A stretch of 64,000 nucleotides of DNA, taken from contig JAURNY010000017.1 of the NCBI GenBank assembly GCA_030829955.1, positions 1 through 64,000 of the forward strand, in the 5' to 3' direction. Within the stretch, counting starts at the first letter, position 1, and every line of letters starts with the position of its first letter. Below, one piece after another: positions 1 through 64,000 of this stretch. The translations under genes were made by a program, and so were the position numbers. This stretch comes from Gammaproteobacteria bacterium. Its GTDB lineage: Bacteria > Pseudomonadota > Gammaproteobacteria > Eutrophobiales > Eutrophobiaceae. The notes under the pieces were generated by a model, which saw nothing but the letters and a program-made list of their open reading frames with translations, was not told the DNA's origin and did not search any database.

Positions 1-426
1 ATCGATAGAGATCGGCAGGATCGTCGCATCACTTTTATCAGCAATAAGACCAGGGCCTTCATAAACTTTCATTAACGTACCGGTGATGGTGATGCGTCCC
101 TCAGGAAAGATAACGGCTTTACGATCCTCCTTGATAAATTTCACCATCGATTTGATCGATAACGGATTCATGGGATCCATTTTGAAGAGATCTACAAAAC
201 GTAAAAATAATTTAAATGAAGCCCGTTCAGAAATTTCGGTATTGATTGCAAAGGTAGGCGTTTCCGGCAACCAGGCATAGAGTAAAATGCCATCAAGTAG
301 TGAAGTATGATTGGCAACGATTAATACACGTTTGCCAGCCTGTTCGTAGTGTTCAAGTCCTGTGACCCTAACACTATAACAAAGCCTTAAGAGTAATCGC
401 AGAAAGTACTTGGCAAGTTTGATCAT
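1..426 (-). CDS. Aas-like acyl-ACP--phospholipid O-acyltransferase (3' part outside window)
   Basis: Reading the minus strand from an ATG at 426 gives 142 uninterrupted codons to the window edge, so this is the N-terminal part only. The protein starts MIKLAKYFLRLLLRL and carries the PlsC-family acyltransferase motif NHTSLLDG (His-x4-Asp) near residue 39 and FPEGRITITG near residue 107. The combination of EGRIT-TG-LMK followed by a YEGPG-like stretch is typical of the acyltransferase half of Aas (2-acyl-glycerophosphoethanolamine acyltransferase fused to acyl-ACP synthetase), which re-acylates lysophospholipid at the inner membrane. Whether the ligase half follows cannot be seen. A stand-alone PlsC is the alternative. 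Confidence 0.75.
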   Translation of the reverse strand, partial: MIKLAKYFLRLLLRLCYSVRVTGLEHYEQAGKRVLIVANHTSLLDGILLYAWLPETPTFAINTEISERASFKLFLRFVDLFKMDPMNPLSIKSMVKFIKEDRKAVIFPEGRITITGTLMKVYEGPGLIADKSDATILPISID

Positions 427-487
427 TGTTTATTTAGCCCGACGTGGAAAAATATCATCATTCATACATGACAATATTGATTATATA

Positions 488-2128
488 TTAGACGCCAGTC
501 AAAGCAGTACGAATAACAAGAGTTTGACCAGGTTGCAGAGGTTTTTTCTTGTTGAGATTGTTCCATTTCACGATATCTTTCACATGAATATCAAACTTTC
601 TGGCGATAAGCCAAAGTGAATCACCCTGTTTGACTGTATAAGAATTAGCATTGTCAGTATTGTTTGCCAACTTGGGCATGCCATAATCATCATCTTCTTC
701 TTTTTCTTCTTCAGTTTCATTGTCCTGTACCCATACCACCAGTTTTTGACCAAGTCGTAATATGCTTTTACTGGAGATGCCATTCCACTGAGTAAGTTGA
801 TGAACACTGACACCATAATTACGGCCAATATCCCATAGGTTATCTCCATGTGTTACCTGATAGATATATTTCTTACCATCGCCGGTTTTTTTCAAACCGC
901 GAAACTTTCTTGAATCGGCACTAAGGGTGTAATCTTTTTCACTGAGTCTGGATGTCGGAATTAATAGCGAATCTCCAGCACGAATTAAATTGCTTCGTAG
1001 TTTGTTAGCAGACTTTAGTGTCGCAATACTGGTATTATGTTTTCGTGCGATCAAACCTAATGACTCACCCTGTTTAATCGTATGTCTAACCCAACTAATT
1101 CGTTGATCAGGTGGAAGGGCAGTAATTTTTTGTTTGAATTGCAATGCTTTCTCAAGTGGCACCAGAATATTATGTGGACCATCAGGATCGGTTGCCCAAC
1201 GGTTAAAACCAGGGTTGAGCGTATAGACTTCATCCATAGTCAAACCAGATAACTCTGACACTAATGCCAGATCAATCTGGCTACCAACATCAATAGATTC
1301 AAAATAAGGTTTATTTTCAATTTTATTAAATACAATCTTGTATTCATCCGATTTCTTTAATAGCTCGGCAACGGCTAATAAACTTGGCACATAACCACGC
1401 GTTTCACGAGGTAAGCGTAAATGCCAAAAGTCGGTTGGTTTACCAGCACGTTTATTACGGCGAATAGCGCGACCAACATTTCCTTCTCCGGCGTTATAAG
1501 CTGCTAGAGCATGAAACCAGTTGCCATTAAAATGTCGATGCAATGTTTCCAGATAATCCAGTGCTGCTTCTGTTGCGGCGACAATGTCACGGCGACCGTC
1601 ATACCACCAGTTCTGTTTTAGACCAAAACGTTTACCAGTTGAGGAAATGAATTGCCAGATACCTGATGCACGACTAGGTGAATAAGCAAAGGGTTGATAG
1701 GCACTTTCAACAATTGGTAACAACGCCAAATCCATAGGCATATTGCGTGCTCTCAAACGAGAGACAATGTGATGCAAGTAAGGACGTGCACGTTCAGCGA
1801 CACGATTAATATATTCCTGATTTTTGGCAAACCAGTTGAGTTTGGATTTCACCCAAACATGATCAGTGTGAGTATCAAATTGCAAATCATCGCTGATCAA
1901 TGACCAAAGATCATCATGGCTTGTCGCTAAATCACTAGAAGGAGTTTCATCCGAATCTTTTGATTGTTGAGCATTTCCATCCTGTTGAGTGATTAATCGA
2001 TTTCGATCGTGTTCTTCAACAGTTGGGGGCGGTGATGTAGTCGCTGTTTCTTGCTTGACAGTTTGAAAATTGCAGCCAGTGATGATGAATACAGTGAGAA
2101 GCGTAAACGCTTGAGGTAATTTCAGCAT
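488..2128 (-). CDS. mltD: Membrane-bound lytic murein transglycosylase D
   Basis: 546 aa. It cleaves peptidoglycan glycan strands non-hydrolytically at the outer-membrane/periplasm face. A lipoprotein signal peptide ends in the lipobox ITGC at about residue 19. The SLT domain, at about 105-250, contains the catalytic-Glu context PIVESAYQPFAYS and the downstream ASGIWQF and AAYNAGEGNV motifs. Three LysM repeats follow at about 350-395, 420-465 and 495-540, each with the G-(D/E)-(S/N)-L start. An acidic linker (EEEKEEDDD) separates the second and third LysM. The order mltD-gloB-methyltransferase-rnhA-dnaQ matches the E. coli neighbourhood. Confidence 0.95.
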   Translation of the reverse strand: MLKLPQAFTLLTVFIITGCNFQTVKQETATTSPPPTVEEHDRNRLITQQDGNAQQSKDSDETPSSDLATSHDDLWSLISDDLQFDTHTDHVWVKSKLNWFAKNQEYINRVAERARPYLHHIVSRLRARNMPMDLALLPIVESAYQPFAYSPSRASGIWQFISSTGKRFGLKQNWWYDGRRDIVAATEAALDYLETLHRHFNGNWFHALAAYNAGEGNVGRAIRRNKRAGKPTDFWHLRLPRETRGYVPSLLAVAELLKKSDEYKIVFNKIENKPYFESIDVGSQIDLALVSELSGLTMDEVYTLNPGFNRWATDPDGPHNILVPLEKALQFKQKITALPPDQRISWVRHTIKQGESLGLIARKHNTSIATLKSANKLRSNLIRAGDSLLIPTSRLSEKDYTLSADSRKFRGLKKTGDGKKYIYQVTHGDNLWDIGRNYGVSVHQLTQWNGISSKSILRLGQKLVVWVQDNETEEEKEEDDDYGMPKLANNTDNANSYTVKQGDSLWLIARKFDIHVKDIVKWNNLNKKKPLQPGQTLVIRTALTGV

Positions 2129-2178
2129 GACGCAATGCTAGGGGGGCATGGAAAAATGGTCAAGTAATTAATAGTGCT

Positions 2179-2949
2179 TTAAAAATCATCCTTCCATTGT
2201 CGTATTGCAGCAAAAACCTGTGTCGAATCGGTTAAAGTTTGACCACTATGGGTAGATGCTGACTGAACGACACTATCCACTTCACAGCGTAAGAACGGAT
2301 TTGTCTTTTTTTCCAGCGCCAGAGTCGATGGAATTGTGGGTTTCCCGGATTTACGCAGCTTTTGCACTTCATGCAAACGAGCCTGTATGTCAGGGTTTGA
2401 AGGTTCAACCGTACCTGCAAATGACAGGTTTGCCTCGGTATATTCATGTCCACAATATAATAATGTGTTATCTGGCAATGATTTGAATTTGGTCAGTGAA
2501 TGATGCATTTGTTTAGGAGTGCCTTCAAACATCCGGCCACAGCCAGCTGTAAATAAGGTATCTCCACTAAAAACCAGTTCTTCATTATAATATGCAACTG
2601 CACCAGCGGTATGTCCGGGCACATCCAGCACATTTAGAACTATATCCAGTTCTGTTAATTCAATTTTGTCGCCCTCTGTTACTAGGTTCGTACTGAATTT
2701 CACCGTTTCAGTCGCTGGTGTATATACCGGCACAGAATAGTTAGCGACTAAATCCGGAATTCCACCTACATGATCCCAATGATGATGCGTAATCAAAATT
2801 GCCACAGGCGTTAAGTTTTCCTGATTCATATAATCAATGACAGGTTGTGCCTCGCTTGGGTCAACAATCGCAACATGCTGGTTGTCCGAATTGATTAACA
2901 TCCAGATATAATTATCTTTCAATGCAGGAATGGGTATGATGTGTGGCAT
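2179..2949 (-). CDS. gloB: Hydroxyacylglutathione hydrolase (glyoxalase II)
   Basis: 256 aa, the usual length. It hydrolyses S-lactoylglutathione to lactate and glutathione in the cytoplasm. The metallo-beta-lactamase motif T-H-H-H-W-D-H lies at residues 54-60, followed by the binuclear-metal residues in GHTAGA and FSGDTLF, and CGHEYT near residue 167. The C-terminal HAGH domain ends in the IRQWKDDF-type tail. It is divergent from the methyltransferase gene, with 63 bp between starts. Glyoxalase I lies 2 kb away, so both steps of methylglyoxal detoxification are clustered. Confidence 0.96.
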   Translation of the reverse strand: MPHIIPIPALKDNYIWMLINSDNQHVAIVDPSEAQPVIDYMNQENLTPVAILITHHHWDHVGGIPDLVANYSVPVYTPATETVKFSTNLVTEGDKIELTELDIVLNVLDVPGHTAGAVAYYNEELVFSGDTLFTAGCGRMFEGTPKQMHHSLTKFKSLPDNTLLYCGHEYTEANLSFAGTVEPSNPDIQARLHEVQKLRKSGKPTIPSTLALEKKTNPFLRCEVDSVVQSASTHSGQTLTDSTQVFAAIRQWKDDF

Positions 2950-3012
2950 AGCTAACTCTGTTTAATATGAAATATTAAGTCTAGCAATAGCAGTGAAAAA
3001 AGGGTAATCCGC

Positions 3013-3783
3013 ATGGGTCGTCGTCAGATAAATAAAATTCGCAAACAATTAGCAGACTGGTTCGCGAGCGAACTGGGGCAACAAACATTACGTTTTGAAA
3101 AAGAAAAACTGGAATCGGTCCTGCCGCAGTTATTTGGCTTTCATATTTTACAGGTAGGTTTTCCTAATAAGACGGATTATCTCTGCTCGTCGAAAATTTT
3201 TCATAAGTCGTATTTATGTCTTGCCGAAAATGAACTCGATAGTAGTAAAGATACCTTTCTTGCAGAGGCAGAAAATATTCCACTTGCATCTGACAGTATC
3301 GATGTGGTCGTTTTGCCTCATGTGTTTGAATATTCAAATAACCCGCACCGTCTATTACGTGAACTGGATCGTATCCTTATAGATGATGGTCATCTCGTTA
3401 TTTTAGGTATTAATCGATTTAGTTTATGGGGGCTTTGGTATGTTTTTTTATGCTGGTGGAACAATATGCCCTGGAGCGGTCGTTTAATTTCAATTCCACG
3501 TATGAAGGATTGGTTATCGTTACTCGGCTTTGAAGTAAAGAAGGTGAAGTATTGTTTTTATTCCCCACCGTTAAAAAAGCCAACGTGGTTAAAACGTTGT
3601 CAGCCACTTGAGCGTTTTGGTGCACGTTGTTGGCCGATACTTGGTGGTATATATGTCATCGTGGGTAAAAAACGAGTTGTGCCGCTTAACCCTATTAAAA
3701 TGAACTGGCAAAAACAAAAGAAACTCCTTGGTTCGGGTGTTGCTGAACCGTCAACCCGACAAATACTGCAACGAAATGACTAA
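3013..3783 (+). CDS. Class I SAM-dependent methyltransferase (YafS-like)
   Basis: 256 aa. The methyltransferase-11-type core is recognisable from [22 protein letters not shown] (split here: motif [12 protein letters not shown] near residue 98) and [19 protein letters not shown], the usual post-I and motif III region. The glycine motif I is degenerate (LQVGFPNKT). The position between gloB and rnhA is that of E. coli yafS, whose substrate is unknown. The last 8 bases overlap the start of rnhA, suggesting translational coupling. Confidence 0.8.
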
Positions 3784-4228
3784 GAAGGTGCATATATACT
3801 CTGATGGCGCCTGTCGTGGAAATCCTGGCCCCGGTGGTTGGGGTACGTTATTAGTATTTAATGACAATGAAAAAGAACTTTATGGTGCTGAAGTCGATAC
3901 GACCAATAATCGCATGGAGTTGATGTCGGCAATTCAGGGACTTGAAGCATTAAATCAATCCTGCGATGTCATCGTTACAACAGATTCACAGTATGTTAAA
4001 AATGGTATTACCGAATGGCTGGCTGGCTGGAAAGCGAAAAACTGGAAAACGGCTGCAAAAAAACCGGTTAAGAATCAGGATCTCTGGATGCGACTTGACG
4101 ATGCGGTCAGCCGTCACATTAAGGTTGAATGGCAATGGGTTAAAGGTCACAGCGGCCATAATGAAAATGAACGTGTTGACTGTCTTGCTAACAAAGCGAT
4201 CGATGAATTAATCAGTGGGGAGAATTAA
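3776..4228 (+). CDS. rnhA: Ribonuclease HI
   Basis: 150 aa from the ATG at 3776. An upstream in-frame GTG would add 16 residues without similarity to the family, so the ATG is preferred. It cleaves RNA in RNA-DNA hybrids. The active-site residues are in [13 protein letters not shown] (first Asp), [10 protein letters not shown] (Glu), [12 protein letters not shown] (second Asp) and the C-terminal NERVDCLA (last Asp). It overlaps the methyltransferase stop and is followed by dnaQ with its TTG start 2 bases after the rnhA stop. rnhA and dnaQ are co-directional here, whereas in E. coli they diverge. Confidence 0.96.
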
Positions 4229-4229
4229 C

Positions 4230-4937
4230 TTGCGACAAATCTTACTCGATACCGAAACAACGGGCCTTGAACCAAAGCATGGTCATCGAATTATTGAAAT
4301 TGGTTGTGTGGAAATTGTTAATCGCCGTAAAACTGATAAGCACTTTCATGTTTATTTAAATCCTGATCGTGAAATAGAAGATGGTGCGTTTGATGTGCAT
4401 GGTATCAGCAATGAATATCTAGCTGACAAACCGCGTTTTGCAGATATAGCAAAGGAGTTTATTGACTTTATACGCAATAGCGAATTAATAATTCACAATG
4501 CACCATTTGATGTCGGTTTTATTAATGCTGAATTAAAACAACTCGGAAAAAAGTGGGGGAAAGTTGAAGATTATTGTTCAGTGGTAGATACACTGAAGAT
4601 GGCTCGTGACAAACATCCAGGACAAAAAAATAGTCTTGATGCACTGTGTAAACGTTATGAAATAGATAATTCACAACGTGATTTACATGGCGCCTTACTG
4701 GATGCGCAAATATTATTGGATGTGTATTTGACCATGACGGGCGGCCAGGAGACACTAGGCTTTGATAGCAGCGAAAGTAATATTGCCAATTCAACAAATA
4801 ACAAAATACAGCTAGATACAAATCGTATTTCGTTACCGCTTATTGAACCTACAGAAGAAGAATTAGAAGCTCATATGCAACGTCTGAATGCGATTAGAGA
4901 GCAAAATGGCAAATGCTTATGGTTAAAAAGAGAATAA
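4230..4937 (+). CDS. dnaQ: DNA polymerase III epsilon subunit (3'-5' proofreading exonuclease)
   Basis: 235 aa from a TTG start at 4230, with GGGGAG eight bases upstream. The protein then begins LRQILLDTETTG, as in the family. A GTG at 4215 is possible but lies inside rnhA. The DEDDh exonuclease motifs are present: LDTETTGLE (ExoI), IHNAPFDVGFINAEL (ExoII) and LHGALLDAQILLDVY (ExoIII, with the catalytic His in LHGALLDA). The C-terminal tail (about residues 180-235) is the region that binds the polymerase alpha subunit in this family. Confidence 0.95.
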   Translation: MRQILLDTETTGLEPKHGHRIIEIGCVEIVNRRKTDKHFHVYLNPDREIEDGAFDVHGISNEYLADKPRFADIAKEFIDFIRNSELIIHNAPFDVGFINAELKQLGKKWGKVEDYCSVVDTLKMARDKHPGQKNSLDALCKRYEIDNSQRDLHGALLDAQILLDVYLTMTGGQETLGFDSSESNIANSTNNKIQLDTNRISLPLIEPTEEELEAHMQRLNAIREQNGKCLWLKRE

Positions 4938-4957
4938 ATCTATAATTGGAGAAAAAC

Positions 4958-5512
4958 ATGACTCACTATGATGAAGCCGAAGGCTTATGCAAAAAAATCG
5001 ATCCTGCAACTAAAGGTTTTATCTTTACCCAAACCATGATGCGGATTAAAGATCCTAAAGCTTCACTGGACTTTTATTCACGTGTAATGGGTATGCGACT
5101 GGTTCGTCGATTTGATTTCCCGGAAATGAAGTTCACGTTGTATTTTATGGGGCAATTTAATGAAGAAACTGCAAAAACAATTCCCGAAGATAGAGAACAA
5201 CGCGCAACTTGGGTATTTGGCCGGGAAACAATGCTGGAATTAACCCATAATTGGGGCACTGAAGATGATACAGACTTTTCCTATCATAATGGTAATGACC
5301 AACCTCAGGGTTTTGGGCATATCGGTTTTACTGTTCCTGATGTTTATGCGGCATGTGAACGTTTTGAAAAAATGGGTGTGAAGTTTAAGAAAGAAGTAGA
5401 TGCTGGAAAGATGCAAGGTATTGCATTCATTCAGGACCCTGATGGTTATTGGATTGAAATTCTACAAGCCGATATGCTACAGAAGCGTGGTAAGGATTGG
5501 GGTGTTAAGTAG
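4958..5512 (+). CDS. gloA: Lactoylglutathione lyase (glyoxalase I), long form
   Basis: 184 aa from the ATG at 4958, preceded by GGAGA. An in-frame TTG at 4946 would only add MEKN. It converts the hemithioacetal of methylglyoxal and glutathione to S-lactoylglutathione. The sequence [24 protein letters not shown] is the first beta-alpha-beta-beta-beta module (residues ~25-48), and metal-ligand regions are visible in [19 protein letters not shown] and [11 protein letters not shown]. The ~184-residue length is that of the longer proteobacterial/eukaryote-like form, not the 135-residue E. coli enzyme. It is followed by a strong bidirectional terminator. Confidence 0.95.
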
Positions 5513-5544
5513 TAGATTAAGTTTTGTGATTTATTTGTAATTAC

Positions 5545-5578
5545 CGCGCCTTATTTTTTTACCAATAAATAAGGCGCG
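5545..5578. terminator. Bidirectional intrinsic terminator, gloA / grxD
   Basis: A perfect 12-bp stem (CGCGCCTTATTT with AAATAAGGCGCG) encloses a 10-base loop between the convergent gloA and grxD genes. The T-rich arm gives U-tracts on both strands. Confidence 0.85.
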
Positions 5579-5630
5579 ATTACAAGTTAGAATAAAAGAG
5601 TAATTTATAACCCCCTAAAAAAAATAAATA

Positions 5631-5945
5631 TTAAGCAACAGCCTCTTTCGTCATTGTCTGCAATTCACCTTTCTCATATAAATCCATAACAATGTCACAA
5701 CCACCAACTAGTTCACCATTAATGAAAAGTTGAGGGAAAGTTGGCCAGTTTGAATACTTTGGCAGGTTGGTACGAACATCTGGGTTCGCTAATACGTCGA
5801 CAGATTGAAAAGGCACTTCGCAGGTTTTGAGTGCTTCTGCAGTACGCATTGAAAAACCGCATTGCGGAAAGTCAGGATTACCTTTCATAAATAATACAAT
5901 TTTATTTTCTTCAACTATTTGTTTAATTTCTTCAAGAATATCCAT
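5631..5945 (-). CDS. grxD: Monothiol glutaredoxin (Grx4 family)
   Basis: 104 aa. The monothiol active site CGFS is at residues 29-32, followed by the glutathione-binding TFPQLF and the GGCDIV motif near residue 82. The family binds and delivers [2Fe-2S] clusters in complex with glutathione and BolA-type partners. The start ATG has AGGAA upstream on the minus strand. It is convergent with gloA across a shared terminator. Confidence 0.96.
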   Translation of the reverse strand: MDILEEIKQIVEENKIVLFMKGNPDFPQCGFSMRTAEALKTCEVPFQSVDVLANPDVRTNLPKYSNWPTFPQLFINGELVGGCDIVMDLYEKGELQTMTKEAVA

Positions 5946-6011
5946 TTATAATTCCTCTGAAATGGCTGATAAATCAATTGTGGCGCAATATAGCAAATTC
6001 AAGGTGACAAG

Positions 6012-7541
6012 TTAATTATTTGGCGAGCCAAAGCCACCACCGCCCGGTGTTTCGACAATAAGTTCATCTTTTGGTTTTACATGAATAGTGGTTTTAGCAG
6101 GTAACAATTTATCATTTAAACGATTCGCACCAGCCTTCCCATTTTCACCGCAATTTAATCCCCATGGCGAATGATATCTGCGTTCAGTGAGTAGCGTTAC
6201 GCTGGCATCTTCCAGAAATTGATAATGTCGAATAATGCCATCACCACCGTGATTTGCTCCTTTTCCACCAGAGTTGCGCCTTACAGCATATTTTTTAATG
6301 CGCATCGGATAGTGGGTTTCCATTATTTCTACAGGAGTATTAAGCGTATTCGTCATGTGCGTTTGTATCGAATCACAACCATTATTATTTTTGCTTGCGC
6401 CCATGCCACCCCCAATTGTTTCGTAGTAACTCCATTTATCTGATCCCATCGCGATATTATTCATGCTGCCGTGACTCGCTGCTGGAATTTTTTCAGGTAT
6501 CGCTTTCGCTAATGCACCCAGAACAACATCAACGACACGTGTGCTGGTCTCAACATTGCCGGCAGCAACTGCCGCAGGATAACTGGCATTTAATAAATTA
6601 TTATCAGGGATACGTAACTGAATAAAATCAAAACTACCTGCGCAGTCGTGTAAGTAATGGGGTAATAAACATCGAAAACAATAATAGACAGCCGCTGCAG
6701 TGACTGACATTGGGCAATTAATATTGCCCTTCACTTGATTGGATGTGCCGGAGAAATCACAAGTGATATCGCCATTATTAATCGTGATCAAACATTGAAT
6801 AGTAATATTCTCATTACCTAAACCATCATCATCCATAACATCTTTAAATGAAAACTTGCCTTCAGGTAATGATTGAAAAGTTGCCTGTGCCAATCGTCGC
6901 GCATAGTCATTGAGTTCGTCTAGTGATTGTTTGAATGAAACATCAGTTGAACTGCTTATTAATGATCTAATAGCGTGACTGCCGATTTGATTGACACTGA
7001 ACTGTGCCATGAAGTCGGCTTTGGATAATCCAGGATTACGGAAACCGGAAACAATTTCATCTAATATGTAATTGATAAGTTTATTGTCTTTACCGATGAC
7101 AGTAGGGGAGATAACCAAACCTTCTTCATTAATATTCTGTGAAATTGGCATCGAGCCAGGGGTGTCTGCGCCGATATCGGAATGATGGGCGCGATTAGCG
7201 ATAAAGGCATGAAGTTCTCCGTCAACATATACAGGAGATATTAATGTTACATCTGGCAGGTGGGTACCGCCCATAAATGGATCATTCAATATGATTGTGT
7301 CGCCTTCATACCACTCATGATGGTGCACAATATCGTGCATCGCATAGGCCATACTGCCTAAGTGTACTGGAATATGAGCCGCCTGGGCACATAATTGTCC
7401 ATTGACATCAAATATTGCACAGGAATAGTCTAAACGGTCACGAATATTGGGTGAAATCGCAGTTTGTTGCAGCGCCATGCCCATTTGCCCGCAAATGGCG
7501 TTAATTCGGCTAGCAAATAGACTTAATTCAATAGCATTCAT
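6012..7541 (-). CDS. Hydantoinase B / 5-oxoprolinase beta-type protein (HyuB family)
   Basis: 509 aa, a full-length HyuB domain. The family normally works with a HyuA subunit (or as the fused ~1200-residue 5-oxoprolinase) in ATP-dependent opening of hydantoin or 5-oxoproline rings. Typical HyuB stretches are SPNIRDRLDYSCAIFD, AAHIPVHLGSM, ILNDPFMGGTHLPD, ANRAHHSDIG and NSGGKGANHGGDG. No hyuA gene is next to it: upstream is a 154-bp gap and an unrelated plus-strand gene. The substrate is therefore not predictable from this window. HyuA may be encoded elsewhere. Confidence 0.85.
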   Translation of the reverse strand: MNAIELSLFASRINAICGQMGMALQQTAISPNIRDRLDYSCAIFDVNGQLCAQAAHIPVHLGSMAYAMHDIVHHHEWYEGDTIILNDPFMGGTHLPDVTLISPVYVDGELHAFIANRAHHSDIGADTPGSMPISQNINEEGLVISPTVIGKDNKLINYILDEIVSGFRNPGLSKADFMAQFSVNQIGSHAIRSLISSSTDVSFKQSLDELNDYARRLAQATFQSLPEGKFSFKDVMDDDGLGNENITIQCLITINNGDITCDFSGTSNQVKGNINCPMSVTAAAVYYCFRCLLPHYLHDCAGSFDFIQLRIPDNNLLNASYPAAVAAGNVETSTRVVDVVLGALAKAIPEKIPAASHGSMNNIAMGSDKWSYYETIGGGMGASKNNNGCDSIQTHMTNTLNTPVEIMETHYPMRIKKYAVRRNSGGKGANHGGDGIIRHYQFLEDASVTLLTERRYHSPWGLNCGENGKAGANRLNDKLLPAKTTIHVKPKDELIVETPGGGGFGSPNN

Positions 7542-7695
7542 TATTGTTCATATAGAGTTATTGATAACGTGTTAATTTATCAGAAAATCGGCTGAAAAAG
7601 GGTGGAAGCAGATACTGACACAAGTATAATCATTGACGATATATATGTAATTGAATGAATAGTATTTTTCTTAATAATTTTGGGGAGTTTAGAGC

Positions 7696-8280
7696 ATGAA
7701 TCCACTTAAGTCGGTGCATGGTACAATAGCGCTTGGTTTTGTTACTGCGGCAGTTATTACATTTTTGGTAGGTGATACAGCATTTAATAGTTGGTCATTT
7801 GCTGTGTGGTTACACGTATTTTTTGGCATCATCTGGATTGGTTTACTATACTATTTTAATTTTGTGCAAGTGCCTGCTGTGGGTGAAGCGACTGCTGATG
7901 AAGGTGGTCCAGGGCCAGCTGCCATCAATAAATATGTTGCTCCTCGTGCACTATGGTGGTTTAGATGGGGGGCATTAGGTACTTGGTTAACTGGTGCTGC
8001 GGCCTTAGAAATTATGGGAGTAGGTTTGAAAAACGCATTCCTGTTGCAAGGTAACGGTTTAATTATAGGATTAGGAGCATGGATGGGCACCATCATGCTA
8101 TTTAATGTATGGGTATTAATTTGGCCAAATCAGAAAAAAATTCTGGGTATTGTAGAAGCAAGTGATGAAGAGAAAGCTAAGAGCAAAATCATCGCATTAA
8201 TGGCTTCACGAACTAACACATTCTTATCTATCCCAATGATCATGTGTATGGTTGGTCAGGGTCACGGGTTGCCATATTAG
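7696..8280 (+). CDS. Urate hydroxylase PuuD-like integral membrane protein
   Basis: 194 aa with about five hydrophobic helices and a good Shine-Dalgarno (GGGGAG). It resembles the membrane N-terminal half of PuuD/urate oxidase N-domain proteins: FAVWLHVFFGIIWIGLLYYFNFVQVPAV near the N-terminus, APRALWWFRWGAL in the middle and ASRTNTFLSIPM near the end. The C-terminal cytochrome c domain of full PuuD is absent. The His residues in the helices could bind heme, but that is inference. Such short homologues are widespread in bacteria without known urate metabolism, so the function is unassigned. Confidence 0.7.
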   Translation: MNPLKSVHGTIALGFVTAAVITFLVGDTAFNSWSFAVWLHVFFGIIWIGLLYYFNFVQVPAVGEATADEGGPGPAAINKYVAPRALWWFRWGALGTWLTGAAALEIMGVGLKNAFLLQGNGLIIGLGAWMGTIMLFNVWVLIWPNQKKILGIVEASDEEKAKSKIIALMASRTNTFLSIPMIMCMVGQGHGLPY

Positions 8281-8307
8281 TTTTATTTTTTTTAATTATT
8301 ATACGAC

Positions 8308-8331
8308 AGCCCGGCCATTGGTCGGGCTTTT
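8308..8331 (+). terminator. Intrinsic terminator after the PuuD-like gene
   Basis: A 9-bp stem (AGCCCGGCC with GGTCGGGCT, one G-U pair) and a three-base loop are followed by a TTTT tract before argD. Confidence 0.8.
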
Positions 8332-8373
8332 ATATTTAGGGTATAGATTTTTTATTTTTTTTTTATTTAAAAG

Positions 8374-9555
8374 ATGAGTAACACACTAATGTCGAACTAT
8401 GCACGTTTACCAGTCGGTTTTGTTTCCGGCCATGGTGCTACGCTCATTGATACGGAAAACAATGAATATCTTGACGCATTAGGCGGAATAGCCGTGTGCC
8501 TACTTGGTCACGCGCATCCTGCTGTGCAAGAAGCGCTTGCAGAACAGGCAGGACTTGTTATTCACACTTCAAATATTTATCGCATTCCATTACAGGAAAA
8601 ACTCGCAGATAAACTGGTTGAACATTCCGGTATGCAAAAAGTGTTTTTCTGTAATTCGGGAGCAGAGGCAAATGAAGCTGCTATTAAATTGGCAAGATTA
8701 CATGCGCATAATAAAGGCATAAAAACACCAAAAATTGTCGTCATGAAAAATAGTTTTCATGGTCGAACTATGGCGACATTGACAGCAACCGATAACCCAA
8801 AAGTTAAGAAAGGTTTTGAGCCTTTAGTTGAAGGTTTTGTGCATATTCCATATAACGATATGGATTCGTTATATGCATTAGCTAAAAAACATAATGATAT
8901 TGCTGCCGTGATGCTGGAGCCTATTCAGGGCGAAGGAGGTATTAATGTGCCTGATGAAGGCTATTTGACAGCCATTAGAGCATTTTGCGACGAACATGAT
9001 TGTTTGATGATGCTGGACGAAGTACAAACCGGTATGTGCCGAACAGGTAAATGGTTTGCTTTTCAGCATGAAGATATCAGACCTGACGTGATGACATTAG
9101 CAAAGGCACTGGCAAATGGTGTGCCGATCGGTGCTTGTCTGGCAGCGGGTAAGGCAACGAATTTATTCCAACCGGGTAGTCATGGGTCTACTTTTGGTGG
9201 TAATCCACTTGCATCGCGAGTAGCTTTGGCTGTCATTAATGAATTGGAAACCAATTATTTATCAGTGCGTGCGGAAGAACTCGGCAATGAAATATTGAAG
9301 GGTTTTCAAAATGAATTAGGTGATCTTGCAGGAATCAAAGAAATTCGTGGCAGAGGCATGATGTTTGGTATTGAATTAAATGAGCCATGCACGGAGCTGG
9401 TAACTCGGGCTTTAAAAGAAAAATTATTGATTAATGTAACGGCAGGCAATGTCATTCGTTTATTGCCGCCATTGATTCTGAGTGATGATGAAGCTAAACG
9501 TATCGTGCATGAGGTATCAGCGCTCGTTAAAGCTTACCTTAGAGAGAAAAGTTAA
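8374..9555 (+). CDS. argD: Acetylornithine aminotransferase
   Basis: 393 aa, class III PLP-dependent aminotransferase. It converts N-acetylglutamate semialdehyde to N-acetylornithine in arginine synthesis (and, in enterobacteria, acts in lysine synthesis). Key stretches are [18 protein letters not shown] (cofactor phosphate), [22 protein letters not shown] (the Asp that contacts the pyridine nitrogen), the Lys in [14 protein letters not shown], and [11 protein letters not shown]. The N-terminal [14 protein letters not shown] is the usual ArgD form. There is no clear Shine-Dalgarno in the T-rich leader. argF follows 2 bp later, forming an arginine operon. Confidence 0.95.
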
Positions 9556-9557
9556 TT

Positions 9558-10460
9558 ATGGAAATAAGACATTTTTTGACACTGGATAGTTTGACTCGAG
9601 AAGAGCTTGAATCTGTGATTAATCGTGCCGCTTATTTAAAGCAGCATTTCAGAAAAAACTATGCTGAAGATACTTTAAAGAATCGTGTATTAGGAATGAT
9701 CTTTGAAAAATCTTCTACACGTACACGTGTATCATTTGAAGCGGGGATGGCGCAATTAGGCGGTCACGCAATATATCTTGCACCTAGTGGCAGTCAGATC
9801 GGTCGTGGCGAACCTATGGAGGATACAGCACGTGTTATTTCCAGAATGGTAGATTGCATCATGTTGCGTACCTTCGAGCATGAACGTATTGAAAAATTTG
9901 CTGAATATTCACAAGTGCCCGTGATTAATGGTTTATCCGATAGCTATCATCCATGTCAGTTATTAGCAGATATACTGACCTATACCGAAACCAGGGGCAG
10001 TATTACTGGCAAGAAGGTTATCTGGGTAGGTGATGGCAATAATATGTGTCATTCTTACATGAATGCTGCGCGATTATTTGATTTTGAGCTGGTTGTGACT
10101 TGTCCTGAGGGGTATGACCCTGATGAAAGCATTACGGCCCGAAATAAAAATTATGTAACTATGGAACGTGATCCAATGGTTGCGGTTAAAAATGCAGACG
10201 TCATTGTTACTGATGTCTGGGCAAGCATGGGACAGGAAGATGAACAAATACAACGGCTAGATACATTTCGCGCATATCAGGTAAATAATGAGCTAATGTT
10301 GCAAGCAAAAAACGACGCGATCTTCATGCATTGTTTACCTGCACATCGTGGAGAAGAAGTGACTACTGAAGTGTTGGAAGGGCCGCAAAGTGTGGTATGG
10401 GAGGAGGCAGGCAATAGATTGCATTCACAAAAAGCACTCATAGAATTCTTAATGCGATAG
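9558..10460 (+). CDS. argF: Ornithine carbamoyltransferase
   Basis: 300 aa. It makes citrulline from ornithine and carbamoyl phosphate. The carbamoyl-phosphate motif [10 protein letters not shown] lies at about residues 53-62, HPCQLLAD near 132, and the ornithine-side [11 protein letters not shown] near 258. Length and motifs are standard. It is translated just after argD, probably from the same transcript, and is followed within 5 bp by surE, so the arginine genes and the surE-pcm-nlpD genes may be co-transcribed. Confidence 0.96.
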
Positions 10461-10465
10461 ATAGT

Positions 10466-11209
10466 ATGCATTTTTTACTCAGTAACGACGATGGTTATCA
10501 ATCTTTAGGGATTCATGCTCTGGCAGAGGCACTGTCCTATTTGGGTAAAGTAACAGTTGTTGCTCCGGACCGTGATCGAAGTGGCGCCAGTAATTCACTG
10601 ACGCTTGATGCACCTTTGTATGTGAAACAGGATAGTCATGGTTATTATTATGTGAACGGCACTCCAACTGATTGTGTTCATCTTGCGATTACAGGTTTAA
10701 TGGAAGAAGAGCCTGATATGGTTATCAGTGGAATTAATACTGGTGCCAATCTTGGCGATGATGTTTTGTATTCAGGCACGGTTGCGGCAGCGATGGAAGG
10801 ACGTTTTTTAGGTCGACCTGCGATTGCATTTTCACAAACTGGTGAAGACTGGGAAAATTATTCTGAATCTGTTGATATTGCAACTAGTATTATTAAACAT
10901 GTTATGGAGTATCCCTTGCAACAAGATACCTTGTTGAATGTTAATTTGCCTAAAACCTATCCAATTAAAGGTTATCAAGTAACACGTTTAGGCAATCGAC
11001 ATAAATCAAAGCCCGCACAAGCAGCATTTGATCCAAAAGGTAGAACGGTTTATTGGGTTGGACCTGTTGGAGCTGAACAGGATGCAGGGGAGGGTACTGA
11101 TTTCCACGCTATTCGTGAGGGATTTGTTTCAATTACCCCGCTGCAAGTTGATTTAACGCGTTTTCAATTAATCGATAGCTTGGCTAAATGGGCAGAGAAT
11201 ATCAATTAA
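10466..11209 (+). CDS. surE: 5'/3'-nucleotidase SurE
   Basis: 247 aa. It is a metal-dependent nucleoside monophosphate (and short polyphosphate) phosphatase. The N-terminal LLSNDDGYQSLGI contains the paired Asp metal ligands, APDRDRSGASNSLTL follows near residue 33, and NTGANLGDDVLYSGTVAAAMEG holds the Asn and SGT site near residues 92-113 (given here as separate motifs SGINTGANLG and LYSGTVAAAM). It is the first gene of the conserved surE-pcm-nlpD block. Confidence 0.96.
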   Translation: MHFLLSNDDGYQSLGIHALAEALSYLGKVTVVAPDRDRSGASNSLTLDAPLYVKQDSHGYYYVNGTPTDCVHLAITGLMEEEPDMVISGINTGANLGDDVLYSGTVAAAMEGRFLGRPAIAFSQTGEDWENYSESVDIATSIIKHVMEYPLQQDTLLNVNLPKTYPIKGYQVTRLGNRHKSKPAQAAFDPKGRTVYWVGPVGAEQDAGEGTDFHAIREGFVSITPLQVDLTRFQLIDSLAKWAENIN

Positions 11210-11210
11210 G

Positions 11211-11870
11211 ATGAATTCACATCATTATGGCATCGGGATGACTTCCCAGCGTACCCGTAATCGTCTTGCCGAAAAATTACAGGAGATGGGGATTGAGTCA
11301 GAGGCCGTTCTCGATAGTATTCGTAATACTCCACGGCACTTGTTTGTAGATGAAGCTTTGGCAAGTCGTGCCTATGAGAATACGGCTTTGCCAATCGGCT
11401 TTAGTCAGACCATTTCACAGCCGTATATTGTGGCAAAAATGATAGAAGCTTTGATTAAAGATCGTAAACTTGAAAAAGTGCTTGAAGTCGGTACTGGCTG
11501 TGGTTATCAAACGGTTATTTTGTCGCAATTTGTTCAGCAGGTTTATACGGTTGAGCGTATCAATGGTTTATTAATGAAAGCGCGCGAACGTTTTCACGAA
11601 CTCAATATACGAAATATTCGCGCGAAACATGCCGATGGCAATATCGGATGGCCACAATATGCACTATTTGATGGAATTATCGTTGCGGCAGCACCTATCG
11701 GCGTACCAGAAGCATTGAAAGAACAATTATCGATTGATGGTCGACTCATTATTCCTGTAGGCAAGACAGGCGAACAAAAATTATTGTTAATTACTCGAAC
11801 GATTGACGGATATGAAGAAGAGTATCTTGATGCAGTTAGTTTTGTACCCATGCTAGGCGGAACAAATTAA
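11211..11870 (+). CDS. pcm: Protein-L-isoaspartate O-methyltransferase
   Basis: 219 aa. It methylates isoaspartyl residues in aged proteins for repair. The SAM-binding motif I LEVGTGCGYQT lies near residues 85-95, preceded by the family signature ALPIGFSQTISQPYIVAKM. The start used is the ATG right after the surE stop. An internal ATG at 11238 (MTSQRTRNRL) would give the more common length and cannot be excluded. Confidence 0.95.
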   Translation: MNSHHYGIGMTSQRTRNRLAEKLQEMGIESEAVLDSIRNTPRHLFVDEALASRAYENTALPIGFSQTISQPYIVAKMIEALIKDRKLEKVLEVGTGCGYQTVILSQFVQQVYTVERINGLLMKARERFHELNIRNIRAKHADGNIGWPQYALFDGIIVAAAPIGVPEALKEQLSIDGRLIIPVGKTGEQKLLLITRTIDGYEEEYLDAVSFVPMLGGTN

Positions 11871-11884
11871 CGTAAAATTGTGGG

Positions 11885-12772
11885 ATGAACCAACATTTAG
11901 TATTATTTTTATCGATTATCTTCTTACTGCAGGCGTGTGGCCCGGTAGCTGCACCTGTTCAACAACGTAGTGTCGTTGTTGAACCTGAACCGCAAGCGAC
12001 GCAACGCGGTATAAGCACACAAACAACTACAAATATAACAGTTGAGTCTGCATCACGTCAGGTTAATTCCAAGGCCGATTATCATATTGTTATGAGAGGA
12101 GATACGCTTTATTCAATTTCCTGGCGATATAACAAAGATTATAAAAATGTAGCTAGCTGGAACCGTATTCCATCACCCTATAGGATTTATCCAGGACAAA
12201 TAATACGGTTACGAGCACCTAAAATATCTGCGTCACAAGTAACGAATATGCCAACAAAAAAGGGCGAACCATTACAAAAAGAAACAGTTAGTAAACTGCC
12301 AAGCAAACCTGATGTATTTACCTCATCCGATAAAACACTGACGAAACCCTCAAAGGTGATTGCAAATAGTCACCAGGAAAAAAAACCATTACCGAGTGGC
12401 CCTGTAAAATGGAATTGGCCAACACTTGGTAAAATTGTGAAAGCAAACACTCCTACATCAAAAAACGGTATTGATATTAGCGGTAAAATGGGGCAAACCA
12501 TAAAAGCTGCGGCTACAGGTGATGTTGTATATAGCGGGAGTGGACTTTTTGGCTATGGAAAGCTTATCATCATTAAACATAATGAAACTTATCTCAGTGC
12601 TTATGCATACAATAGTAAAGTACTGGTTAAGGAAGGAGATAGAGTGAGATCGGGACAACCAATCTCTTATATGGGGCAGGATCACTCTGGGCGGACAATT
12701 TTGCATTTTGAAATTCGCAAAAATGGCCAACCTATCAATCCAATACAATATCTTCCTAAACGTTCCGCATAA
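11885..12772 (+). CDS. nlpD: NlpD-like lipoprotein, LysM plus degenerate LytM (M23) domain
   Basis: 295 aa. The lipobox LQAC is at about residue 18, one LysM (YHIVMRGDTLYSISWRY) spans about residues 62-108, a variable linker follows, and a C-terminal M23 fold starts at about 185. The M23 catalytic residues are missing: the HxGxD site reads NGIDIS and the HxH site reads ILHFEIR. This is the degenerate pattern of E. coli NlpD, which activates the amidase AmiC in septal cell-wall splitting instead of cutting itself. In most gammaproteobacteria rpoS follows nlpD; here the next gene is an unrelated minus-strand ORF. Confidence 0.92.
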   Translation: MNQHLVLFLSIIFLLQACGPVAAPVQQRSVVVEPEPQATQRGISTQTTTNITVESASRQVNSKADYHIVMRGDTLYSISWRYNKDYKNVASWNRIPSPYRIYPGQIIRLRAPKISASQVTNMPTKKGEPLQKETVSKLPSKPDVFTSSDKTLTKPSKVIANSHQEKKPLPSGPVKWNWPTLGKIVKANTPTSKNGIDISGKMGQTIKAAATGDVVYSGSGLFGYGKLIIIKHNETYLSAYAYNSKVLVKEGDRVRSGQPISYMGQDHSGRTILHFEIRKNGQPINPIQYLPKRSA

Positions 12773-12796
12773 TTAATTAACAATACTTATTTAGGG

Positions 12797-13177
12797 TTAG
12801 GTATCCTTTAAAAACAGACAAGCAACAACATCTCTTCCTTCGTCAATTAATACGTTATAGCTTCGACATGCTGCACCGGTATCCATCACTTCAAAACCAA
12901 TGGCATGTTTATTAACATAGGCAGTAAAATTTTCAGTTGGTATGATCAGTTTACTACCTGTACCAAGTAAAATTATTTCCGGTTTCCACGTAATGATGCC
13001 ATCGAGATGCTGCATTGCAAACATATCGAATGTATCACAAAGATGATTTTTTAATAATCGCGTTCTGGAAATGACAATATTGGTATCATGAATTGTATTT
13101 TGAATTTTAAATCCGGTTCTGGAGTAAGACTGAATTTTATTTACATTTTGTTCGCTGCTGTTGAGTTCAAATTTCAT
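12797..13177 (-). CDS. Mth938-like (DUF498/NDUFAF3-family) protein
   Basis: 126 aa. Recognised from the single-domain Mth938 fold sequence: ILLGTGSKLIIP, GFEVMDTGAACRSYNVLIDEGRDVVACL (broken here as VMDTGAACRSYN and EGRDVVACL). Family members include the mitochondrial complex I assembly factor NDUFAF3, and the bacterial role is unknown. It is convergent with nlpD with only 24 bp between stops, and diverges from adk. Confidence 0.8.
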   Translation of the reverse strand: MKFELNSSEQNVNKIQSYSRTGFKIQNTIHDTNIVISRTRLLKNHLCDTFDMFAMQHLDGIITWKPEIILLGTGSKLIIPTENFTAYVNKHAIGFEVMDTGAACRSYNVLIDEGRDVVACLFLKDT

Positions 13178-13248
13178 AAGATAACCCTAGACTTAAAATA
13201 GTTTAAATAAATTTATTAGAGCATAACAATTAGAAAACAGAGGAGTAA

Positions 13249-13899
<651 letters not shown>

Positions 13900-13972
13900 T
13901 CTCTAGCCTTATTAAAGATTTTGACAAAATTAAGAATAATTAAAAAACTATAGAAAAAACATAAAACATAGC

Positions 13973-13978
13973 TATAAT
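13973..13978 (+). promoter_or_regulatory. Candidate -10 element for the Lys/Ala repeat gene
   Basis: A perfect TATAAT stands 70 bp before the start at 14049. No good -35 hexamer lies at 17 bp (a TTGACA at 13921 is too distant), so the promoter assignment is tentative. The Shine-Dalgarno AAGGGGAG is at 14032-14039. Confidence 0.4.
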
Positions 13979-14048
13979 TGTTATGGTGTTATAAAGAAGT
14001 TGTATTTTTTGATTAACCACTAATCAGTAATTAAGGGGAGTCTCTAAC

Positions 14049-14375
14049 ATGGCAAAGAAGAAGACTGCAAAGAAGAAGACAGCAGCTAAGAAAAAAACTG
14101 CGAAAAGAAAAGTAGCTAAGAAGAAAACAGCTAAGAAGAAAACAGCTAAGAAGAAAACAGCTAAGAAGAAAACAGCTAAGAAAAAGGCTAAAAAGAAAGT
14201 AGCTAAGAAGAAGGCTAAAAAGAAGACAGCCAAAAAGAAAGCTAAAAAGAAAGTAGCTAAGAAGAAGGCTAAAAAGAAAGTAGCTAAAAAGAAAGCTAAG
14301 AAAAAAGCTTCTAAGAAAAAGGCTAAAAAGAAGACAGCCAAAAAGAAAGCTAGAAGAAAGACGAAAAAAAGATAA
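14049..14375 (+). CDS. Histone H1-like Lys/Ala-repeat DNA-binding protein
   Basis: 108 aa, composed almost entirely of Lys, Ala, Thr and Val in KKTAKKK and KKAKKKVAKKK units, with an Arg-rich end. Such proteins resemble eukaryotic histone H1 tails and the AlgP/H1-like proteins of bacteria, which bind DNA (and possibly RNA) without sequence specificity. A real start with a strong Shine-Dalgarno and a dedicated terminator at 14531 support expression. Long open frames on the opposite strand here are a by-product of the repeat. About 155 bp between the stop and the terminator hold no further gene that I can see. Confidence 0.85.
   Translation: MAKKKTAKKKTAAKKKTAKRKVAKKKTAKKKTAKKKTAKKKTAKKKAKKKVAKKKAKKKTAKKKAKKKVAKKKAKKKVAKKKAKKKASKKKAKKKTAKKKARRKTKKR
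14115..14174 (+). repeat. Four perfect 15-bp tandem repeats in the H1-like gene
   Basis: The unit GCTAAGAAGAAAACA occurs four times head to tail, encoding A-K-K-K-T each time. Degenerate versions continue to about 14350. Exact identity at the DNA level suggests recent slippage expansion. Confidence 0.9.
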
Positions 14376-14530
14376 GCAACTAGGTTCTCCGGTTGAGCGT
14401 GATGAAGCGCGAAGTAAAAAGCTAGAGAAATCATAGAACTTAGAAAATACGCCATCGAGCGTTATGCGAGCACTTGCTTTAGGTCTAACTATTTTAGGCC
14501 ATGTGTAAGTCTCTCTCTTCATCTTACTGG

Positions 14531-14557
14531 AAGGCCCCCTTAAAGGGGCCTTTTTTT
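14531..14557 (+). terminator. Intrinsic terminator after the H1-like gene
   Basis: The stem AAGGCCCC / GGGGCCTT with a short loop is followed by seven T residues. Confidence 0.9.
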
Positions 14558-14667
14558 ATGATTTAATTCAATGTTTTAGCATTAATATATTTTTTTATAT
14601 GGAATTAACTTTAATATCTGTTTGCACTGCTGTAGTACAGTTATCTATTTCTAGTTAACCCTTTTAT

Positions 14668-16941
14668 ATGGCAAAAAAGAAAAAACCGTCAAGCAAGAAA
14701 AAGAAGTCCGCAACAAAAAGAAGATTATGGTGGTTTAATCGCTGGACTATTCAGCTAGGTCTCATATTAATTTGTTTATTTTTTTCCTACTGTTTGTGGC
14801 TGGATTTTAATATACGTAGTGAGTTTGAAGGGAAACGTTGGTCTGTCCCTGCAAGAGTATATAGTCAACCATTTGAAATATATCTGGGTCAACATCTTGA
14901 TCAATCATCATTAATTAAACAATTAAGGATGTTGAATTATAAACAGGTGAGGTTCTTATCTAGTTCAGGACAGTTCAGTGTCAGTGAACACAAAGTGAAT
15001 ATATATTTACGAGAATTTCTTTATGCTGATGGCACTGAGAGCGAAAAGAAGATTGGTGTCTCATTTAAACAACAAAGAATTAGTCATTTAATCAACCTAT
15101 CAAATAATGAACCAATACAGATAACACGATTAGAACCGGTTTTAATTGGCAAGGTATTCCCATTTCATGATGAGGATCGGGTATTAGTCGAGACTGATCA
15201 AATACCGCAAACATTAATAGATGCATTGATTGCAATTGAAGATCGACGCTTCTTTGAGCATCACGGTGTTGATCCTATGGGTATTTTGCGATCAACATAT
15301 ATGAATCTGATACGAGGCAAGATTACTCAGGGTGGAAGCACCTTAACACAACAATTAATCAAAAATATGTTTCTCAGCAGAGAGCGCACATTGCAACGAA
15401 AACTAAATGAAATGTTGATGGCTTTGATGCTCGATCATCACTATTCAAAAGAAAATATCCTTGCTGCTTATGTAAATGAGGTATTTCTGGGGCAAAATGG
15501 TGTAAAGGCAATACATGGTTTTGGTACAGCTGCAGAGTTTTACTATGGACGACCGTTACAGGAACTGAATATCGAACAGATTGCATTATTGGTAGGTATG
15601 GTTAAAGGTGCATCTTATTATAATCCGCGACGACATGTGGAAAGAGCGTTTGATCGACGTAATATTGTGCTGCAATCAATGCGTGATATGGGTTTTATTA
15701 ATGAAAATCAATTCCAAACAGCATTAAAACGATCATTACAGGTGACTGCCAAACCTGATTGGAGTAGTGCTAGATATCCGGCATTTATTGATTTGGTTCG
15801 TCGTCATTTACGCCGTGATTATCAGGAACAGGATCTGCGTAATGAAGGTCTGATTATTCATACGACATTACAGACTGATATGCAGGACTTAGTTGAGGCT
15901 AGCGTTAAACGAAGTATGTCTCGATTAGATAAAAGAGCCGGATTTAAAGAAAGTACACTTGAGACAGCTGTAGTGATTGTTAGCCATCATGACGGTGAAA
16001 TACTGGCATTATTGGGTGATAGGGATCCGAAACATAATGCATTTAATCGTGCCCTTGATGCCCGAAGACCTATCGGTTCATTAATTAAGCCAGCGGTTTA
16101 TCTCGCCGCTCTAGATAATTCTGAGACATATAATGTGCTGTCTTTACTAGATGATTCCCAGGTCAGCATCAAGCAACTAGATGGAAAGGTCTGGTCACCG
16201 CAAAATTATAGTAAACAATCTTACGGTAAGGTGCCATTACTAAGGGCATTTACCCGTTCCTATAATCAATCAACAGTCAGACTAGGTATGTCGCTGGGTT
16301 TGGATAAGGTTATTAATCAACTTAAAAATCTTGGCGTTGAAGAGCATATTCGCGCATTACCATCATTATTACTAGGCTCATTGGAATTATCACCTTATCA
16401 AACAGCACAAATGTACCAGACGATTGCCAGTGATGGATTGCAGGTGCCGTTAAAAACGGTTAGAGCAGTATTTGACCGAGAAGGTAATGCATTGAAGCGC
16501 TATGATTTGAAGGTGAAAGAATTTATCAAAACAGAAACAGTGTTTTTGATGAAGTACTTATTGAGTCAGGTAGTAGAACAGGGAACAGCAAAAAGTTTAA
16601 AAAGTGCATTACCGTCGTTAATGCCACTTGCCGGTAAAACGGGTACGACTAACGATTTACGTGATACTTGGTTTGCCGGATTCGGGGATCGTTTATTAGG
16701 TATTGTATGGGTTGGACGAGATGATAATAAAACGACAAAATTAACTGGTGCAACTGGTGCTATGCAGGTTTGGTCAGATATAATGAAAGAATTAAAGCCA
16801 ACGCCATTATTGTTACTGGAACCAGAGAATATTAAATGGCAACAATCACCTGATTTATCTAATCCACCGGAAAGTTGCCGTCAGAAAACACGTTATCCTT
16901 TTATTGATAAAAATATTCCTTTATCTATAAACTGTTTTTAA
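14668..16941 (+). CDS. mrcB: Penicillin-binding protein 1B (bifunctional murein polymerase)
   Basis: 757 aa. The protein opens with a Lys-rich cytoplasmic tail (MAKKKKPSSKKKK) and one transmembrane helix at about residues 30-48. A UB2H-like segment (about 60-145, SVPARVYSQPFEIY) is specific to the PBP1b type and binds LpoB in E. coli. The GT51 transglycosylase follows with EDRRFFEHHGVD and GGSTLTQQLIKN. The transpeptidase has SLIK with catalytic Ser471, an SYNQST motif and KTGTT from Lys657. It is followed 15 bp later by a TPR lipoprotein gene that is a candidate functional partner. Confidence 0.96.
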   Translation: MAKKKKPSSKKKKSATKRRLWWFNRWTIQLGLILICLFFSYCLWLDFNIRSEFEGKRWSVPARVYSQPFEIYLGQHLDQSSLIKQLRMLNYKQVRFLSSSGQFSVSEHKVNIYLREFLYADGTESEKKIGVSFKQQRISHLINLSNNEPIQITRLEPVLIGKVFPFHDEDRVLVETDQIPQTLIDALIAIEDRRFFEHHGVDPMGILRSTYMNLIRGKITQGGSTLTQQLIKNMFLSRERTLQRKLNEMLMALMLDHHYSKENILAAYVNEVFLGQNGVKAIHGFGTAAEFYYGRPLQELNIEQIALLVGMVKGASYYNPRRHVERAFDRRNIVLQSMRDMGFINENQFQTALKRSLQVTAKPDWSSARYPAFIDLVRRHLRRDYQEQDLRNEGLIIHTTLQTDMQDLVEASVKRSMSRLDKRAGFKESTLETAVVIVSHHDGEILALLGDRDPKHNAFNRALDARRPIGSLIKPAVYLAALDNSETYNVLSLLDDSQVSIKQLDGKVWSPQNYSKQSYGKVPLLRAFTRSYNQSTVRLGMSLGLDKVINQLKNLGVEEHIRALPSLLLGSLELSPYQTAQMYQTIASDGLQVPLKTVRAVFDREGNALKRYDLKVKEFIKTETVFLMKYLLSQVVEQGTAKSLKSALPSLMPLAGKTGTTNDLRDTWFAGFGDRLLGIVWVGRDDNKTTKLTGATGAMQVWSDIMKELKPTPLLLLEPENIKWQQSPDLSNPPESCRQKTRYPFIDKNIPLSINCF

Positions 16942-16956
16942 ACTAACTATCATCTT

Positions 16957-17415
16957 ATGAAAAATTTAATCTATCCGAGCTTGTTCATATTATTATTAAA
17001 CGCATGTGCTCAACCAGTCCAACGATCTGAAGCATTGATTTTTGTAGAAGAGCATAATATTCCCACTGCAGAGTCAAAATCCGTACGCCAAGTAGAATCA
17101 ACTGTGATTGCATCATTAATAAACGATGCTAATAAGCAGGCTATTTCTGGGAATACTGAACAGGCAGTGGCAATCATTGAAAGAGGCTTGAGGATTGAAC
17201 CAACTAATGCAGGTTTATGGAATCTGTTCGCAAGTATTCGTCTACAACAGCAGCAATGGCAACAGGCAATTGAGTTGGCCAGAAAGTCCAATGCATTAAC
17301 AAATGATAAAGACTTACTCTCATCTAACTGGGGCCTAATGGCTAAGGCTTATGAAAAAACGGGTGAGTATGAAAAAGCAAAAGAGGCCCTAAAGAAGCAA
17401 AAACTTACTAGCTAA
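16957..17415 (+). CDS. TPR-repeat lipoprotein
   Basis: 152 aa. A signal peptide ends in the lipobox LNAC at about residue 17, predicting an outer-membrane lipoprotein. Two TPR-like units (ANKQAISGNTEQAVAIIERG and the GLMAKAYEKTGEYEKAKEAL region) fill the C-terminal half. It sits directly after mrcB. By analogy with LpoA/LpoB-type activators it could assist PBP1b, but this is inference from position alone. Confidence 0.8.
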   Translation: MKNLIYPSLFILLLNACAQPVQRSEALIFVEEHNIPTAESKSVRQVESTVIASLINDANKQAISGNTEQAVAIIERGLRIEPTNAGLWNLFASIRLQQQQWQQAIELARKSNALTNDKDLLSSNWGLMAKAYEKTGEYEKAKEALKKQKLTS

Positions 17416-17557
17416 AATTTTCCGATAATTTGCCTTTTTGAATAGTGGCAAAGGCAAAAAATTCTGCAACTGCAATATAAAGTTTACTTGGTATTTCATC
17501 CTCCAATTTAATTTGGACGGGACATTCATAAGTTCGGGTTTTTCTCTGATTGAAAAT
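17408..17557 (-). pseudogene. Possible FlhB/YscU C-terminal-like remnant
   Basis: On the minus strand a 49-codon open stretch between stops contains LEDEIPSKLYIAVAEFFAFA, resembling the last ~20 residues of FlhB-type export switch proteins (consensus like DEIPEELYxAVAEVLAF). No start codon with ribosome site and no upstream NPTH-type region are visible, and the stop overlaps the TPR gene. It may be a decayed stand-alone FlhB-tail (FlhX-like) gene or a chance match. Confidence 0.3.
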
Positions 17558-17886
17558 TCATCATTTAAGATTCTACGAATTAAGCGTGATCTCGCCACGC
17601 GAAATGGCTTACGCTATCTGTATACAGGTAATATGCATGTTACTAAAAGGGATTCCTCATATTGTCATTATTATCAGTAGAAATTAATTGTGCGTGACTT
17701 ATATCAATTGAAATAATGGTATTTATAGGTAATTGCTTGATGTCCTAATTACGGTGAACGCTGTGCTGGATATTATGATGAAAGTCTTCTTAATTGTGGT
17801 GCAAAAAAAGCCTGCCAATAGGCAAAAATATTGAGGGTTAAATATAATATTGAGAGTTAAATAATTAATTATTAGATAACTCTGGC
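17558..17886. other. Intergenic stretch without recognised gene
   Basis: AT-rich sequence between the FlhB-like remnant and the tRNA promoter. I see only short ORFs without family resemblance and a weak 4-bp hairpin with a T-run on the minus strand near 17810-17830. Confidence 0.6.
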
Positions 17887-17915
17887 TTGAAAATCATAAG
17901 CTTGCCCTGTAGTAT
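17887..17915 (+). promoter_or_regulatory. Stable-RNA-type promoter for the initiator tRNA
   Basis: TTGAAA and TAGTAT are separated by 17 bp and followed directly by a GC-rich discriminator (GCGCC), the pattern of stringently controlled tRNA/rRNA promoters. It ends 56 bp before the tRNA. Confidence 0.55.
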
Positions 17916-17971
17916 GCGCCGAAATTGAGGGTCGCCATACGACCACATAGGCTGAAAAGCTTTAGAATAGT

Positions 17972-18048
17972 TGCGGGGTGGAGCAGTCTGGCAGCTCGTC
18001 GGGCTCATAACCCGAAGGTCGCAGGTTCAAATCCTGCCCCCGCTACCA
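17972..18048 (+). tRNA. Initiator tRNA-fMet (anticodon CAT)
   Basis: A 77-base cloverleaf. The anticodon stem-loop CGGGCTCATAACCCG has the three consecutive G-C pairs diagnostic of initiators. The D-arm AGCAGTCTGGCAGCTCGT and T-arm GGTTCAAATCC are canonical and the 3' CCA is encoded. The acceptor stem has T at position 1 opposite T at 72, keeping the unpaired 1:72 end needed for formylation, but as U-U instead of the C-A of E. coli. The position before rimP-nusA-infB is that of E. coli metY. Confidence 0.96.
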
Positions 18049-18087
18049 AAATATTTATATACTTAATAAATAGAAATGTTTCTCAGT

Positions 18088-18124
18088 AATAATTAGGCCC
18101 CACTTTAGGGGCTTAATTATTTTA
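18088..18124 (+). terminator. Terminator after initiator tRNA
   Basis: A 14-bp stem with one G-U pair (AATAATTAGGCCCC with GGGGCTTAATTATT) is followed by a T-run. Confidence 0.85.
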
Positions 18125-18213
18125 GCGTTACCGAAGCAGTGATTAATATACTGTCGTTGGATTGAAGTTTTGCAGCCACTGACTATAATTACTGCAAATT
18201 TTGTGTCATATAC

Positions 18214-18239
18214 AAAATGGGCTTCGGGCCCATTTTTTT
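18214..18239 (+). terminator. Leader hairpin with T-tract just before rimP (attenuator)
   Basis: The arms AAAATGGGC and GCCCATTTT around a TTCGG loop are followed by a T-rich run that ends only 11 bp before the rimP ATG. A terminator in this position implies leader read-through control of the nusA operon, which in E. coli is autoregulated by NusA. Confidence 0.7.
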
Positions 18240-18250
18240 ATTATTGGACT

Positions 18251-18706
18251 ATGCAAAAACAAAATCAGGTACTTGTTGATTCATTCGAGTCGGAAATTTC
18301 GGCACTAGGATTTGAGCTGGTTGGCGTGGAAATGCTGAGTAATGGCAATACTACAACCCTGCGAGTTTATATCGATAAAGATGCGGGTATTACTATTGAT
18401 GATTGTGTTTTGGTAAGCCAGCAATTAACAGGATTACTAGATGTTGAAGATCCTATTCAAGGGCATTATGACCTAGAAGTTTCTTCACCTGGTTTAGATA
18501 GACCAATATTTACATTGGCTCAATTTGAGTGCTTTGTTGGTCAAAATGTGAACTGCAGATTATATGCAAAACTGGATGGCAGAAGGCGTTTTAAAGGCAA
18601 GTTAGTAAAAGTAGAAAATGAACATATTTTCATGTCGATTGATAAGGGAGATTATGAAATTCCTTTCGATATGATTGAAAGGGCTAAATTGGTTCCAGAT
18701 TTTTGA
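18251..18706 (+). CDS. rimP: Ribosome maturation factor RimP
   Basis: 151 aa from the ATG at 18251 (MQKQNQVLVDSFESEI). An upstream in-frame ATG would place the leader hairpin inside the coding region and is rejected. The protein helps 30S subunit maturation. Family motifs are LGFELVGVEM, LRVYIDKDAGITIDDC and YDLEVSSPGLDRPI. First gene of the rimP-nusA-infB-rbfA-truB operon. Confidence 0.95.
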   Translation: MQKQNQVLVDSFESEISALGFELVGVEMLSNGNTTTLRVYIDKDAGITIDDCVLVSQQLTGLLDVEDPIQGHYDLEVSSPGLDRPIFTLAQFECFVGQNVNCRLYAKLDGRRRFKGKLVKVENEHIFMSIDKGDYEIPFDMIERAKLVPDF

Positions 18707-18725
18707 TTGATGGTAATAAAGACTC

Positions 18726-20234
18726 ATGAATAAAGAAATTTTAATGGTTGTAGATGTCGTTTGTAACGAAAAAGGTGTTGCTAAAAATATTATTTTTGAA
18801 GCCATAGAAGCTGCTTTGGCGAGCGCAACGAAAAAAAGAAATCGTGAAGACATTGAGGCTCGTGTTTCTATTGATCGTCAGACTGGCGATTACGATACCT
18901 TTCGTCAATGGGAAGTCGTAGATGATGAGCCTGAATCACTAGAAGTCCCTTCTCGACAGATCAAACTTTCTGATGCCAAAGACAAACAATCGGATATTGA
19001 AGTTGGCGATTTTATTGAAGAGCCTATGCCTTCAGTAGAATTTGGTCGTATAGCAGCACAGGCAGCAAAACAGGTTATTGTGCAAAAAGTACGCGAAGCC
19101 GAGCGTGCTCAGGTCTTTGATGCCTATGCTGACAAACTGGGTGAAATGGTCAGCGGTACAGTTAAACGCATGGAACGAAGTGGCGCCATTATTGATTTGG
19201 GTAACAATGCTGAAGCATTTATTCCTCGTGAGGAATTGATTCCTCGCGAAGCGATTCGTGCAGGTGATAGAGTTCGTGCTTATTTAAAAGAAGTACGTGA
19301 AGAAGTCACGCGAGGTCCCCAATTATTTCTTAGCCGAATAGCTCCGGAATTATTAATTGAATTATTCAAAATCGAAGTGCCTGAAATAAATGAAGGCATG
19401 ATCGATATTATTAATGGAGCACGTGATCCAGGGCAGCGAGCCAAGATTGCTGTGAAAACAAATGATCCCAGAATTGACCCTATCGGCGCCTGTGTTGGTA
19501 TGCGTGGTTCGCGTGTGCAAGCCGTTTCTAATGAGCTTGGTGGTGAACGTGTCGATATTATTCTATGGGACGAAAACCCTGCGCAATTCGTTATTAATGC
19601 AATGGCACCTGCGGAAGTCGCTTCTATTATGGTTGATGAAGACGAAAACGTAATGGATGTTGCTGTAGCAGAAGAAAATCTGTCTCAAGCGATTGGTCGC
19701 GGTGGTCAAAACGTAAAATTGGCGAGTGAATTAACCGGTTGGGAATTAAATGTAATGTCTGTTGAGCAGGCAGAAGAAAAAAGTGATGTTGAAGCGGAAG
19801 CTTTACAGGCCATGTTTATGGAAAAACTGGATGTAGATGAAGAGATTGCCCTGATTCTTGCACAGGAGGGTTTCTCCAGTATTGAAGAAGTTGCTTATGT
19901 GCCGGAAAAAGAGATGCTAGCTATTGACGAATTCGATGAAGAATTGATTAATGCCCTAAGAGATAGAGCGCGTGATGTCTTGTTGACGAATGCGATTGCA
20001 AAAGAAGAAAAATTAGGTGATGTGAAACCTGCCGAAGATTTATTAACGATGGAAGGAATGGACGAAACACTTGCCTATGAACTCGCATCAGTGGGTGTCG
20101 TTACAATGGAAGATCTTGCTGAGCAATCGGTAGATGAATTGTTAGATATTGCTGGTATGGATAAAGATCGTGCAGGCGAATTAATCATGACTGCAAGAAA
20201 GCCATGGTTTGAAGAATTAAACGAAAGTAGTTAA
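18726..20234 (+). CDS. nusA: Transcription termination/antitermination protein NusA
   Basis: 502 aa. Domains in order are the RNA-polymerase-binding N-terminal domain (to about 125), S1 (about 137-200, [19 protein letters not shown]), KH1 and KH2 ([17 protein letters not shown] and [17 protein letters not shown]) and two C-terminal acidic helix-hairpin-helix repeats as in gammaproteobacterial NusA. It binds paused RNA polymerase and nascent RNA. The leader hairpin upstream of rimP could be a target of autoregulation. Confidence 0.97.
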
Positions 20235-20247
20235 GGAAGAGGTTTCT

Positions 20248-22752
20248 ATGCCAGATACAACTGTCAGTGAATTTGCAACCGATATTGGTATTCCGGTAGA
20301 GCGTTTATGTGAACAGCTCGTGGAAGCTGGGCTACCTGAAAAAGGTGGGGATGACAAAATAACGGATCCAGAAAAGACAACATTGCTGGCATTTCTTCGT
20401 CAAAAACATGGTAAAAATGCAGATGTTGAGCCAAAAAAAATTACTCTTCGTCGAAAAACAGTTAGTGAGCTAAAAGTACCTGTAAGTGGTCAGGGACGCA
20501 GCAAACAAACTTCAAAAACAGTCAGTATTGAATTTAGAAAACGTCGCACTTATGCCAAGCGTGGTGATCTGGAAGAAACTATAAAGAAAGAAGAGGAAGC
20601 CAAGCGCGAACAAGAAGAAGCGGCTAAAGCGGCAGAAGAATTGCGTAAACAGGCAGAAGCAGAGGAAGAATCAAAACGAATTAAGGAAGAAGAGGAAGCA
20701 GCTAAAGCTGCGGAAGAATCACAAAAGAGAATTGAAGAAACTGCGGCTGACCAGCAAACAACTGTAGTTGTTCCAGTCAGAGACGAGACAGCGGTAAGCC
20801 CTGAAAAAGTGGTTAAACTAGCGGATAAAAAAGCCAAATCTCGTGATGAAGAACGAGATGAAAAACGTCACGGCAGAGAAGAGCTCCACGTAGCAACTAA
20901 AGGTGCCGGTCGTAGACGAAAAAAGCCAAAAACTAGAGCGGTTGTTCAAACCGTTAAGAGCAATCAACATGGTTTTGAAAAACCAACGGCACCGGTCGTT
21001 AAGGAAATTGATATCCCTGAAAGTATTACCGTATCTGATCTGGCGCAAAAGATGTCAATAAAAGGCTCTGAAGTTGTAAAAGTCTTAATGGGGCTCGGCA
21101 CTATGGTGACAATTAATCAGACTATTGACCAGGAAACCGCTTCAATCGTTGTTGAAGAAATGGGGCATAAACCCAAGATGCTGAAAGAAAATGCGCTTGA
21201 AGAAGAAATGATTCAGGCTGCGCAACAGGAAGGCGAACAGGTCAATCGTGCACCAGTGGTCACGATTATGGGGCATGTTGATCATGGCAAGACTTCTTTG
21301 CTCGATTATATCAGACGAACAAAGGTAGCGGCTGGAGAAGCAGGCGGTATAACACAGCATATTGGTGCATATCGTGTTGATACTGATAATGGTACGATTG
21401 CATTTCTTGATACTCCTGGTCATGAAGCATTTACAGCAATGCGCGCTCGTGGTGCAAAAGTCACTGATCTGGTTGTGGTGGTAGTTGCCGCTGATGATGG
21501 TGTTATGCCTCAGACAGAGGAAGCTATTAAACATGCTAAGGCAGGAAATGTACCTATTATTATTGCGGTCAATAAGATTGATAAAGAGAGCGCTGATCCA
21601 GATCGTGTCAAACAGGAATTATCAAAACATGAAGTCATTCCTGAAGACTGGGGTGGTGATACGATGTTCGTCAATGTCTCTGCTAAAACAGGCGAAGGTG
21701 TTGATAAGCTTCTTGAAAGTATTTTATTAACAACGGAAATACTTGAGTTAACTGCTTCAGAAGAGGGTCCGGCTATCGGCACAGTTATAGAGTCCAGACT
21801 GGATAAGGGGCGTGGACCGGTTGCAAGTATTCTTGTTCAATCAGGTAAATTGAATAAAGGTGATTTCATCCTTAGTGGTCATGAATTTGGACGTGTACGT
21901 GCGATGATTGATGACACTGGTGCAGAAATAACCAGTGCTGGCCCATCTACGCCTGTAGAAGTATTGGGTCTTTCCGCCACCCCAAATGCTGGTGATGAAA
22001 TGATCGTAGTAACTGATGAAAAGAAAGCGCGAGAAATTGCTTTATTCAGACAGGGTAAATATCGTGAAACCAAGATGGCTAATAAACATGCAACAAAGCT
22101 GGAAAATGTTATGTCGCAAATGCAGGAAGGCGAAGTTGTTACGCTTAATTTATTGATAAAAGCTGATGTACAAGGGTCATCAGAAGCATTGGTTGATGCT
22201 TTAACTCGTTTAAGTAATGAAGAAGTCAGAGTAAATGTTATAAGTAGTGCTGTAGGCGGCATTACAGAAAGTGATATTAATCTGGCAATGGCATCTTCGG
22301 GGATTGTGATTGGTTTTAATGTACGTGCGGATGCCAGCGCAAGAAAACTGGTTGATGCTGAAGGCATAGATCTGCGTTACTACAGTATTATTTATGATGT
22401 TATCGATGATGTGAAAGCTGCACTTAGCGGCTTATTATCTCCTGAAATTCGCGAACAGATCATTGGTGTAGCTGAGGTCAGGGATATTTTCCGCTCTCCA
22501 AAATTTGGAGATATTGCTGGTTGTATGGTGACAACAGGTCATATCAAACGCAATAATCCGATTCGTGTACTCAGAGATAATGTTGTTATCTATGAAGGCG
22601 AACTCGAATCATTACGACGTTTTAAAGATGATGTCAGTGAAGTGAAATCAGGTATGGATTGCGGTATTGGCGTTAAAAATTACAATGATGTTCGTGTTGG
22701 CGACCAGATTGAGGTCTTTGAACGAATAAGTGTTGAACGAAATATTGAGTGA
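20248..22752 (+). CDS. infB: Translation initiation factor IF-2
   Basis: 834 aa. It delivers fMet-tRNA to the 30S subunit, which fits with the initiator tRNA at the head of the locus. The N-terminal IF2_N region and a long Glu/Lys/Ala coiled-coil (about 110-180) precede a second IF2_N near 255. The GTPase has G1 GHVDHGKTS from residue 342, G3 DTPGHE and G4 NKID. Domains II to IV follow. Internal alternative starts (IF2 beta forms) are not evident. Confidence 0.97.
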
Positions 22753-23117
22753 TGCCGAAAGAATTCGGTCGTAATCAGCGGATTTCTCAATTTGTAAAAG
22801 AAGAACTCGCTGTTCTAATTCAGAAAAAATTTCCCATGCAACATTACGGCATGATTACTGTGTCTGAAGTAGATGTTAGTCCTGATCTGAAAAATGCTAA
22901 AGTCTATATCACAATTTTTGCAGAAAAATTTCCAACAACTGAGTTAATCAAACAGCTCAATGAGGAAGCGGGTTACTTTCGTCATGAAATCTCCAGCATC
23001 ATGACATCAAAAGGAGTCCCTGCTATTCGTTTTGTCTATGATGAATCAATTGAACGTGCGGATAGACTTGGCTCTATCATTGATTCTGTGTCCGATAAAA
23101 ATAACTCTAGTGAATAA
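22752..23117 (+). CDS. rbfA: Ribosome-binding factor A
   Basis: 121 aa from the ATG at 22752, whose A is the last base of the infB stop. A GTG one codon earlier is less likely. The KH-like fold protein binds the 30S neck during 16S maturation. Recognised from [20 protein letters not shown] and ITVSEVDVSPDLKNAKVYI. Confidence 0.95.
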   Translation: MPKEFGRNQRISQFVKEELAVLIQKKFPMQHYGMITVSEVDVSPDLKNAKVYITIFAEKFPTTELIKQLNEEAGYFRHEISSIMTSKGVPAIRFVYDESIERADRLGSIIDSVSDKNNSSE

Positions 23118-24031
23118 TGGGGCGAAAGCGTAAAGGCCGTCAAATTAACGGTATTCTTATTCTGGATAAACCTGTTGGTATCAGTTCCAATCAAGCCTTA
23201 CAAAAAGTAAAACGATTATTTAACGCTAACAAGGCCGGTCACACAGGTAATCTTGATGTTCCAGCCAGTGGTTTATTGCCAATCTGTTTAGGTGAAGCAA
23301 CAAAAATCTCTTCTTATTTGCTTAACGCAGACAAAACATACATTACCGAGGTGCGTTTAGGTATAACGACAAATACGGGTGATGCGGCAGGGGAAGTTTT
23401 GCAGCAACGAGAGGTCAATATAATTTCTCAAGCCTGGCTAGAAGAAGTGCTAGCTGAATTTAAAGGTGATATTAAACAAATCCCGCCAATGTTTTCTGCG
23501 TTAAAGCACAATGGACAACGTTTACATAAGCTTGCATATCAAGGTATTGAAGTGGAACGCGAACCAAGACCAGTGAAAATACATGAGATTGAGCTCCTGT
23601 TACAAAGTGAAACCGGTTTTAAGATTAAGGTGAATTGTTCAAAAGGGACCTATATAAGAACTCTTGTGCAGGATATAGGCGAAAAACTTGGTTGCGGAGC
23701 ACATGTGTTGACATTGCGACGTCTGGATTCAGGTCCATTTATAAGTGGACAAATGATTTCATTGGAAAAACTGGAAGAATTGGCTGAAGAGGATGACGTT
23801 GAAGCACTAGATAGTTTGCTTCTGCCAATGGATATGGCATTGTTTGATTTGCCTAAAGTAGAATGTGCTGGCGAAGCATTACAGTCTTTATGTCATGGTC
23901 AGGCAATATCTGTTTTAAATGCGCCAGAAAGTGGCAGATTACGAATTTATAGCGATTCTGGTGAGTTTATTGGAATTGGCACTGTTCTAAAGGATGGTCG
24001 GATAGCGCCTAAGCGATTGATTATTATTTAA
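23117..24031 (+). CDS. truB: tRNA pseudouridine-55 synthase
   Basis: 304 aa. It modifies U55 in the T-loop of tRNAs. The catalytic Asp is D47 in GHTGNLDVPASG; the usual text is GHTGSLDPLATG, so the loop is somewhat divergent. Other motifs are LDKPVGISSNQALQ, QIPPMFSALKHNGQRLHKLAYQG (abbreviated PPMFSALKHNG) and CSKGTYIRTLVQDIG. The start overlaps the rbfA stop by one base. Confidence 0.95.
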   Translation: MGRKRKGRQINGILILDKPVGISSNQALQKVKRLFNANKAGHTGNLDVPASGLLPICLGEATKISSYLLNADKTYITEVRLGITTNTGDAAGEVLQQREVNIISQAWLEEVLAEFKGDIKQIPPMFSALKHNGQRLHKLAYQGIEVEREPRPVKIHEIELLLQSETGFKIKVNCSKGTYIRTLVQDIGEKLGCGAHVLTLRRLDSGPFISGQMISLEKLEELAEEDDVEALDSLLLPMDMALFDLPKVECAGEALQSLCHGQAISVLNAPESGRLRIYSDSGEFIGIGTVLKDGRIAPKRLIII

Positions 24032-24075
24032 TTTTTTCTATTTTTAGCGGAGTTTAGAATATTGTTATGTTCGAC

Positions 24076-24104
24076 TTGTGAGAGTGGGTATGCGCGGTTA
24101 CAAT
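24076..24104 (+). promoter_or_regulatory. Promoter of rpsO
   Basis: TTGTGA and TACAAT are spaced by exactly 17 bp, followed by the GC-rich discriminator ACGCGG. It lies 44 bp upstream of rpsO and gives the ribosomal protein gene its own promoter after truB. Confidence 0.65.
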
Positions 24105-24147
24105 ACGCGGCAAATTTATTGAAGAGTTAGCCAGGAGTAAGAAAGAA

Positions 24148-24417
24148 ATGGCATTAAGTCATGAACAGAAATCTGGGATAGTTAAAGACTATCAACGTGG
24201 AGCAAGCGACACAGGTTCACCTGAAGTACAGGTTGCATTATTAACTTCACGTATTACTGATCTTTCAAACCATTTTAAAGTTCACAACAAAGATCATCAT
24301 TCTAGACAAGGTTTGTTGAGAATGGTCAATCAAAGAAGAAAACTACTAGACTATCTAAAAAGCAAAGATCTTAATCGCTATCGCGATTTGATCAGTCGTC
24401 TTGGTTTACGTAAATAA
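24148..24417 (+). CDS. rpsO: Small ribosomal subunit protein uS15
   Basis: 89 aa, full length. It binds 16S rRNA helix 22 early in 30S assembly. Diagnostic stretches are [32 protein letters not shown] and [13 protein letters not shown]. It is flanked by its own promoter and a terminator before pnp, matching the E. coli rpsO-pnp arrangement. Confidence 0.98.
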
Positions 24418-24452
24418 TTATTCATACGTAGATGTATTCAGAATTACTGTTT

Positions 24453-24480
24453 AACCCGCCATGGCGGGTTTTAGTATTTT
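24453..24480 (+). terminator. Terminator between rpsO and pnp
   Basis: The perfect palindrome AACCCGCCATGGCGGGTT is followed by TTAGTATTTTT. The T-tract is interrupted, so read-through to pnp is plausible. Confidence 0.75.
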
Positions 24481-24536
24481 TAATATCCCCAAAAGTCAGA
24501 TAAATAAAAAAGAAATAGCGATAACAGGAAGCCCTC

Positions 24537-26633
24537 ATGAACGTGGTCAAAAAAGAATTTAAATTTGGTAATCATCAAGTCACCTTGGAAACAGGACGTA
24601 TAGCACGCCAGGCATCCGGTGCAGTTTTAGTCAGCATGGGTGACACGATCGTGTTAGTCACATGTGTTGCTAAAAAAGATGCGAAAGAAGGACAGGATTT
24701 CTTTCCGCTGACTGTTGATTATCAGGAAAAAACATATGCTGCTGGCAAGATTCCTGGTGGGTTTTTTAAACGTGAAGGTCGACCTTCAGAAAAAGAAACC
24801 CTAACTAGCCGATTAATTGATAGACCAATTCGTCCTTTATTTCCTAAAGAATTCAAAAATGAAATTCAGATTATTGCGACAGTAGTTTCTCTAGATCCAC
24901 AAATTGATCCTGATATTCCAGCTATCATCGGCGCATCTGCTGCGTTAACTATTTCGGGCGTGCCATTTAAAGGTCCTGTTGGTGCAGCACGTGTTGGTTA
25001 TAAAGATGGTAATTATTTAATTAACCCTTCAATAGAAGAGTTAAAAATGTCAGAACTTGATTTGGTCGTAGCTGGCACATCATCTTCTGTTTTAATGGTT
25101 GAATCAGAAGCGAAGCAACTTTCTGAAGAAACCATGTTAGGTGCAGTCATGTTTGGTCATGAACAATTTCAGGTTGTTATTGATAGTATTTCAGCATTTG
25201 CTGCTGAAGCTAATACTCAATCATGGGATTGGACTGCACCAGAAAAAGACAACGCACTTGAAAATGAAATTCAGTCGCGTGTAGGTGATTTGATTCGTGA
25301 AGCCTATAGTGTTCGAGATAAACTAGAGCGTAAAGAACGTATAAGTGAAATTAAGTATGAAGTTATAGAGGCACTTACTGAAGGTGAAGATTTTCAATGG
25401 GGTGCAGGTGAAATTACTTCTGCCATTGAATCACTTGAAAGTAAAATTGTAAGAAGTGGTGTATTAGCTGGTGAAGATCGTATTGATGGTCGTGATCCCA
25501 AAACGGTTCGTCCAATTACTATTGAGACTGGCGTATTACCAAGAACACATGGTTCAGCACTATTTACTCGTGGTGAAACACAGGCATTGGTTGTGACAAC
25601 ATTAGGTACACAGCGCGATGCACAAATCATTGATGCGATTGAAGGTGAGCGTAAAGAACCTTTTATGTTCCATTACAACTTTCCTCCATTCTGTGTGAAT
25701 GAAACGGGCAGAGTGGGTTCACCAAAACGTCGAGAAATTGGTCATGGCCGTTTGGCAAAACGCGGTATTCTGGGGGTGATGCCTAATATGGACGAGTACC
25801 CTTATTCAATTCGTGTAGTTTCAGAAATTACTGAGTCAAATGGTTCAAGCTCAATGGCATCAGTGTGTGGTAGTAGTTTGGCATTGATGGATGCAGGTGT
25901 TGAACTAGATGCGCCGGTTGCCGGTATTGCAATGGGCTTGATTAAAGAAGGTGATAAGTTTGTTGTCTTATCAGACATCATGGGTGATGAAGATCATTTG
26001 GGTGATATGGACTTTAAAGTTGCCGGTTCTGAAAAAGGTATTACAGCATTGCAAATGGATATCAAAATCGATGGTATCACTAAAGAGATTATGGATGTGG
26101 CATTAAGTCAGGCGAAAGATGGACGTTTACATATACTGGGCAAGATGAATGAAGTCTTATCTTCACATAAAGAGGAACTGTCTGAATTTGCTCCGCGTAT
26201 TACTACGATCAAGATTCATCCAGATAAGATTCGTGATGTGATTGGTAAAGGTGGTGCAACGATTCGTTCCATTACTGAGGAAACCGGTGCGACGATTGAT
26301 ATTGATGATGACGGTTTAGTGAAGATCGCTGCAATTGATAAAGCAGCCGGAGATGCGGCATTAAAACGCGTAGAGCAAATAACTGCTGATATTGAAGTTG
26401 GTAAGGTTTACGAAGGTAAGGTTGCCAAACTGATGGACTTCGGTGCATTCGTAAATATTCTTCCTGGTAAAGATGGTCTTGTGCATATCTCTCAAATCTG
26501 CGAAGAGCGTGTAGAAAACGTCAGCGATAAACTAAGCGAAGGTCAAATGGTGCAGGTGAAAGTACTTGAAATTGATAAGCAAGGTCGAGTTCGATTAAGT
26601 ATGAAAGCAGTAAGTGAAGAAGCAACTGCATAA
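24537..26633 (+). CDS. pnp: Polyribonucleotide nucleotidyltransferase
   Basis: 698 aa. This is the phosphorolytic 3'-5' exoribonuclease of the RNA degradosome. Two RNase PH domains are present (first [14 protein letters not shown] with [11 protein letters not shown]; second [21 protein letters not shown] and [19 protein letters not shown], here cited as [13 protein letters not shown]). A KH domain ([15 protein letters not shown]) and an S1 domain ([21 protein letters not shown], cited as [13 protein letters not shown]) follow. Length is normal. Confidence 0.98.
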
Positions 26634-26651
26634 TCAATATTTTAAGAAATA

Positions 26652-26681
26652 AAAAAAGCCATGCAATTGCATGGCTTTTTT
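26652..26681. terminator. Bidirectional terminator, pnp / peroxiredoxin
   Basis: A near-perfect 30-bp palindrome runs from a block of A residues through GCCATGCAATTGCATGGC to a block of T residues, between convergent genes. Confidence 0.9.
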
Positions 26682-26702
26682 GTTTTTAAGCGCTTGAATT
26701 AA

Positions 26703-27452
26703 TTATGCCGCTTTAATGTTTTTCTCTTTCAGGTAGGCTTCCAGATCGTCAGCAGTACCTATTAATTTACCACCGATGAATACCTGAGGGGTTGTGGTTG
26801 CACCTGAAATTGCACGTAATGAGCGACTGGTAACGCCTTTACCCAATTCGATTTCTTCATAAGGCATATTGTTAGCCTCCAGTGCCATACGAGCACGTTC
26901 ACAGTGAATACAACCTTTACGAGAAATCAATGAAACAAACTCAGGTTTCTCAGCATTCTTGTTGATGTATTTAAGCAAGGTATCTGCATCAGATACTTCA
27001 AATGGGTCGCCTGGTTTTTCTGGTTCAATAAACATCTTTTCGATCACTTTATCTTTCACCAGCATGGAATAACGCCATGACCGTTTACCAAAACCCAAGT
27101 CATCCTTATTTACCAGCATGCCCATGCCATCAGAGAATTCGCCATTACCATCTGGAATGACAGTGACATTGTCACATTCTTGATTTTCCTTCCAGGCATT
27201 CATGACGAAGGTATCGTTTACAGATACGCAGACGATTTCATCTACACCGTTCTTTTTAAATACTGGTGCCAGTTCGTTAAAACGTGGTAAGTGTGTGCTT
27301 GAACAGGTTGGAGTAAATGCACCCGGAAGCGAAAAAACTACAACAGTTTTACCTGCAAACAGATCGTCAGTTGTTACATTTTTCCAATTACCGTTTTCGA
27401 TGATACGAAAAGTAACGTTCGGGACATTATTTCCTTCACAATTTTTCAACAT
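26703..27452 (-). CDS. Peroxiredoxin-glutaredoxin hybrid (Prx5/Grx)
   Basis: 249 aa. The N-terminal Prx5-type peroxiredoxin has PGAFTPTC with peroxidatic Cys50, and the C-terminal glutaredoxin domain begins at about 172 with C181-I-H-C184. This fusion reduces hydroperoxides with glutathione, the Grx domain serving as the built-in reductant. GGAG precedes the ATG. A sequence matching the OxyR half-operator lies 83 bp upstream, suggesting induction by peroxide. Confidence 0.94.
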   Translation of the reverse strand: MLKNCEGNNVPNVTFRIIENGNWKNVTTDDLFAGKTVVVFSLPGAFTPTCSSTHLPRFNELAPVFKKNGVDEIVCVSVNDTFVMNAWKENQECDNVTVIPDGNGEFSDGMGMLVNKDDLGFGKRSWRYSMLVKDKVIEKMFIEPEKPGDPFEVSDADTLLKYINKNAEKPEFVSLISRKGCIHCERARMALEANNMPYEEIELGKGVTSRSLRAISGATTTPQVFIGGKLIGTADDLEAYLKEKNIKAA

Positions 27453-27534
27453 TGTACTCTCCTTGGTTTTAAAAATTTTAAGAAGTGTAACAACTATATG
27501 TGGATGGTAAATTCAATTGTTTTTATAATAGCTA

Positions 27535-27549
27535 TAGGTATTATCTATC
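27535..27549 (-). promoter_or_regulatory. Candidate OxyR-binding half-operator
   Basis: ATAGGTATTATCTAT fits ATAGnTnnnAnCTAT at every specified position. It is in the upstream region of the Prx-Grx gene. The second half-operator, expected 7 bp away, is not well conserved on either side. Confidence 0.5.
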
Positions 27550-27618
27550 AAAGTTCAATGCGGGCCTGAGTGAAGGCTTCTTTACGATGCTGAATTTAGA
27601 TTAGAGCCGGCACTCATT

Positions 27619-27640
27619 ACGCTTTCTATTAATAAAGCGT
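27619..27640. repeat. Small inverted repeat
   Basis: ACGCTTT and AAAGCGT are separated by 8 bases, 14 bp past the stop of the small minus-strand ORF. There is no strong T-tract, so terminator function is doubtful. Confidence 0.4.
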
Positions 27641-27653
27641 GTAAAGCAATGAC

Positions 27654-27851
27654 TTATTGGTTCAAGGTGATTCCCTTGTTATTATTCGATTGAATTTCAA
27701 TCATGAGATTTTCATCCTGATTTTTACCTGTTTTTAAGGAATAGGCGAGTACGCCATCTTCGACAAGCGGTAACACTGATTCGGTTTTTTCTTCATAAGG
27801 TTTTGAAATGCCCCTTGCCAAAACATGGTTTTTATTTGTTTTTTGCGACAA
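27654..27851 (-). CDS. Small hypothetical ORF (doubtful)
   Basis: 65 codons from a TTG with no visible Shine-Dalgarno, antisense to the leader of the following plus-strand gene. The product (contains LPLVEDGVLAYSLKTGKNQDEN) has a protein-like composition but no family I recognise. It may be a gene fragment or non-coding. Confidence 0.25.
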   Translation of the reverse strand: MSQKTNKNHVLARGISKPYEEKTESVLPLVEDGVLAYSLKTGKNQDENLMIEIQSNNNKGITLNQ

Positions 27852-27889
27852 TTTTTTTGTTTTATTAATAATTAGAGTGTCTCTCGCAT

Positions 27890-28816
27890 ATGAAAATTAT
27901 AATGCATCAAATATTATTATTCCCATTTGCCGCGATTTTAATCTCGGTTATCTCATATTTTTATCCAGAAATACTGAATAGTTATGTCGATGCCATCGTG
28001 CCGTTATTAAGTATTGTGATGTTTTCCATGGGTATGTCATTGCAGATTGAAGATTTCAAACAGGTTTTGAAAAAACCGGTGGTGATTATTTTTGGCTTGT
28101 TTATGCAGTTTGGCTTCATGCCATTATTCGCCTGGTTGATTTCACTTTCATTCGGATTGCCGGAATTATTGCTCATCGGTATGGTGTTAGTCGGTACTTG
28201 TCCGGGTGGAACGGCATCAAACATCATATGTTATCTGGCAAAAGGCAATGTTGCCTTGTCGATATCATTAACGACAATATCCACAATGTTGGCTGTAGTA
28301 ATGACACCGTTATTAACTTATTTATATTTGCATCAGTCGATAGATGTGCCGACATTGAAGATGATGAAAAGTTTGTTCATGATTATATTATTCCCCATAT
28401 TATTAGGTGTCCTTATCAATAAATTCTTTCAAGCTTATTTATCAAAAGTCATTAAAGCTTTACCTGTAGTTTCAATGCTGAGTGTGGTGTTTATTATCGG
28501 AATTATTGTTGCAAAAGGACAAACAGCGATTGATAGTACCAGTATGATTATTATCATTGCTGTAATACTTCATAACTTAACCGGATTCGGTATGGCATAT
28601 TTTTTAATCAAGTTATTTAAAAATGATGAAGTGACTGCCAGAACGCTAGCTATAGAAGTCGGGATGCAAAACTCAGGTTTGGCGATTGAATTATCCCGTT
28701 CCTATTTCTCTATACTATCAGCATTACCTGCCGTTTTGTTTAGTGTCTGGCATAATATAAGCGGAGCTATAATAGCGGCAGTTTGGTCAAGGCAAACAAA
28801 ACAGGAGAATAAGTAA
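27890..28816 (+). CDS. Bile acid:sodium symporter family (BASS/SBF) transporter
   Basis: 308 aa with about nine hydrophobic segments. The conserved SBF motif GTCPGGTASN lies near residue 104, and the second conserved region EVGMQNSGLAI near 265. Bacterial members move organic anions (bile acids, pantoate, keto acids) with Na+, and the substrate cannot be predicted here. It is followed within 8 bp by a lipoprotein gene. Confidence 0.88.
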   Translation: MKIIMHQILLFPFAAILISVISYFYPEILNSYVDAIVPLLSIVMFSMGMSLQIEDFKQVLKKPVVIIFGLFMQFGFMPLFAWLISLSFGLPELLLIGMVLVGTCPGGTASNIICYLAKGNVALSISLTTISTMLAVVMTPLLTYLYLHQSIDVPTLKMMKSLFMIILFPILLGVLINKFFQAYLSKVIKALPVVSMLSVVFIIGIIVAKGQTAIDSTSMIIIIAVILHNLTGFGMAYFLIKLFKNDEVTARTLAIEVGMQNSGLAIELSRSYFSILSALPAVLFSVWHNISGAIIAAVWSRQTKQENK

Positions 28817-28824
28817 AAATTAAT

Positions 28825-29541
28825 ATGTGTCGTTTTCTTAATCATTCTTTGTTTGTCAGTTTTACATTGTTGTTTTTAACTTGTTGCAGCTCACCGAATA
28901 GTGACATTACCTACTTTCCACTTGATGATGGTTATAAGTGGCGATATAGCGTATCCATGATTACGCGTGATGGTTTGGAAAAACAACAATACATTCTAAA
29001 AAATCTTGGTAAGAGTGATCTGCACAATACGCCCGTTCATTTAAAACAATCGATGGATGGAACATTTATTTACTATGCAGTTGAAGAAGGTGTGGTCATG
29101 TTTAAAGGCACAAAAAGCTTTTTAGTGCCCGGTGGATTATTCCAACCTGAACAACAAGTCATCATGCCAAATCCAGTTAAGCTTGATGATAAATGGCAAA
29201 CTATTTCAACTACTCGTTTATTGAAGAAAACTGGACCACCACAAAAAACCGAATTTAAAATCCTAGCCAATGTACCCATGGATGTCTCCGTTGAATCCAT
29301 CAATGAAACAGTAAATGTCCCAGCTGGCGTCTTTACAAATTGCGTAAAGATAAAAAGCGAAGGTTCAATAATGAAAGATGCAGGCAACTATGTCGGTTTA
29401 ACACTAATCGATGTGGAAGAAACTAGTTGGTATGCACCGAATGTTGGCTTGGTAAAACTCGAGCGAGTTGAAACAACAAAAAGCGAAGCGTTGGATAAAG
29501 GCAGTTTGTTGATTGAGTTAGCGGATTTTAAAAGAGGGTAA
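28825..29541 (+). CDS. Hypothetical lipoprotein
   Basis: 238 aa. A hydrophobic signal segment ends in FLTCCSS, a plausible though atypical lipobox. The mature part begins DITYFPLDDGYKWRYSV and is beta-rich, with a central PAGVFTNCVKIKSEG stretch and a late TSWYAPNVGLVKLE motif. This LDDGxKWRY...G-V-K pattern is seen in uncharacterised bacterial envelope proteins. The nearest purine-rich ribosome site is about 20 bases upstream, so translation may be coupled to the transporter gene. Confidence 0.7.
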   Translation: MCRFLNHSLFVSFTLLFLTCCSSPNSDITYFPLDDGYKWRYSVSMITRDGLEKQQYILKNLGKSDLHNTPVHLKQSMDGTFIYYAVEEGVVMFKGTKSFLVPGGLFQPEQQVIMPNPVKLDDKWQTISTTRLLKKTGPPQKTEFKILANVPMDVSVESINETVNVPAGVFTNCVKIKSEGSIMKDAGNYVGLTLIDVEETSWYAPNVGLVKLERVETTKSEALDKGSLLIELADFKRG

Positions 29542-29637
29542 GATTAGTTTTTATTTATAATTATCAAAAATCAATTATTACATCATCTGCAATCTTTATT
29601 TTTAAGCCTAAATTATACTTTTTATCTTTCCCTCACG

Positions 29638-30186
29638 CTAATTGTCAGTAATAATTTGATCTAGCATAACATCAGTTATTTCAGTTGGTAGTTCATCAAG
29701 AATCTGCTCCTCATAACAAATCCCAATCTTTTTCTTTACCTCATTATTCGCGAACCAGCGGTCATAATAGCCGCGACCATAGCCGAGGCGGGCGCCTTGT
29801 TTGGTGAATGCTACGCCGGGCGTGATGGAAATATCGAATGGACCGATGGCGATTTCATCCGTTCTTGGGTTAAGAATTCCGAGTCTATCAGGCTCAAGAT
29901 CGTCCCAACTATTCAACTTTATCGAGTGCATGGTGGTTTTATCGACGATCTTGGGTACAGCAACATCTACATCACTCGCTAGCCATTGTTTAATCAGGCT
30001 ATGTGTTTCCACCTCGGTTTGGTAGGAAATAAAGCAAAATATGGATTTTGCATGAATAAACTCATCAATTTGTTTTAGGTTATGATGAATTTTACGGTCT
30101 TTAGACCGGTGTTCTTCGTCTGATAAGGCGTTTCGACGGGTTATTAAGAGTTTCCTGATGTATGATTTTTCTTCAAGTAAATTCAT
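29638..30186 (-). CDS. 5-formyltetrahydrofolate cyclo-ligase
   Basis: 182 aa from the ATG at 30186 (a TTG one codon earlier is less likely). It converts 5-formyl-THF to 5,10-methenyl-THF using ATP. Recognised from [13 protein letters not shown] at the N-terminus, the [23 protein letters not shown] signature (cited as [14 protein letters not shown]) near residue 127, and the C-terminal [12 protein letters not shown]. In many gammaproteobacteria 6S RNA is encoded just upstream of this gene. I see no 6S-like structure here. Confidence 0.95.
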
Positions 30187-30373
30187 CAATATTCTTATAT
30201 ATATATATAATACAATTAGTTATATTATTTATTTAATATTTATTCGAGTTATGAATCTCTCATGTTGTTGGTTTGCATCTGTTGTAATATTACGTCGTTT
30301 TAAATGCTGCAAAATTGTACATTCTTCGCCTTTCTTTTTCTCTCTAAATACGTACAATAGCGCCTTTTTTCAG

Positions 30374-30387
30374 GCGGCAATTGCCGC
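30374..30387 (+). promoter_or_regulatory. Perfect palindrome in the rpsP leader
   Basis: GCGGCAATTGCCGC lies 32 bp before the rpsP start and just downstream of a TACAAT (30353-30358) with a GCGCC discriminator. It could be an RNA hairpin in the leader or a protein site. Confidence 0.4.
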
Positions 30388-30418
30388 GATTAGTCAGTTT
30401 TACAGAGGAAACACTTGT

Positions 30419-30670
30419 ATGGTCACAATCAGATTGTCACGAACAGGCGCTAAGAAAAAGCCTTTTTATCATATTGTTGTGATTGACAGTCGTAAAAAGC
30501 GTGATGGACGTTCTATTGAACGTGTAGGGTTTTTCAATCCTTGCGCACTCGGCCAGGAGGAAACTTTGAGAATTGATATGGAACGCATCAATCATTGGGT
30601 TTCTCTGGGCGCACAAACATCTGATCGAGTTACGAAACTGATCAATGAAAACGCTAAGGCGGCAGCTTAA
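30419..30670 (+). CDS. rpsP: Small ribosomal subunit protein bS16
   Basis: 83 aa from the ATG at 30419, with AGAGGAAA upstream. A longer frame exists but only the part from [18 protein letters not shown] belongs to the family. Further motifs are [17 protein letters not shown] and [12 protein letters not shown]. First gene of the rpsP-rimM-trmD-rplS operon. Confidence 0.98.
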
Positions 30671-30711
30671 TCTAGTTTTATGAGCAGGTCTTTACGATCT
30701 GTCATAACAGG

Positions 30712-31233
30712 ATGAATGATAATTCAACGCCACTGATACTTGGTCGTGTCAGCGGCATTTATGGCATTAAAGGGTGGGTAAAAATACTCTCGTTTACCCG
30801 GCCGAAAGAAAATATCTTGCGATACAATTCCTTGTTCATTAACCATGATGGGCAATGGCAGGAATTAAACTTAGAGGACAGCCAACATCGAAACGGTCGC
30901 TTGATGATAAAATTAAGCGGGATCGATACCCCAGAAGAAGCCCGAAACTATATCGGGAAGGATCTGGCAATTGATGAGAGTAAATTACCGGAATTACCCA
31001 AAGGGCAGTATTACTGGAATCAGTTAATTGGTTTATCGGTTTACAGCCTTGATAAGGAGTTATTAGGGAAAATCATCGATATTCTGGAGACTGGTGCAAA
31101 TGATGTATTAGTTGTGAAAATAGATGATGGAAATACTCCTAAGTTATTAATTCCATTAGTAATAGATGTGTTTATCAAAGAAGTTGATTTGGATAATCGG
31201 CGCATGATAGTGGATTGGCAAAAGGAAGAATAA
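30712..31233 (+). CDS. rimM: Ribosome maturation factor RimM
   Basis: 173 aa. It binds S19 and the 30S head during maturation. The N-terminal barrel has [20 protein letters not shown], and the PRC-barrel domain [15 protein letters not shown] near 100 and [10 protein letters not shown] near 127. Its stop codon shares one base with the trmD start. Confidence 0.96.
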
Positions 31234-31970
31234 TGTATCAGTTTGATGTGGTGACATTATTCCCTCAATTATTTCCGTCATTCTTTGAATGTGGTGTGAT
31301 TGGCCGCGCAATAAAGGATAAACGCTTAGGGTTTCGAAGTTGGAATCCACGACATTATACGAATGATGTGCATCATACTGTTGATGACCGACCTTATGGT
31401 GGTGGTCCGGGTATGGTGATGATGTATGAACCCTTGGCTCAGGCAATACAGTCTGCGAAAAAGCAGCAGCCAAAGGCGAAAGTGGTGTATTTATCACCTC
31501 AAGGGAAACCCTTGAGTCAGCTGGCTTTGGAAAGGTTTTCCAAAGAATCAGGACTGATTATGGTGTGCGGACGCTATGAAGGGATAGATGAGAGGGTAAT
31601 TAACGACCTAGTTGATGAGGAATGGTCGGTAGGAGATTATGTGCTTAGTGGTGGTGAAATACCCGCCATGGTGATGATGGACGGGATATCCCGATTATTA
31701 CCGGGGGTGTTGGGACACGAGGATTCTGCTGAACAGGATTCTTTTGTTGACGGATTGCTAGACTATCCGCATTATACGCGCCCTGAAGCCGTTGCAGAGC
31801 AATCTGTGCCGGCAGTTTTGTTAAGCGGCAATCATGAGGTCATCAAAAAATGGCGCATGAAGCAGGCATTAGGCAAAACTTGGCAAATTAGACCGGATTT
31901 ATTGGAAAAACTGGATTTGTCCAGTGTTCAGAAAACGTTATTGGAAGAATATATCGCCGAGCAAGATTGA
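31233..31970 (+). CDS. trmD: tRNA (guanine-37-N1)-methyltransferase
   Basis: 245 aa from the ATG at 31233 ([14 protein letters not shown]). It methylates G37 next to the anticodon and prevents frameshifts. The trefoil-knot SAM site is visible in [22 protein letters not shown] and [11 protein letters not shown]. Standard length. Confidence 0.97.
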
Positions 31971-32003
31971 GGCGACATGATTAAAGTGACTGGAGTAATT
32001 GCG

Positions 32004-32366
32004 ATGACAAATATCATTGAACAACTTGAAACAGAACAAATGACACGTGAAGTGCCTGATTTCAATCCGGGCGATACCGTTGTTGTACAGGTTAAGGTGA
32101 CAGAAGGTCAGCGCGAACGTTTACAGGCTTTTGAAGGCGTTGTAATCGCTGTTAAAAATCGTGGTTTGAATTCTTCTTTTACTGTTAGAAAGATTTCATA
32201 TGGTGAAGGTGTAGAACGTGTATTCCAGACTTACAGTCCAAGTGTTGCTGAAATTAAGGTAAAACGCAAAGGTGATGTTCGTCGTGCGAAACTTTACTAC
32301 ATGCGTGATCTTCGTGGTAAGGCTGCTCGTATTAAAGAGAAAATCAATATCAACGCTAATACATAA
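32004..32366 (+). CDS. rplS: Large ribosomal subunit protein bL19
   Basis: 120 aa from the ATG at 32004 with GGAG eight bases upstream. The in-frame ATG at 31977 is not supported. Motifs are [16 protein letters not shown] and [17 protein letters not shown]. Ends the operon before a strong terminator. Confidence 0.97.
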
Positions 32367-32383
32367 TCTAGCAAATGATTTAG

Positions 32384-32414
32384 AAATAGGCCGGTTTATC
32401 CGGCCTATTTTTTT
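32384..32414 (+). terminator. Terminator after rplS
   Basis: A perfect 11-bp stem (AAATAGGCCGG with CCGGCCTATTT), a five-base loop and a run of T. Confidence 0.92.
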
Positions 32415-32456
32415 CATTTATCTTATTCACTATTGTTACCAGTGAGATTCGGGTAA

Positions 32457-33371
32457 ATGCCTCCAGAAGAAAAGAATAGCGTTACTAAAGATAATCAATC
32501 CATCATTGGCTGGTTTCTTGACACCTTATGGATGGAACGGGGTTTAAGTAAAAACACCATGGATGCCTATCGAAATGATCTCGTTCATTTTGCTATCAGC
32601 CTTCAAAAAAATCATTCAAATCTTATTAGCGCGAGTAGCAGTGATGTCCTTGCTTACTTATCAACTTCCAAAAGTGTATCAGTTCGTACTGTTGCCAGAC
32701 GACTTTCCAGCATCCGACGTTTGTATGAATTTTTGGTCAGAGAAGATCGAATAAAAGTGAATCCGGTTAGTAATATTGAGACACCAAAGCTCGCTCGTTC
32801 ATTACCAAAATCACTCACCGAGGATGAGGTCGAAGCCTTACTTAATGCGCCTGATATTGTAGATAAACTCGGTTTAAGAGACAAAGCGATGCTGGAATTA
32901 CTTTATGCAACAGGTTTGCGTGTCTCGGAACTAGTGTCGCTCACACTTCAACAGGTTAATCTTAGACAAGGTGTATTAAGAGTGACAGGGAAGGGCAATA
33001 AAGAACGACTAGTGCCGTTAGGTGAAGAGGCAAATGATTGGTTAACGAAATATATTCAACAGGCAAGAGGTGAGATATTACATAATGCTATGTCGGATGA
33101 TTTGTTTCCCAGCAATCGGGGACAGGCAATGACAAGACAAACTTTTTGGCATTCGATAAAGCGTTATGCCAAGCTGGCGAATATTAAAAAACCATTATCG
33201 CCACATGTTTTGCGTCACGCATTTGCCACACATTTGGTCAATCATGGTGCTGATTTACGTGTCGTGCAGATGTTACTGGGGCATAGTGATATTTCTACAA
33301 CGCAGATCTACACACATGTTGCCAGAGAACGATTAAAGAATATGCATAGTGAGCATCATCCACGTGGATAA
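32457..33371 (+). CDS. xerD: Tyrosine recombinase XerD
   Basis: 304 aa. With XerC it resolves chromosome dimers at dif. The SAM-like N-terminal domain (WMERGLSKNTMDAYRNDL) is followed by the catalytic domain: Arg in ATGLRVSELV, His-x-x-Arg in HVLRHAFATHL, His in LLGHSDISTTQ and nucleophile Tyr285. XerD is preferred to XerC by the N-terminal pattern and the nearby dsbC, which is next to xerD in E. coli. Confidence 0.93.
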   Translation: MPPEEKNSVTKDNQSIIGWFLDTLWMERGLSKNTMDAYRNDLVHFAISLQKNHSNLISASSSDVLAYLSTSKSVSVRTVARRLSSIRRLYEFLVREDRIKVNPVSNIETPKLARSLPKSLTEDEVEALLNAPDIVDKLGLRDKAMLELLYATGLRVSELVSLTLQQVNLRQGVLRVTGKGNKERLVPLGEEANDWLTKYIQQARGEILHNAMSDDLFPSNRGQAMTRQTFWHSIKRYAKLANIKKPLSPHVLRHAFATHLVNHGADLRVVQMLLGHSDISTTQIYTHVARERLKNMHSEHHPRG

Positions 33372-33374
33372 TAT

Positions 33375-35162
33375 TTAATAATCATGTTGCGGAATAACCG
33401 AATAAACTTCTTCCAGAGTGGTCATGCCATCAGCCACTTTTTGTGCGCCACTAATTTTTAAGGTACGCATGCCAGCGTCTTTAACCGTTTTTTTTAGCTC
33501 ATCCAGATTGGGTGTGGTGTTAATTTTTTCTCGAATTTTTACGTCAGGAGTTAATATTTCATAGATACCTGCTCGACCAAGATAACCTGTCTGACGGCAT
33601 TCATCACAACCTGCAGGCTCATATACTTTTTCAGGCATTTTTAATTTATTCGGTTTGGCAAATTCTTCCCATGCCTGTTTTGGCGTTGGTATTAGTTTTT
33701 TACAGTGTGCGCAAAGTGTTCTTAATAACCGTTGGGCAATAATGCCGCGCAAAGTGGTGTTTAAAAGAAAGGGTGGAATACCAATATCAAGTAAACGCGT
33801 GATAGCAGATGGTGCGTCATTGGTATGCAAACTCGATAAGACCAAATGTCCGGTAAGTGCGGCTTGTATTGCTATATCAGCAGTCTCTAGATCGCGAATC
33901 TCACCAACCATAATAATATCCGGATCTTGTCTTAGTAAGGTTCTGACACCAGCTGCAAAACCGACGCCTATAGCGGGTTGAACCTGCATCTGATTGTATT
34001 GTGGATCAACCATCTCAATAGGGTCTTCAATCGTACAGATATTAATTTCCGGTCGTGAAATTTGATTCAATATTGAGTACAACGTTGTAGTTTTACCTGA
34101 ACCCGTGGGACCAGTGACCAATATAATTCCACTGTTGTTATCCAGCATGCTATTAAGCTGTTTTTCATCATGCTTGGTAAAACCAAGTTGATTATAGTTT
34201 TTTACAAGCATAGCGGGGTCAAAAATTCGGATAACCAGTTTCTCGCCAAATGTTGTTGGCATGGTAGATAAACGCATTTCCACTTCTTTGCCAGAAGGCG
34301 ATATGGTTTTTACGCGACCATCCTGCGGGCGACGTCTATCTGTTACATCCATACGTCCCAATGATTTAAAACGACTGGTTATTGCTGTAGTTAATATCAA
34401 TGGAAATTCATGAACGATATGTAAAACACCATCAATACGAAAACGAACACGACCTTGTTCGCGACGAGGTTCAAGATGTATGTCACTTGCCCGTTGCTCG
34501 AAAGCAAATTGCAATAACCAGTCAACAATGCTGACAATATGCTGATTGTTGGCATCCAGCTCACCTACCTTGCCAACTTTAATAAGTTGCTCAAAGTTCT
34601 GGATTAATGCGGTCGGTTCATTTGCTTTCTGTTTGGTGGCGCCAAAGATAGACTTGCTAATGCCATAGAACTCAATCAGATATCGTTCCAGATCGCGGGG
34701 ATTAATAATAACGCGTTTGATATTAAGTTTGGTTATGCGAGCCAGCTCGTCTTCCCATTCGGTAATAAATGGTTCACAGGTCGCAATGGTTAAATCATTA
34801 ATATTTACATCAACTGGCAGGATTTTTAATTTGTTGGCATAGGCCTGGGATACCACCGCCGTGATTTTTTCAACGTTAATCTTTAGAGGATCAATTCGCA
34901 GGTAGGGTTGCTGGATCTTGTCGGCAAACCACTTGGTAAGTGTTTCCAGTGTGAGAGGATAGCCAGGTTTGCTGGTAGATTGCCAACCTTGCTCAGCAAG
35001 AACAATCAGGGGATGAATATGTAATTGCGGTTTGTCACATTGTAATGTGTCTATCTGATTGCGCTGTTGCGCATTAATCAGCTTGTCAGATTCGAGTAAA
35101 TCGAGAATAAAGTCAAGTTTCAATCTGGTTTGTGTTTGTTCTTCTTGCAAGGCTGTAATCAC
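33375..35162 (-). CDS. GspE/PilB-family secretion ATPase
   Basis: 595 aa from a GTG start. An N-terminal MshEN-like part (about 40-180) precedes the ATPase core with Walker A GPTGSGKTTTL, the Asp box, Walker B LRQDPDIIMVGEIRD and the tetracysteine zinc motif CAHC...CDEC near residues 493-540. The family powers type II secretion or type IV pilus assembly. No pilus or secretion partner genes are adjacent; the gene lies alone and antisense between xerD and dsbC. Confidence 0.9.
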   Translation of the reverse strand: MITALQEEQTQTRLKLDFILDLLESDKLINAQQRNQIDTLQCDKPQLHIHPLIVLAEQGWQSTSKPGYPLTLETLTKWFADKIQQPYLRIDPLKINVEKITAVVSQAYANKLKILPVDVNINDLTIATCEPFITEWEDELARITKLNIKRVIINPRDLERYLIEFYGISKSIFGATKQKANEPTALIQNFEQLIKVGKVGELDANNQHIVSIVDWLLQFAFEQRASDIHLEPRREQGRVRFRIDGVLHIVHEFPLILTTAITSRFKSLGRMDVTDRRRPQDGRVKTISPSGKEVEMRLSTMPTTFGEKLVIRIFDPAMLVKNYNQLGFTKHDEKQLNSMLDNNSGIILVTGPTGSGKTTTLYSILNQISRPEINICTIEDPIEMVDPQYNQMQVQPAIGVGFAAGVRTLLRQDPDIIMVGEIRDLETADIAIQAALTGHLVLSSLHTNDAPSAITRLLDIGIPPFLLNTTLRGIIAQRLLRTLCAHCKKLIPTPKQAWEEFAKPNKLKMPEKVYEPAGCDECRQTGYLGRAGIYEILTPDVKIREKINTTPNLDELKKTVKDAGMRTLKISGAQKVADGMTTLEEVYSVIPQHDY

Positions 35163-35310
35163 TATCTGGTAAATTTGATTACTCTAACATGTTAGTGGCA
35201 AGTGGCATAAGCTGAGAGTAATTAAATGTATGAAAATCAGTTGATAATTTGAACAGAATTAATTTTATTAAGTCTGTTATTATATTGTGCGATTTATTTG
35301 GAGAGATGGT

Positions 35311-36018
35311 ATGAAATATTGGTCTTTTGCGTTTGCATCTTTGTTGTTTGCCGGTACTGCATTGGCAGATGATGTTGAACAAAATATCAAAAATGGGTTG
35401 GAAAAAATTGTACCTAGTTTGCAAATAGAAAGCATTAGCCCTAGTCCGATTAAAGGTTTATATGAAGTCGTTTTAGGTTCTGATATTATTTATATGAGTG
35501 GCGATGGTCGCTATTTATTTAAAGGTGATTTGCTGGATATTGAAAAGAAGAGCAATCTTACTGATCAGGTTAAAGCTATATCTAGAGCAGAATTACTGTC
35601 GCATTTACACAAAGATGAATATATTGAATTTGCAGCAGTTAAACCGTTGCATACTATTTATGTTTTTACTGATATCGATTGTGGTTATTGTCGAAAACTT
35701 CATGAGGACGTTCCTGCGTTAAATAGTCTTGGCGTAAACGTTCGTTATTTGGCTTACCCACGCGCGGGTGTAGAGTCTGCTACGGGACAGCAAATGGCTG
35801 CCGTTTGGTGCGCAGAAGATAAGCAGGACGCATTAACTAAAGCTAAAAATAGCCAAGTATTTGATAGCAAGACTTGTGATGCACCGATTGAAAGCCAATA
35901 TCTGTTGGGTAGGAAAATGGGTGTAAGAGGTACGCCGGCAATTTATCTGGAAAATGGAGAATCACTACCAGGCTATATGCCCCCAGAGAAGATCTTGAGT
36001 GCTTTTAATTCTGATTAA
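35311..36018 (+). CDS. dsbC: Thiol:disulfide interchange protein DsbC
   Basis: 235 aa from the ATG at 35311 with GGAGAG upstream. A signal peptide is cleaved near ALA-DDVE. The N-terminal dimerisation domain (to about 85) is followed by a thioredoxin fold with C124-G-Y-C127 and the cis-Pro segment RGTPAIYLENG. It isomerises non-native disulfides in the periplasm. A second Cys pair (WCAEDK and KTCDAP) matches the structural disulfide of E. coli DsbC. Confidence 0.94.
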   Translation: MKYWSFAFASLLFAGTALADDVEQNIKNGLEKIVPSLQIESISPSPIKGLYEVVLGSDIIYMSGDGRYLFKGDLLDIEKKSNLTDQVKAISRAELLSHLHKDEYIEFAAVKPLHTIYVFTDIDCGYCRKLHEDVPALNSLGVNVRYLAYPRAGVESATGQQMAAVWCAEDKQDALTKAKNSQVFDSKTCDAPIESQYLLGRKMGVRGTPAIYLENGESLPGYMPPEKILSAFNSD

Positions 36019-36758
36019 TGTGATGTCAAATTCAAGGAGTTATTTGTGAACGTGACATCTTTCAAAATAGCTGTAGTTAATCTGTCTTTCTTTTCTGTAA
36101 TTACGACTTTGACTGGTAGATAATTCAAATCATAAGCACACCAAAACCAGGTTTTTCTCTCATTATTTTCTTTTCTTCTTTCTATCTTCATGGTTTTGAA
36201 TTCACCATAAAGTGTATCGATCATTTCATCCCGTAAATATTCAAATTCATAATTTTTAATCTTACCGCCATCAGCAATAGTGTAAGACTCGGGGATATTG
36301 TTATTTTTTAAATCAAGCATAATTTTGACTTGATAAAGCAATTTATCGAGGATGTCAGGCTGTGTGTTCATATGCCAAGTGTCATTATTGACGATATTTT
36401 CTATTCGATTATTATTCCAATCAAAATTAATAGTAACAAAACGGTCTTTCTTCCCGCCCGTGTGTTCGTACGAGTAGGTTAATGGTTGAACCTTATTTTC
36501 GTTAATGATCCATTTAGATTTTTCAATGATGCTGTCATTTCTGATGAATGAAATTAATCCGGTAGCCTCACTTTCAGATATAAACTCAAAGACATTATCG
36601 GCGTGTTTGATTAATGTGCGCTTCATTTTTCCAATTTTCATGTCATTGCTGTACAGGATATAGTTCGCTTCAAACATATCTGGGTAGACATCTTGAGCTT
36701 GAAGTCCAGTTACAAAAAGTGAGATAACAATGCTAATAAGCAGATTTTTAATTAACAT
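36015..36758 (-). CDS. DUF3108 domain protein, exported
   Basis: 247 aa with an N-terminal signal peptide (cut near LQAQ-DVYP). The body resembles DUF3108: FEANYILYSNDMKIGKMKRTL near the start, the YSYEHTGGKKDRFVTINFDW region, then KIERRKENNERKTWFWCAYDLNYLPVKV (cited as TWFWCAYDLNYLPVKV). Function is unknown, with a periplasmic location predicted. Its stop codon overlaps the dsbC stop in the opposite direction. Confidence 0.82.
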   Translation of the reverse strand: MLIKNLLISIVISLFVTGLQAQDVYPDMFEANYILYSNDMKIGKMKRTLIKHADNVFEFISESEATGLISFIRNDSIIEKSKWIINENKVQPLTYSYEHTGGKKDRFVTINFDWNNNRIENIVNNDTWHMNTQPDILDKLLYQVKIMLDLKNNNIPESYTIADGGKIKNYEFEYLRDEMIDTLYGEFKTMKIERRKENNERKTWFWCAYDLNYLPVKVVITEKKDRLTTAILKDVTFTNNSLNLTSH

Positions 36759-36823
36759 AATAGCGCTTCGACATTTTTCATATGATAAAATTCTCTCAAT
36801 TTAGGAAATATTAAGAGCATTGT

Positions 36824-38254
36824 ATGCAGGAAGAAATTTTTATTCCCAAGCAATCGGCAAAAATTCTTGTCGTTGGCGATATTATACTTGACCAATACCT
36901 CTATGGTGAAACTTCTCGTATTTCACCTGAGGCTCCCGTTCCAATAGTTAGAGTTTCTCAGCAAGAGGAGCGACCGGGAGGTGCTGCTAATGTGGCGTTA
37001 AATATTGCATCATTGGATATGCCGGTCACGCTTTTGGGATTGACCGGTGATGATGAGGCATCTCAACGCTTAGAAAACATACTAAATCAGCATAATGTTA
37101 GCTGTCATTTCACCAGACAATATCAAGTGCCAACTATTACCAAGGTCAGAATATTGAGCCAACATCAGCAATTACTTAGGCTTGATTATGAAAATGACAA
37201 TATATCAACTTACTCTTCTAATATAGTCGATCAGTTCGAAATATTATTGGCTGATATGAGTTTGATTGTGTTATCTGATTATGCAAAAGGTAGTCTTCGA
37301 CATATAGAGAATATCATTGCGCGCGCTAACAAAAAAAATATACCAATATTCGTCGATCCTAAATCAAATGATTTTAATATTTATCGAAATACGGACTTGA
37401 TAACACCAAACCTAAAAGAATTTCGGGCTGTAGTTGGCAATGTCTCTACTACTGAGGAAATTGTTAATGCAGCTATCGGACTATGTAAAAAGTATAATCT
37501 GAAAGCTTTACTGGTTACTCGGGGTGAAAATGGAATGTCATTGGTTAAGTCAAACGGTGACAACTTTCACTTAAAAGCACAGGCACATGAGGTTTATGAT
37601 GTTACGGGCGCAGGTGATACTGTCATCGCGACACTGGCTGCAAGTTTTGCCAGCGAATATACGATTGAACAATCAGTAAGCCTTTCTAATATTGCTGCTG
37701 GCCTGGTAGTAGAAAAACTGGGTGCGGCTATAGTGACGACAGCAGAGTTAAATACTCGTCAGAATTCTTTTCAATCTTCAGGAAAAGTCATCACCCAGAG
37801 CGATATAGCAGTTACTTTAGTAAACGAATATAAATCACAGGGACAACGCATAGTTTTTACTAATGGTTGCTTTGATATTCTGCATGCAGGTCATGTGACT
37901 TATCTTGAAAAAGCTAGATCGATAGGTGATAAATTAATCGTTGCGGTTAATTCAGATGCCTCGGTAAGTCGACTTAAGGGGCAGGATAGACCAGTAAATG
38001 ATTTGGCAAACAGAATGAAATTATTGTCGGCATTATCTTGTGTGGATATTGTCGTACCATTCGAGGAAGATACACCTAAAGAATTAATTGAAGCTTTGTT
38101 GCCTAATGTGCTGGTTAAAGGTGGTGACTATTCAGAAGAACAGATCGTTGGTGCAGATGTCGTTAGAGATAATGGCGGTGAGATTAAAATATTAAATTTT
38201 GAAGAAGGTTATTCTACGTCTTCTATTGTAAATAAGATTAAACAATCGGGTTAA
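36824..38254 (+). CDS. hldE: Bifunctional D-glycero-D-manno-heptose-7-phosphate kinase / adenylyltransferase
   Basis: 476 aa. An N-terminal PfkB-type kinase (about 1-320; ERPGGAANVALN near 48, DVTGAGDTVIATLA near 262) is fused to a cytidylyltransferase-like domain (about 345-476; TNGCFDILHAGHV). It makes ADP-heptose for the LPS inner core. hldD follows within 8 bp. Confidence 0.96.
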   Translation: MQEEIFIPKQSAKILVVGDIILDQYLYGETSRISPEAPVPIVRVSQQEERPGGAANVALNIASLDMPVTLLGLTGDDEASQRLENILNQHNVSCHFTRQYQVPTITKVRILSQHQQLLRLDYENDNISTYSSNIVDQFEILLADMSLIVLSDYAKGSLRHIENIIARANKKNIPIFVDPKSNDFNIYRNTDLITPNLKEFRAVVGNVSTTEEIVNAAIGLCKKYNLKALLVTRGENGMSLVKSNGDNFHLKAQAHEVYDVTGAGDTVIATLAASFASEYTIEQSVSLSNIAAGLVVEKLGAAIVTTAELNTRQNSFQSSGKVITQSDIAVTLVNEYKSQGQRIVFTNGCFDILHAGHVTYLEKARSIGDKLIVAVNSDASVSRLKGQDRPVNDLANRMKLLSALSCVDIVVPFEEDTPKELIEALLPNVLVKGGDYSEEQIVGADVVRDNGGEIKILNFEEGYSTSSIVNKIKQSG

Positions 38255-38261
38255 ACATAAT

Positions 38262-39212
38262 ATGATTGTAGTAACTGGTGGTGCAGGGTTTATTGGAAGT
38301 CAGTTAGTCGCTGGTTTAAATAGAGCAGGATACGATAGGATTATCGTCGTCGACAACTTAAAGGAAGGGCAAAAGTTTTTTAATCTGGTCGAAAAATCAA
38401 TTATTGATTACTACGATAAATATGAATTCAGGGATATGGTGCGTAATAGAGGTTCCCTTTGCAATGATATTGATATTATTTTTCATCAGGGTGCTTGCTC
38501 AATAACAACAGAGTGGGATGGCCAATACATGATGGATAATAACTTCACCTGTTCAAAGGAGTTATTACATCTGTCGCTGGAGAAAAAAATTCCTTTTATC
38601 TATGCATCTAGTGCAGCAGTTTATGGTGTTAATACTTCATTTCAAGAACTGAAAAAAAATGAAAGTCCTATTAATGTATATGGATATTCAAAATTGTTGT
38701 TTGATAATTATGTAAGGTCTTTATCCGTCATTGAAACTCAAGTTGTTGGCTTACGTTATTTTAATGTTTATGGTTATGGTGAATCACACAAAGGCTCGAT
38801 GGCAAGTGTCATCATGCATTTTAATAATCAATTAAAACAGGATGGGAATCTTAAGTTGTTCGAAGGTAGTCATGGATATGCTAATGGTGAACAGGAGCGA
38901 GACTTTGTTTATGTTGATGACGCTGTAGACGTGAATATTTGGATGATGGAAAATAGACAGCTAAGCGGCATATTTAATGTTGGTACCGGTACGGCAAGGA
39001 CATTTAATGTTGTTGCTGACGAGGTGGTTAAATGGCATGGGCAAGGGGAGAAAAAATATATTCCTTTTCCTGAGCGATTATTAGACAGTTATCAAAGTTA
39101 CACTCAAGCTGATTTAACTTCTTTACGCAACGCAGGCTATAAAAAAGCGTTTACATCTGTCGAAGACGGCGCAAAATCTTATTTGGATAAGTTAAACAAT
39201 ATTAATCAATAG
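38262..39212 (+). CDS. hldD: ADP-glyceromanno-heptose 6-epimerase
   Basis: 316 aa, short-chain dehydrogenase fold. The Rossmann motif VTGGAGFIGSQL is at the N-terminus. Catalytic Tyr-Lys are in NVYGYSKLLFD near residue 142, and HQGACSITTEWDG is a family signature. It completes ADP-L-glycero-heptose synthesis started by hldE. Confidence 0.96.
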   Translation: MIVVTGGAGFIGSQLVAGLNRAGYDRIIVVDNLKEGQKFFNLVEKSIIDYYDKYEFRDMVRNRGSLCNDIDIIFHQGACSITTEWDGQYMMDNNFTCSKELLHLSLEKKIPFIYASSAAVYGVNTSFQELKKNESPINVYGYSKLLFDNYVRSLSVIETQVVGLRYFNVYGYGESHKGSMASVIMHFNNQLKQDGNLKLFEGSHGYANGEQERDFVYVDDAVDVNIWMMENRQLSGIFNVGTGTARTFNVVADEVVKWHGQGEKKYIPFPERLLDSYQSYTQADLTSLRNAGYKKAFTSVEDGAKSYLDKLNNINQ

Positions 39213-39223
39213 CGAATCTACTG

Positions 39224-40486
39224 GTGAGATTTGTTTACTCAATAGCCTTATTATTTATTTTGCCATTGGCAGTTTTGCGACTTTTTCTACTCGGTTTTAA
39301 GAATCCGGATTACAGAAAAAATTGGTATGAGCGTCTTGGTTTTATAAACCCGTTATCTTCAAAGCCTATAATATGGTTACACGCAGTTTCAGTTGGGGAA
39401 ACGAATGCGGCAGCACCATTATTAAATCGTCTGTTGCATGCTTATCCCGACTATCAGTTATTAGTTACTACGGTTACGCCGACAGGTAGACAAATCTTAA
39501 AGATGCATTTCGATAATGATATTGATCATTTGTATTTTCCATATGACATTCCATGGGTGGTTAATCGATTTTTGCAAAAACTGAAACCTGCAGTAGTAAT
39601 ATTGATGGAAACAGAAATATGGCCGAATCTTTGTTATCAATGTAATAAAGAAAATATTCCGGTTTTGCTAATCAATGCTCGATTAAGTAAAAGATCTTTT
39701 AAGCGATATCAATTACTAAAAGGTTTTATTAAGAAAACTTTAAACAATATAAGTATGATTGCTGCCCAAACGCAAAATGATGCAAATCATTTTATTAAAC
39801 TCGGAGTTAATAGAACTTTCATACAGATCACGGGTAATATGAAATTTGAAACGGTCATACCTAGCAGTGTGATAGAGAATGCAGAAGTCGTGAAACGCTA
39901 TTTTAATATGAGCAGACCAGTATGGATTGCTGCTAGCACGCAAGAAGGAGAAGAAGAGCTTATATTAGAAGCGCATAAAAAAATAGTAAGTTATTTTCCT
40001 AATGCTGTTTTGATTTTGGCAGCGAGACACCCGGAAAGAAATATTGAAATTCAAAAAACATGTAAAGCAAATGGTTTTAATATAGTGAAATGGTCAGAGC
40101 AAAAGGTATTTTCTGATTCCGATCAGGTTTATTTGCTTGATACATTGGGTAAATTACAGACTTATTATGCTGCGAGTCAGGTTGCTTATGTTGGCGGTAG
40201 TCTAGTTGATAGAGGTGGACAAAATATGCTTGAGCCAGCCAAATTGGGTCTTCCTATACTTGCTGGACCTAGTAGATATAATTTTAAAAAAATCAGTGAA
40301 ATGTTAGAAAATACGGGCGCCCTGATTACTGTAAATAGTGCTGATGATATTGTTAGGGAATTAAAAACTCTTTTTACTGATGCCAATTTACGCCATGATC
40401 TGGGGGAAGCGGCTAGACAGATGGTTATTAATAATCAAGGACAAGTAGATACGACAATGAAATTAATTCAGGACTTTATTAAATGA
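39224..40486 (+). CDS. waaA: 3-deoxy-D-manno-octulosonic acid (Kdo) transferase
   Basis: 420 aa from a GTG start that places MRFVYSIALLFILPLAVLRL at the N-terminus (one membrane anchor). It adds Kdo to lipid A at the inner membrane. The GT30 signature VSVGETNAAAPLL contains the catalytic Glu, and the GT-B C-terminal site reads YVGGSLVDRGGQNMLEPAKLG (cited as GGSLVDRGGQNMLEPA). It closes the hldE-hldD-waaA block. Confidence 0.95.
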   Translation: MRFVYSIALLFILPLAVLRLFLLGFKNPDYRKNWYERLGFINPLSSKPIIWLHAVSVGETNAAAPLLNRLLHAYPDYQLLVTTVTPTGRQILKMHFDNDIDHLYFPYDIPWVVNRFLQKLKPAVVILMETEIWPNLCYQCNKENIPVLLINARLSKRSFKRYQLLKGFIKKTLNNISMIAAQTQNDANHFIKLGVNRTFIQITGNMKFETVIPSSVIENAEVVKRYFNMSRPVWIAASTQEGEEELILEAHKKIVSYFPNAVLILAARHPERNIEIQKTCKANGFNIVKWSEQKVFSDSDQVYLLDTLGKLQTYYAASQVAYVGGSLVDRGGQNMLEPAKLGLPILAGPSRYNFKKISEMLENTGALITVNSADDIVRELKTLFTDANLRHDLGEAARQMVINNQGQVDTTMKLIQDFIK

Positions 40487-40567
40487 ATAAGTTATTTTTG
40501 CAACTATGTCATAAATAATCATCTAATTGTTGTTGATAACTTTTACATATCAATTCAGGAGAAATTT

Positions 40568-40954
40568 ATGAACAAGACGTTATTTGTTGTTCTGGCAGTG
40601 TTGTTTAGTAATATGGTTTTAGCTGACGAGTATCCTTCAGAAGAAACTGTTCGATTTGCTTTAAATTGTATGCATCAATTAGGTGGCCAATCAGACGAAA
40701 ATTTATATGCATGTATTTGCCGTTATGACAACATCAGAGCAAATATGATTTATACTGAATACGAAGAGGCGGTTACGTATGAACGTAATAAAGCGATGCC
40801 GGGTGAAAAAGGGGGGATGTTTCGTAATAATAAGCGTGGTGAAAATTTTTACGAACAGTTAAAAGAAATTAGAAAAAATGCTCTGGCTCAATGTCCCGTT
40901 GCAAAAAGGATTGAACTAGACCGGTCAAAAGTTAAAAATTCTGCGGAAAATTAA
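40568..40954 (+). CDS. Small exported Cys-containing protein upstream of xoxF
   Basis: 128 aa. A signal peptide (to about VLA-DEYP) is followed by a mature part with Cys in ALNCMHQLGGQ and YACICRYD and another in AQCPVAKR, so disulfides are likely. The segment CICRYDNIRANMIYTEYEEAVTYERN (cited as YTEYEEAVTYERN) is helical and charged. I do not know its function. It is read in the xoxF direction but separated by a terminator and 550 bp. Similar small proteins near quinoprotein dehydrogenase genes would support a role in methanol oxidation. Confidence 0.75.
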   Translation: MNKTLFVVLAVLFSNMVLADEYPSEETVRFALNCMHQLGGQSDENLYACICRYDNIRANMIYTEYEEAVTYERNKAMPGEKGGMFRNNKRGENFYEQLKEIRKNALAQCPVAKRIELDRSKVKNSAEN

Positions 40955-40978
40955 AGGGTGAAACATCACCCTTTTTCT
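40953..40978 (+). terminator. Terminator after the small exported protein gene
   Basis: The stem AAAGGGTG / CACCCTTT with a six-base loop is followed by TTTTTCTTT. Confidence 0.85.
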
Positions 40979-41102
40979 TTGTAATGAGATAGTTGATAAA
41001 TTATAAGATTCCATCGACATAGAATATTTCATCTAAAATTATCTATTCAGATTATTTTATAAATTTTATTCATTTGTAACATAAACTATCAAATTATCAT
41101 TT

Positions 41103-41113
41103 TTGCAGTGCAG
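41103..41113 (+). promoter_or_regulatory. TTGCA-G-TGCAG site, upstream copy
   Basis: Ten of 11 bases match the perfect site at 41262 (159 bp apart). A TATAAT follows 2 bp later. Confidence 0.45.
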
Positions 41114-41162
41114 CATATAATTACTTACATTCTAATGCCTAATACTACGCAATTTGCATGTT

Positions 41163-41177
41163 ATAACTCCAAGTTAT
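41163..41177 (+). promoter_or_regulatory. Inverted repeat ATAACT-CCA-AGTTAT
   Basis: Perfect 6-bp arms with a 3-bp spacer in the xoxF upstream region. Confidence 0.4.
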
Positions 41178-41241
41178 GTTCGCTTATGTCTTCATATCAC
41201 TTGCAGGCATTATGAAAATTTCCTACACTCATCAATGACTA

Positions 41242-41254
41242 GTGGATGATCCAC
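41242..41254 (+). promoter_or_regulatory. Inverted repeat GTGGAT-G-ATCCAC
   Basis: Perfect 6-bp arms around one base, 5 bp before the TATTGCA palindrome. An operator-like element. Confidence 0.4.
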
Positions 41255-41259
41255 GAATA

Positions 41260-41274
41260 TATTGCAGTGCAATA
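41260..41274 (+). promoter_or_regulatory. 15-bp palindrome TATTGCA-G-TGCAATA
   Basis: Perfect 7-bp arms. Its 11-base core TTGCAGTGCAA is the exact reverse complement of the site upstream of mptG (62347-62357). A TATAAT begins 3 bp downstream. Confidence 0.55.
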
Positions 41275-41529
41275 ATTATAATAATTTAAGGAAGCATTTA
41301 ACTCATAACAAAAAATAGTTCTACTAGGTTGTTAATGAAAAAATTCTTAATTATCATCAAAAATTCATGTAGTTATTATATTAATAATTACTCACAATTT
41401 TTCTGTTTGAAATCTATTTCAGTTACTACATCTTTTCTAGCACAATAGCGCTTTATGGTCTCGAGGAGTTATTGTGTTTTTGTTATTTTTGAGACTAAGA
41501 ACATGATCAACTAAATAGAGGAGGAGGTC

Positions 41530-43467
41530 ATGAGTAAATTATCAATCAAGAAATGGCTCGTAGCTGCATTAGCAGTGGGTCTTTCTGCATCAGTTATGGC
41601 GAACGACGAAGTTCGTAAACTGAATGCGGATCCAAACTACTGGGCATATCCTGGTGGTAACTACAATAACTGGCGTTATACTGAGTTGAATCAAATCAAC
41701 ACTGGCAATGCTAGCAAATTGGTTACTGCTTGGACTTTTTCAACTGGCCGTCTACAAGGTCATGAAGGTGGTCCTTTGGTCCTGCCAACAAGCGCTACTG
41801 GCTTAAGCAGTGATCATCTGTACATTCACTCTTCTTTCCCTAATGACGTATTTGCTATCAACCTGGATACATTACAAATTACCTGGTTTTTCGAGCCTCA
41901 ACAAGACGAAGCAGAAACTGTCCCTGTTATGTGTTGTGACATCGTTAACCGTGGTTTAGGTTACAGCATGGGCCAAATCTATCTGCAACAAGCTGACACC
42001 ACTTTGGTTGCTTTAAGCGCTAAAGACGGTTCAGTTAAATGGAAAGCAGAAAACGGTCGTGATGTCGGTTACGGTCCTGCGGCAGGTAACACCACCACTA
42101 ACGCTCCACATCCAATCAAAGACAAAATCATGACTGGTTGTTCTGGCGCGGAATTTGGTGTTCGTTGTTGGTTAGCAGCGTACAATGCTAAAGACGGTTC
42201 TTTAGCTTGGCGTGCTTACAGCATGGGTCCAGACGAAGACATCCTGTTCGATGCTAACACTACCTCTTTAGGTAAAAAAGTTGGCAAGAACTCTTCTCTG
42301 AACACCTGGTGTTCTAACTCTGATTGGAAAGCTCCTGCAACTGGTCCAAACGAATGTAATGGCTTGAGTGATCAGTGGAAATCAGGTGGTGGTTCTACTT
42401 GGGGCTGGTGGCCAGCTGACTTTGAAGAAAACCTGGTCTACTACGGCTCAGGTAACCCTTCAACCTGGAACCCTGTTGTACGTCCTGGCGACAATAAATG
42501 GTCTATGACTATTTTCGCTCGTGACATTGACACTGGTGTTGCTCGTTGGGCTTACCAAATGACTCCACATGATGAATGGGATTATGACGGTATTAACGAA
42601 ATGATCCTTACCGACATGAAAGTCAAAGGTAAACAAACTCCAGCATTGGTTCACTTTGACCGTAATGGTTTTGCGTATACCATGAACCGTAAAACGGGTG
42701 AATTACTTGTTGCTGAAAAGTATGACCCAGCTGTCAACTGGGCTAGCCACGTTGACATGAAAACTGGTTATCCACAAACCCTTAACAAGTATTCAACTCA
42801 CCACAACGGTGAAGACGTAGTTTCTAAGGACATTTGTCCTGCAGCTCTTGGTACCAAAGATCAGCAGCCTGCTGCTTTCTCTCCACGTACTGGTCTGTTC
42901 TACGTACCAACCAACCACGTATGTATGACTTACGAACCAGTTAGCTATGCTGCTGGTGGTAACCAATACACTGCTGGTCAAGCGTATGTTAACGCTAACC
43001 TGACCATGTACCCAGCTGGTGCTGTATGCCCAGATTGTCCTAACAACAATGCTGCTAAAGACAACATGGGTAACATGATCGCATGGGACGCTGATAAAGG
43101 TAAGATCGTATGGTCTATTCCTGAGCAGTGGTCTGTATGGTCTGGCGTATTAACTACTGCTGGTGACGTAGTTTTCTACGGTACACTTGACGCATACGCT
43201 AAAGCTGTAGATGCTAAGTCTGGTAAGCTGCTTTGGAAATTCAAAGCTCCTTCAGGCATCATTGGCAACTTCAACTCTTGGGCACACAAAGGCAAGCAAT
43301 ACGTTGGTGTTCTTTCAGGCATTGGCGGTTGGGCTGGCGCGGTTGTCGCTATCCCTGGCTTAGCTGCTGCTCCTGATGAAGCTGCGCTTGGAGCTGTAGG
43401 TGGTTACCGTGCTCTGCGTAACTCAGCACGTAACGCTGGTATCTTAATGGTATTTAGCTTACCTTAA
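41530..43467 (+). CDS. xoxF: Lanthanide-dependent methanol dehydrogenase XoxF
   Basis: 645 aa periplasmic PQQ enzyme oxidising methanol (and possibly formaldehyde). The signal peptide is cleaved near VMA-NDE. The vicinal disulfide pair is Cys135-Cys136 in VMCCDIVNRG. The motif WDYDG carries catalytic Asp351 and, two residues on, Asp353; this second Asp is the lanthanide ligand that separates XoxF from Ca-type MxaF, where it is Ala. Tryptophan-docking blade motifs such as GDVVFYGTLDAYAKAVDAKSG (cited GDVVFYGTLDAY) repeat through the propeller. Codons are strongly biased (AAC, TAC, GGT, CGT) compared with neighbours, suggesting very high expression. A strong terminator follows. No mxa genes are present in the window. 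Confidence 0.97.
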   Translation: MSKLSIKKWLVAALAVGLSASVMANDEVRKLNADPNYWAYPGGNYNNWRYTELNQINTGNASKLVTAWTFSTGRLQGHEGGPLVLPTSATGLSSDHLYIHSSFPNDVFAINLDTLQITWFFEPQQDEAETVPVMCCDIVNRGLGYSMGQIYLQQADTTLVALSAKDGSVKWKAENGRDVGYGPAAGNTTTNAPHPIKDKIMTGCSGAEFGVRCWLAAYNAKDGSLAWRAYSMGPDEDILFDANTTSLGKKVGKNSSLNTWCSNSDWKAPATGPNECNGLSDQWKSGGGSTWGWWPADFEENLVYYGSGNPSTWNPVVRPGDNKWSMTIFARDIDTGVARWAYQMTPHDEWDYDGINEMILTDMKVKGKQTPALVHFDRNGFAYTMNRKTGELLVAEKYDPAVNWASHVDMKTGYPQTLNKYSTHHNGEDVVSKDICPAALGTKDQQPAAFSPRTGLFYVPTNHVCMTYEPVSYAAGGNQYTAGQAYVNANLTMYPAGAVCPDCPNNNAAKDNMGNMIAWDADKGKIVWSIPEQWSVWSGVLTTAGDVVFYGTLDAYAKAVDAKSGKLLWKFKAPSGIIGNFNSWAHKGKQYVGVLSGIGGWAGAVVAIPGLAAAPDEAALGAVGGYRALRNSARNAGILMVFSLP

Positions 43468-43491
43468 GACTCAAACAAACATCTGTTTGTG

Positions 43492-43521
43492 AAATCCCCG
43501 GCTTCGGCTGGGGATTTTTTT
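43492..43521 (+). terminator. Terminator after xoxF
   Basis: An 11-bp stem with one G-U (AAATCCCCGGC with GCTGGGGATTT), a UUCG-type loop and a T-run. Confidence 0.9.
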
Positions 43522-43660
43522 AAATACTTTTTATTAATACTGTAATTCTTCAAGAACTTCCCTTATTTATGTATGTCTTAAATTTGATATCAGCGTATAT
43601 TAGCCTTTAAATTCGCGCCTTGAATTTGCTGTGTACGTTAAAAATACATTGGAGAAAATA

Positions 43661-44101
43661 ATGAAAATAAAAAAAATTATAATGATGGCAATTACTACTA
43701 TTACGCTATCTATTTGTTCTTTGGCTAACGCTGCTGATCATACAATTAAAGCTGGTGCACGTGCGTTTGAAACCCCGATATTATATATGGGTGCTGGTGA
43801 TAAAGTGGCATTCACTAATATGAACTCACATAATGCAGTTTCTGTTGAAGGAATGATTCCGGATGGTGCTAAACCTTTTGCAGGAGCGATGGGTGAAAAT
43901 ATTTCTCTTACTTTGGATATTCCTGGTATTTATTCATATGTATGTCAGCCACATATCGGTTTCGGTATGGTTGGTGTAATTGTTGTTGGTGATATTTCTG
44001 CCGATGATTTAGCTGCCTACAAGCAAAAAGCGATGGACACACTGCAAGGTCCATATCGCCGTTTACTTGGTAAGATTAACAAAATTAAGCCTACAATATA
44101 A
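43661..44101 (+). CDS. Pseudoazurin (type 1 blue copper protein)
   Basis: 146 aa from the ATG at 43661 with GGAG upstream; a longer upstream frame is not supported. The signal peptide is cleaved near ANA-ADHT. All four type-1 copper ligands are visible: His57 in NSHNAV, then Cys95, His98 and Met103 in YVCQPHIGFGM. The helical C-terminal extension (about 112-146) is typical of pseudoazurins. Located between xoxF and xoxJ, where methylotrophs usually have the cytochrome c xoxG, it is a candidate electron acceptor or relay for XoxF. That role is inferred from position. Confidence 0.93.
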   Translation: MKIKKIIMMAITTITLSICSLANAADHTIKAGARAFETPILYMGAGDKVAFTNMNSHNAVSVEGMIPDGAKPFAGAMGENISLTLDIPGIYSYVCQPHIGFGMVGVIVVGDISADDLAAYKQKAMDTLQGPYRRLLGKINKIKPTI

Positions 44102-44115
44102 TTTAACCATCATCT

Positions 44116-44137
44116 AAGCCCAGGCATCTGGGCTTTT
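44116..44137 (+). terminator. Hairpin with short T-tract between pseudoazurin gene and xoxJ
   Basis: AAGCCCAG-GCAT-CTGGGCTT plus TT ends 4 bp before the xoxJ start. With only four T residues it is probably a partial terminator or an mRNA 3'-end stabiliser. Confidence 0.65.
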
Positions 44138-44141
44138 AATT

Positions 44142-44984
44142 ATGAAAAAAATATTATTACTTGTTCTATTAATACAATTTTCCCTCATCAATGCCACTCG
44201 TGCAGATATTGATGAAGAGTTTTTAAAAGTATGTGCAGATCCTTATATGCTGCCTTTCTCTAACAAGGATGGAGAGGGTTACGAAAACAAGATTGCTGAA
44301 CTATTCGCCGAAAAGCTAGGTAAAGGTCTTAAGTATGAATTTTTTCCTCAGCGAATGGGTTTTATACGCAATACTTTGAAAGCTGAGTCTGAAGAGGGTT
44401 TAGGTTACAAGTGCGATTTGGTGATTAGCGTACCAGAAAATTTTGAACTAGCCTCAACAACCAAACCATATTTTACATCAGCATACGTGCTGGTTTACAA
44501 AAAAGGCAATAAACTTGATTCAATAACCGATGCTAGTCAATTAGATAAATTTGTTAATGAGCAGGGTAATAAAGTTAAATTAGGTCTTGCCGATAGAGGT
44601 CCAGCGCAGTTATGGGTTTTTCATAACAACTTGATTGGCGCCATTGTTCCTTATCAGGCACAACCAGGTGATCCTAAAGTGGACCCAGGTAAACGATTTA
44701 TTGATGATATCGTTTCAGGTGATATTGATGCTGCAATAGTCTGGGGCCCGACCGCTGGATATTATGCGAAAGAACTTTCCGGTCAAGCAGACTTGATGTT
44801 GCTACCTTTACAAGACGACCCCAGTAAGCCAGAAATGCGCTTTACATATAGTTTTTCTATGGCTGTACGCTATGGAGAAGGTGATTGGAAAGATAAAGTG
44901 AACAGTTTGATTGATGAGAATCAAGCTGAGATAAATAAAATATTAACAGATTATGGCGTGCCGCTGATTCAAAATATTAAATAG
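44142..44984 (+). CDS. xoxJ: Quinoprotein-dehydrogenase-associated periplasmic binding protein XoxJ
   Basis: 280 aa. A signal peptide (to about TRA-DIDE) precedes a family-3 solute-binding fold starting FLKVCADPYMLPFSNKDGEGYENKIA (cited LKVCADPYMLPFSN), with the FFPQRMGFIRNTL and CDLVISVPENFEL segments characteristic of MxaJ/XoxJ. These proteins are encoded with PQQ methanol dehydrogenases and are thought to assist their maturation or activation. It is separated from the pseudoazurin gene by a weak hairpin. Confidence 0.9.
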   Translation: MKKILLLVLLIQFSLINATRADIDEEFLKVCADPYMLPFSNKDGEGYENKIAELFAEKLGKGLKYEFFPQRMGFIRNTLKAESEEGLGYKCDLVISVPENFELASTTKPYFTSAYVLVYKKGNKLDSITDASQLDKFVNEQGNKVKLGLADRGPAQLWVFHNNLIGAIVPYQAQPGDPKVDPGKRFIDDIVSGDIDAAIVWGPTAGYYAKELSGQADLMLLPLQDDPSKPEMRFTYSFSMAVRYGEGDWKDKVNSLIDENQAEINKILTDYGVPLIQNIK

Positions 44985-45004
44985 TATTGTGTGGATGCAT
45001 GATT

Positions 45005-45799
45005 ATGAGTAATAAAAATATACTACAGCTCTTCTTATTGATCTTATTGTCCGTCAATTATTCATTCGCTATCGCGGATGAAATGAGTGGTGATGAGAAA
45101 TTGTTAACTGAAGATGAAATAGATGACAGTTTAGGGCAATATGGCGAAGCCAGAGATACCTTGGACATTTCTGAAATAAGAGATACTGCTAAATTGATGT
45201 TTATGACAGATCATCTGTCAAATGTAACGAAGCCGTCAAATATTTATTATGAATGGGTAACCAGAGGTAAAAATGACCCAGGTTTCACAGATTCAGTATA
45301 TTTGTCAGTGCTTGACATAAATGAAGACGGCACTAAAAATACCGATATCGAGTTTTTTACTGGCCCTAGGCAATTTCGTAACTACAGTCCAGATATTGCA
45401 ATGAATGTTCGCGGGAATCCCATTCTTAATATCTATTTATCGGGTTCTGTGTACAACATGATGAAATTGATTGAAAAAGGGACGTTTAATTATTACCAAC
45501 GACAAATGCGAGATAGCATTGGTCTAGATGCAACTCTCGAATCAACAACATTTACCTTTGAAGGTAAACAATATAATGGCGAAAAAGTTACTTTTATTCC
45601 ATTTATAAAAGATAAAAGAAGCGCAGAGTATAAGCCATACTCTCATAAGGTTTACGAGATTGTATTTTCAAAGGATATACCCGGACAACTATATGAGATT
45701 CGCTCATTTGTTCCTGATTTAGATAATCCTGAATCAGAGCAACCGTTTATTTTTGAGTCTCTTGTATTTAAGTCGATAAAATCTCAAACTGGTTCGTGA
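45005..45799 (+). CDS. Unknown exported protein of the xox cluster
   Basis: 264 aa from the ATG at 45005 (GGA nine bases before); earlier TTG and ATG codons at 44987 and 44999 are possible. The signal peptide is cleaved near AIA-DEMS. The mature protein contains AKLMFMTDHLSNV, YYEWVTRGKNDPGFTDSVYL, a MNVRGNPILNIYLSGSVYNM stretch and a C-terminal QLYEIRSFVPDLDNP. No Cys is present in the mature part. I do not recognise the family. It ends the plus-strand xox cluster, before a bidirectional terminator, and is probably co-transcribed with xoxJ. Confidence 0.8.
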   Translation: MSNKNILQLFLLILLSVNYSFAIADEMSGDEKLLTEDEIDDSLGQYGEARDTLDISEIRDTAKLMFMTDHLSNVTKPSNIYYEWVTRGKNDPGFTDSVYLSVLDINEDGTKNTDIEFFTGPRQFRNYSPDIAMNVRGNPILNIYLSGSVYNMMKLIEKGTFNYYQRQMRDSIGLDATLESTTFTFEGKQYNGEKVTFIPFIKDKRSAEYKPYSHKVYEIVFSKDIPGQLYEIRSFVPDLDNPESEQPFIFESLVFKSIKSQTGS

Positions 45800-45822
45800 T
45801 TAAAATCTTTTAAGGTATTAAA

Positions 45823-45854
45823 AAAGCGCGATTAAATTATATTAATCGCGCTTT
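45823..45854. terminator. Bidirectional terminator, xox cluster / formate dehydrogenase
   Basis: A perfect 13-bp stem (AAAGCGCGATTAA with TTAATCGCGCTTT) lies between convergent operons, with A and T runs on its flanks. Confidence 0.9.
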
Positions 45855-45872
45855 GTTTTATGAAGGAGAAAG

Positions 45873-48704
45873 TTATCTTCTTAGTTTGCCAGCACGTCGA
45901 TCGTGTTTATCTATAGTAGTAGGTTTTTGGCTCAGAATGTCATTTGCACGTTGACCTTTCTTTAGATTAACTGCACAGAATTTAAATTCCGGGATTTTGC
46001 CAAAAGGATCAAGAGCCTCATTAGTTATTAAATTTGCAGCAGCTTCCTTATAGCTAAACGGCATCATAACTACACCTTTTTGCATGCCTTCATCCGCACG
46101 TGTTGTTGCAGCTATACGTCCTCTTCTGGACTCGATAACAAGTATGTCACCGGACTTTAATCCAAATGCTTTTAGATCAACAGGGTTAATAATGACACAA
46201 GGCCCTGGCTCAAGTGCATCAAGAACACGAGAATGTCTAGTCATTGTGCCAGTATGCCAGTGTTCTAATTGTCTACCTGTTACAAAGATAAATGGATAAT
46301 CATCATTTGTTAATTCATCAGGCTCAGTATATTCAGCTGGAACAAAGCGACCACGACCATTACCTGTTGGAAATATTCCGTCTTTAAATATGACGGGTTC
46401 ACCTGAATCACCAACCCTGGTTAATGGATAGGTAAGGGAGTCTTCCTCCTCCAGTCTTTCCCAGGTAATACCGGCCATGCTTGGTACCGCCAGTCTGATT
46501 TCCTGAAATACATCTTTTGCATGTTGATATTTCCAATCAAGGCCAAGACGTTTGGCCAATTCTTGAATAATCCATAGATCTTGTTTTGCATCACCTGGTG
46601 GTGACACTGCTTTTCTTCCAATTTGTACACGTCGATCAGTATTGGTAAATGTACCGTCTTTTTCCGGAAACGCAGAAGCAGGTAATATGACATCTGCATA
46701 ACTACAGGTCTCGGTAAAGAAGATGTCCTGTACGATTAAATGATCCAGACTCGCTAAAGCTGCTCGTGCATGATTCAGGTTTGGATCAGACATTGCCGGG
46801 TTTTCACCCATAACATATAGACCACTAATATCTTTATCGTGTATTGCATGCATGATCTCAACAACTGTTTTGCCAGGCTTATCATCCAGTTTGGTTTTCC
46901 ATAATTCTTCAAACTTTTTACGAGCGCGATCATCCGTTACGGGTTGATAATCGGGAAAGACCATAGGGATTAAGCCAACGTCTGAAGCACCCTGAACATT
47001 ATTTTGTCCGCGCAATGGATGTAGCCCTGTGCTCGTTCTGCCTATTTGTCCTGTCATTAATGCTAGTGAAATAAGGCAACGCGCATTGTCTGTGCCATGT
47101 ATATGTTGAGAAATACCCATGCCCCAGAAAATAATTGCTGTATCAGCAGTAGCGTATAGTTTTGCCACTTCACGAATGGTTTCTGGTGGGATACAACAAA
47201 TTGGTGCTACTTGTTCGGGCGTAAACTTTTTGACATTTGCCTTTATTGCAGCATAACCCTCAGTATGTTCTTCAATAAATTTATCGTTCTGTAAGTTTTC
47301 CTCAATGATGACATTCATCATTGCATTGAGTAACAAGACATCAGTACCGGGTCGTAATTGCAAGAAGTGTGATGCGTGGATAGACATGTCCGATCCATAT
47401 GGCTCGATAACAATCAATTTACTTCCACGTTCAGCAGCATTTTTCATAAATGTTGCCGCAACAGGATGATTATCATTTGGTCTTGCACCAATAACGATAA
47501 TCACATCAGCATACGTGCCGTCAGCAACCTGATTAGAAACTGCACCAGAACCTATAGTTTCAAGTAGAGCAACAACAGAAGATGCGTGACAAAGTCTGGT
47601 GCAATGATCGACGTTATTGCTGTTAAAACCTGTCCTAACAAGTTTTTGAAACAGGTAAGCCTCTTCATTGCTGCCTTTAGCACTACCAAATCCAGCAAGA
47701 GCGCTTGAGCCTTTATTATCAAGAATGGTTTTTAAACCACCAGCAGCATATTCCAATGCCTCTTCCCAAGTCGCTTCCCTGAAATACTTATGCATCTCAT
47801 CAGGATCGATAAGAACAGGTGTTTTCTCTAAACCCTTTCGACGAATAAGCGGTGTTGTTAATCGATCAGGGTGATGAATGTAATCAAAACCATAACGACC
47901 TTTAACACACAGACGACTTTTATTAGCTGGGCCATCTCGACCTTCCACATATTGAATGTGGTTATTTTTTACATTAAACGTTAGTAAACAGCCTACACCA
48001 CAATATGGACATACAGATTCAATTTTTTTATCGGGCTCAATCAGGCCAACATTTTTTGCAGGCATTAATGCGCCTGTTGGGCAGGCTTGTACACATTCAC
48101 CACAAGCAACACAAGTGCTTTCACCCATTGGTTCATTCATATCAAAGACAATTTCAGAATGTTTGCCGCGATTTGCATAACCGATAACATTATTCACCTG
48201 TTCTTCACGACAAGCTCTAACGCAGCGGGTACATTGAATACATGCATCCAGATTGACGGCTATTGCACTATGTGACAAATCTGGTTTTGGTTGTTTGCGT
48301 TGTTCAAATCTTGGATGAAATACTTTTAATTTATCAGCCCATTGATCCAGTTCTGAATTTAATTTGTAAGGTGATTTACCCTGTTGTGGCATGTCGGATA
48401 GTAAAAGTTCCAATACCATTTTTTGCGAATGAACTGCACGTTCGCTATCACTTTTTACTTCCATACCTTCTGAGGGTTGTCGGCAACATGATGGTGCTAA
48501 AACACGTTCTCCATTAATTTCTACAACGCAAGCTCTACAGTTCCCATCAGGACGATAACCATCTTTGTAACAAAGATGAGGTATTTCTATATTATTTCGT
48601 TTAGCAGCCTGAAGTATAGTTTCTTCACCATAGGCCACGATCTCTTTACCATTCAGTTTGAATTTGATAGCTTTTTCGTTCAAATATTTAGGACTAGCAA
48701 CCAT
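45873..48704 (-). CDS. NAD-type formate dehydrogenase, alpha (catalytic) subunit
   Basis: 943 aa molybdopterin enzyme oxidising formate to CO2. The N-terminus has a [2Fe-2S] domain (HLCYKDGYRPDGNCRAC), a His-Cys3 motif region, two [4Fe-4S] sets (CIQCTRCVRAC and CVACGECVQACPTGAL) and another in CPYCGVGCL before the bis-MGD domain. The metal-ligand Cys372 with His373 lies in HCTRLCHASS, so this is a Cys, not Sec, enzyme. The layout matches FDH1-alpha of Methylobacterium, a tungsten enzyme; whether Mo or W is used here is not visible. The start overlaps the beta-subunit stop. Confidence 0.94.
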   Translation of the reverse strand: MVASPKYLNEKAIKFKLNGKEIVAYGEETILQAAKRNNIEIPHLCYKDGYRPDGNCRACVVEINGERVLAPSCCRQPSEGMEVKSDSERAVHSQKMVLELLLSDMPQQGKSPYKLNSELDQWADKLKVFHPRFEQRKQPKPDLSHSAIAVNLDACIQCTRCVRACREEQVNNVIGYANRGKHSEIVFDMNEPMGESTCVACGECVQACPTGALMPAKNVGLIEPDKKIESVCPYCGVGCLLTFNVKNNHIQYVEGRDGPANKSRLCVKGRYGFDYIHHPDRLTTPLIRRKGLEKTPVLIDPDEMHKYFREATWEEALEYAAGGLKTILDNKGSSALAGFGSAKGSNEEAYLFQKLVRTGFNSNNVDHCTRLCHASSVVALLETIGSGAVSNQVADGTYADVIIVIGARPNDNHPVAATFMKNAAERGSKLIVIEPYGSDMSIHASHFLQLRPGTDVLLLNAMMNVIIEENLQNDKFIEEHTEGYAAIKANVKKFTPEQVAPICCIPPETIREVAKLYATADTAIIFWGMGISQHIHGTDNARCLISLALMTGQIGRTSTGLHPLRGQNNVQGASDVGLIPMVFPDYQPVTDDRARKKFEELWKTKLDDKPGKTVVEIMHAIHDKDISGLYVMGENPAMSDPNLNHARAALASLDHLIVQDIFFTETCSYADVILPASAFPEKDGTFTNTDRRVQIGRKAVSPPGDAKQDLWIIQELAKRLGLDWKYQHAKDVFQEIRLAVPSMAGITWERLEEEDSLTYPLTRVGDSGEPVIFKDGIFPTGNGRGRFVPAEYTEPDELTNDDYPFIFVTGRQLEHWHTGTMTRHSRVLDALEPGPCVIINPVDLKAFGLKSGDILVIESRRGRIAATTRADEGMQKGVVMMPFSYKEAAANLITNEALDPFGKIPEFKFCAVNLKKGQRANDILSQKPTTIDKHDRRAGKLRR

Positions 48705-50380
48705 TATTCAAATTCCTCTGGAAAGTATTTTATCGCGCAACGTAATGGATTTGGGGCAGCCTGACCTAGTCCACAGATGGAAGCATCTTCCATTGTGCGA
48801 GCTAGTTCTTCTAGCAGATTAACATCCCATTCTTCTTTTTCCATTAGATTCACTGCTTTACTGGTGCCCACTCGACAAGGAGTGCATTGTCCGCATGATT
48901 CATGTTCAAAAAATCTCATGGCATTAATGGCTAATTCTTTTGCACTATCTTTTTTTGAAAAAACAATAATGGCCGCGGAACCGATAAAACAACCATATTT
49001 TTGCAATGTGTCAAAATCTAATGGTTCATCACCTAATGATGCGGGCAATATGCCGCCTGATGCACCACCTGGGAAATAGCCATAAAACTCATGGCCATCT
49101 TGCATGCCGTCACAATATTCATCGATAAGTTCTTTAATGCTGATGCCGGCCGGGGCAATGTGTACGCCCGGTTTTTTTACTCGACCGCTAACGGAAAATG
49201 AACGTAATCCTTTTCTTTCTCTTCTACCATTACTCGCAAACCAATCGGCACCATTATTAATGATGTCTCTAATCCAGTGCATGGTTTCCATATTTTGTTC
49301 TAGAGTAGGACGTCCAAATAATCCTATCTGCGCCACATAAGGTGGACGTAAACGAGGCATACCTCGTTTACCTTCTATAGATTCGATCATTGCAGATTCT
49401 TCTCCGCAAATATAAGCGCCAGCACCGCGACGCAAAGTAATGTTTGGTAAATCTGCCGGCGGATTATTTTTTAGCTTATCTAGCTCTGCTTCAAGCATCT
49501 TGCGGCAACCAGCATATTCATCTCTTAAATATATATAGATATCTTCTGCTTCTATTGCCCAATGAGCGATAAGTGTACCTTCAATAAAACGATGAGGATC
49601 TTTTTCCAGATAATATCGATCTTTAAACGTGCCTGGTTCACCTTCATCAATATTAATAGCAATTTTTCTAGGGGCTGCTTGTTCACTCAATATTCGCCAT
49701 TTACGTCCAGTAGGGAAACCTGCGCCACCAAGACCTCGCAGATTGGAGTCTTCAAGCAAACTAATAATATCTTCACGTTTATGTTTGCCAGAAATACAGT
49801 CTTTCCAGGTTTGATAACCACCATCTTTTATATAGTTATCCAAATCTACGTAGCCACCTGGAATATCATCAGATAACTCTTTCTTATCAAGCGCACTCAA
49901 TACACTTTCTTTTGTTGCTTTTTCAATTGGTTTTGTACCGCATACGGCAACTGGTGCTCCAGCGCATCTCCCAACGCAAGGAATCGGCTGTATACGAACT
50001 TTGCCGCTTTCAACAGCATTTTCTAAATCATGAATTAATTCATGAGCACCATAGAGTTCGCAACTCATGGATTCACAAACCCTTACAGTGACTGGTGGGG
50101 GAGGTGTTTCATTTTCTTTTGTAACATCAAAATGATGGTAAAAAGTTGCCGTTTCATACACTTCAGTCATCGGCAAATTCATAATGCTTGCAAGCGCTAG
50201 AATATGACGATTGGAAATATGGTGATACTTATCCTGAATCTTATGTAAATGCTCAATAAGCATATCTCGATTAAAAGACTCATCACCTATAAGATCCTGC
50301 ACTTGTGCAAGTGCTTTCTTATCCATGATGCGTCCTAGAATACGTCCTTTTTTACCCCTTGTTCTTTTCAAGGTCTTCAT
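48704..50380 (-). CDS. NAD-type formate dehydrogenase, beta subunit (NuoE-NuoF fusion)
   Basis: 558 aa. The N-terminal ~150 residues are NuoE-like, with [2Fe-2S] cysteines in CESMSCELYG and CVGRCAGAPV. The NuoF part binds FMN and NAD (RGLGGAGFPTGRKW, GEPGTFKDRYYLEKDPH cited as DEGEPGTFKDRYYLE) and ends with the [4Fe-4S] motif ESCGQCTPCRVGT. It passes electrons from the alpha subunit to NAD+. The NuoE-F fusion is the two-subunit FDH1 architecture. It follows fhcC by 2 bp, so formate release and formate oxidation are co-transcribed. Confidence 0.94.
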   Translation of the reverse strand: MKTLKRTRGKKGRILGRIMDKKALAQVQDLIGDESFNRDMLIEHLHKIQDKYHHISNRHILALASIMNLPMTEVYETATFYHHFDVTKENETPPPPVTVRVCESMSCELYGAHELIHDLENAVESGKVRIQPIPCVGRCAGAPVAVCGTKPIEKATKESVLSALDKKELSDDIPGGYVDLDNYIKDGGYQTWKDCISGKHKREDIISLLEDSNLRGLGGAGFPTGRKWRILSEQAAPRKIAINIDEGEPGTFKDRYYLEKDPHRFIEGTLIAHWAIEAEDIYIYLRDEYAGCRKMLEAELDKLKNNPPADLPNITLRRGAGAYICGEESAMIESIEGKRGMPRLRPPYVAQIGLFGRPTLEQNMETMHWIRDIINNGADWFASNGRRERKGLRSFSVSGRVKKPGVHIAPAGISIKELIDEYCDGMQDGHEFYGYFPGGASGGILPASLGDEPLDFDTLQKYGCFIGSAAIIVFSKKDSAKELAINAMRFFEHESCGQCTPCRVGTSKAVNLMEKEEWDVNLLEELARTMEDASICGLGQAAPNPLRCAIKYFPEEFE

Positions 50381-50382
50381 AT

Positions 50383-51213
50383 TTATCGTCTATCCATAGC
50401 TTGTAATATTAATAACTCACCTTTACCGTTACGAGACAAATCGCCTAAAAAACGATGAGTCAAGGGGCCAAATTTGTTAAGAACCGAAAAATCAGTTTTC
50501 ATCTCAGAGAGTTGCGTAAAAAATAACCTCAGGAATTGCATTTTTAGATTCCCACAGCTTTTAAAAGTTGCAGCAATATGTTTTGGTTTTTTCGCAAGAA
50601 TAATCGTGCCGCGTCGCATTGAATCACCTGGATATTTACCAACTTGACCTAAAATGACTACAGTTCCCGCATGCATTCTGCTACCACAATAATCACCGGC
50701 ATTACCATGTACAAAGATCATGCCTCTACGCATTTGATCGCCAACACGGTCTCCAGTATTGCCATGTACATGTATTAGACCACGATTCATCCCGAATGTA
50801 TCACCAGGTAAGCCTGCGCCTGTAAAGTTGCCAACATTACCTATGACTGTGATTTCACCACCAGTCATGGCAGTACCTACCCACGAACCGGCATTGCCTT
50901 TTACAGTGATAGTCCCTCTATTCATCGATTGACCAAGCAGATCACCAACATTACCTTTGATAGTGATAGAACCCTTTTTCATGTTCTTGCCTACGCAAAT
51001 TAATTTGTCACAGCTTTTTTCAATACTAATACATTCACCAGCCTTGCCACTAATTTCGAATAATTCACCTACATCTAGACTTTCTTTTCCATAAATCAGT
51101 TTGATTTTTTTGATTTTAGTTTGATTCAGGCCCGATAATTTTTCTGGGATAATTGGAGACATATCCAGAGTGAACTTTGGTTTTTCTTTTAATATAAAGG
51201 TCAAATCACTCAT
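50383..51213 (-). CDS. fhcC: Formyltransferase/hydrolase complex subunit C
   Basis: 276 aa. A right-handed beta-helix built of GxxGxxxG-type turns (GNVGDLLGQSMNRGTI, GNAGSWVGTAMTGGEI, GNTGDRVGDQMRRGMI), homologous to FwdC/FmdC and the glutamate synthase alpha C-domain. It is a structural part of the Fhc complex. The start overlaps the fhcD stop by 4 bp, in the order B-A-D-C. Confidence 0.93.
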   Translation of the reverse strand: MSDLTFILKEKPKFTLDMSPIIPEKLSGLNQTKIKKIKLIYGKESLDVGELFEISGKAGECISIEKSCDKLICVGKNMKKGSITIKGNVGDLLGQSMNRGTITVKGNAGSWVGTAMTGGEITVIGNVGNFTGAGLPGDTFGMNRGLIHVHGNTGDRVGDQMRRGMIFVHGNAGDYCGSRMHAGTVVILGQVGKYPGDSMRRGTIILAKKPKHIAATFKSCGNLKMQFLRLFFTQLSEMKTDFSVLNKFGPLTHRFLGDLSRNGKGELLILQAMDRR

Positions 51214-52106
51214 TTCAGAATCTCATGTAGATAAAATAAATGTGGACCGAGGTTGCCACCATAATTACCTGCACTAATGCGATAAATACCATTTTTAGGG
51301 CCATAAGAGCAGACTTCCCTGATACCAATACGCATAGCTTTAGCAACCGATGCTTCATCAAGGCCATCGATAACTATTTCTAAAACAGAACCAATTTCAG
51401 GGCCAAGCTCTGTCTTGACTACACCTTTTAGCGTAGGACAGAATGCTTCGTTAGTGGATGCGCTGAGAAAAGGATATTTAGAACCAACCTTCGAGCCTGA
51501 ACCGACGACACCGCCCGGAAATGCAGTGATAACACCTTCTACTTTCTTGATTGCATCTACGGCTTTTTCACATGCAGTCAAGCCCTGTCTGGCGGATTTT
51601 GCTAATATAAGAAAATTACCGCCACCTATAGCAGGCTGTACACCAGTAGTTTCCTCACAAATAAACTCACCATGCATAATTGGTATACGCCAAAAGCGTT
51701 TGCCATTAATGATTTTTGAAATTTGATAACCATCACCAAAGTAACGAAGACTTTTACCCATAGATACTTGAGTATCAGATTCCATACCAGAATAACAGGC
51801 GGTCGTTGCAGTGGTCATGACAGTTTGTCCGACTCGTATAGGCACCTGTTTCTCTAATTGTTTGGTCGACATGGCAAAAATCATTAAAGATAAGCCAGGA
51901 CGACCATCAGGTGTTTCGCTCGGTTTTAATTCTTTTTCAATATCTGCTTCGACACCGCAGGCAATAACTGATGTAGCAAAACCACGTAAGGCATTTGCTG
52001 CACGGTAAGCCCACTTTAAATTCATTGCGGTAACAATGATGCGTGTCGCTTTCATTGGAAAGGCTTCCGCAAAATTATTGTCAATTTGCACACCATTTAT
52101 TTTCAT
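51210..52106 (-). CDS. fhcD: Formylmethanofuran:H4MPT formyltransferase (Fhc set)
   Basis: 298 aa, the usual Ftr length. It transfers the formyl group between 5-formyl-H4MPT and the methanofuran cofactor. Recognised from the N-terminal FAEAFPMKATRIIVTA, the SLRYFGDGYQISK motif near 125, IGGGNFLILA near 165 and SAGNYGGNLGPH at the end. A paralogue (57738-58634) is in the second set. Follows fhcA by 4 bp. Confidence 0.95.
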   Translation of the reverse strand: MKINGVQIDNNFAEAFPMKATRIIVTAMNLKWAYRAANALRGFATSVIACGVEADIEKELKPSETPDGRPGLSLMIFAMSTKQLEKQVPIRVGQTVMTTATTACYSGMESDTQVSMGKSLRYFGDGYQISKIINGKRFWRIPIMHGEFICEETTGVQPAIGGGNFLILAKSARQGLTACEKAVDAIKKVEGVITAFPGGVVGSGSKVGSKYPFLSASTNEAFCPTLKGVVKTELGPEIGSVLEIVIDGLDEASVAKAMRIGIREVCSYGPKNGIYRISAGNYGGNLGPHLFYLHEILK

Positions 52107-52110
52107 GTCA

Positions 52111-53766
52111 TTACATACAAGGTTGAACTATTAATCTGCCATTGCCATGCTCAACAATTTCATCGTCATCGATTTTGAAGTTACCCATGCTCATGGTTTG
52201 ATAATCGTCAAAATAACGTTTAAGTGATCTTTCTATGGTTTTATCATAACCCGGCTTAACTATATGCGTTCCGCCATTGACTACTTTAACCACTTTGCCA
52301 TTACTAACAATTAAGTCGCCATCTTTAAATACATAATCAGGTTTGCTGAACATACGTTCCTTATCTTTATTATCGGTATAGACTGTTATATCAGCAATCG
52401 CGCCGGCACCTAGATGGCCACGATTTTTTAATCCAAGACTTTTTGCCGGAGCAGCACGCGTCATAATCGCTACTTCATATAGAGAGTATTCACGATCAAT
52501 ACTGCCTAATGTACTCATGGCGGCAGCATCTTTATTAATGGTCGACAACATGTCGTTACGGAAACTTTTATCCATTAATAAGCGTATTAAATGCGGATAC
52601 GATGTAAAAGGAGCCCCATTAGGATGATCTGTTGTTAGGAAAATTCGCCATGGATCATTCACCAGTAAAAATAACTCTAGACCGATAGCCCATTGCAATG
52701 CATTTACAAAATTTTTATCACGATATTTAAAAGGTACTATGCCGCATCCAGCATCACACTCTATATCCATTAACACCCATTTTTTTGGATGAGCATGCCA
52801 GTGTCCTGCATATTGATGTAAGGAGTCACCAGAAGCAGTTACCGTTTGATTAAATAATACCTGACCAACATCACAAGATATATTAGGATTGCTATTAATT
52901 GCTTCAGCAATCTCGGCCGCACCCGATGAGAACTTTCTGTCACCTTCAGCACCATAACTATGAAACTGAATATGTGTCATATGCATACGCATACCTTCAA
53001 CGGCTTTAATTGTCTCAAGAGTGGTATTAAGGTTTCCAGGCACACCCAGATTGCATCCATGTACATGCAAGGGATGAGGGACACCAAGCTCGGTAACCGC
53101 TCTAATCAGTGATAATAGTATTTGTCGCGGTGACACTCCGTAATATCTGTTTTGCTCATCTAAATCCAGTTCACGCTGATTAAACTTAAAAGCATTAATT
53201 CCGCCAGGATTTACAACTTTAATCCCCATTGATTTTGTCGCATTGATTATCCATGCAACATAATCACTAATCGCGGCCTGGTCTTTTTTTGATGACAACA
53301 TACGCAAAAAGAAATCGTCACTGCCCAGCATTGCATATGCACCTTTGTCTACCATAGGTGTATCGGCCATTTCCATATGAGATTGTCTTGCATTTGAAGG
53401 TACCATCGCCGGTTCAAAACAGGCGGTGTAACCCATTTCAGCGTAACGATAACCGGTTGTTAGTGTTGATGGTGCTGCGTATCCGCAACCTGAACGGGTT
53501 AGACTGGTTTTGGCGACCAGATCTTTTTCATGATCTTCCGGCAGCATCATTCTTGCTATATTGACTTTGCCACCACCAATATGTGTATGGATATCGATAG
53601 CACCAGACATGATAACTTTACCTTTTAAGTCATAGGTTTTACCTATCTTTGTGTTTATGCCGGGTTTACGAGTGATAACGCCATTGTGAATATAGATATC
53701 ACGTTGCTCACCATTAATGCCGTGAATAGGGTCATAGATTCGTCCATTTGCCAGTTTGATATACAT
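52111..53766 (-). CDS. fhcA: Formyltransferase/hydrolase complex subunit A (amidohydrolase)
   Basis: 551 aa, binuclear-zinc amidohydrolase that hydrolyses formyl-methanofuran to formate. The HxH metal motif is His60/His62 in AIDIHTHIGGG. The bridging Lys lies in IKVVNPGG, further His ligands in HPLHVHGCNLG and HMTHIQFHSYG, and the catalytic Asp in FLTTDHPNGAP. All are retained, so hydrolysis should work. It is encoded between fhcB and fhcD. Confidence 0.95.
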   Translation of the reverse strand: MYIKLANGRIYDPIHGINGEQRDIYIHNGVITRKPGINTKIGKTYDLKGKVIMSGAIDIHTHIGGGKVNIARMMLPEDHEKDLVAKTSLTRSGCGYAAPSTLTTGYRYAEMGYTACFEPAMVPSNARQSHMEMADTPMVDKGAYAMLGSDDFFLRMLSSKKDQAAISDYVAWIINATKSMGIKVVNPGGINAFKFNQRELDLDEQNRYYGVSPRQILLSLIRAVTELGVPHPLHVHGCNLGVPGNLNTTLETIKAVEGMRMHMTHIQFHSYGAEGDRKFSSGAAEIAEAINSNPNISCDVGQVLFNQTVTASGDSLHQYAGHWHAHPKKWVLMDIECDAGCGIVPFKYRDKNFVNALQWAIGLELFLLVNDPWRIFLTTDHPNGAPFTSYPHLIRLLMDKSFRNDMLSTINKDAAAMSTLGSIDREYSLYEVAIMTRAAPAKSLGLKNRGHLGAGAIADITVYTDNKDKERMFSKPDYVFKDGDLIVSNGKVVKVVNGGTHIVKPGYDKTIERSLKRYFDDYQTMSMGNFKIDDDEIVEHGNGRLIVQPCM

Positions 53767-53773
53767 AATTAAC

Positions 53774-55033
53774 TTACCTTAACCCTTCGATCATTTTCTC
53801 GATAACATTAGCAACACTAGGATAAGGCGATGTCCTTAATTTTTTTAACATTAGAGTAATAACAGTGTCGGTTCTATTTAATTGTCCGGCATGATCAATA
53901 CCTGGGGTCGAGACAGGAATGAAGACATCAGGTGTGTAACCGATTTTAGTACTAGGCATTGCTAAAACAATAGAGGGTATTAAAGCTTTTGGTGGTTTAT
54001 GTGTGTCAGAAAAACTTGATACCCATAATAAAGAATCAACTTCTTTATTCTTTAAGACATTATTAGTTGAATATCGGTTTGGTTCATAATCAGGGAAGCC
54101 CTTATTAAAATTTACCCTCAATGGATAGCCACTTTGCCATGCACAAAGACTATTTGCAGTTGTAGCACCATCATTTCCACCAAGAGTAAAACCGGAAAAT
54201 CGTGTTGAACGTGTCAGATATTTAGCTAATTCTGTCAGACTTTGGATTGTTAATTCAGCATGAGGAACATTTAATTCTGCAGGTGCCCAAACAATAACAC
54301 CATAAGATGCTTGTTTTATTTTATCAGCCAACTTTTCCAGTACACCGGCCTTGATACCAGCAACTTTTTCAACATCAATGGTGCTACCAGATATCAGGGC
54401 ATGAATAGTTGATATAATTTCATTAATGTCATCATTCTGACATTTCAATACAGTTGGTTTCTTGCCTTTAGGGCTAATGCCTGAACGTATATTCAGATTC
54501 TCACCGATATAAATAATGTCTTTTTCTTCATTTTTTAAACCAAACATGGATTTGTTGGGCCAAATGGCGCGCTCGAAGAAACGTGGATAATTCGTTGCAT
54601 CAGTTCCAACAAAGATAATCATATCTGCACGGTTTCTGATTTCAGTCATTGTTGTCATGATCCAGCCAAGATCCTGCATTACCAGAGTGTTTCGCATCAG
54701 GGCATTACCATGCATATGATCGATTACTGCCCCTTTTAAATCTGCCAGGTTCATGAGTTGCCTCATTCCGCTGGCATCAGTACCCAGGCCAGTTAATAGA
54801 GGAGTATATGAAGCTGATAATATTTCAATAGCATGCTTAATAGCTGCTTCGATACTGACTGCTTTATTTTTAATTTTGGGTTTAATATCAACAATAGGAG
54901 CTTCAAAACATGACGTCGCTTTTGCACATGCATTTTTTATAGTTTTTAAATGATGGCTATTAGAACTGATTACAAGATCATCACACAACAGTCCACAGAA
55001 TGGACAAGTAACTTCAGCAAATTCTTTCATCAT
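53774..55033 (-). CDS. fhcB: Formyltransferase/hydrolase complex subunit B, metal-ligand Cys lost
   Basis: 419 aa from the ATG at 55033; a TTG at 55075 would add 14 residues, and neither has a clear Shine-Dalgarno. It is homologous to FwdB. The N-terminal cysteines C10, C13, C17 and C36 (numbered from 55033) are present in CPFCGLLCDD and NACAKA. Where the archaeal dehydrogenase has SVC-H-GP, this protein reads DHMHGNA, with Met107 in place of the Mo/W ligand Cys and His108 retained. This fits the bacterial Fhc complex, in which B is not redox-active. First gene of the fhcB-A-D-C-fdhB-fdhA operon. Confidence 0.9.
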   Translation of the reverse strand: MMKEFAEVTCPFCGLLCDDLVISSNSHHLKTIKNACAKATSCFEAPIVDIKPKIKNKAVSIEAAIKHAIEILSASYTPLLTGLGTDASGMRQLMNLADLKGAVIDHMHGNALMRNTLVMQDLGWIMTTMTEIRNRADMIIFVGTDATNYPRFFERAIWPNKSMFGLKNEEKDIIYIGENLNIRSGISPKGKKPTVLKCQNDDINEIISTIHALISGSTIDVEKVAGIKAGVLEKLADKIKQASYGVIVWAPAELNVPHAELTIQSLTELAKYLTRSTRFSGFTLGGNDGATTANSLCAWQSGYPLRVNFNKGFPDYEPNRYSTNNVLKNKEVDSLLWVSSFSDTHKPPKALIPSIVLAMPSTKIGYTPDVFIPVSTPGIDHAGQLNRTDTVITLMLKKLRTSPYPSVANVIEKMIEGLR

Positions 55034-55139
55034 TGATTTAGTAGGCTTGGTTAAAGATAATCTTTTGAAATACAATAATTTTATTATAGTAAAAGCTAGT
55101 TCACACGCTATTGATTCAGTTGGTGATTGTCAACTCAAT

Positions 55140-55154
55140 TGATGAAATTCATCA
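55140..55154 (-). promoter_or_regulatory. Palindrome TGATGAA-A-TTCATCA upstream of fhcB
   Basis: Perfect 7-bp arms in the gap between the FNR stop (55184) and fhcB. An operator candidate for the fhc-fdh operon. It differs from the TTGCA palindromes. Confidence 0.45.
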
Positions 55155-55183
55155 TGAATTTTGAGTAAAAAGTATGACTGTAA

Positions 55184-56569
55184 TTATTTACTATCTAAAT
55201 GCGATAGCATATGTTCTTTTCGAGTGAGTTTTTCCCTGGGTTTCCCTTTTGATTCTCCAGCTTTTTTTTCTGCCGCATCAATTTTTATCCAATCACTAAA
55301 ATATATAGGACGTATGTTTTTTGATTGTAGAATCTTATTAATTTGGTTATACCCAGTTCTTGATTTAATTGATTCAAATTTATTTAAGTCTTCCAGTAAA
55401 TTATTAACAGTCTCTACACTGCACGCACGATTTGTACCAATAATTCCACTTGGCCCTCGTTTTATCCAGCCGGCGGTATAAAGTTGGGTTACAAGTTGAC
55501 CATTATTCGTGACTCTTCCTGCATTATTTTCAATCGTGCCCCAATCATGATTAAAAGGTACACCTTGCATTGGCACCCCACGATAGCCAATACTGCTAAA
55601 TAAAATGCCAGTTTCTATTTCTAATATTTCGCCAGTTCCGCGAGCAGATTGATTAAAGGCATCGCCAAATAACTCATTCTTTTCAAATTTGATTGTTTCC
55701 AATCTGGTGTTGCCAACTAACGCGATAGGGCTCAATAAAAAGTGGAATTCACATCGACGAGATTTATCATCAACTGACTGATTTCTAGCAAAGTCACAAA
55801 ACAAATCATAAATTTTTTTATTACCGATATTTGATTTATTTGCGAGTTCAGTCTTGCTTTCCGGGTTTAGCACTAAATCCTGCTTATTGATAAAAGGCAG
55901 ACAATTATCAAGTTCTCCAAATTCACGTAATTCTTTAGGCGTAAATTTGGCTTGTGCCGGACCACGACGACCAATCACTTTGATTGTCTTAATCCTGCTT
56001 TCAGCCAAAACATCTAATGCATGCTGTGCAATATCGGTATATTTTAATTCATCTATGGTTTTGGAAAGAATGCGAGCAACATCAGCAGCAACATTGCCTT
56101 GCCCAACAATAACAGCTGTTTCTCCAGATAAATCAAATTCCCGATCACGATAGTCAGGGTGACCGTTATACCAGCCAACAAATTCAGTTGCTGTATAACA
56201 TCCATCCAGATTTTCGCCTGATAAATTAAGTTTGCGATCAGTTTCTGCCCCACACGTGATAATCACGGCATGATAAGCTTCCTTTAATTGTTCGATACTG
56301 ATATCTGTACCGATATTAACATTAGCAATTAATTGGAAGTTTTCATTCTCAGCTATTTTTTCATATAACTTGATTGCTTGTTTTAATTTCTGATGATCGG
56401 GTGCTACTCCCGAACGAACCAGGCCAAAGGGTGAGGGTAGGCGTTCATAAAGATCTGTCTTGGCAATAATATCTGATTTAAATAATGCTTCTGCCGCATA
56501 AAAACCACTTGGCCCACTACCAACAATGGCGACTAACAAAGGGTTATCTGGATTACCTAAACTTGCCAT
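55184..56569 (-). CDS. Ferredoxin:NADP+ reductase, adrenodoxin-reductase (FprA) type
   Basis: 461 aa from the ATG at 56569 (a TTG two codons earlier is rejected in favour of ATG). The FAD motif VGSGPSGFYAAE lies at about residues 16-27, the LPSPFGLVRSGVAPDH signature of the adrenodoxin reductase family follows, the NADP motif VGQGNVAADVAR is near 154, and the C-terminal GWIKRGPSGIIGTNR near 385. It exchanges electrons between ferredoxin and NADP(H). It is 9 bp from the ferredoxin gene and is the last gene of the fwd operon, indicating a dedicated electron outlet or inlet for the Fwd-like complex. Confidence 0.93.
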   Translation of the reverse strand: MASLGNPDNPLLVAIVGSGPSGFYAAEALFKSDIIAKTDLYERLPSPFGLVRSGVAPDHQKLKQAIKLYEKIAENENFQLIANVNIGTDISIEQLKEAYHAVIITCGAETDRKLNLSGENLDGCYTATEFVGWYNGHPDYRDREFDLSGETAVIVGQGNVAADVARILSKTIDELKYTDIAQHALDVLAESRIKTIKVIGRRGPAQAKFTPKELREFGELDNCLPFINKQDLVLNPESKTELANKSNIGNKKIYDLFCDFARNQSVDDKSRRCEFHFLLSPIALVGNTRLETIKFEKNELFGDAFNQSARGTGEILEIETGILFSSIGYRGVPMQGVPFNHDWGTIENNAGRVTNNGQLVTQLYTAGWIKRGPSGIIGTNRACSVETVNNLLEDLNKFESIKSRTGYNQINKILQSKNIRPIYFSDWIKIDAAEKKAGESKGKPREKLTRKEHMLSHLDSK

Positions 56570-56578
56570 ATTCAACTC

Positions 56579-56884
56579 TTAAAAGCCTAATTCGGATTTT
56601 CTATCATCGGCACCTGGTAATGGTTCAATCTTTTCTTCACAGACGGGTAAAGATGCTGACTTTTGAGCATTAATTTCTATCCAGTGTTCTTTATCTTCCG
56701 GTATATCATCACCCTCAAAAATAGCTTGAACCGGGCATTCTGGAATACATGCACTACAATCGATACAAGTATCAGGATCGATATACAACATATCATCATC
56801 ATAATGAAAACAGGCTACTGGGCAGACCGTTACACAGTCAGTGAATCGACACCCTTTACAATTATCCGTTACGATTGTTGTCAT
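56579..56884 (-). CDS. Ferredoxin, FdxA (7Fe/8Fe) type
   Basis: 101 aa from the ATG at 56884 with GGGAGGG upstream; an earlier in-frame ATG lacks family similarity. Nine Cys are present: C9, C12, C17, C21 and C25 in the first half (CKGCRFTDC...CPVAC) and C40, C43, C46 and C50 in CIDCSACIPEC. The pattern and the DDDMLYIDPDTC text match Azotobacter FdI-like [3Fe-4S][4Fe-4S] ferredoxins. Located between fwdC and the FNR gene, it can replace the polyferredoxin FwdF/FwdG that serves archaeal formylmethanofuran dehydrogenases. Confidence 0.93.
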   Translation of the reverse strand: MTTIVTDNCKGCRFTDCVTVCPVACFHYDDDMLYIDPDTCIDCSACIPECPVQAIFEGDDIPEDKEHWIEINAQKSASLPVCEEKIEPLPGADDRKSELGF

Positions 56885-56925
56885 AAAACCCTCCCACGCA
56901 TTCAAGCGTATGATTCAAATATTAT

Positions 56926-57735
56926 TTAATCGGCATACAGCAAAACTTCTCCACGATTTAATTCAACGGCATCACCACACCATCGTTCAAAATGACCATT
57001 AATAATTTTGCTATCAATGTCATAACCTTTTTTAAGTAAATAATGCAAATACTGTTTGATAAAGACAGGACTATAATTGCAGGCAAGTGAGAAGGTGGGC
57101 AATATGCTTGTTTTGGTGAGGCTGATAATCGAGCCGCGTTTCATGCCAGCGCCAGTGCGGGTTCCCATTTCACCAATCACAATAATAGTTCCTGCCAGCA
57201 TGTTAACACCAGTAAAATCGCCGGATGTTCCGCCAACAACTATCAAACCTCGACGCATACAATGACCAGTTTCATTTTTTACATTGCCATGAATGAATAT
57301 TTCACCGCCTTGCATACCCACAGTACTACCTCGATAGCCACTTCCAACGAGATGACCAGCATTACCGCGGACTTCAATTTCACCACCTAACATTTCGGGG
57401 GCTAACCAATCTGAAGCATTACCCTCGATTAATATCTTGCCCCCGCTCATCGCGGCACCGGCATGTACACCAATGTCACCTTCAATCGTTATTAAGCCAA
57501 ACGACATGGTAGAACCTACATGTTTAACGTTTACAAGATCGCCGGCAACACGAATATCACCATCATTATTGCCGCTGCACTCAAAGAAATCTGCCAGATG
57601 CATTTCTCTGTTGCCATGAAAAACAATCAATCGATTAATATCATCAATAGACAAACCACGCATGCGATCAGGACAGATACATTCTGCTTCTAATGGTACT
57701 TCTGGTGTGGTGTGTAGTTTTAGATGCAAAGGCAT
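56926..57735 (-). CDS. fwdC: Formylmethanofuran dehydrogenase-like subunit C
   Basis: 269 aa beta-helix protein. The repeated turns GDIGVHAGAAMSGGKI, GNASDWLAPEMLGGEI, GNAGHLVGSGYRGSTV and GTSGDFTGVNMLAGTI match FwdC/FhcC. It is a clear paralogue of fhcC at 50383, but the N-terminal part (ECICPDRMRGLSIDDINRL, cited CICPDRMRGLSIDDIN) differs. Follows ftr by 2 bp. Confidence 0.92.
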   Translation of the reverse strand: MPLHLKLHTTPEVPLEAECICPDRMRGLSIDDINRLIVFHGNREMHLADFFECSGNNDGDIRVAGDLVNVKHVGSTMSFGLITIEGDIGVHAGAAMSGGKILIEGNASDWLAPEMLGGEIEVRGNAGHLVGSGYRGSTVGMQGGEIFIHGNVKNETGHCMRRGLIVVGGTSGDFTGVNMLAGTIIVIGEMGTRTGAGMKRGSIISLTKTSILPTFSLACNYSPVFIKQYLHYLLKKGYDIDSKIINGHFERWCGDAVELNRGEVLLYAD

Positions 57736-57737
57736 AA

Positions 57738-58634
57738 TCAGGCATCTCTTTTTAGTAGTTCATGTAGCTGAATCTGGTATTGACCTAAACCGCCACCATA
57801 ATTTCCAGCAGAGATTTTTTTAATATCCGGTTTCGCAGCTGCATGTATACCTACTAGCATTGCTTGCTCGACGGCTTCAAGTGTTAAACCATCGATAACA
57901 ATTTCCAGTACGGAATTAATCTGATCATTTAATGCAGTTTGTTTCGTAACTGCTTTTAAAATTGGACAATATGCATCATTAGTTGATGCTATAAGTGATT
58001 TGTAACGGGAACCGACCTTGCTACCACTACGTACGACGCCATTAGGAAAGGGTAGAATAATATCAGGTAATTCACGCATGGCTTTAACAGCTGCAGAGGC
58101 CGCACGAAGTGTGGCTTTTTGATTAGTGCCTAAAATTAACAGGTTGCCACCGCCCACTGCTTTTTGATATGTGAATGTATCATCAACCAGAAACTCACCA
58201 TCCATTACCGGAATACGCCACATGCGTTTATCGTTAAGTATCTTACTAATTTGAAAACCATCACCGAAATAACGAAGCTGACCGCCGACAATAACTGGCT
58301 CACCTTCATCAAGACCGTTATAACAAGCGGTTGATGGACAGGTCATGACACATTGCCCAACCCTTTCCAGTAACCGTTTACCAATAGTGTCTTTATCACT
58401 TGTAAATAACAGGATGCTTACTCCGGGACGCCCATCTGGAGACTCTTCAGCAGCAATAAGTTTTTCTATACCGGCCTCACATTTACAGCCAATGACCGAG
58501 GTTGCAAAACCAGTCACAGATTGTGCGGCTGCCATTGCCCATTGTTTATTTTCAGCCGTAATTATGAATCGACAACCATACATCTTGAAGGCTTCTGCAT
58601 AGGTATCGACTATTTCTGTAGATTTAATCTTCAC
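57738..58634 (-). CDS. ftr: Formylmethanofuran:H4MPT formyltransferase (Fwd set)
   Basis: 298 aa paralogue of fhcD. It shares the core QLRYFGDGFQISKILNDKRMW (cited LRYFGDGFQISK), VGGGNLLILG and the end SAGNYGGGLGQY. It supplies or removes formyl groups on the methanofuran of the second complex. The first 4 bp overlap the fwdA stop, which implies stoichiometric translation with fwdA. Confidence 0.94.
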   Translation of the reverse strand: MKIKSTEIVDTYAEAFKMYGCRFIITAENKQWAMAAAQSVTGFATSVIGCKCEAGIEKLIAAEESPDGRPGVSILLFTSDKDTIGKRLLERVGQCVMTCPSTACYNGLDEGEPVIVGGQLRYFGDGFQISKILNDKRMWRIPVMDGEFLVDDTFTYQKAVGGGNLLILGTNQKATLRAASAAVKAMRELPDIILPFPNGVVRSGSKVGSRYKSLIASTNDAYCPILKAVTKQTALNDQINSVLEIVIDGLTLEAVEQAMLVGIHAAAKPDIKKISAGNYGGGLGQYQIQLHELLKRDA

Positions 58635-60277
58635 GAATGGGTTTCTCCAAGCGGAATTACTTCATGATCATGCAAGTAATGATCATCGACGGCATAGTTG
58701 GCAAATTCAATTGAATAATAGTCTTCAAAGAATGGTTGTACGACTTCTTCAATTTTTTTATCGTACTCCGGTGCAATATGTAATAGGCGACCATTGAAAT
58801 CATTTCTGAATTCATGGTTTTCAATAATTAAATGACCGCTTTTAATGACATAACGCGGCGCATTAAACATCTCTTCCTTATCTTCCATGTCATCATAAAT
58901 TGTAATATCTGCATCAGCGCCAACACCAAGCTGTCCTTTATTATGCAGACCCAATGCTTTTGCAGGACCAGCGCGTGTAATGATCGCAATTTCATTCAGC
59001 GTATATTCGCGCTCTAGATCGGGTAGTATGGTATTGATTAAAGCTTTTTGATTAACCCGTTTCATTTCTTCACGACGAAAGCCTTTATCCATTAATAACT
59101 TGATAAGTTTGGGATAACTCTGAAACGAGCCGCCATTAGGATGATCTGTAGAAAGCATGACTCGCCAGGGATCTTTGGATAATAAAAACAACTCAAGCCC
59201 TATCGCCCATTGCAGGGTATGCATGTAAATATGTTCCTGATAAGTGAAGGGCACGATACCACAACCACTTTCACATTCAGTATCTGCATTAACCCACTTA
59301 CCTTTACTATGACCTTTTAATACATAAGCAAGCGGTGCATCGGCGGTCATGATGGTCGATTTGCCAAACATAACCTGGCCGACGTCACAGGTTATATTGG
59401 AATTATTATTAACATAGTCAATAATCTCGGTTGCTTTAGAAACCGGATTTTTACCTATTTCACCGCCATAACTATGAAACTGAATGTGAGCGATATGGGC
59501 ACGCAATCCGTTAGCCGTCTTCATGGTTTCCAGTGTAGTTATATAATTTCCACTGTGCCCAAGATTATTACAATGAATATGTGGCGGATGAGGAAAACCT
59601 CTTGCATTTACTGTTTTGACAAACGCTTCAATAATTTTTCTAGGTGTTAGTCCTTCATCATTGAGTTCATCTATATCTGATACATTAGAATTCTTTTTAC
59701 CTTTCCAGGGTTCATCACCACCCGGGTTCACAAGCTTGACTGTGTAAGCCTTGGTAGAGCTGATCCACCAGGCTACAGCCTGATCGAATTCTTCCATACG
59801 TTTTTCTTTTAATAGTTTTTGCAGAAAGATGTTATTAGCTAATAAAACATAAAAACCTTTATCAATAACAGGTGTATCGTGAAACTCTTCTAATGTATGT
59901 CGAGCGCCAATCGGCGTGACCGCCGCTTCCATGGCAGTGGTATAGCCTAATGTGGCATAACGATAACCGGTTGCAAATGTAGAAGGGACTGTGCCTCCTG
60001 TTCCAGAACGTGTAAAAGGTGTTGCGGGATGAACATCATGACGATGATCTTCTGGTTGCAGTTTTCTGGCAGCATTCACTTTTGGACCAGCGATATGACA
60101 ATGAATATCAACGCCGCCTGGCATAATAACCATGCCTTTAGCATCGATAACGGTAACATCATCACCAGCGCTGGCGACTATCTTGCCGTCTTGAATGCAG
60201 ATTTCCTTTATTTCACCATCAACATTATTAGTCGGGTCATAAACCCGTCCATTAATGATGCGCATAGAAGCTGCCAT
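58631..60277 (-). CDS. fwdA: Formylmethanofuran dehydrogenase-like subunit A (amidohydrolase)
   Basis: 548 aa from the ATG at 60277, preceded by AGGGG; a TTG one codon earlier is less likely and the ATG at 60265 (MRIING) is a further option. HxH is His59/His61 in GGVDIHCHIAG, the Lys site VKLVNPGG, His ligands in HPPHIHCNNLGHSG and HIAHIQFHSYG, and the catalytic Asp in LSTDHPNGGSF. In archaeal FwdABCDFG this subunit joins formate, made from CO2 in FwdB, to methanofuran through an internal tunnel. All zinc-site residues are kept here. A 171-bp gap separates it from fwdB. Confidence 0.94.
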   Translation of the reverse strand: MAASMRIINGRVYDPTNNVDGEIKEICIQDGKIVASAGDDVTVIDAKGMVIMPGGVDIHCHIAGPKVNAARKLQPEDHRHDVHPATPFTRSGTGGTVPSTFATGYRYATLGYTTAMEAAVTPIGARHTLEEFHDTPVIDKGFYVLLANNIFLQKLLKEKRMEEFDQAVAWWISSTKAYTVKLVNPGGDEPWKGKKNSNVSDIDELNDEGLTPRKIIEAFVKTVNARGFPHPPHIHCNNLGHSGNYITTLETMKTANGLRAHIAHIQFHSYGGEIGKNPVSKATEIIDYVNNNSNITCDVGQVMFGKSTIMTADAPLAYVLKGHSKGKWVNADTECESGCGIVPFTYQEHIYMHTLQWAIGLELFLLSKDPWRVMLSTDHPNGGSFQSYPKLIKLLMDKGFRREEMKRVNQKALINTILPDLEREYTLNEIAIITRAGPAKALGLHNKGQLGVGADADITIYDDMEDKEEMFNAPRYVIKSGHLIIENHEFRNDFNGRLLHIAPEYDKKIEEVVQPFFEDYYSIEFANYAVDDHYLHDHEVIPLGETHS

Positions 60278-60448
60278 CAAATACCCCTAAAAACTATTGT
60301 TATTTTTTTGAGTAATTTTACGACAACTGTTTATTGAACTTTTCTAACCAAAAAAAGTATTTTTTGTTTAGTTTTTAATTCTCGTAAATGGTCTCATTAT
60401 AATTATTAATTAATACAAAAAATTATCACAAATACGTTATGAATAAAA
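60278..60448 (-). other. AT-rich gap inside the fwd operon
   Basis: The other junctions of this operon are 42 bp or less, but fwdB and fwdA are 171 bp apart. I find no ORF and no clear hairpin terminator, so an internal promoter or regulatory RNA segment is possible. Confidence 0.4.
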
Positions 60449-61810
60449 TCAAAGTGGTGCAGCCACCTTGGCTTCTCCAATAGCGCCGTTGGCACTATGT
60501 CTTGCGAGCATAAGTTCATGCACGCGTTTTCTAATACCAGTTAATATTTTTTCATCATCCGGGAATGGCGATTCAAACGCCGGACGCAAGGTGATTGGTA
60601 CATCATCCATACGATATACGGTACCTGATGTGTTGATGCCATAAGTCGATGTACGGAATGCAACATGAGCATCTTTACTGGTATCAGTTTGTTTGGTGTC
60701 TAATACAACTATCGGAATGCTTTTTAAGTGTTCAATTGCTCTCTTTGGAAAATTAGATCCGGGATCGCTTGCGATAATAAGTGCAGCATCGGCGTGACCA
60801 TTTGATAAAGTGTCAACTGTTGTAAATTCGCCAGGGTTAAAACGTGGAAAACCACGGCTAAAATTAACACCGAATGGATAACCGGTTTGCCATGAAACAA
60901 CATTGTCTGCACCAGTTACATTGCCATGACCACGCACAGGCTTAGCAACAAAGTGGGTGAATTCATTTAAATCAGTTGCAAGCGCAAGCAAGGCACCTGA
61001 ATTAAAATGTCTGCCACGCGTCATGGTTAAACCCATTCCAAAAAACAATACACCAAAGCGGCAGTTTTTCATTTTTTCAGTAAGGTCTTGCAAGACTTCT
61101 AATGAAACACCCGTTTCTTCTTCGATATCGGCAGATATGGTTTTCCCTTTTACTAGCGCACGTAATGCCCAGAGTATTTCAAAATCCTTTCCTGGTTTGG
61201 GTTGAATAAAGATATCGGCAACGGGTGCGCTTTTTGTTTTGCGTACGTCTACCAGCACAACGGTTCTATCTTTTTTTCCACCGGGGATGAACATGCCTTT
61301 GGGAGTGACAGCATAACGACCAAAATGTCTTGGGTGTGACTCCGCGGGATTTCCGCCCCAATAGATAACTAGATCAGCTCGGTTTTTAACTTCACCTAGC
61401 GTACTTGTGCTTTCACCAACTCCCTGAAAGGCCAGACCAGTAGGGCCATGACAAACTGAGGTGGTTGTATCAATATTACCTCGAATAATATCAGTGATTG
61501 CAACGGCTTGACGTTGGGCTTCACAAGTTGTGTCGCTTAATCCATAAGTGATTGGGAATTTTGCATTGACTAATGTTTGCGCTGCTTCTTCTATGGCATC
61601 TTCAATAGACACCTCTTTGCCATCGATCATCGCCGCAGGAGCATTCTCTTCAATAGTATGTTCTGAAAACCACGCGCGACCCAATATACAGGCATTTTTT
61701 GCCTTAACAATTTTTTTCTCTTCAACATCAACATGCAAGTGCATATCATCACAGACGCATCCGCAAAAAGTACATGTTGCGTTTTCGACTATCTTAATAT
61801 TCTCACTCAT
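60449..61810 (-). CDS. fwdB: Formylmethanofuran dehydrogenase-like subunit B with intact Mo/W site
   Basis: 453 aa. The [4Fe-4S] ligands are C13, C16 and C20 in CTFCGCVCDD plus C41 in NACILGRAW. Cys120-His121 in TSVCHGPTG correspond to the tungsten-ligand Cys118 and its neighbouring His of archaeal FwdB. Downstream, PVRGHGNVTGADN, SWQTGYPFGVNFSRGFPRFN and ALIIASDPGSNFP follow the archaeal dehydrogenase sequence closely (from memory of the family). These are exactly the positions that the hydrolase-type FhcB in the same window has lost. I infer a redox-active subunit that interconverts formate/formyl carbon and CO2. Confidence 0.9.
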   Translation of the reverse strand: MSENIKIVENATCTFCGCVCDDMHLHVDVEEKKIVKAKNACILGRAWFSEHTIEENAPAAMIDGKEVSIEDAIEEAAQTLVNAKFPITYGLSDTTCEAQRQAVAITDIIRGNIDTTTSVCHGPTGLAFQGVGESTSTLGEVKNRADLVIYWGGNPAESHPRHFGRYAVTPKGMFIPGGKKDRTVVLVDVRKTKSAPVADIFIQPKPGKDFEILWALRALVKGKTISADIEEETGVSLEVLQDLTEKMKNCRFGVLFFGMGLTMTRGRHFNSGALLALATDLNEFTHFVAKPVRGHGNVTGADNVVSWQTGYPFGVNFSRGFPRFNPGEFTTVDTLSNGHADAALIIASDPGSNFPKRAIEHLKSIPIVVLDTKQTDTSKDAHVAFRTSTYGINTSGTVYRMDDVPITLRPAFESPFPDDEKILTGIRKRVHELMLARHSANGAIGEAKVAAPL

Positions 61811-61836
61811 TTTTAAAATTCTATTAGTTGTATGAC

Positions 61837-62172
61837 TTAAAGCTTTTCAATTTCGATTTCCATATGTTTTGAAATAGGCATACCGCTTCCAGCTGTATCA
61901 CTTTCCATTAATTGACTGGATGGCGGTCCATAAGGAATAAACGCCATGCCAGAAGGTAAGTCTCCTGGCTTTTTAGCTATACATTTAACTAGGGCTTCAC
62001 CAGTCGCATTTTTTAACCTAACGCTATCACCATCACTTAATTTCAACTTTTGCATATCATCCGGATTCATTTCCAGCGTAGATGTTGTTTCAATGTACTC
62101 CTCTTTGAGTTTGCCATGATTCAACGACGTGCCTTGTTTTGCAGAACGGCCGGGGATTAATATCATTTTCAT
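61837..62172 (-). CDS. fwdD: Formylmethanofuran dehydrogenase-like subunit D (molybdopterin-dinucleotide-binding)
   Basis: 111 aa. The protein begins with LIPGRSAKQGTSLNHGK and EEYIETTSTLEMNPDDM, has LSDGDSVRLKNATGEA in the middle and FIPYGPPSSQL near residue 78, matching FwdD/FmdD, which completes the pterin-cofactor pocket over FwdB. The hydrolase-type fhc set in the window has no such gene. It is the first gene of the operon fwdD-B-A-ftr-C-fdx-fnr. The Shine-Dalgarno is weak. Confidence 0.92.
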   Translation of the reverse strand: MKMILIPGRSAKQGTSLNHGKLKEEYIETTSTLEMNPDDMQKLKLSDGDSVRLKNATGEALVKCIAKKPGDLPSGMAFIPYGPPSSQLMESDTAGSGMPISKHMEIEIEKL

Positions 62173-62191
62173 AAAGATATCGTCAGCTTAA

Positions 62192-62210
62192 TACTGCAAA
62201 ATTTGCAGTA
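62192..62210 (-). promoter_or_regulatory. 19-bp palindrome TACTGCAAA-A-TTTGCAGTA before fwdD
   Basis: Perfect 9-bp arms, ending 20 bp upstream of the fwdD ATG. The 8-mer ACTGCAAA also occurs in the mptG-side site (62351-62358). It may be an operator overlapping the transcript start or an RNA hairpin near the ribosome site. Confidence 0.5.
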
Positions 62211-62346
62211 GCGTGATTTTGAGAGAACGGGTTATATAAACTATTAGTTTCATCAGTTTCATTATAGTCCTCACGGACAGTTAAGAACAAATATTTAAAG
62301 ACAAAATTCAATGAAATAAACTCTCTATGCGTTACTATCTGTTATA

Positions 62347-62357
62347 TTGCACTGCAA
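62347..62357 (+). promoter_or_regulatory. Palindrome TTGCA-C-TGCAA upstream of mptG
   Basis: Perfect 5-bp arms, 26 bp before the mptG start and identical on the opposite strand to the xoxF-upstream core at 41262-41272. Confidence 0.55.
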
Positions 62358-62382
62358 ATATTGAGATAGGGCACTATCAACC

Positions 62383-63426
62383 ATGCAAGATTCAAAATAC
62401 AAATCAGATTTAAGTTTCGTACGTATTTCTACGCCGGCACGTCTGCATCTTGGTTTTCTTGATATCAATGGTGGTCTGGATAGAAAGTTTGGCAGTCTTG
62501 GTATGGCAATCAACCAGATTGAAACATCATTAATTGCAACTTATGCCGATGATGTGGAAATTTACGGACCATGCGATAAAAGAGCTTCTGATTACGCAGA
62601 ACAAGTTTTATCTCATTATGGAATTAACGGCGGAATACGTATGAATATTGTCTCTACTATCCCGAAACATGCTGGTTTGGGCTCAGGCACACAACTTTCA
62701 CTGGCTGTAGCAACGGCAATATCCACACTTTATGATTTAAATGAATTACCTGAAGCATTGGCTGCAACGTTACATCGTGGCGCTCGATCAGGTATTGGTA
62801 TAGGCACATTTCAATATGGTGGTTTTATCGTTGATGGTGGCCGTGGTCCTCATACTCAGGTTCCTCCGGTTATCAGTCACATATCTTTTCCTGAACATTG
62901 GCGAATAATTTTGGTTTTTGATGAAGGTAGCGAAGGGATTAATGGCGTACCTGAGAGACGCGCATTTAATACCTTACCGCCGATGGACGAAAAAGATTCA
63001 GGTTTATTATGTCGTTTGACTATGATGAAGATATTGCCTGCCTTGGCCGAAGAAGACTGTGAATGTTTTGGTGAGGCGATTACGCAAATGCAAAATATTG
63101 TGGGCGATTATTTTGCTCAGGCTCAGGGTGGCCGATTTAGCTCACCTTTTATGCATAAAATTTTAAATGATTTGCAAGATTTGGGCGCTACGGGTTCTGG
63201 GCAGAGCTCCTGGGGACCAACCGGGTTTGCTTTTTTTCGTGACGAAACTGCTGCATTTTATGCATTAAAAAAAATTAGAAAAGTATGGAATCATGAACGA
63301 AGGATTCGATTTATGATGGTTGCTCCGCAAAATGAAAAAGCATCAATTACACAGTCTGAATCAGTTGACGAACTGAATCAGCCAACAATCCAGAATCAAC
63401 TTAAGAATATTAATATAACTTCATGA
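62383..63426 (+). CDS. mptG: Beta-ribofuranosylaminobenzene 5'-phosphate synthase (H4MPT biosynthesis)
   Basis: 347 aa, GHMP-kinase-like fold. It condenses 4-hydroxy- or 4-aminobenzoate with PRPP in the first committed step of methanopterin synthesis. Recognised from ISTPARLHLGFLDINGG at the N-terminus, STIPKHAGLGSGTQLSLAVA near residue 90 (GHMP glycine motif) and GIGTFQYGGFIVDGG. It proves that the C1 carrier here is an H4MPT-type pterin. Divergent from fwdD across a 210-bp region with two palindromes. Confidence 0.95.
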   Translation: MQDSKYKSDLSFVRISTPARLHLGFLDINGGLDRKFGSLGMAINQIETSLIATYADDVEIYGPCDKRASDYAEQVLSHYGINGGIRMNIVSTIPKHAGLGSGTQLSLAVATAISTLYDLNELPEALAATLHRGARSGIGIGTFQYGGFIVDGGRGPHTQVPPVISHISFPEHWRIILVFDEGSEGINGVPERRAFNTLPPMDEKDSGLLCRLTMMKILPALAEEDCECFGEAITQMQNIVGDYFAQAQGGRFSSPFMHKILNDLQDLGATGSGQSSWGPTGFAFFRDETAAFYALKKIRKVWNHERRIRFMMVAPQNEKASITQSESVDELNQPTIQNQLKNINITS

Positions 63427-63491
63427 AAATAAATAAAAAAACCTTAAGTTATAACGAATATGGTTTTTTATAGCATTCTTATTTACTAGGA

Positions 63492-64000
63492 ATGCAACAT
63501 TGCTTAATCATATCCCGCTCATCGCGCGCACTTGTGGAGAGCGCTGCCAGGGCAGGCTTTGTTGTCCACGCTATTGATGCTTTTGCAGATGAAGATTGTA
63601 AGAACAGTGCAGAAACAGCTACAGAGTGCGAATACGATGAAGAGGGCTTTGTTCCATCAGCAATAGATGAAATTATAAAATCATTAGTTGCAACCTATCC
63701 CATTTCAGTTTGCATTATTGGTAGCGGTATCCAGGCTACTCAATTTAAAACATCGAATTATCAATTTCAGTTAATCAAAAATACCCCTGAAACAATTTGT
63801 CAACTTCAGGACCCTTTTTATTTTTCGACTTTATTAAAAAGGAACAATATTGTCTTTCCAAAAGTATTTAAAAATAAACCAAACAATAATAAACAATATT
63901 TGAACAAGCTAATTGGTAAACAGGGGGGTGAACATATTACTTTTGCCGAGCAAACAGGTCTTGTACAAGGGTATTTTCAGGAATTTATTAAAGGCAAGAC
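63492..64000 (+). CDS. ATP-grasp protein of the H4MPT/methylofuran gene group (partial)
   Basis: Translating from an ATG at 63492 gives an open frame running off the window (169 complete codons, MQHCLIISRSSRALVESAARAG at the start, cited as MQHCLIISRSSRALVE). It has an N-terminal Rossmann-like segment followed by the beginning of an ATP-grasp domain (FPKVFKNKP, IGKQGGEHITF, QGYFQEFIKG). Such Orf5-like ATP-grasp proteins, related to archaeal MfnD tyramine-glutamate ligase, are typical companions of fhc/mpt genes and are implicated in methylofuran synthesis. The spacing of the AGG ribosome site is short, so the start is provisional. Confidence 0.75.
   Translation, partial: MQHCLIISRSSRALVESAARAGFVVHAIDAFADEDCKNSAETATECEYDEEGFVPSAIDEIIKSLVATYPISVCIIGSGIQATQFKTSNYQFQLIKNTPETICQLQDPFYFSTLLKRNNIVFPKVFKNKPNNNKQYLNKLIGKQGGEHITFAEQTGLVQGYFQEFIKGK

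Follow-up and report, generated by a model that had tools for sequence, protein, structure and literature searches.

The gene set at positions 56926 to 62172 on the minus strand of the window (the whole 64,000-nt stretch of gammaproteobacterial DNA analyzed here) probably encodes a redox-active Mo/W-bis-pterin formylmethanofuran (formyl-MFR) dehydrogenase of an aerobic-type methylotroph, coupled to NADP+ and oxidizing formyl-MFR to CO2. This conclusion rests on comparative evidence only, without biochemical, expression, or metal data. A bolder reading, which we consider more likely than not, is that aerobic methylotrophs and methanotrophs hold an NADP+-coupled Fwd that takes C1 units to CO2 without free formate, beside or in place of Fhc and formate dehydrogenase, and that the NADPH link was gained at least twice, once through a ferredoxin and an FprA-type reductase and once through a FwdD-CysJ fusion.

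The original prediction placed separate FwdD, FwdA, Ftr, and FwdC genes in one operon with FwdB, and this held: all five open reading frames are present and matched by family models, with intergenic spacings of 26, 168, -4, and 2 nt in the order fwdD, fwdB, fwdA, ftr, fwdC (Table 1). The extent given for the operon was incomplete. Genes for a ferredoxin (Fdx) and an FprA/adrenodoxin-reductase-type NADPH:ferredoxin reductase (FNR) lie closely downstream of fwdC on the same strand, followed by a full second set, fhcB-A-D-C (50383 to 55033), and a two-subunit NAD-type formate dehydrogenase (45873 to 50380), all of which had been missed. Past the window, beyond the beta-RFAP synthase gene, homologues of mch, mptN, fae, mfnD, mfnF, and mfnE were seen on a longer version of the locus (L093). 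The gap between fwdB and fwdA contains a conserved non-coding element; of 12 genomes searched, 5 have it, each in a single copy. An Rfam search of the region gave no match.

Table 1. Features of the fwd-fhc locus, with predicted functions; positions are those of the window.
Feature	Coordinates	Strand	Evidence
Beta-RFAP synthase, first step of H4MPT synthesis, divergent from fwdD	62383..63426	+	TIGR00144 160 bits
FwdD, molybdopterin-dinucleotide binding subunit	61837..62172	-	NF042908 77 bits; PF01568 over cut-off
FwdB, Mo/W-bis-pterin catalytic subunit	60449..61810	-	TIGR03129 509 bits; archaeal structure alignment; residue counts; tree; fold search
Conserved non-coding stem-structured element, fwdB-fwdA gap	60309..60395	-	Motif scan; fold z -2.7; covariance model
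FwdA, metallo-amidohydrolase subunit	58631..60277	-	TIGR03121 694 bits; residue conservation
Ftr, formyl-MFR:H4MPT formyltransferase of Fwd set	57738..58634	-	NF002554 432 bits
FwdC	56926..57735	-	TIGR03122 257 bits
Seven-iron [3Fe-4S][4Fe-4S] ferredoxin, Azotobacter FdI type	56579..56884	-	NF045490 114 bits; PDB FdI E 2e-29
FprA/adrenodoxin-reductase-type NADPH:ferredoxin oxidoreductase	55184..56569	-	1lqt FprA E 3e-97; 1cjc AdR E 5e-93
FhcB, non-redox scaffold	53774..55033	-	TIGR03129 304 bits (below cut-off); alignment columns
FhcA, formyl-MFR hydrolase subunit	52111..53766	-	TIGR03121 775 bits
FhcD, second formyltransferase	51210..52106	-	NF002554 440 bits
FhcC	50383..51213	-	TIGR03122 257 bits
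NAD-dependent formate dehydrogenase beta, NuoE+NuoF fusion, MeFDH1-like	48704..50380	-	TIGR01959, TIGR01958
NAD-dependent formate dehydrogenase alpha	45873..48704	-	TIGR01591 748 bits, over cut-off

The fwd set keeps every catalytic residue of archaeal Fwd that we tested. Direct reading of FwdB confirmed C13/C16/C20/C41, C120-H121 within SVCHGP, and the core running from RGHGNVTGADN to SRGFPRFNPGE, all of which the original prediction had called intact and archaeal-like. Alignment to archaeal structures places the four N-terminal cysteines, C120-H121, and R293 on the [4Fe-4S] cysteines, Cys118-His119, and Arg288 of M. wolfeii FwdB, so that the equation of C120 with the archaeal Mo/W ligand also held. 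Identity to solved archaeal FwdB is 38 to 45% over ~430 residues, with E values down to 1e-116, and the match is therefore far above chance. In alignment columns, Cys120, His121, Arg293, and His295 are conserved in 93/93 bacterial and 5/5 archaeal FwdB proteins and in 0/28 FhcB proteins; the metal-ligand Cys column reads X in one of the five archaeal sequences, which we take to be, probably, Sec. The four cluster cysteines are found in 92 of the 93 bacterial proteins, and the remaining row is gapped there. In the window FhcB, the Fe-S cysteines are retained, and A, L, G, and N stand at the positions of Cys120, His121, Arg293, and His295. With respect to the TIGR03129 cut-off of 327.8 bits, FwdB scores above and FhcB below. 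FwdD falls under the strict NF042908 cut-off of 175, and the Fhc set has no FwdD counterpart at all.

In the tree, bacterial FwdB, archaeal FwdB, and FhcB formed three groups with SH-aLRT support of 98 to 100, bacterial FwdB being on the archaeal side, although only five archaeal sequences were included. This tree and the 93/93 conservation led us to reject the idea that FwdB is merely an FhcB that carries its cysteine by chance. The original prediction would have been refuted by placement of FwdB inside hydrolase-type FhcB with a non-conserved pterin pocket; FwdB instead falls outside FhcB with its active-site residues conserved, and the ligand loss was found in the separate FhcB 5 kb downstream. 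For fwdB, dN/dS values of 0.012 to 0.020 (unsaturated pairs) indicate strong purifying selection, and across the same 27 genomes the mean identity is 81% for FwdB versus 49% for FhcB. A fold search with the FwdB model retrieved archaeal FwdB at E 1e-41 versus 4e-19 for FhcB; the mean pLDDT of the model was 73.7, and its active-site loops were of low confidence. By subunits, residues, and tree, the fwd set is thus likely to be of the Mo/W-dependent formylmethanofuran dehydrogenase type rather than the Fhc type, since it keeps the metal ligand, includes FwdD, and lies outside FhcB; metal content and activity are inferred from comparison alone. The second set meets the Fhc description in all three respects, with a B subunit that lacks the metal ligand, no FwdD, and membership in the FhcB clade.

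FwdA retains H60, H62, K182 (the carboxylysine position), H234/H236, H265, and D379, numbered from the TTG-initiated 549-aa open reading frame. Equivalents of the M. wolfeii Zn/carboxylysine site residues H57, H59, K178, H229, H231, H271, and D385 were present in 69/69 FwdA proteins. The ATG at 60277 is a more likely start for FwdA than the listed TTG.

The ferredoxin has its ATG at codon 8 of the open reading frame, with GGAGG ahead of it. Its match to FdI structures spans residues 11 to 102 and meets the [3Fe-4S][4Fe-4S] cysteine pattern; the DUF3470 tail match is weak, and the NF045490 score is under the 135-bit cut-off. The FNR is homologous to FprA over its full length and keeps the NADP 2'-phosphate motif RRGPAQAKFTPKELRE (RRGP...FT.KELRE type). 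Among 52 fully covered fwd loci, Fdx is adjacent in 43, FNR in 43, and both in 42. The FNR gene follows fwd in 44 loci and precedes it in 6, and the linkage, in both orders, spans Gammaproteobacteria, Betaproteobacteria, and Gemmatimonadota. Some fwd loci (in Chloroflexota, Planctomycetota, and Rhodospirillaceae) had no Fdx or FNR that we could find nearby. We considered and rejected the possibility that Fdx and FNR are Fhc partners: fhc is missing from 22 of the 42 fwd loci with both genes and from four genomes altogether, and an Fhc-only locus (L100) has neither Fdx nor FNR. The association with Fwd is nevertheless not perfect: in G026, a genome that has Fhc but no Fwd, an FNR gene adjoins fhc, and genes of a type I restriction system lie upstream. 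A profile search limited to the operon and its immediate flanks revealed no FwdF or FwdG polyferredoxins; we do not treat these subunits as obligatory, since F and G vary among complexes.

In five loci from Methylothermaceae and Methylococcaceae metagenome-assembled genomes (MAGs) (L073, L074, L077, L083, and L086), FwdD and a CysJ-like NADPH diflavin reductase form a fusion protein, of which residues 195 to 730 match E. coli CysJ at 469 bits. The Fdx/FNR pair was not found at these loci. The fusions in L073, L074, L083, and L086 were accepted because FwdD and reductase sequences share one open frame; that in L077 is truncated by the contig end. A single-sequence AlphaFold model of the L083 fusion (pLDDT 41) was too poor to use. 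Long FwdA, FwdC, and FwdD reading frames in GC-rich loci, such as L066, were rejected as fusions; they resemble open frames overrunning the gene. Judged from the fusion and the missing pair, FwdD-CysJ likely represents an independent route to an NADP+ acceptor.

In the pathway that we propose, methanol or formaldehyde carbon would join H4MPT via Fae and be oxidized to formyl-H4MPT, steps for which the genes are shown, and Ftr would transfer the formyl group to methanofuran. By inference from archaeal structures and the conserved residues, FwdA would hydrolyze formyl-MFR and hand formate internally to FwdBD, where it would be oxidized to CO2 at the Cys120-ligated metal, the electrons exiting via the FwdB [4Fe-4S] cluster. 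With no FwdF/FwdG in the operon, these electrons may pass to the seven-iron ferredoxin and from there, by way of the FprA-type reductase, to NADP+; gene linkage, the phyletic pattern, and the fusion are the grounds for this inference, and transfer from FwdB to the ferredoxin has not been shown. The adjacent Fhc set would release free formate from the same formyl pool for the NAD-type formate dehydrogenase. With both systems side by side, the cell could therefore choose between CO2 plus NADPH and formate, for assimilation or NADH. As to direction, the CO2/formyl-MFR potential is -530 mV (PMC11656701), and the textbook potential of NADP+ is -320 mV; oxidation across this gap (-0.53 V versus -0.32 V) would yield a calculated -40 kJ/mol or so. 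Gene context favors oxidation to CO2 with NADPH formation because the sole associated acceptor chain ends at NADP+. The claim that formyl-MFR is oxidized directly to CO2, or CO2 reduced, without free formate is thus supported, with oxidation favored and the activity itself inferred.

Other explanations must be weighed. Fwd could be redox active yet deliver its electrons to some other acceptor, Fdx and FNR being co-transcribed for Fe-S assembly, a monooxygenase, or low-potential biosynthesis. Ferredoxins and FNRs are general electron carriers, FNR adjoins fhc without fwd in G026, and some bacterial fwd loci lack both genes. We nonetheless regard this as unlikely, given linkage in both orders over three taxa and the attachment of an unrelated NADPH reductase to FwdD where the pair was not found.

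Still less probable is a reductive Fwd that draws on NADPH or another donor to fix CO2 as formyl-MFR for assimilation. Archaeal Fwd is reversible, and neither RuBisCO nor hexulose-phosphate synthase was found over cut-off in the window genome; however, NADPH cannot drive a -530 mV reduction without energy input, the locus is not linked to genes for a ferredoxin reducer of the bifurcating or ion-driven kind, and genes of an oxidative methanol/Fae/Mch pathway lie in and beside the window. It is similarly improbable that the fwd set is another formate-releasing hydrolase, with an active FwdA and FwdBD as a scaffold or inactive relic. Fhc complexes with a dead FhcB are a known bacterial form, one of them 5 kb away, but the catalytic residues are kept in 93/93 proteins, dN/dS is about 0.015, FwdD is retained, and the dead FhcB is diverging far faster.

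The NADP+-coupled oxidative Fwd that we prefer resembles several known systems. M. wolfeii FwdABCDFG (5t5i) shares the FwdA, B, C, and D homologues, the Cys/His/Arg site, the [4Fe-4S] cysteines, and the Zn/carboxylysine site, with 43% identity in FwdB, whereas the window operon, in a methylotrophic bacterial setting, has Ftr, a seven-iron ferredoxin, and an NADPH reductase instead of FwdF/FwdG. In Ca. Ethanoperedens thermophilum, an F420-coupled Fwd (8rja; PMC11493965) likewise connects formyl-MFR oxidation to a hydride carrier of the nicotinamide-like kind, not to free ferredoxin, but its acceptor is F420 via a bound F420 reductase, while the putative acceptor here is NADP+, via separate Fdx/FNR or, in relatives, a fused CysJ-like module. 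The Hakuba Actinobacteria fwdDBA-ftr-fwdC (PMC7325909) has the same gene order, keeps Cys118 and the N-terminal [4Fe-4S] site, and lacks FwdFG. Those organisms use the Wood-Ljungdahl pathway, and the authors did not find the genes for H4MPT-derivative synthesis that they sought; the relevant sections report no NADPH module, and the window operon, in contrast, is flanked by H4MPT/MFR synthesis genes. FhcABCD of Methylorubrum extorquens (6s6y) has the same role in H4MPT-linked C1 oxidation, and the window fhcBADC is of this kind: unlike the fwd set, both have an FhcB without the metal ligand, no FwdD, and free formate as product. FprA/adrenodoxin reductase and the CysJ of assimilatory sulfite reductase are NADP(H)-specific flavoproteins; in the open-access literature searched, we found no description of either type as a formyl-MFR dehydrogenase partner, nor of NADPH coupling, the FwdD-CysJ fusion, or the Fwd/Fhc tandem. 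Bacterial FwdB itself has already been published (2020, 2023); the original prediction had left open how widely such an operon is described.

The view that Fhc alone is the norm in methylotrophs is in line with Chistoserdova 2016 and held in part; it is too strong for the family of the window organism, because FwdB occurs in 25/37 of its genomes. In four of the family's genomes (G015, G017, G027, and G034), Fwd and Fae are present and FhcA/FhcB were not found. A published MAG of a USC-gamma atmospheric methane oxidizer (L044) is among the Fwd carriers. A PmoA (PF02461) search of the window genome gave no match, but its controls were also silent. An earlier paper (PMC5020050) states that Proteobacteria and Planctomycetes lack fwdD; the window FwdD corrects this. 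The FwdD-CysJ fusion is a compact candidate for an NADPH-linked CO2/formyl enzyme, its activity being inferred. Textbook H4MPT-linked methylotrophy ends at formate, released by a hydrolase with a dead metal site. If our reading is correct, methanogen-type CO2 chemistry would reach into aerobic-type bacteria, the USC-gamma organism among them, and the pathway would gain, through a live and conserved dehydrogenase, a direct outlet to NADPH and CO2 that avoids the formate node at which assimilation and dissimilation split.

The formylmethanofuran dehydrogenase (Fwd) genes open a near-continuous run of 13 genes on the minus strand of the window: fwdD, fwdB, fwdA, ftr, fwdC, a seven-iron ferredoxin (Fdx), an NADPH:ferredoxin reductase (FNR), fhcB, fhcA, fhcD, fhcC, and a two-subunit NAD-type formate dehydrogenase. 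Successive intergenic gaps, taken from the listed ORF ends, are 26, 168, -4, 2, 20, 3, 108, 7, 4, -4, 2, and -1 nt. Gene content and order are shown. The original prediction of a redox-active bacterial Fwd operon described its five genes correctly; the ferredoxin, reductase, fhcBADC, and formate dehydrogenase genes had been overlooked. Past the window edge, beta-RFAP synthase is followed by mch, an MptN-like ligase gene, fae, and MfnD/F/E-like genes, so that the fwd run has genes for its coenzymes and for the upstream pathway next to it.

Features of the window and their positions
Feature	Position	Strand	Remark
13-gene run	62172 down to 45873	-	
fhcB	53774-55033	-	
Element in fwdB-fwdA gap	60309-60395	-	conserved, non-coding; fold z -2.7
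beta-RFAP synthase	begins 210 bp from fwd run	+	opposite strand
PQQ alcohol dehydrogenase	41530-43467		methanol/ethanol family

In the window FwdB, C13, C16, C20, and C41 align with the [4Fe-4S] cysteines of the M. wolfeii enzyme, and C120-H121 and R293/H295 align with its Cys118-His119 and Arg288/His290. The latter four residues are kept in 93 of 93 bacterial FwdB proteins collected and gone in 28 of 28 FhcB proteins; the window FhcB, 5 kb downstream, has A, L, G, and N at these positions. FwdD, whose archaeal counterpart completes the pterin site, is also encoded in the fwd set, and the FwdA metal site, carboxylysine position included, is conserved in 69 of 69. FwdB is under strong constraint, as judged by dN/dS (0.012 to 0.020, unsaturated pairs) and by mean identity to the window (81%, versus 49% for FhcB in the same 27 genomes). 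FhcB, archaeal FwdB, and bacterial FwdB form separate groups in the tree, with bacterial FwdB on the archaeal side (SH-aLRT 98 to 100), but no donor can be named, since only five archaeal sequences were sampled. The predicted fold matches archaeal FwdB (E 1e-41) far better than FhcB (4e-19), the active-site loops being poorly modeled. While residue conservation and phylogenetic grouping are shown, metal binding and catalysis are only inferred. The metal, likewise inferred, could conceivably be W instead of Mo, because the window formate dehydrogenase is similar to MeFDH1, a W enzyme, and an aerobic methylotroph has a maturation path for W (PMC13197769). Separately, the FhcB proteins retain the N-terminal [4Fe-4S] cysteines in 25 to 28 of 28 cases, having lost the metal ligand and pterin-pocket residues, and are apparently less eroded than the shorter M. 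extorquens FhcB.

Archaeal complexes use FwdF/FwdG, whereas the window operon has neither. Instead, two genes come after fwdC, one for a seven-iron ferredoxin of the FdI type and one for a homologue of FprA/adrenodoxin reductase (FNR) carrying RRGPAQAKFTPKELRE, the NADP 2'-phosphate-binding motif of that family. Of the 52 loci whose flanks were long enough to judge, 42 have both Fdx and FNR adjoining fwd, and fhc is missing from the locus in 22 of these 42. The FNR gene sits downstream of fwdB at 44 loci and upstream of it at 6; the link therefore outlasts rearrangement. By record title, this linkage spans Gammaproteobacteria, Betaproteobacteria, and Gemmatimonadota; among the loci examined, Fdx/FNR were not found near fwd in several non-gamma cases. 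Another exception, genome G026, has FNR beside fhc and no fwd: FNR immediately precedes fhcB, and type I restriction-modification genes lie upstream in the place expected for fwd, as if the fwd module had been replaced. A second fdsA-fdsB-FNR copy at a contig end (G034:C24, in a 1.5 Mb genome without Fhc) may be a duplication or an assembly overlap.

In five Methylothermaceae/Methylococcaceae MAG loci (L073, L074, L077, L083, and L086), FwdD makes up the N-terminal domain of a larger protein whose remainder is a flavodoxin, FAD, and NAD(P) module, complete in four of the five; in L083, 536 residues of this module align with E. coli CysJ (469 bits). Neither ferredoxin nor FNR turned up next to fwd at any of the five, three of these loci being short. 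Linkage and fusion are shown, and the association of one enzyme with two NADPH reductases of unrelated type argues for NADP+ as acceptor; in the window operon, by inference, electrons would pass from Fwd via ferredoxin and FNR to NADP+. The CO2/formyl-methanofuran potential is about -530 mV (PMC11656701). That of NADP+/NADPH is -320 mV. Oxidation is therefore downhill by ~40 kJ/mol and reduction by NADPH uphill, and the thermodynamics agree with NADP+ as acceptor, the reaction direction in the cell being inferred.

The nearest functional analogue of this proposed NADPH-linked Fwd is that of ethane-oxidizing archaea, wired to F420 reduction (PMC11493965). An fwdDBA-ftr-fwdC cluster with Cys118 was described in a Wood-Ljungdahl actinobacterium in 2020 (PMC7325909), and a survey from 2023 put the number of bacterial FwdB proteins at 149 and inferred transfer from Archaea (PMC10100899). 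The open-access literature searched, subscription papers being outside its scope, contained no description of NADPH coupling, of Fwd and Fhc in tandem, or of the FwdD-CysJ fusion. Chistoserdova 2016 (PMC5020050) stated that neither Proteobacteria nor Planctomycetes have fwdD, which the loci compared contradict; in Planctomycetota loci L078, L089, L091, and L092, too, FwdD immediately precedes a Cys-type FwdB.

In the fwdB-fwdA gap element, 10 nearly fixed base pairs enclose a variable branched middle. It occurs as a single copy, at this site only, in 5 of 12 genomes searched and has no match in Rfam. As its base pairs show no covariation, the structure is unproven; the element might set FwdB:FwdA stoichiometry or act as a regulatory RNA.

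FwdB occurs in 14 of 369 genomes spread across class Gammaproteobacteria. Public MAGs with FwdB, named as in their records (some unreliable), include USC-gamma, 'Porisulfidus', uncultured 'Thiothrix', Methylothermaceae, Anaerolineales, Gemmatimonadota, and Planctomycetota. The published atmospheric-methane-oxidizing USCg_Taylor MAG has fwdD-fwdB with the Cys intact; the text of a 2026 USC-gamma MAG paper contained no match for fwd, fhc, or methanofuran. A same-genus genome encodes a third, orphan FwdA/FhcA-like protein (G001:C1:90026-91624, 606 bits), without B, C, or D subunit matches in the surrounding 10 kb.

In the window's genome, the sole Mpt_N (MtdA/MtdB) gene found adjoins an fchA-like gene, RuBisCO was not found, and no hexulose-phosphate synthase scored over the cut-off, making a serine-type assimilation route likely. 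Within the family, FwdB (matches >490 bits) is present in 25 of 37 genomes, 21 of which also have FhcB. In the other four (G015, G017, G027, and G034), which are 90 to 98% complete and include one with a contig of 3.57 Mb, FwdB, FwdA, and Fae are all present, and searches for FhcA/FhcB gave no match. This presence of Fwd without Fhc is shown and argues that Fwd can stand in for Fhc; a division of labor between the two is inferred.
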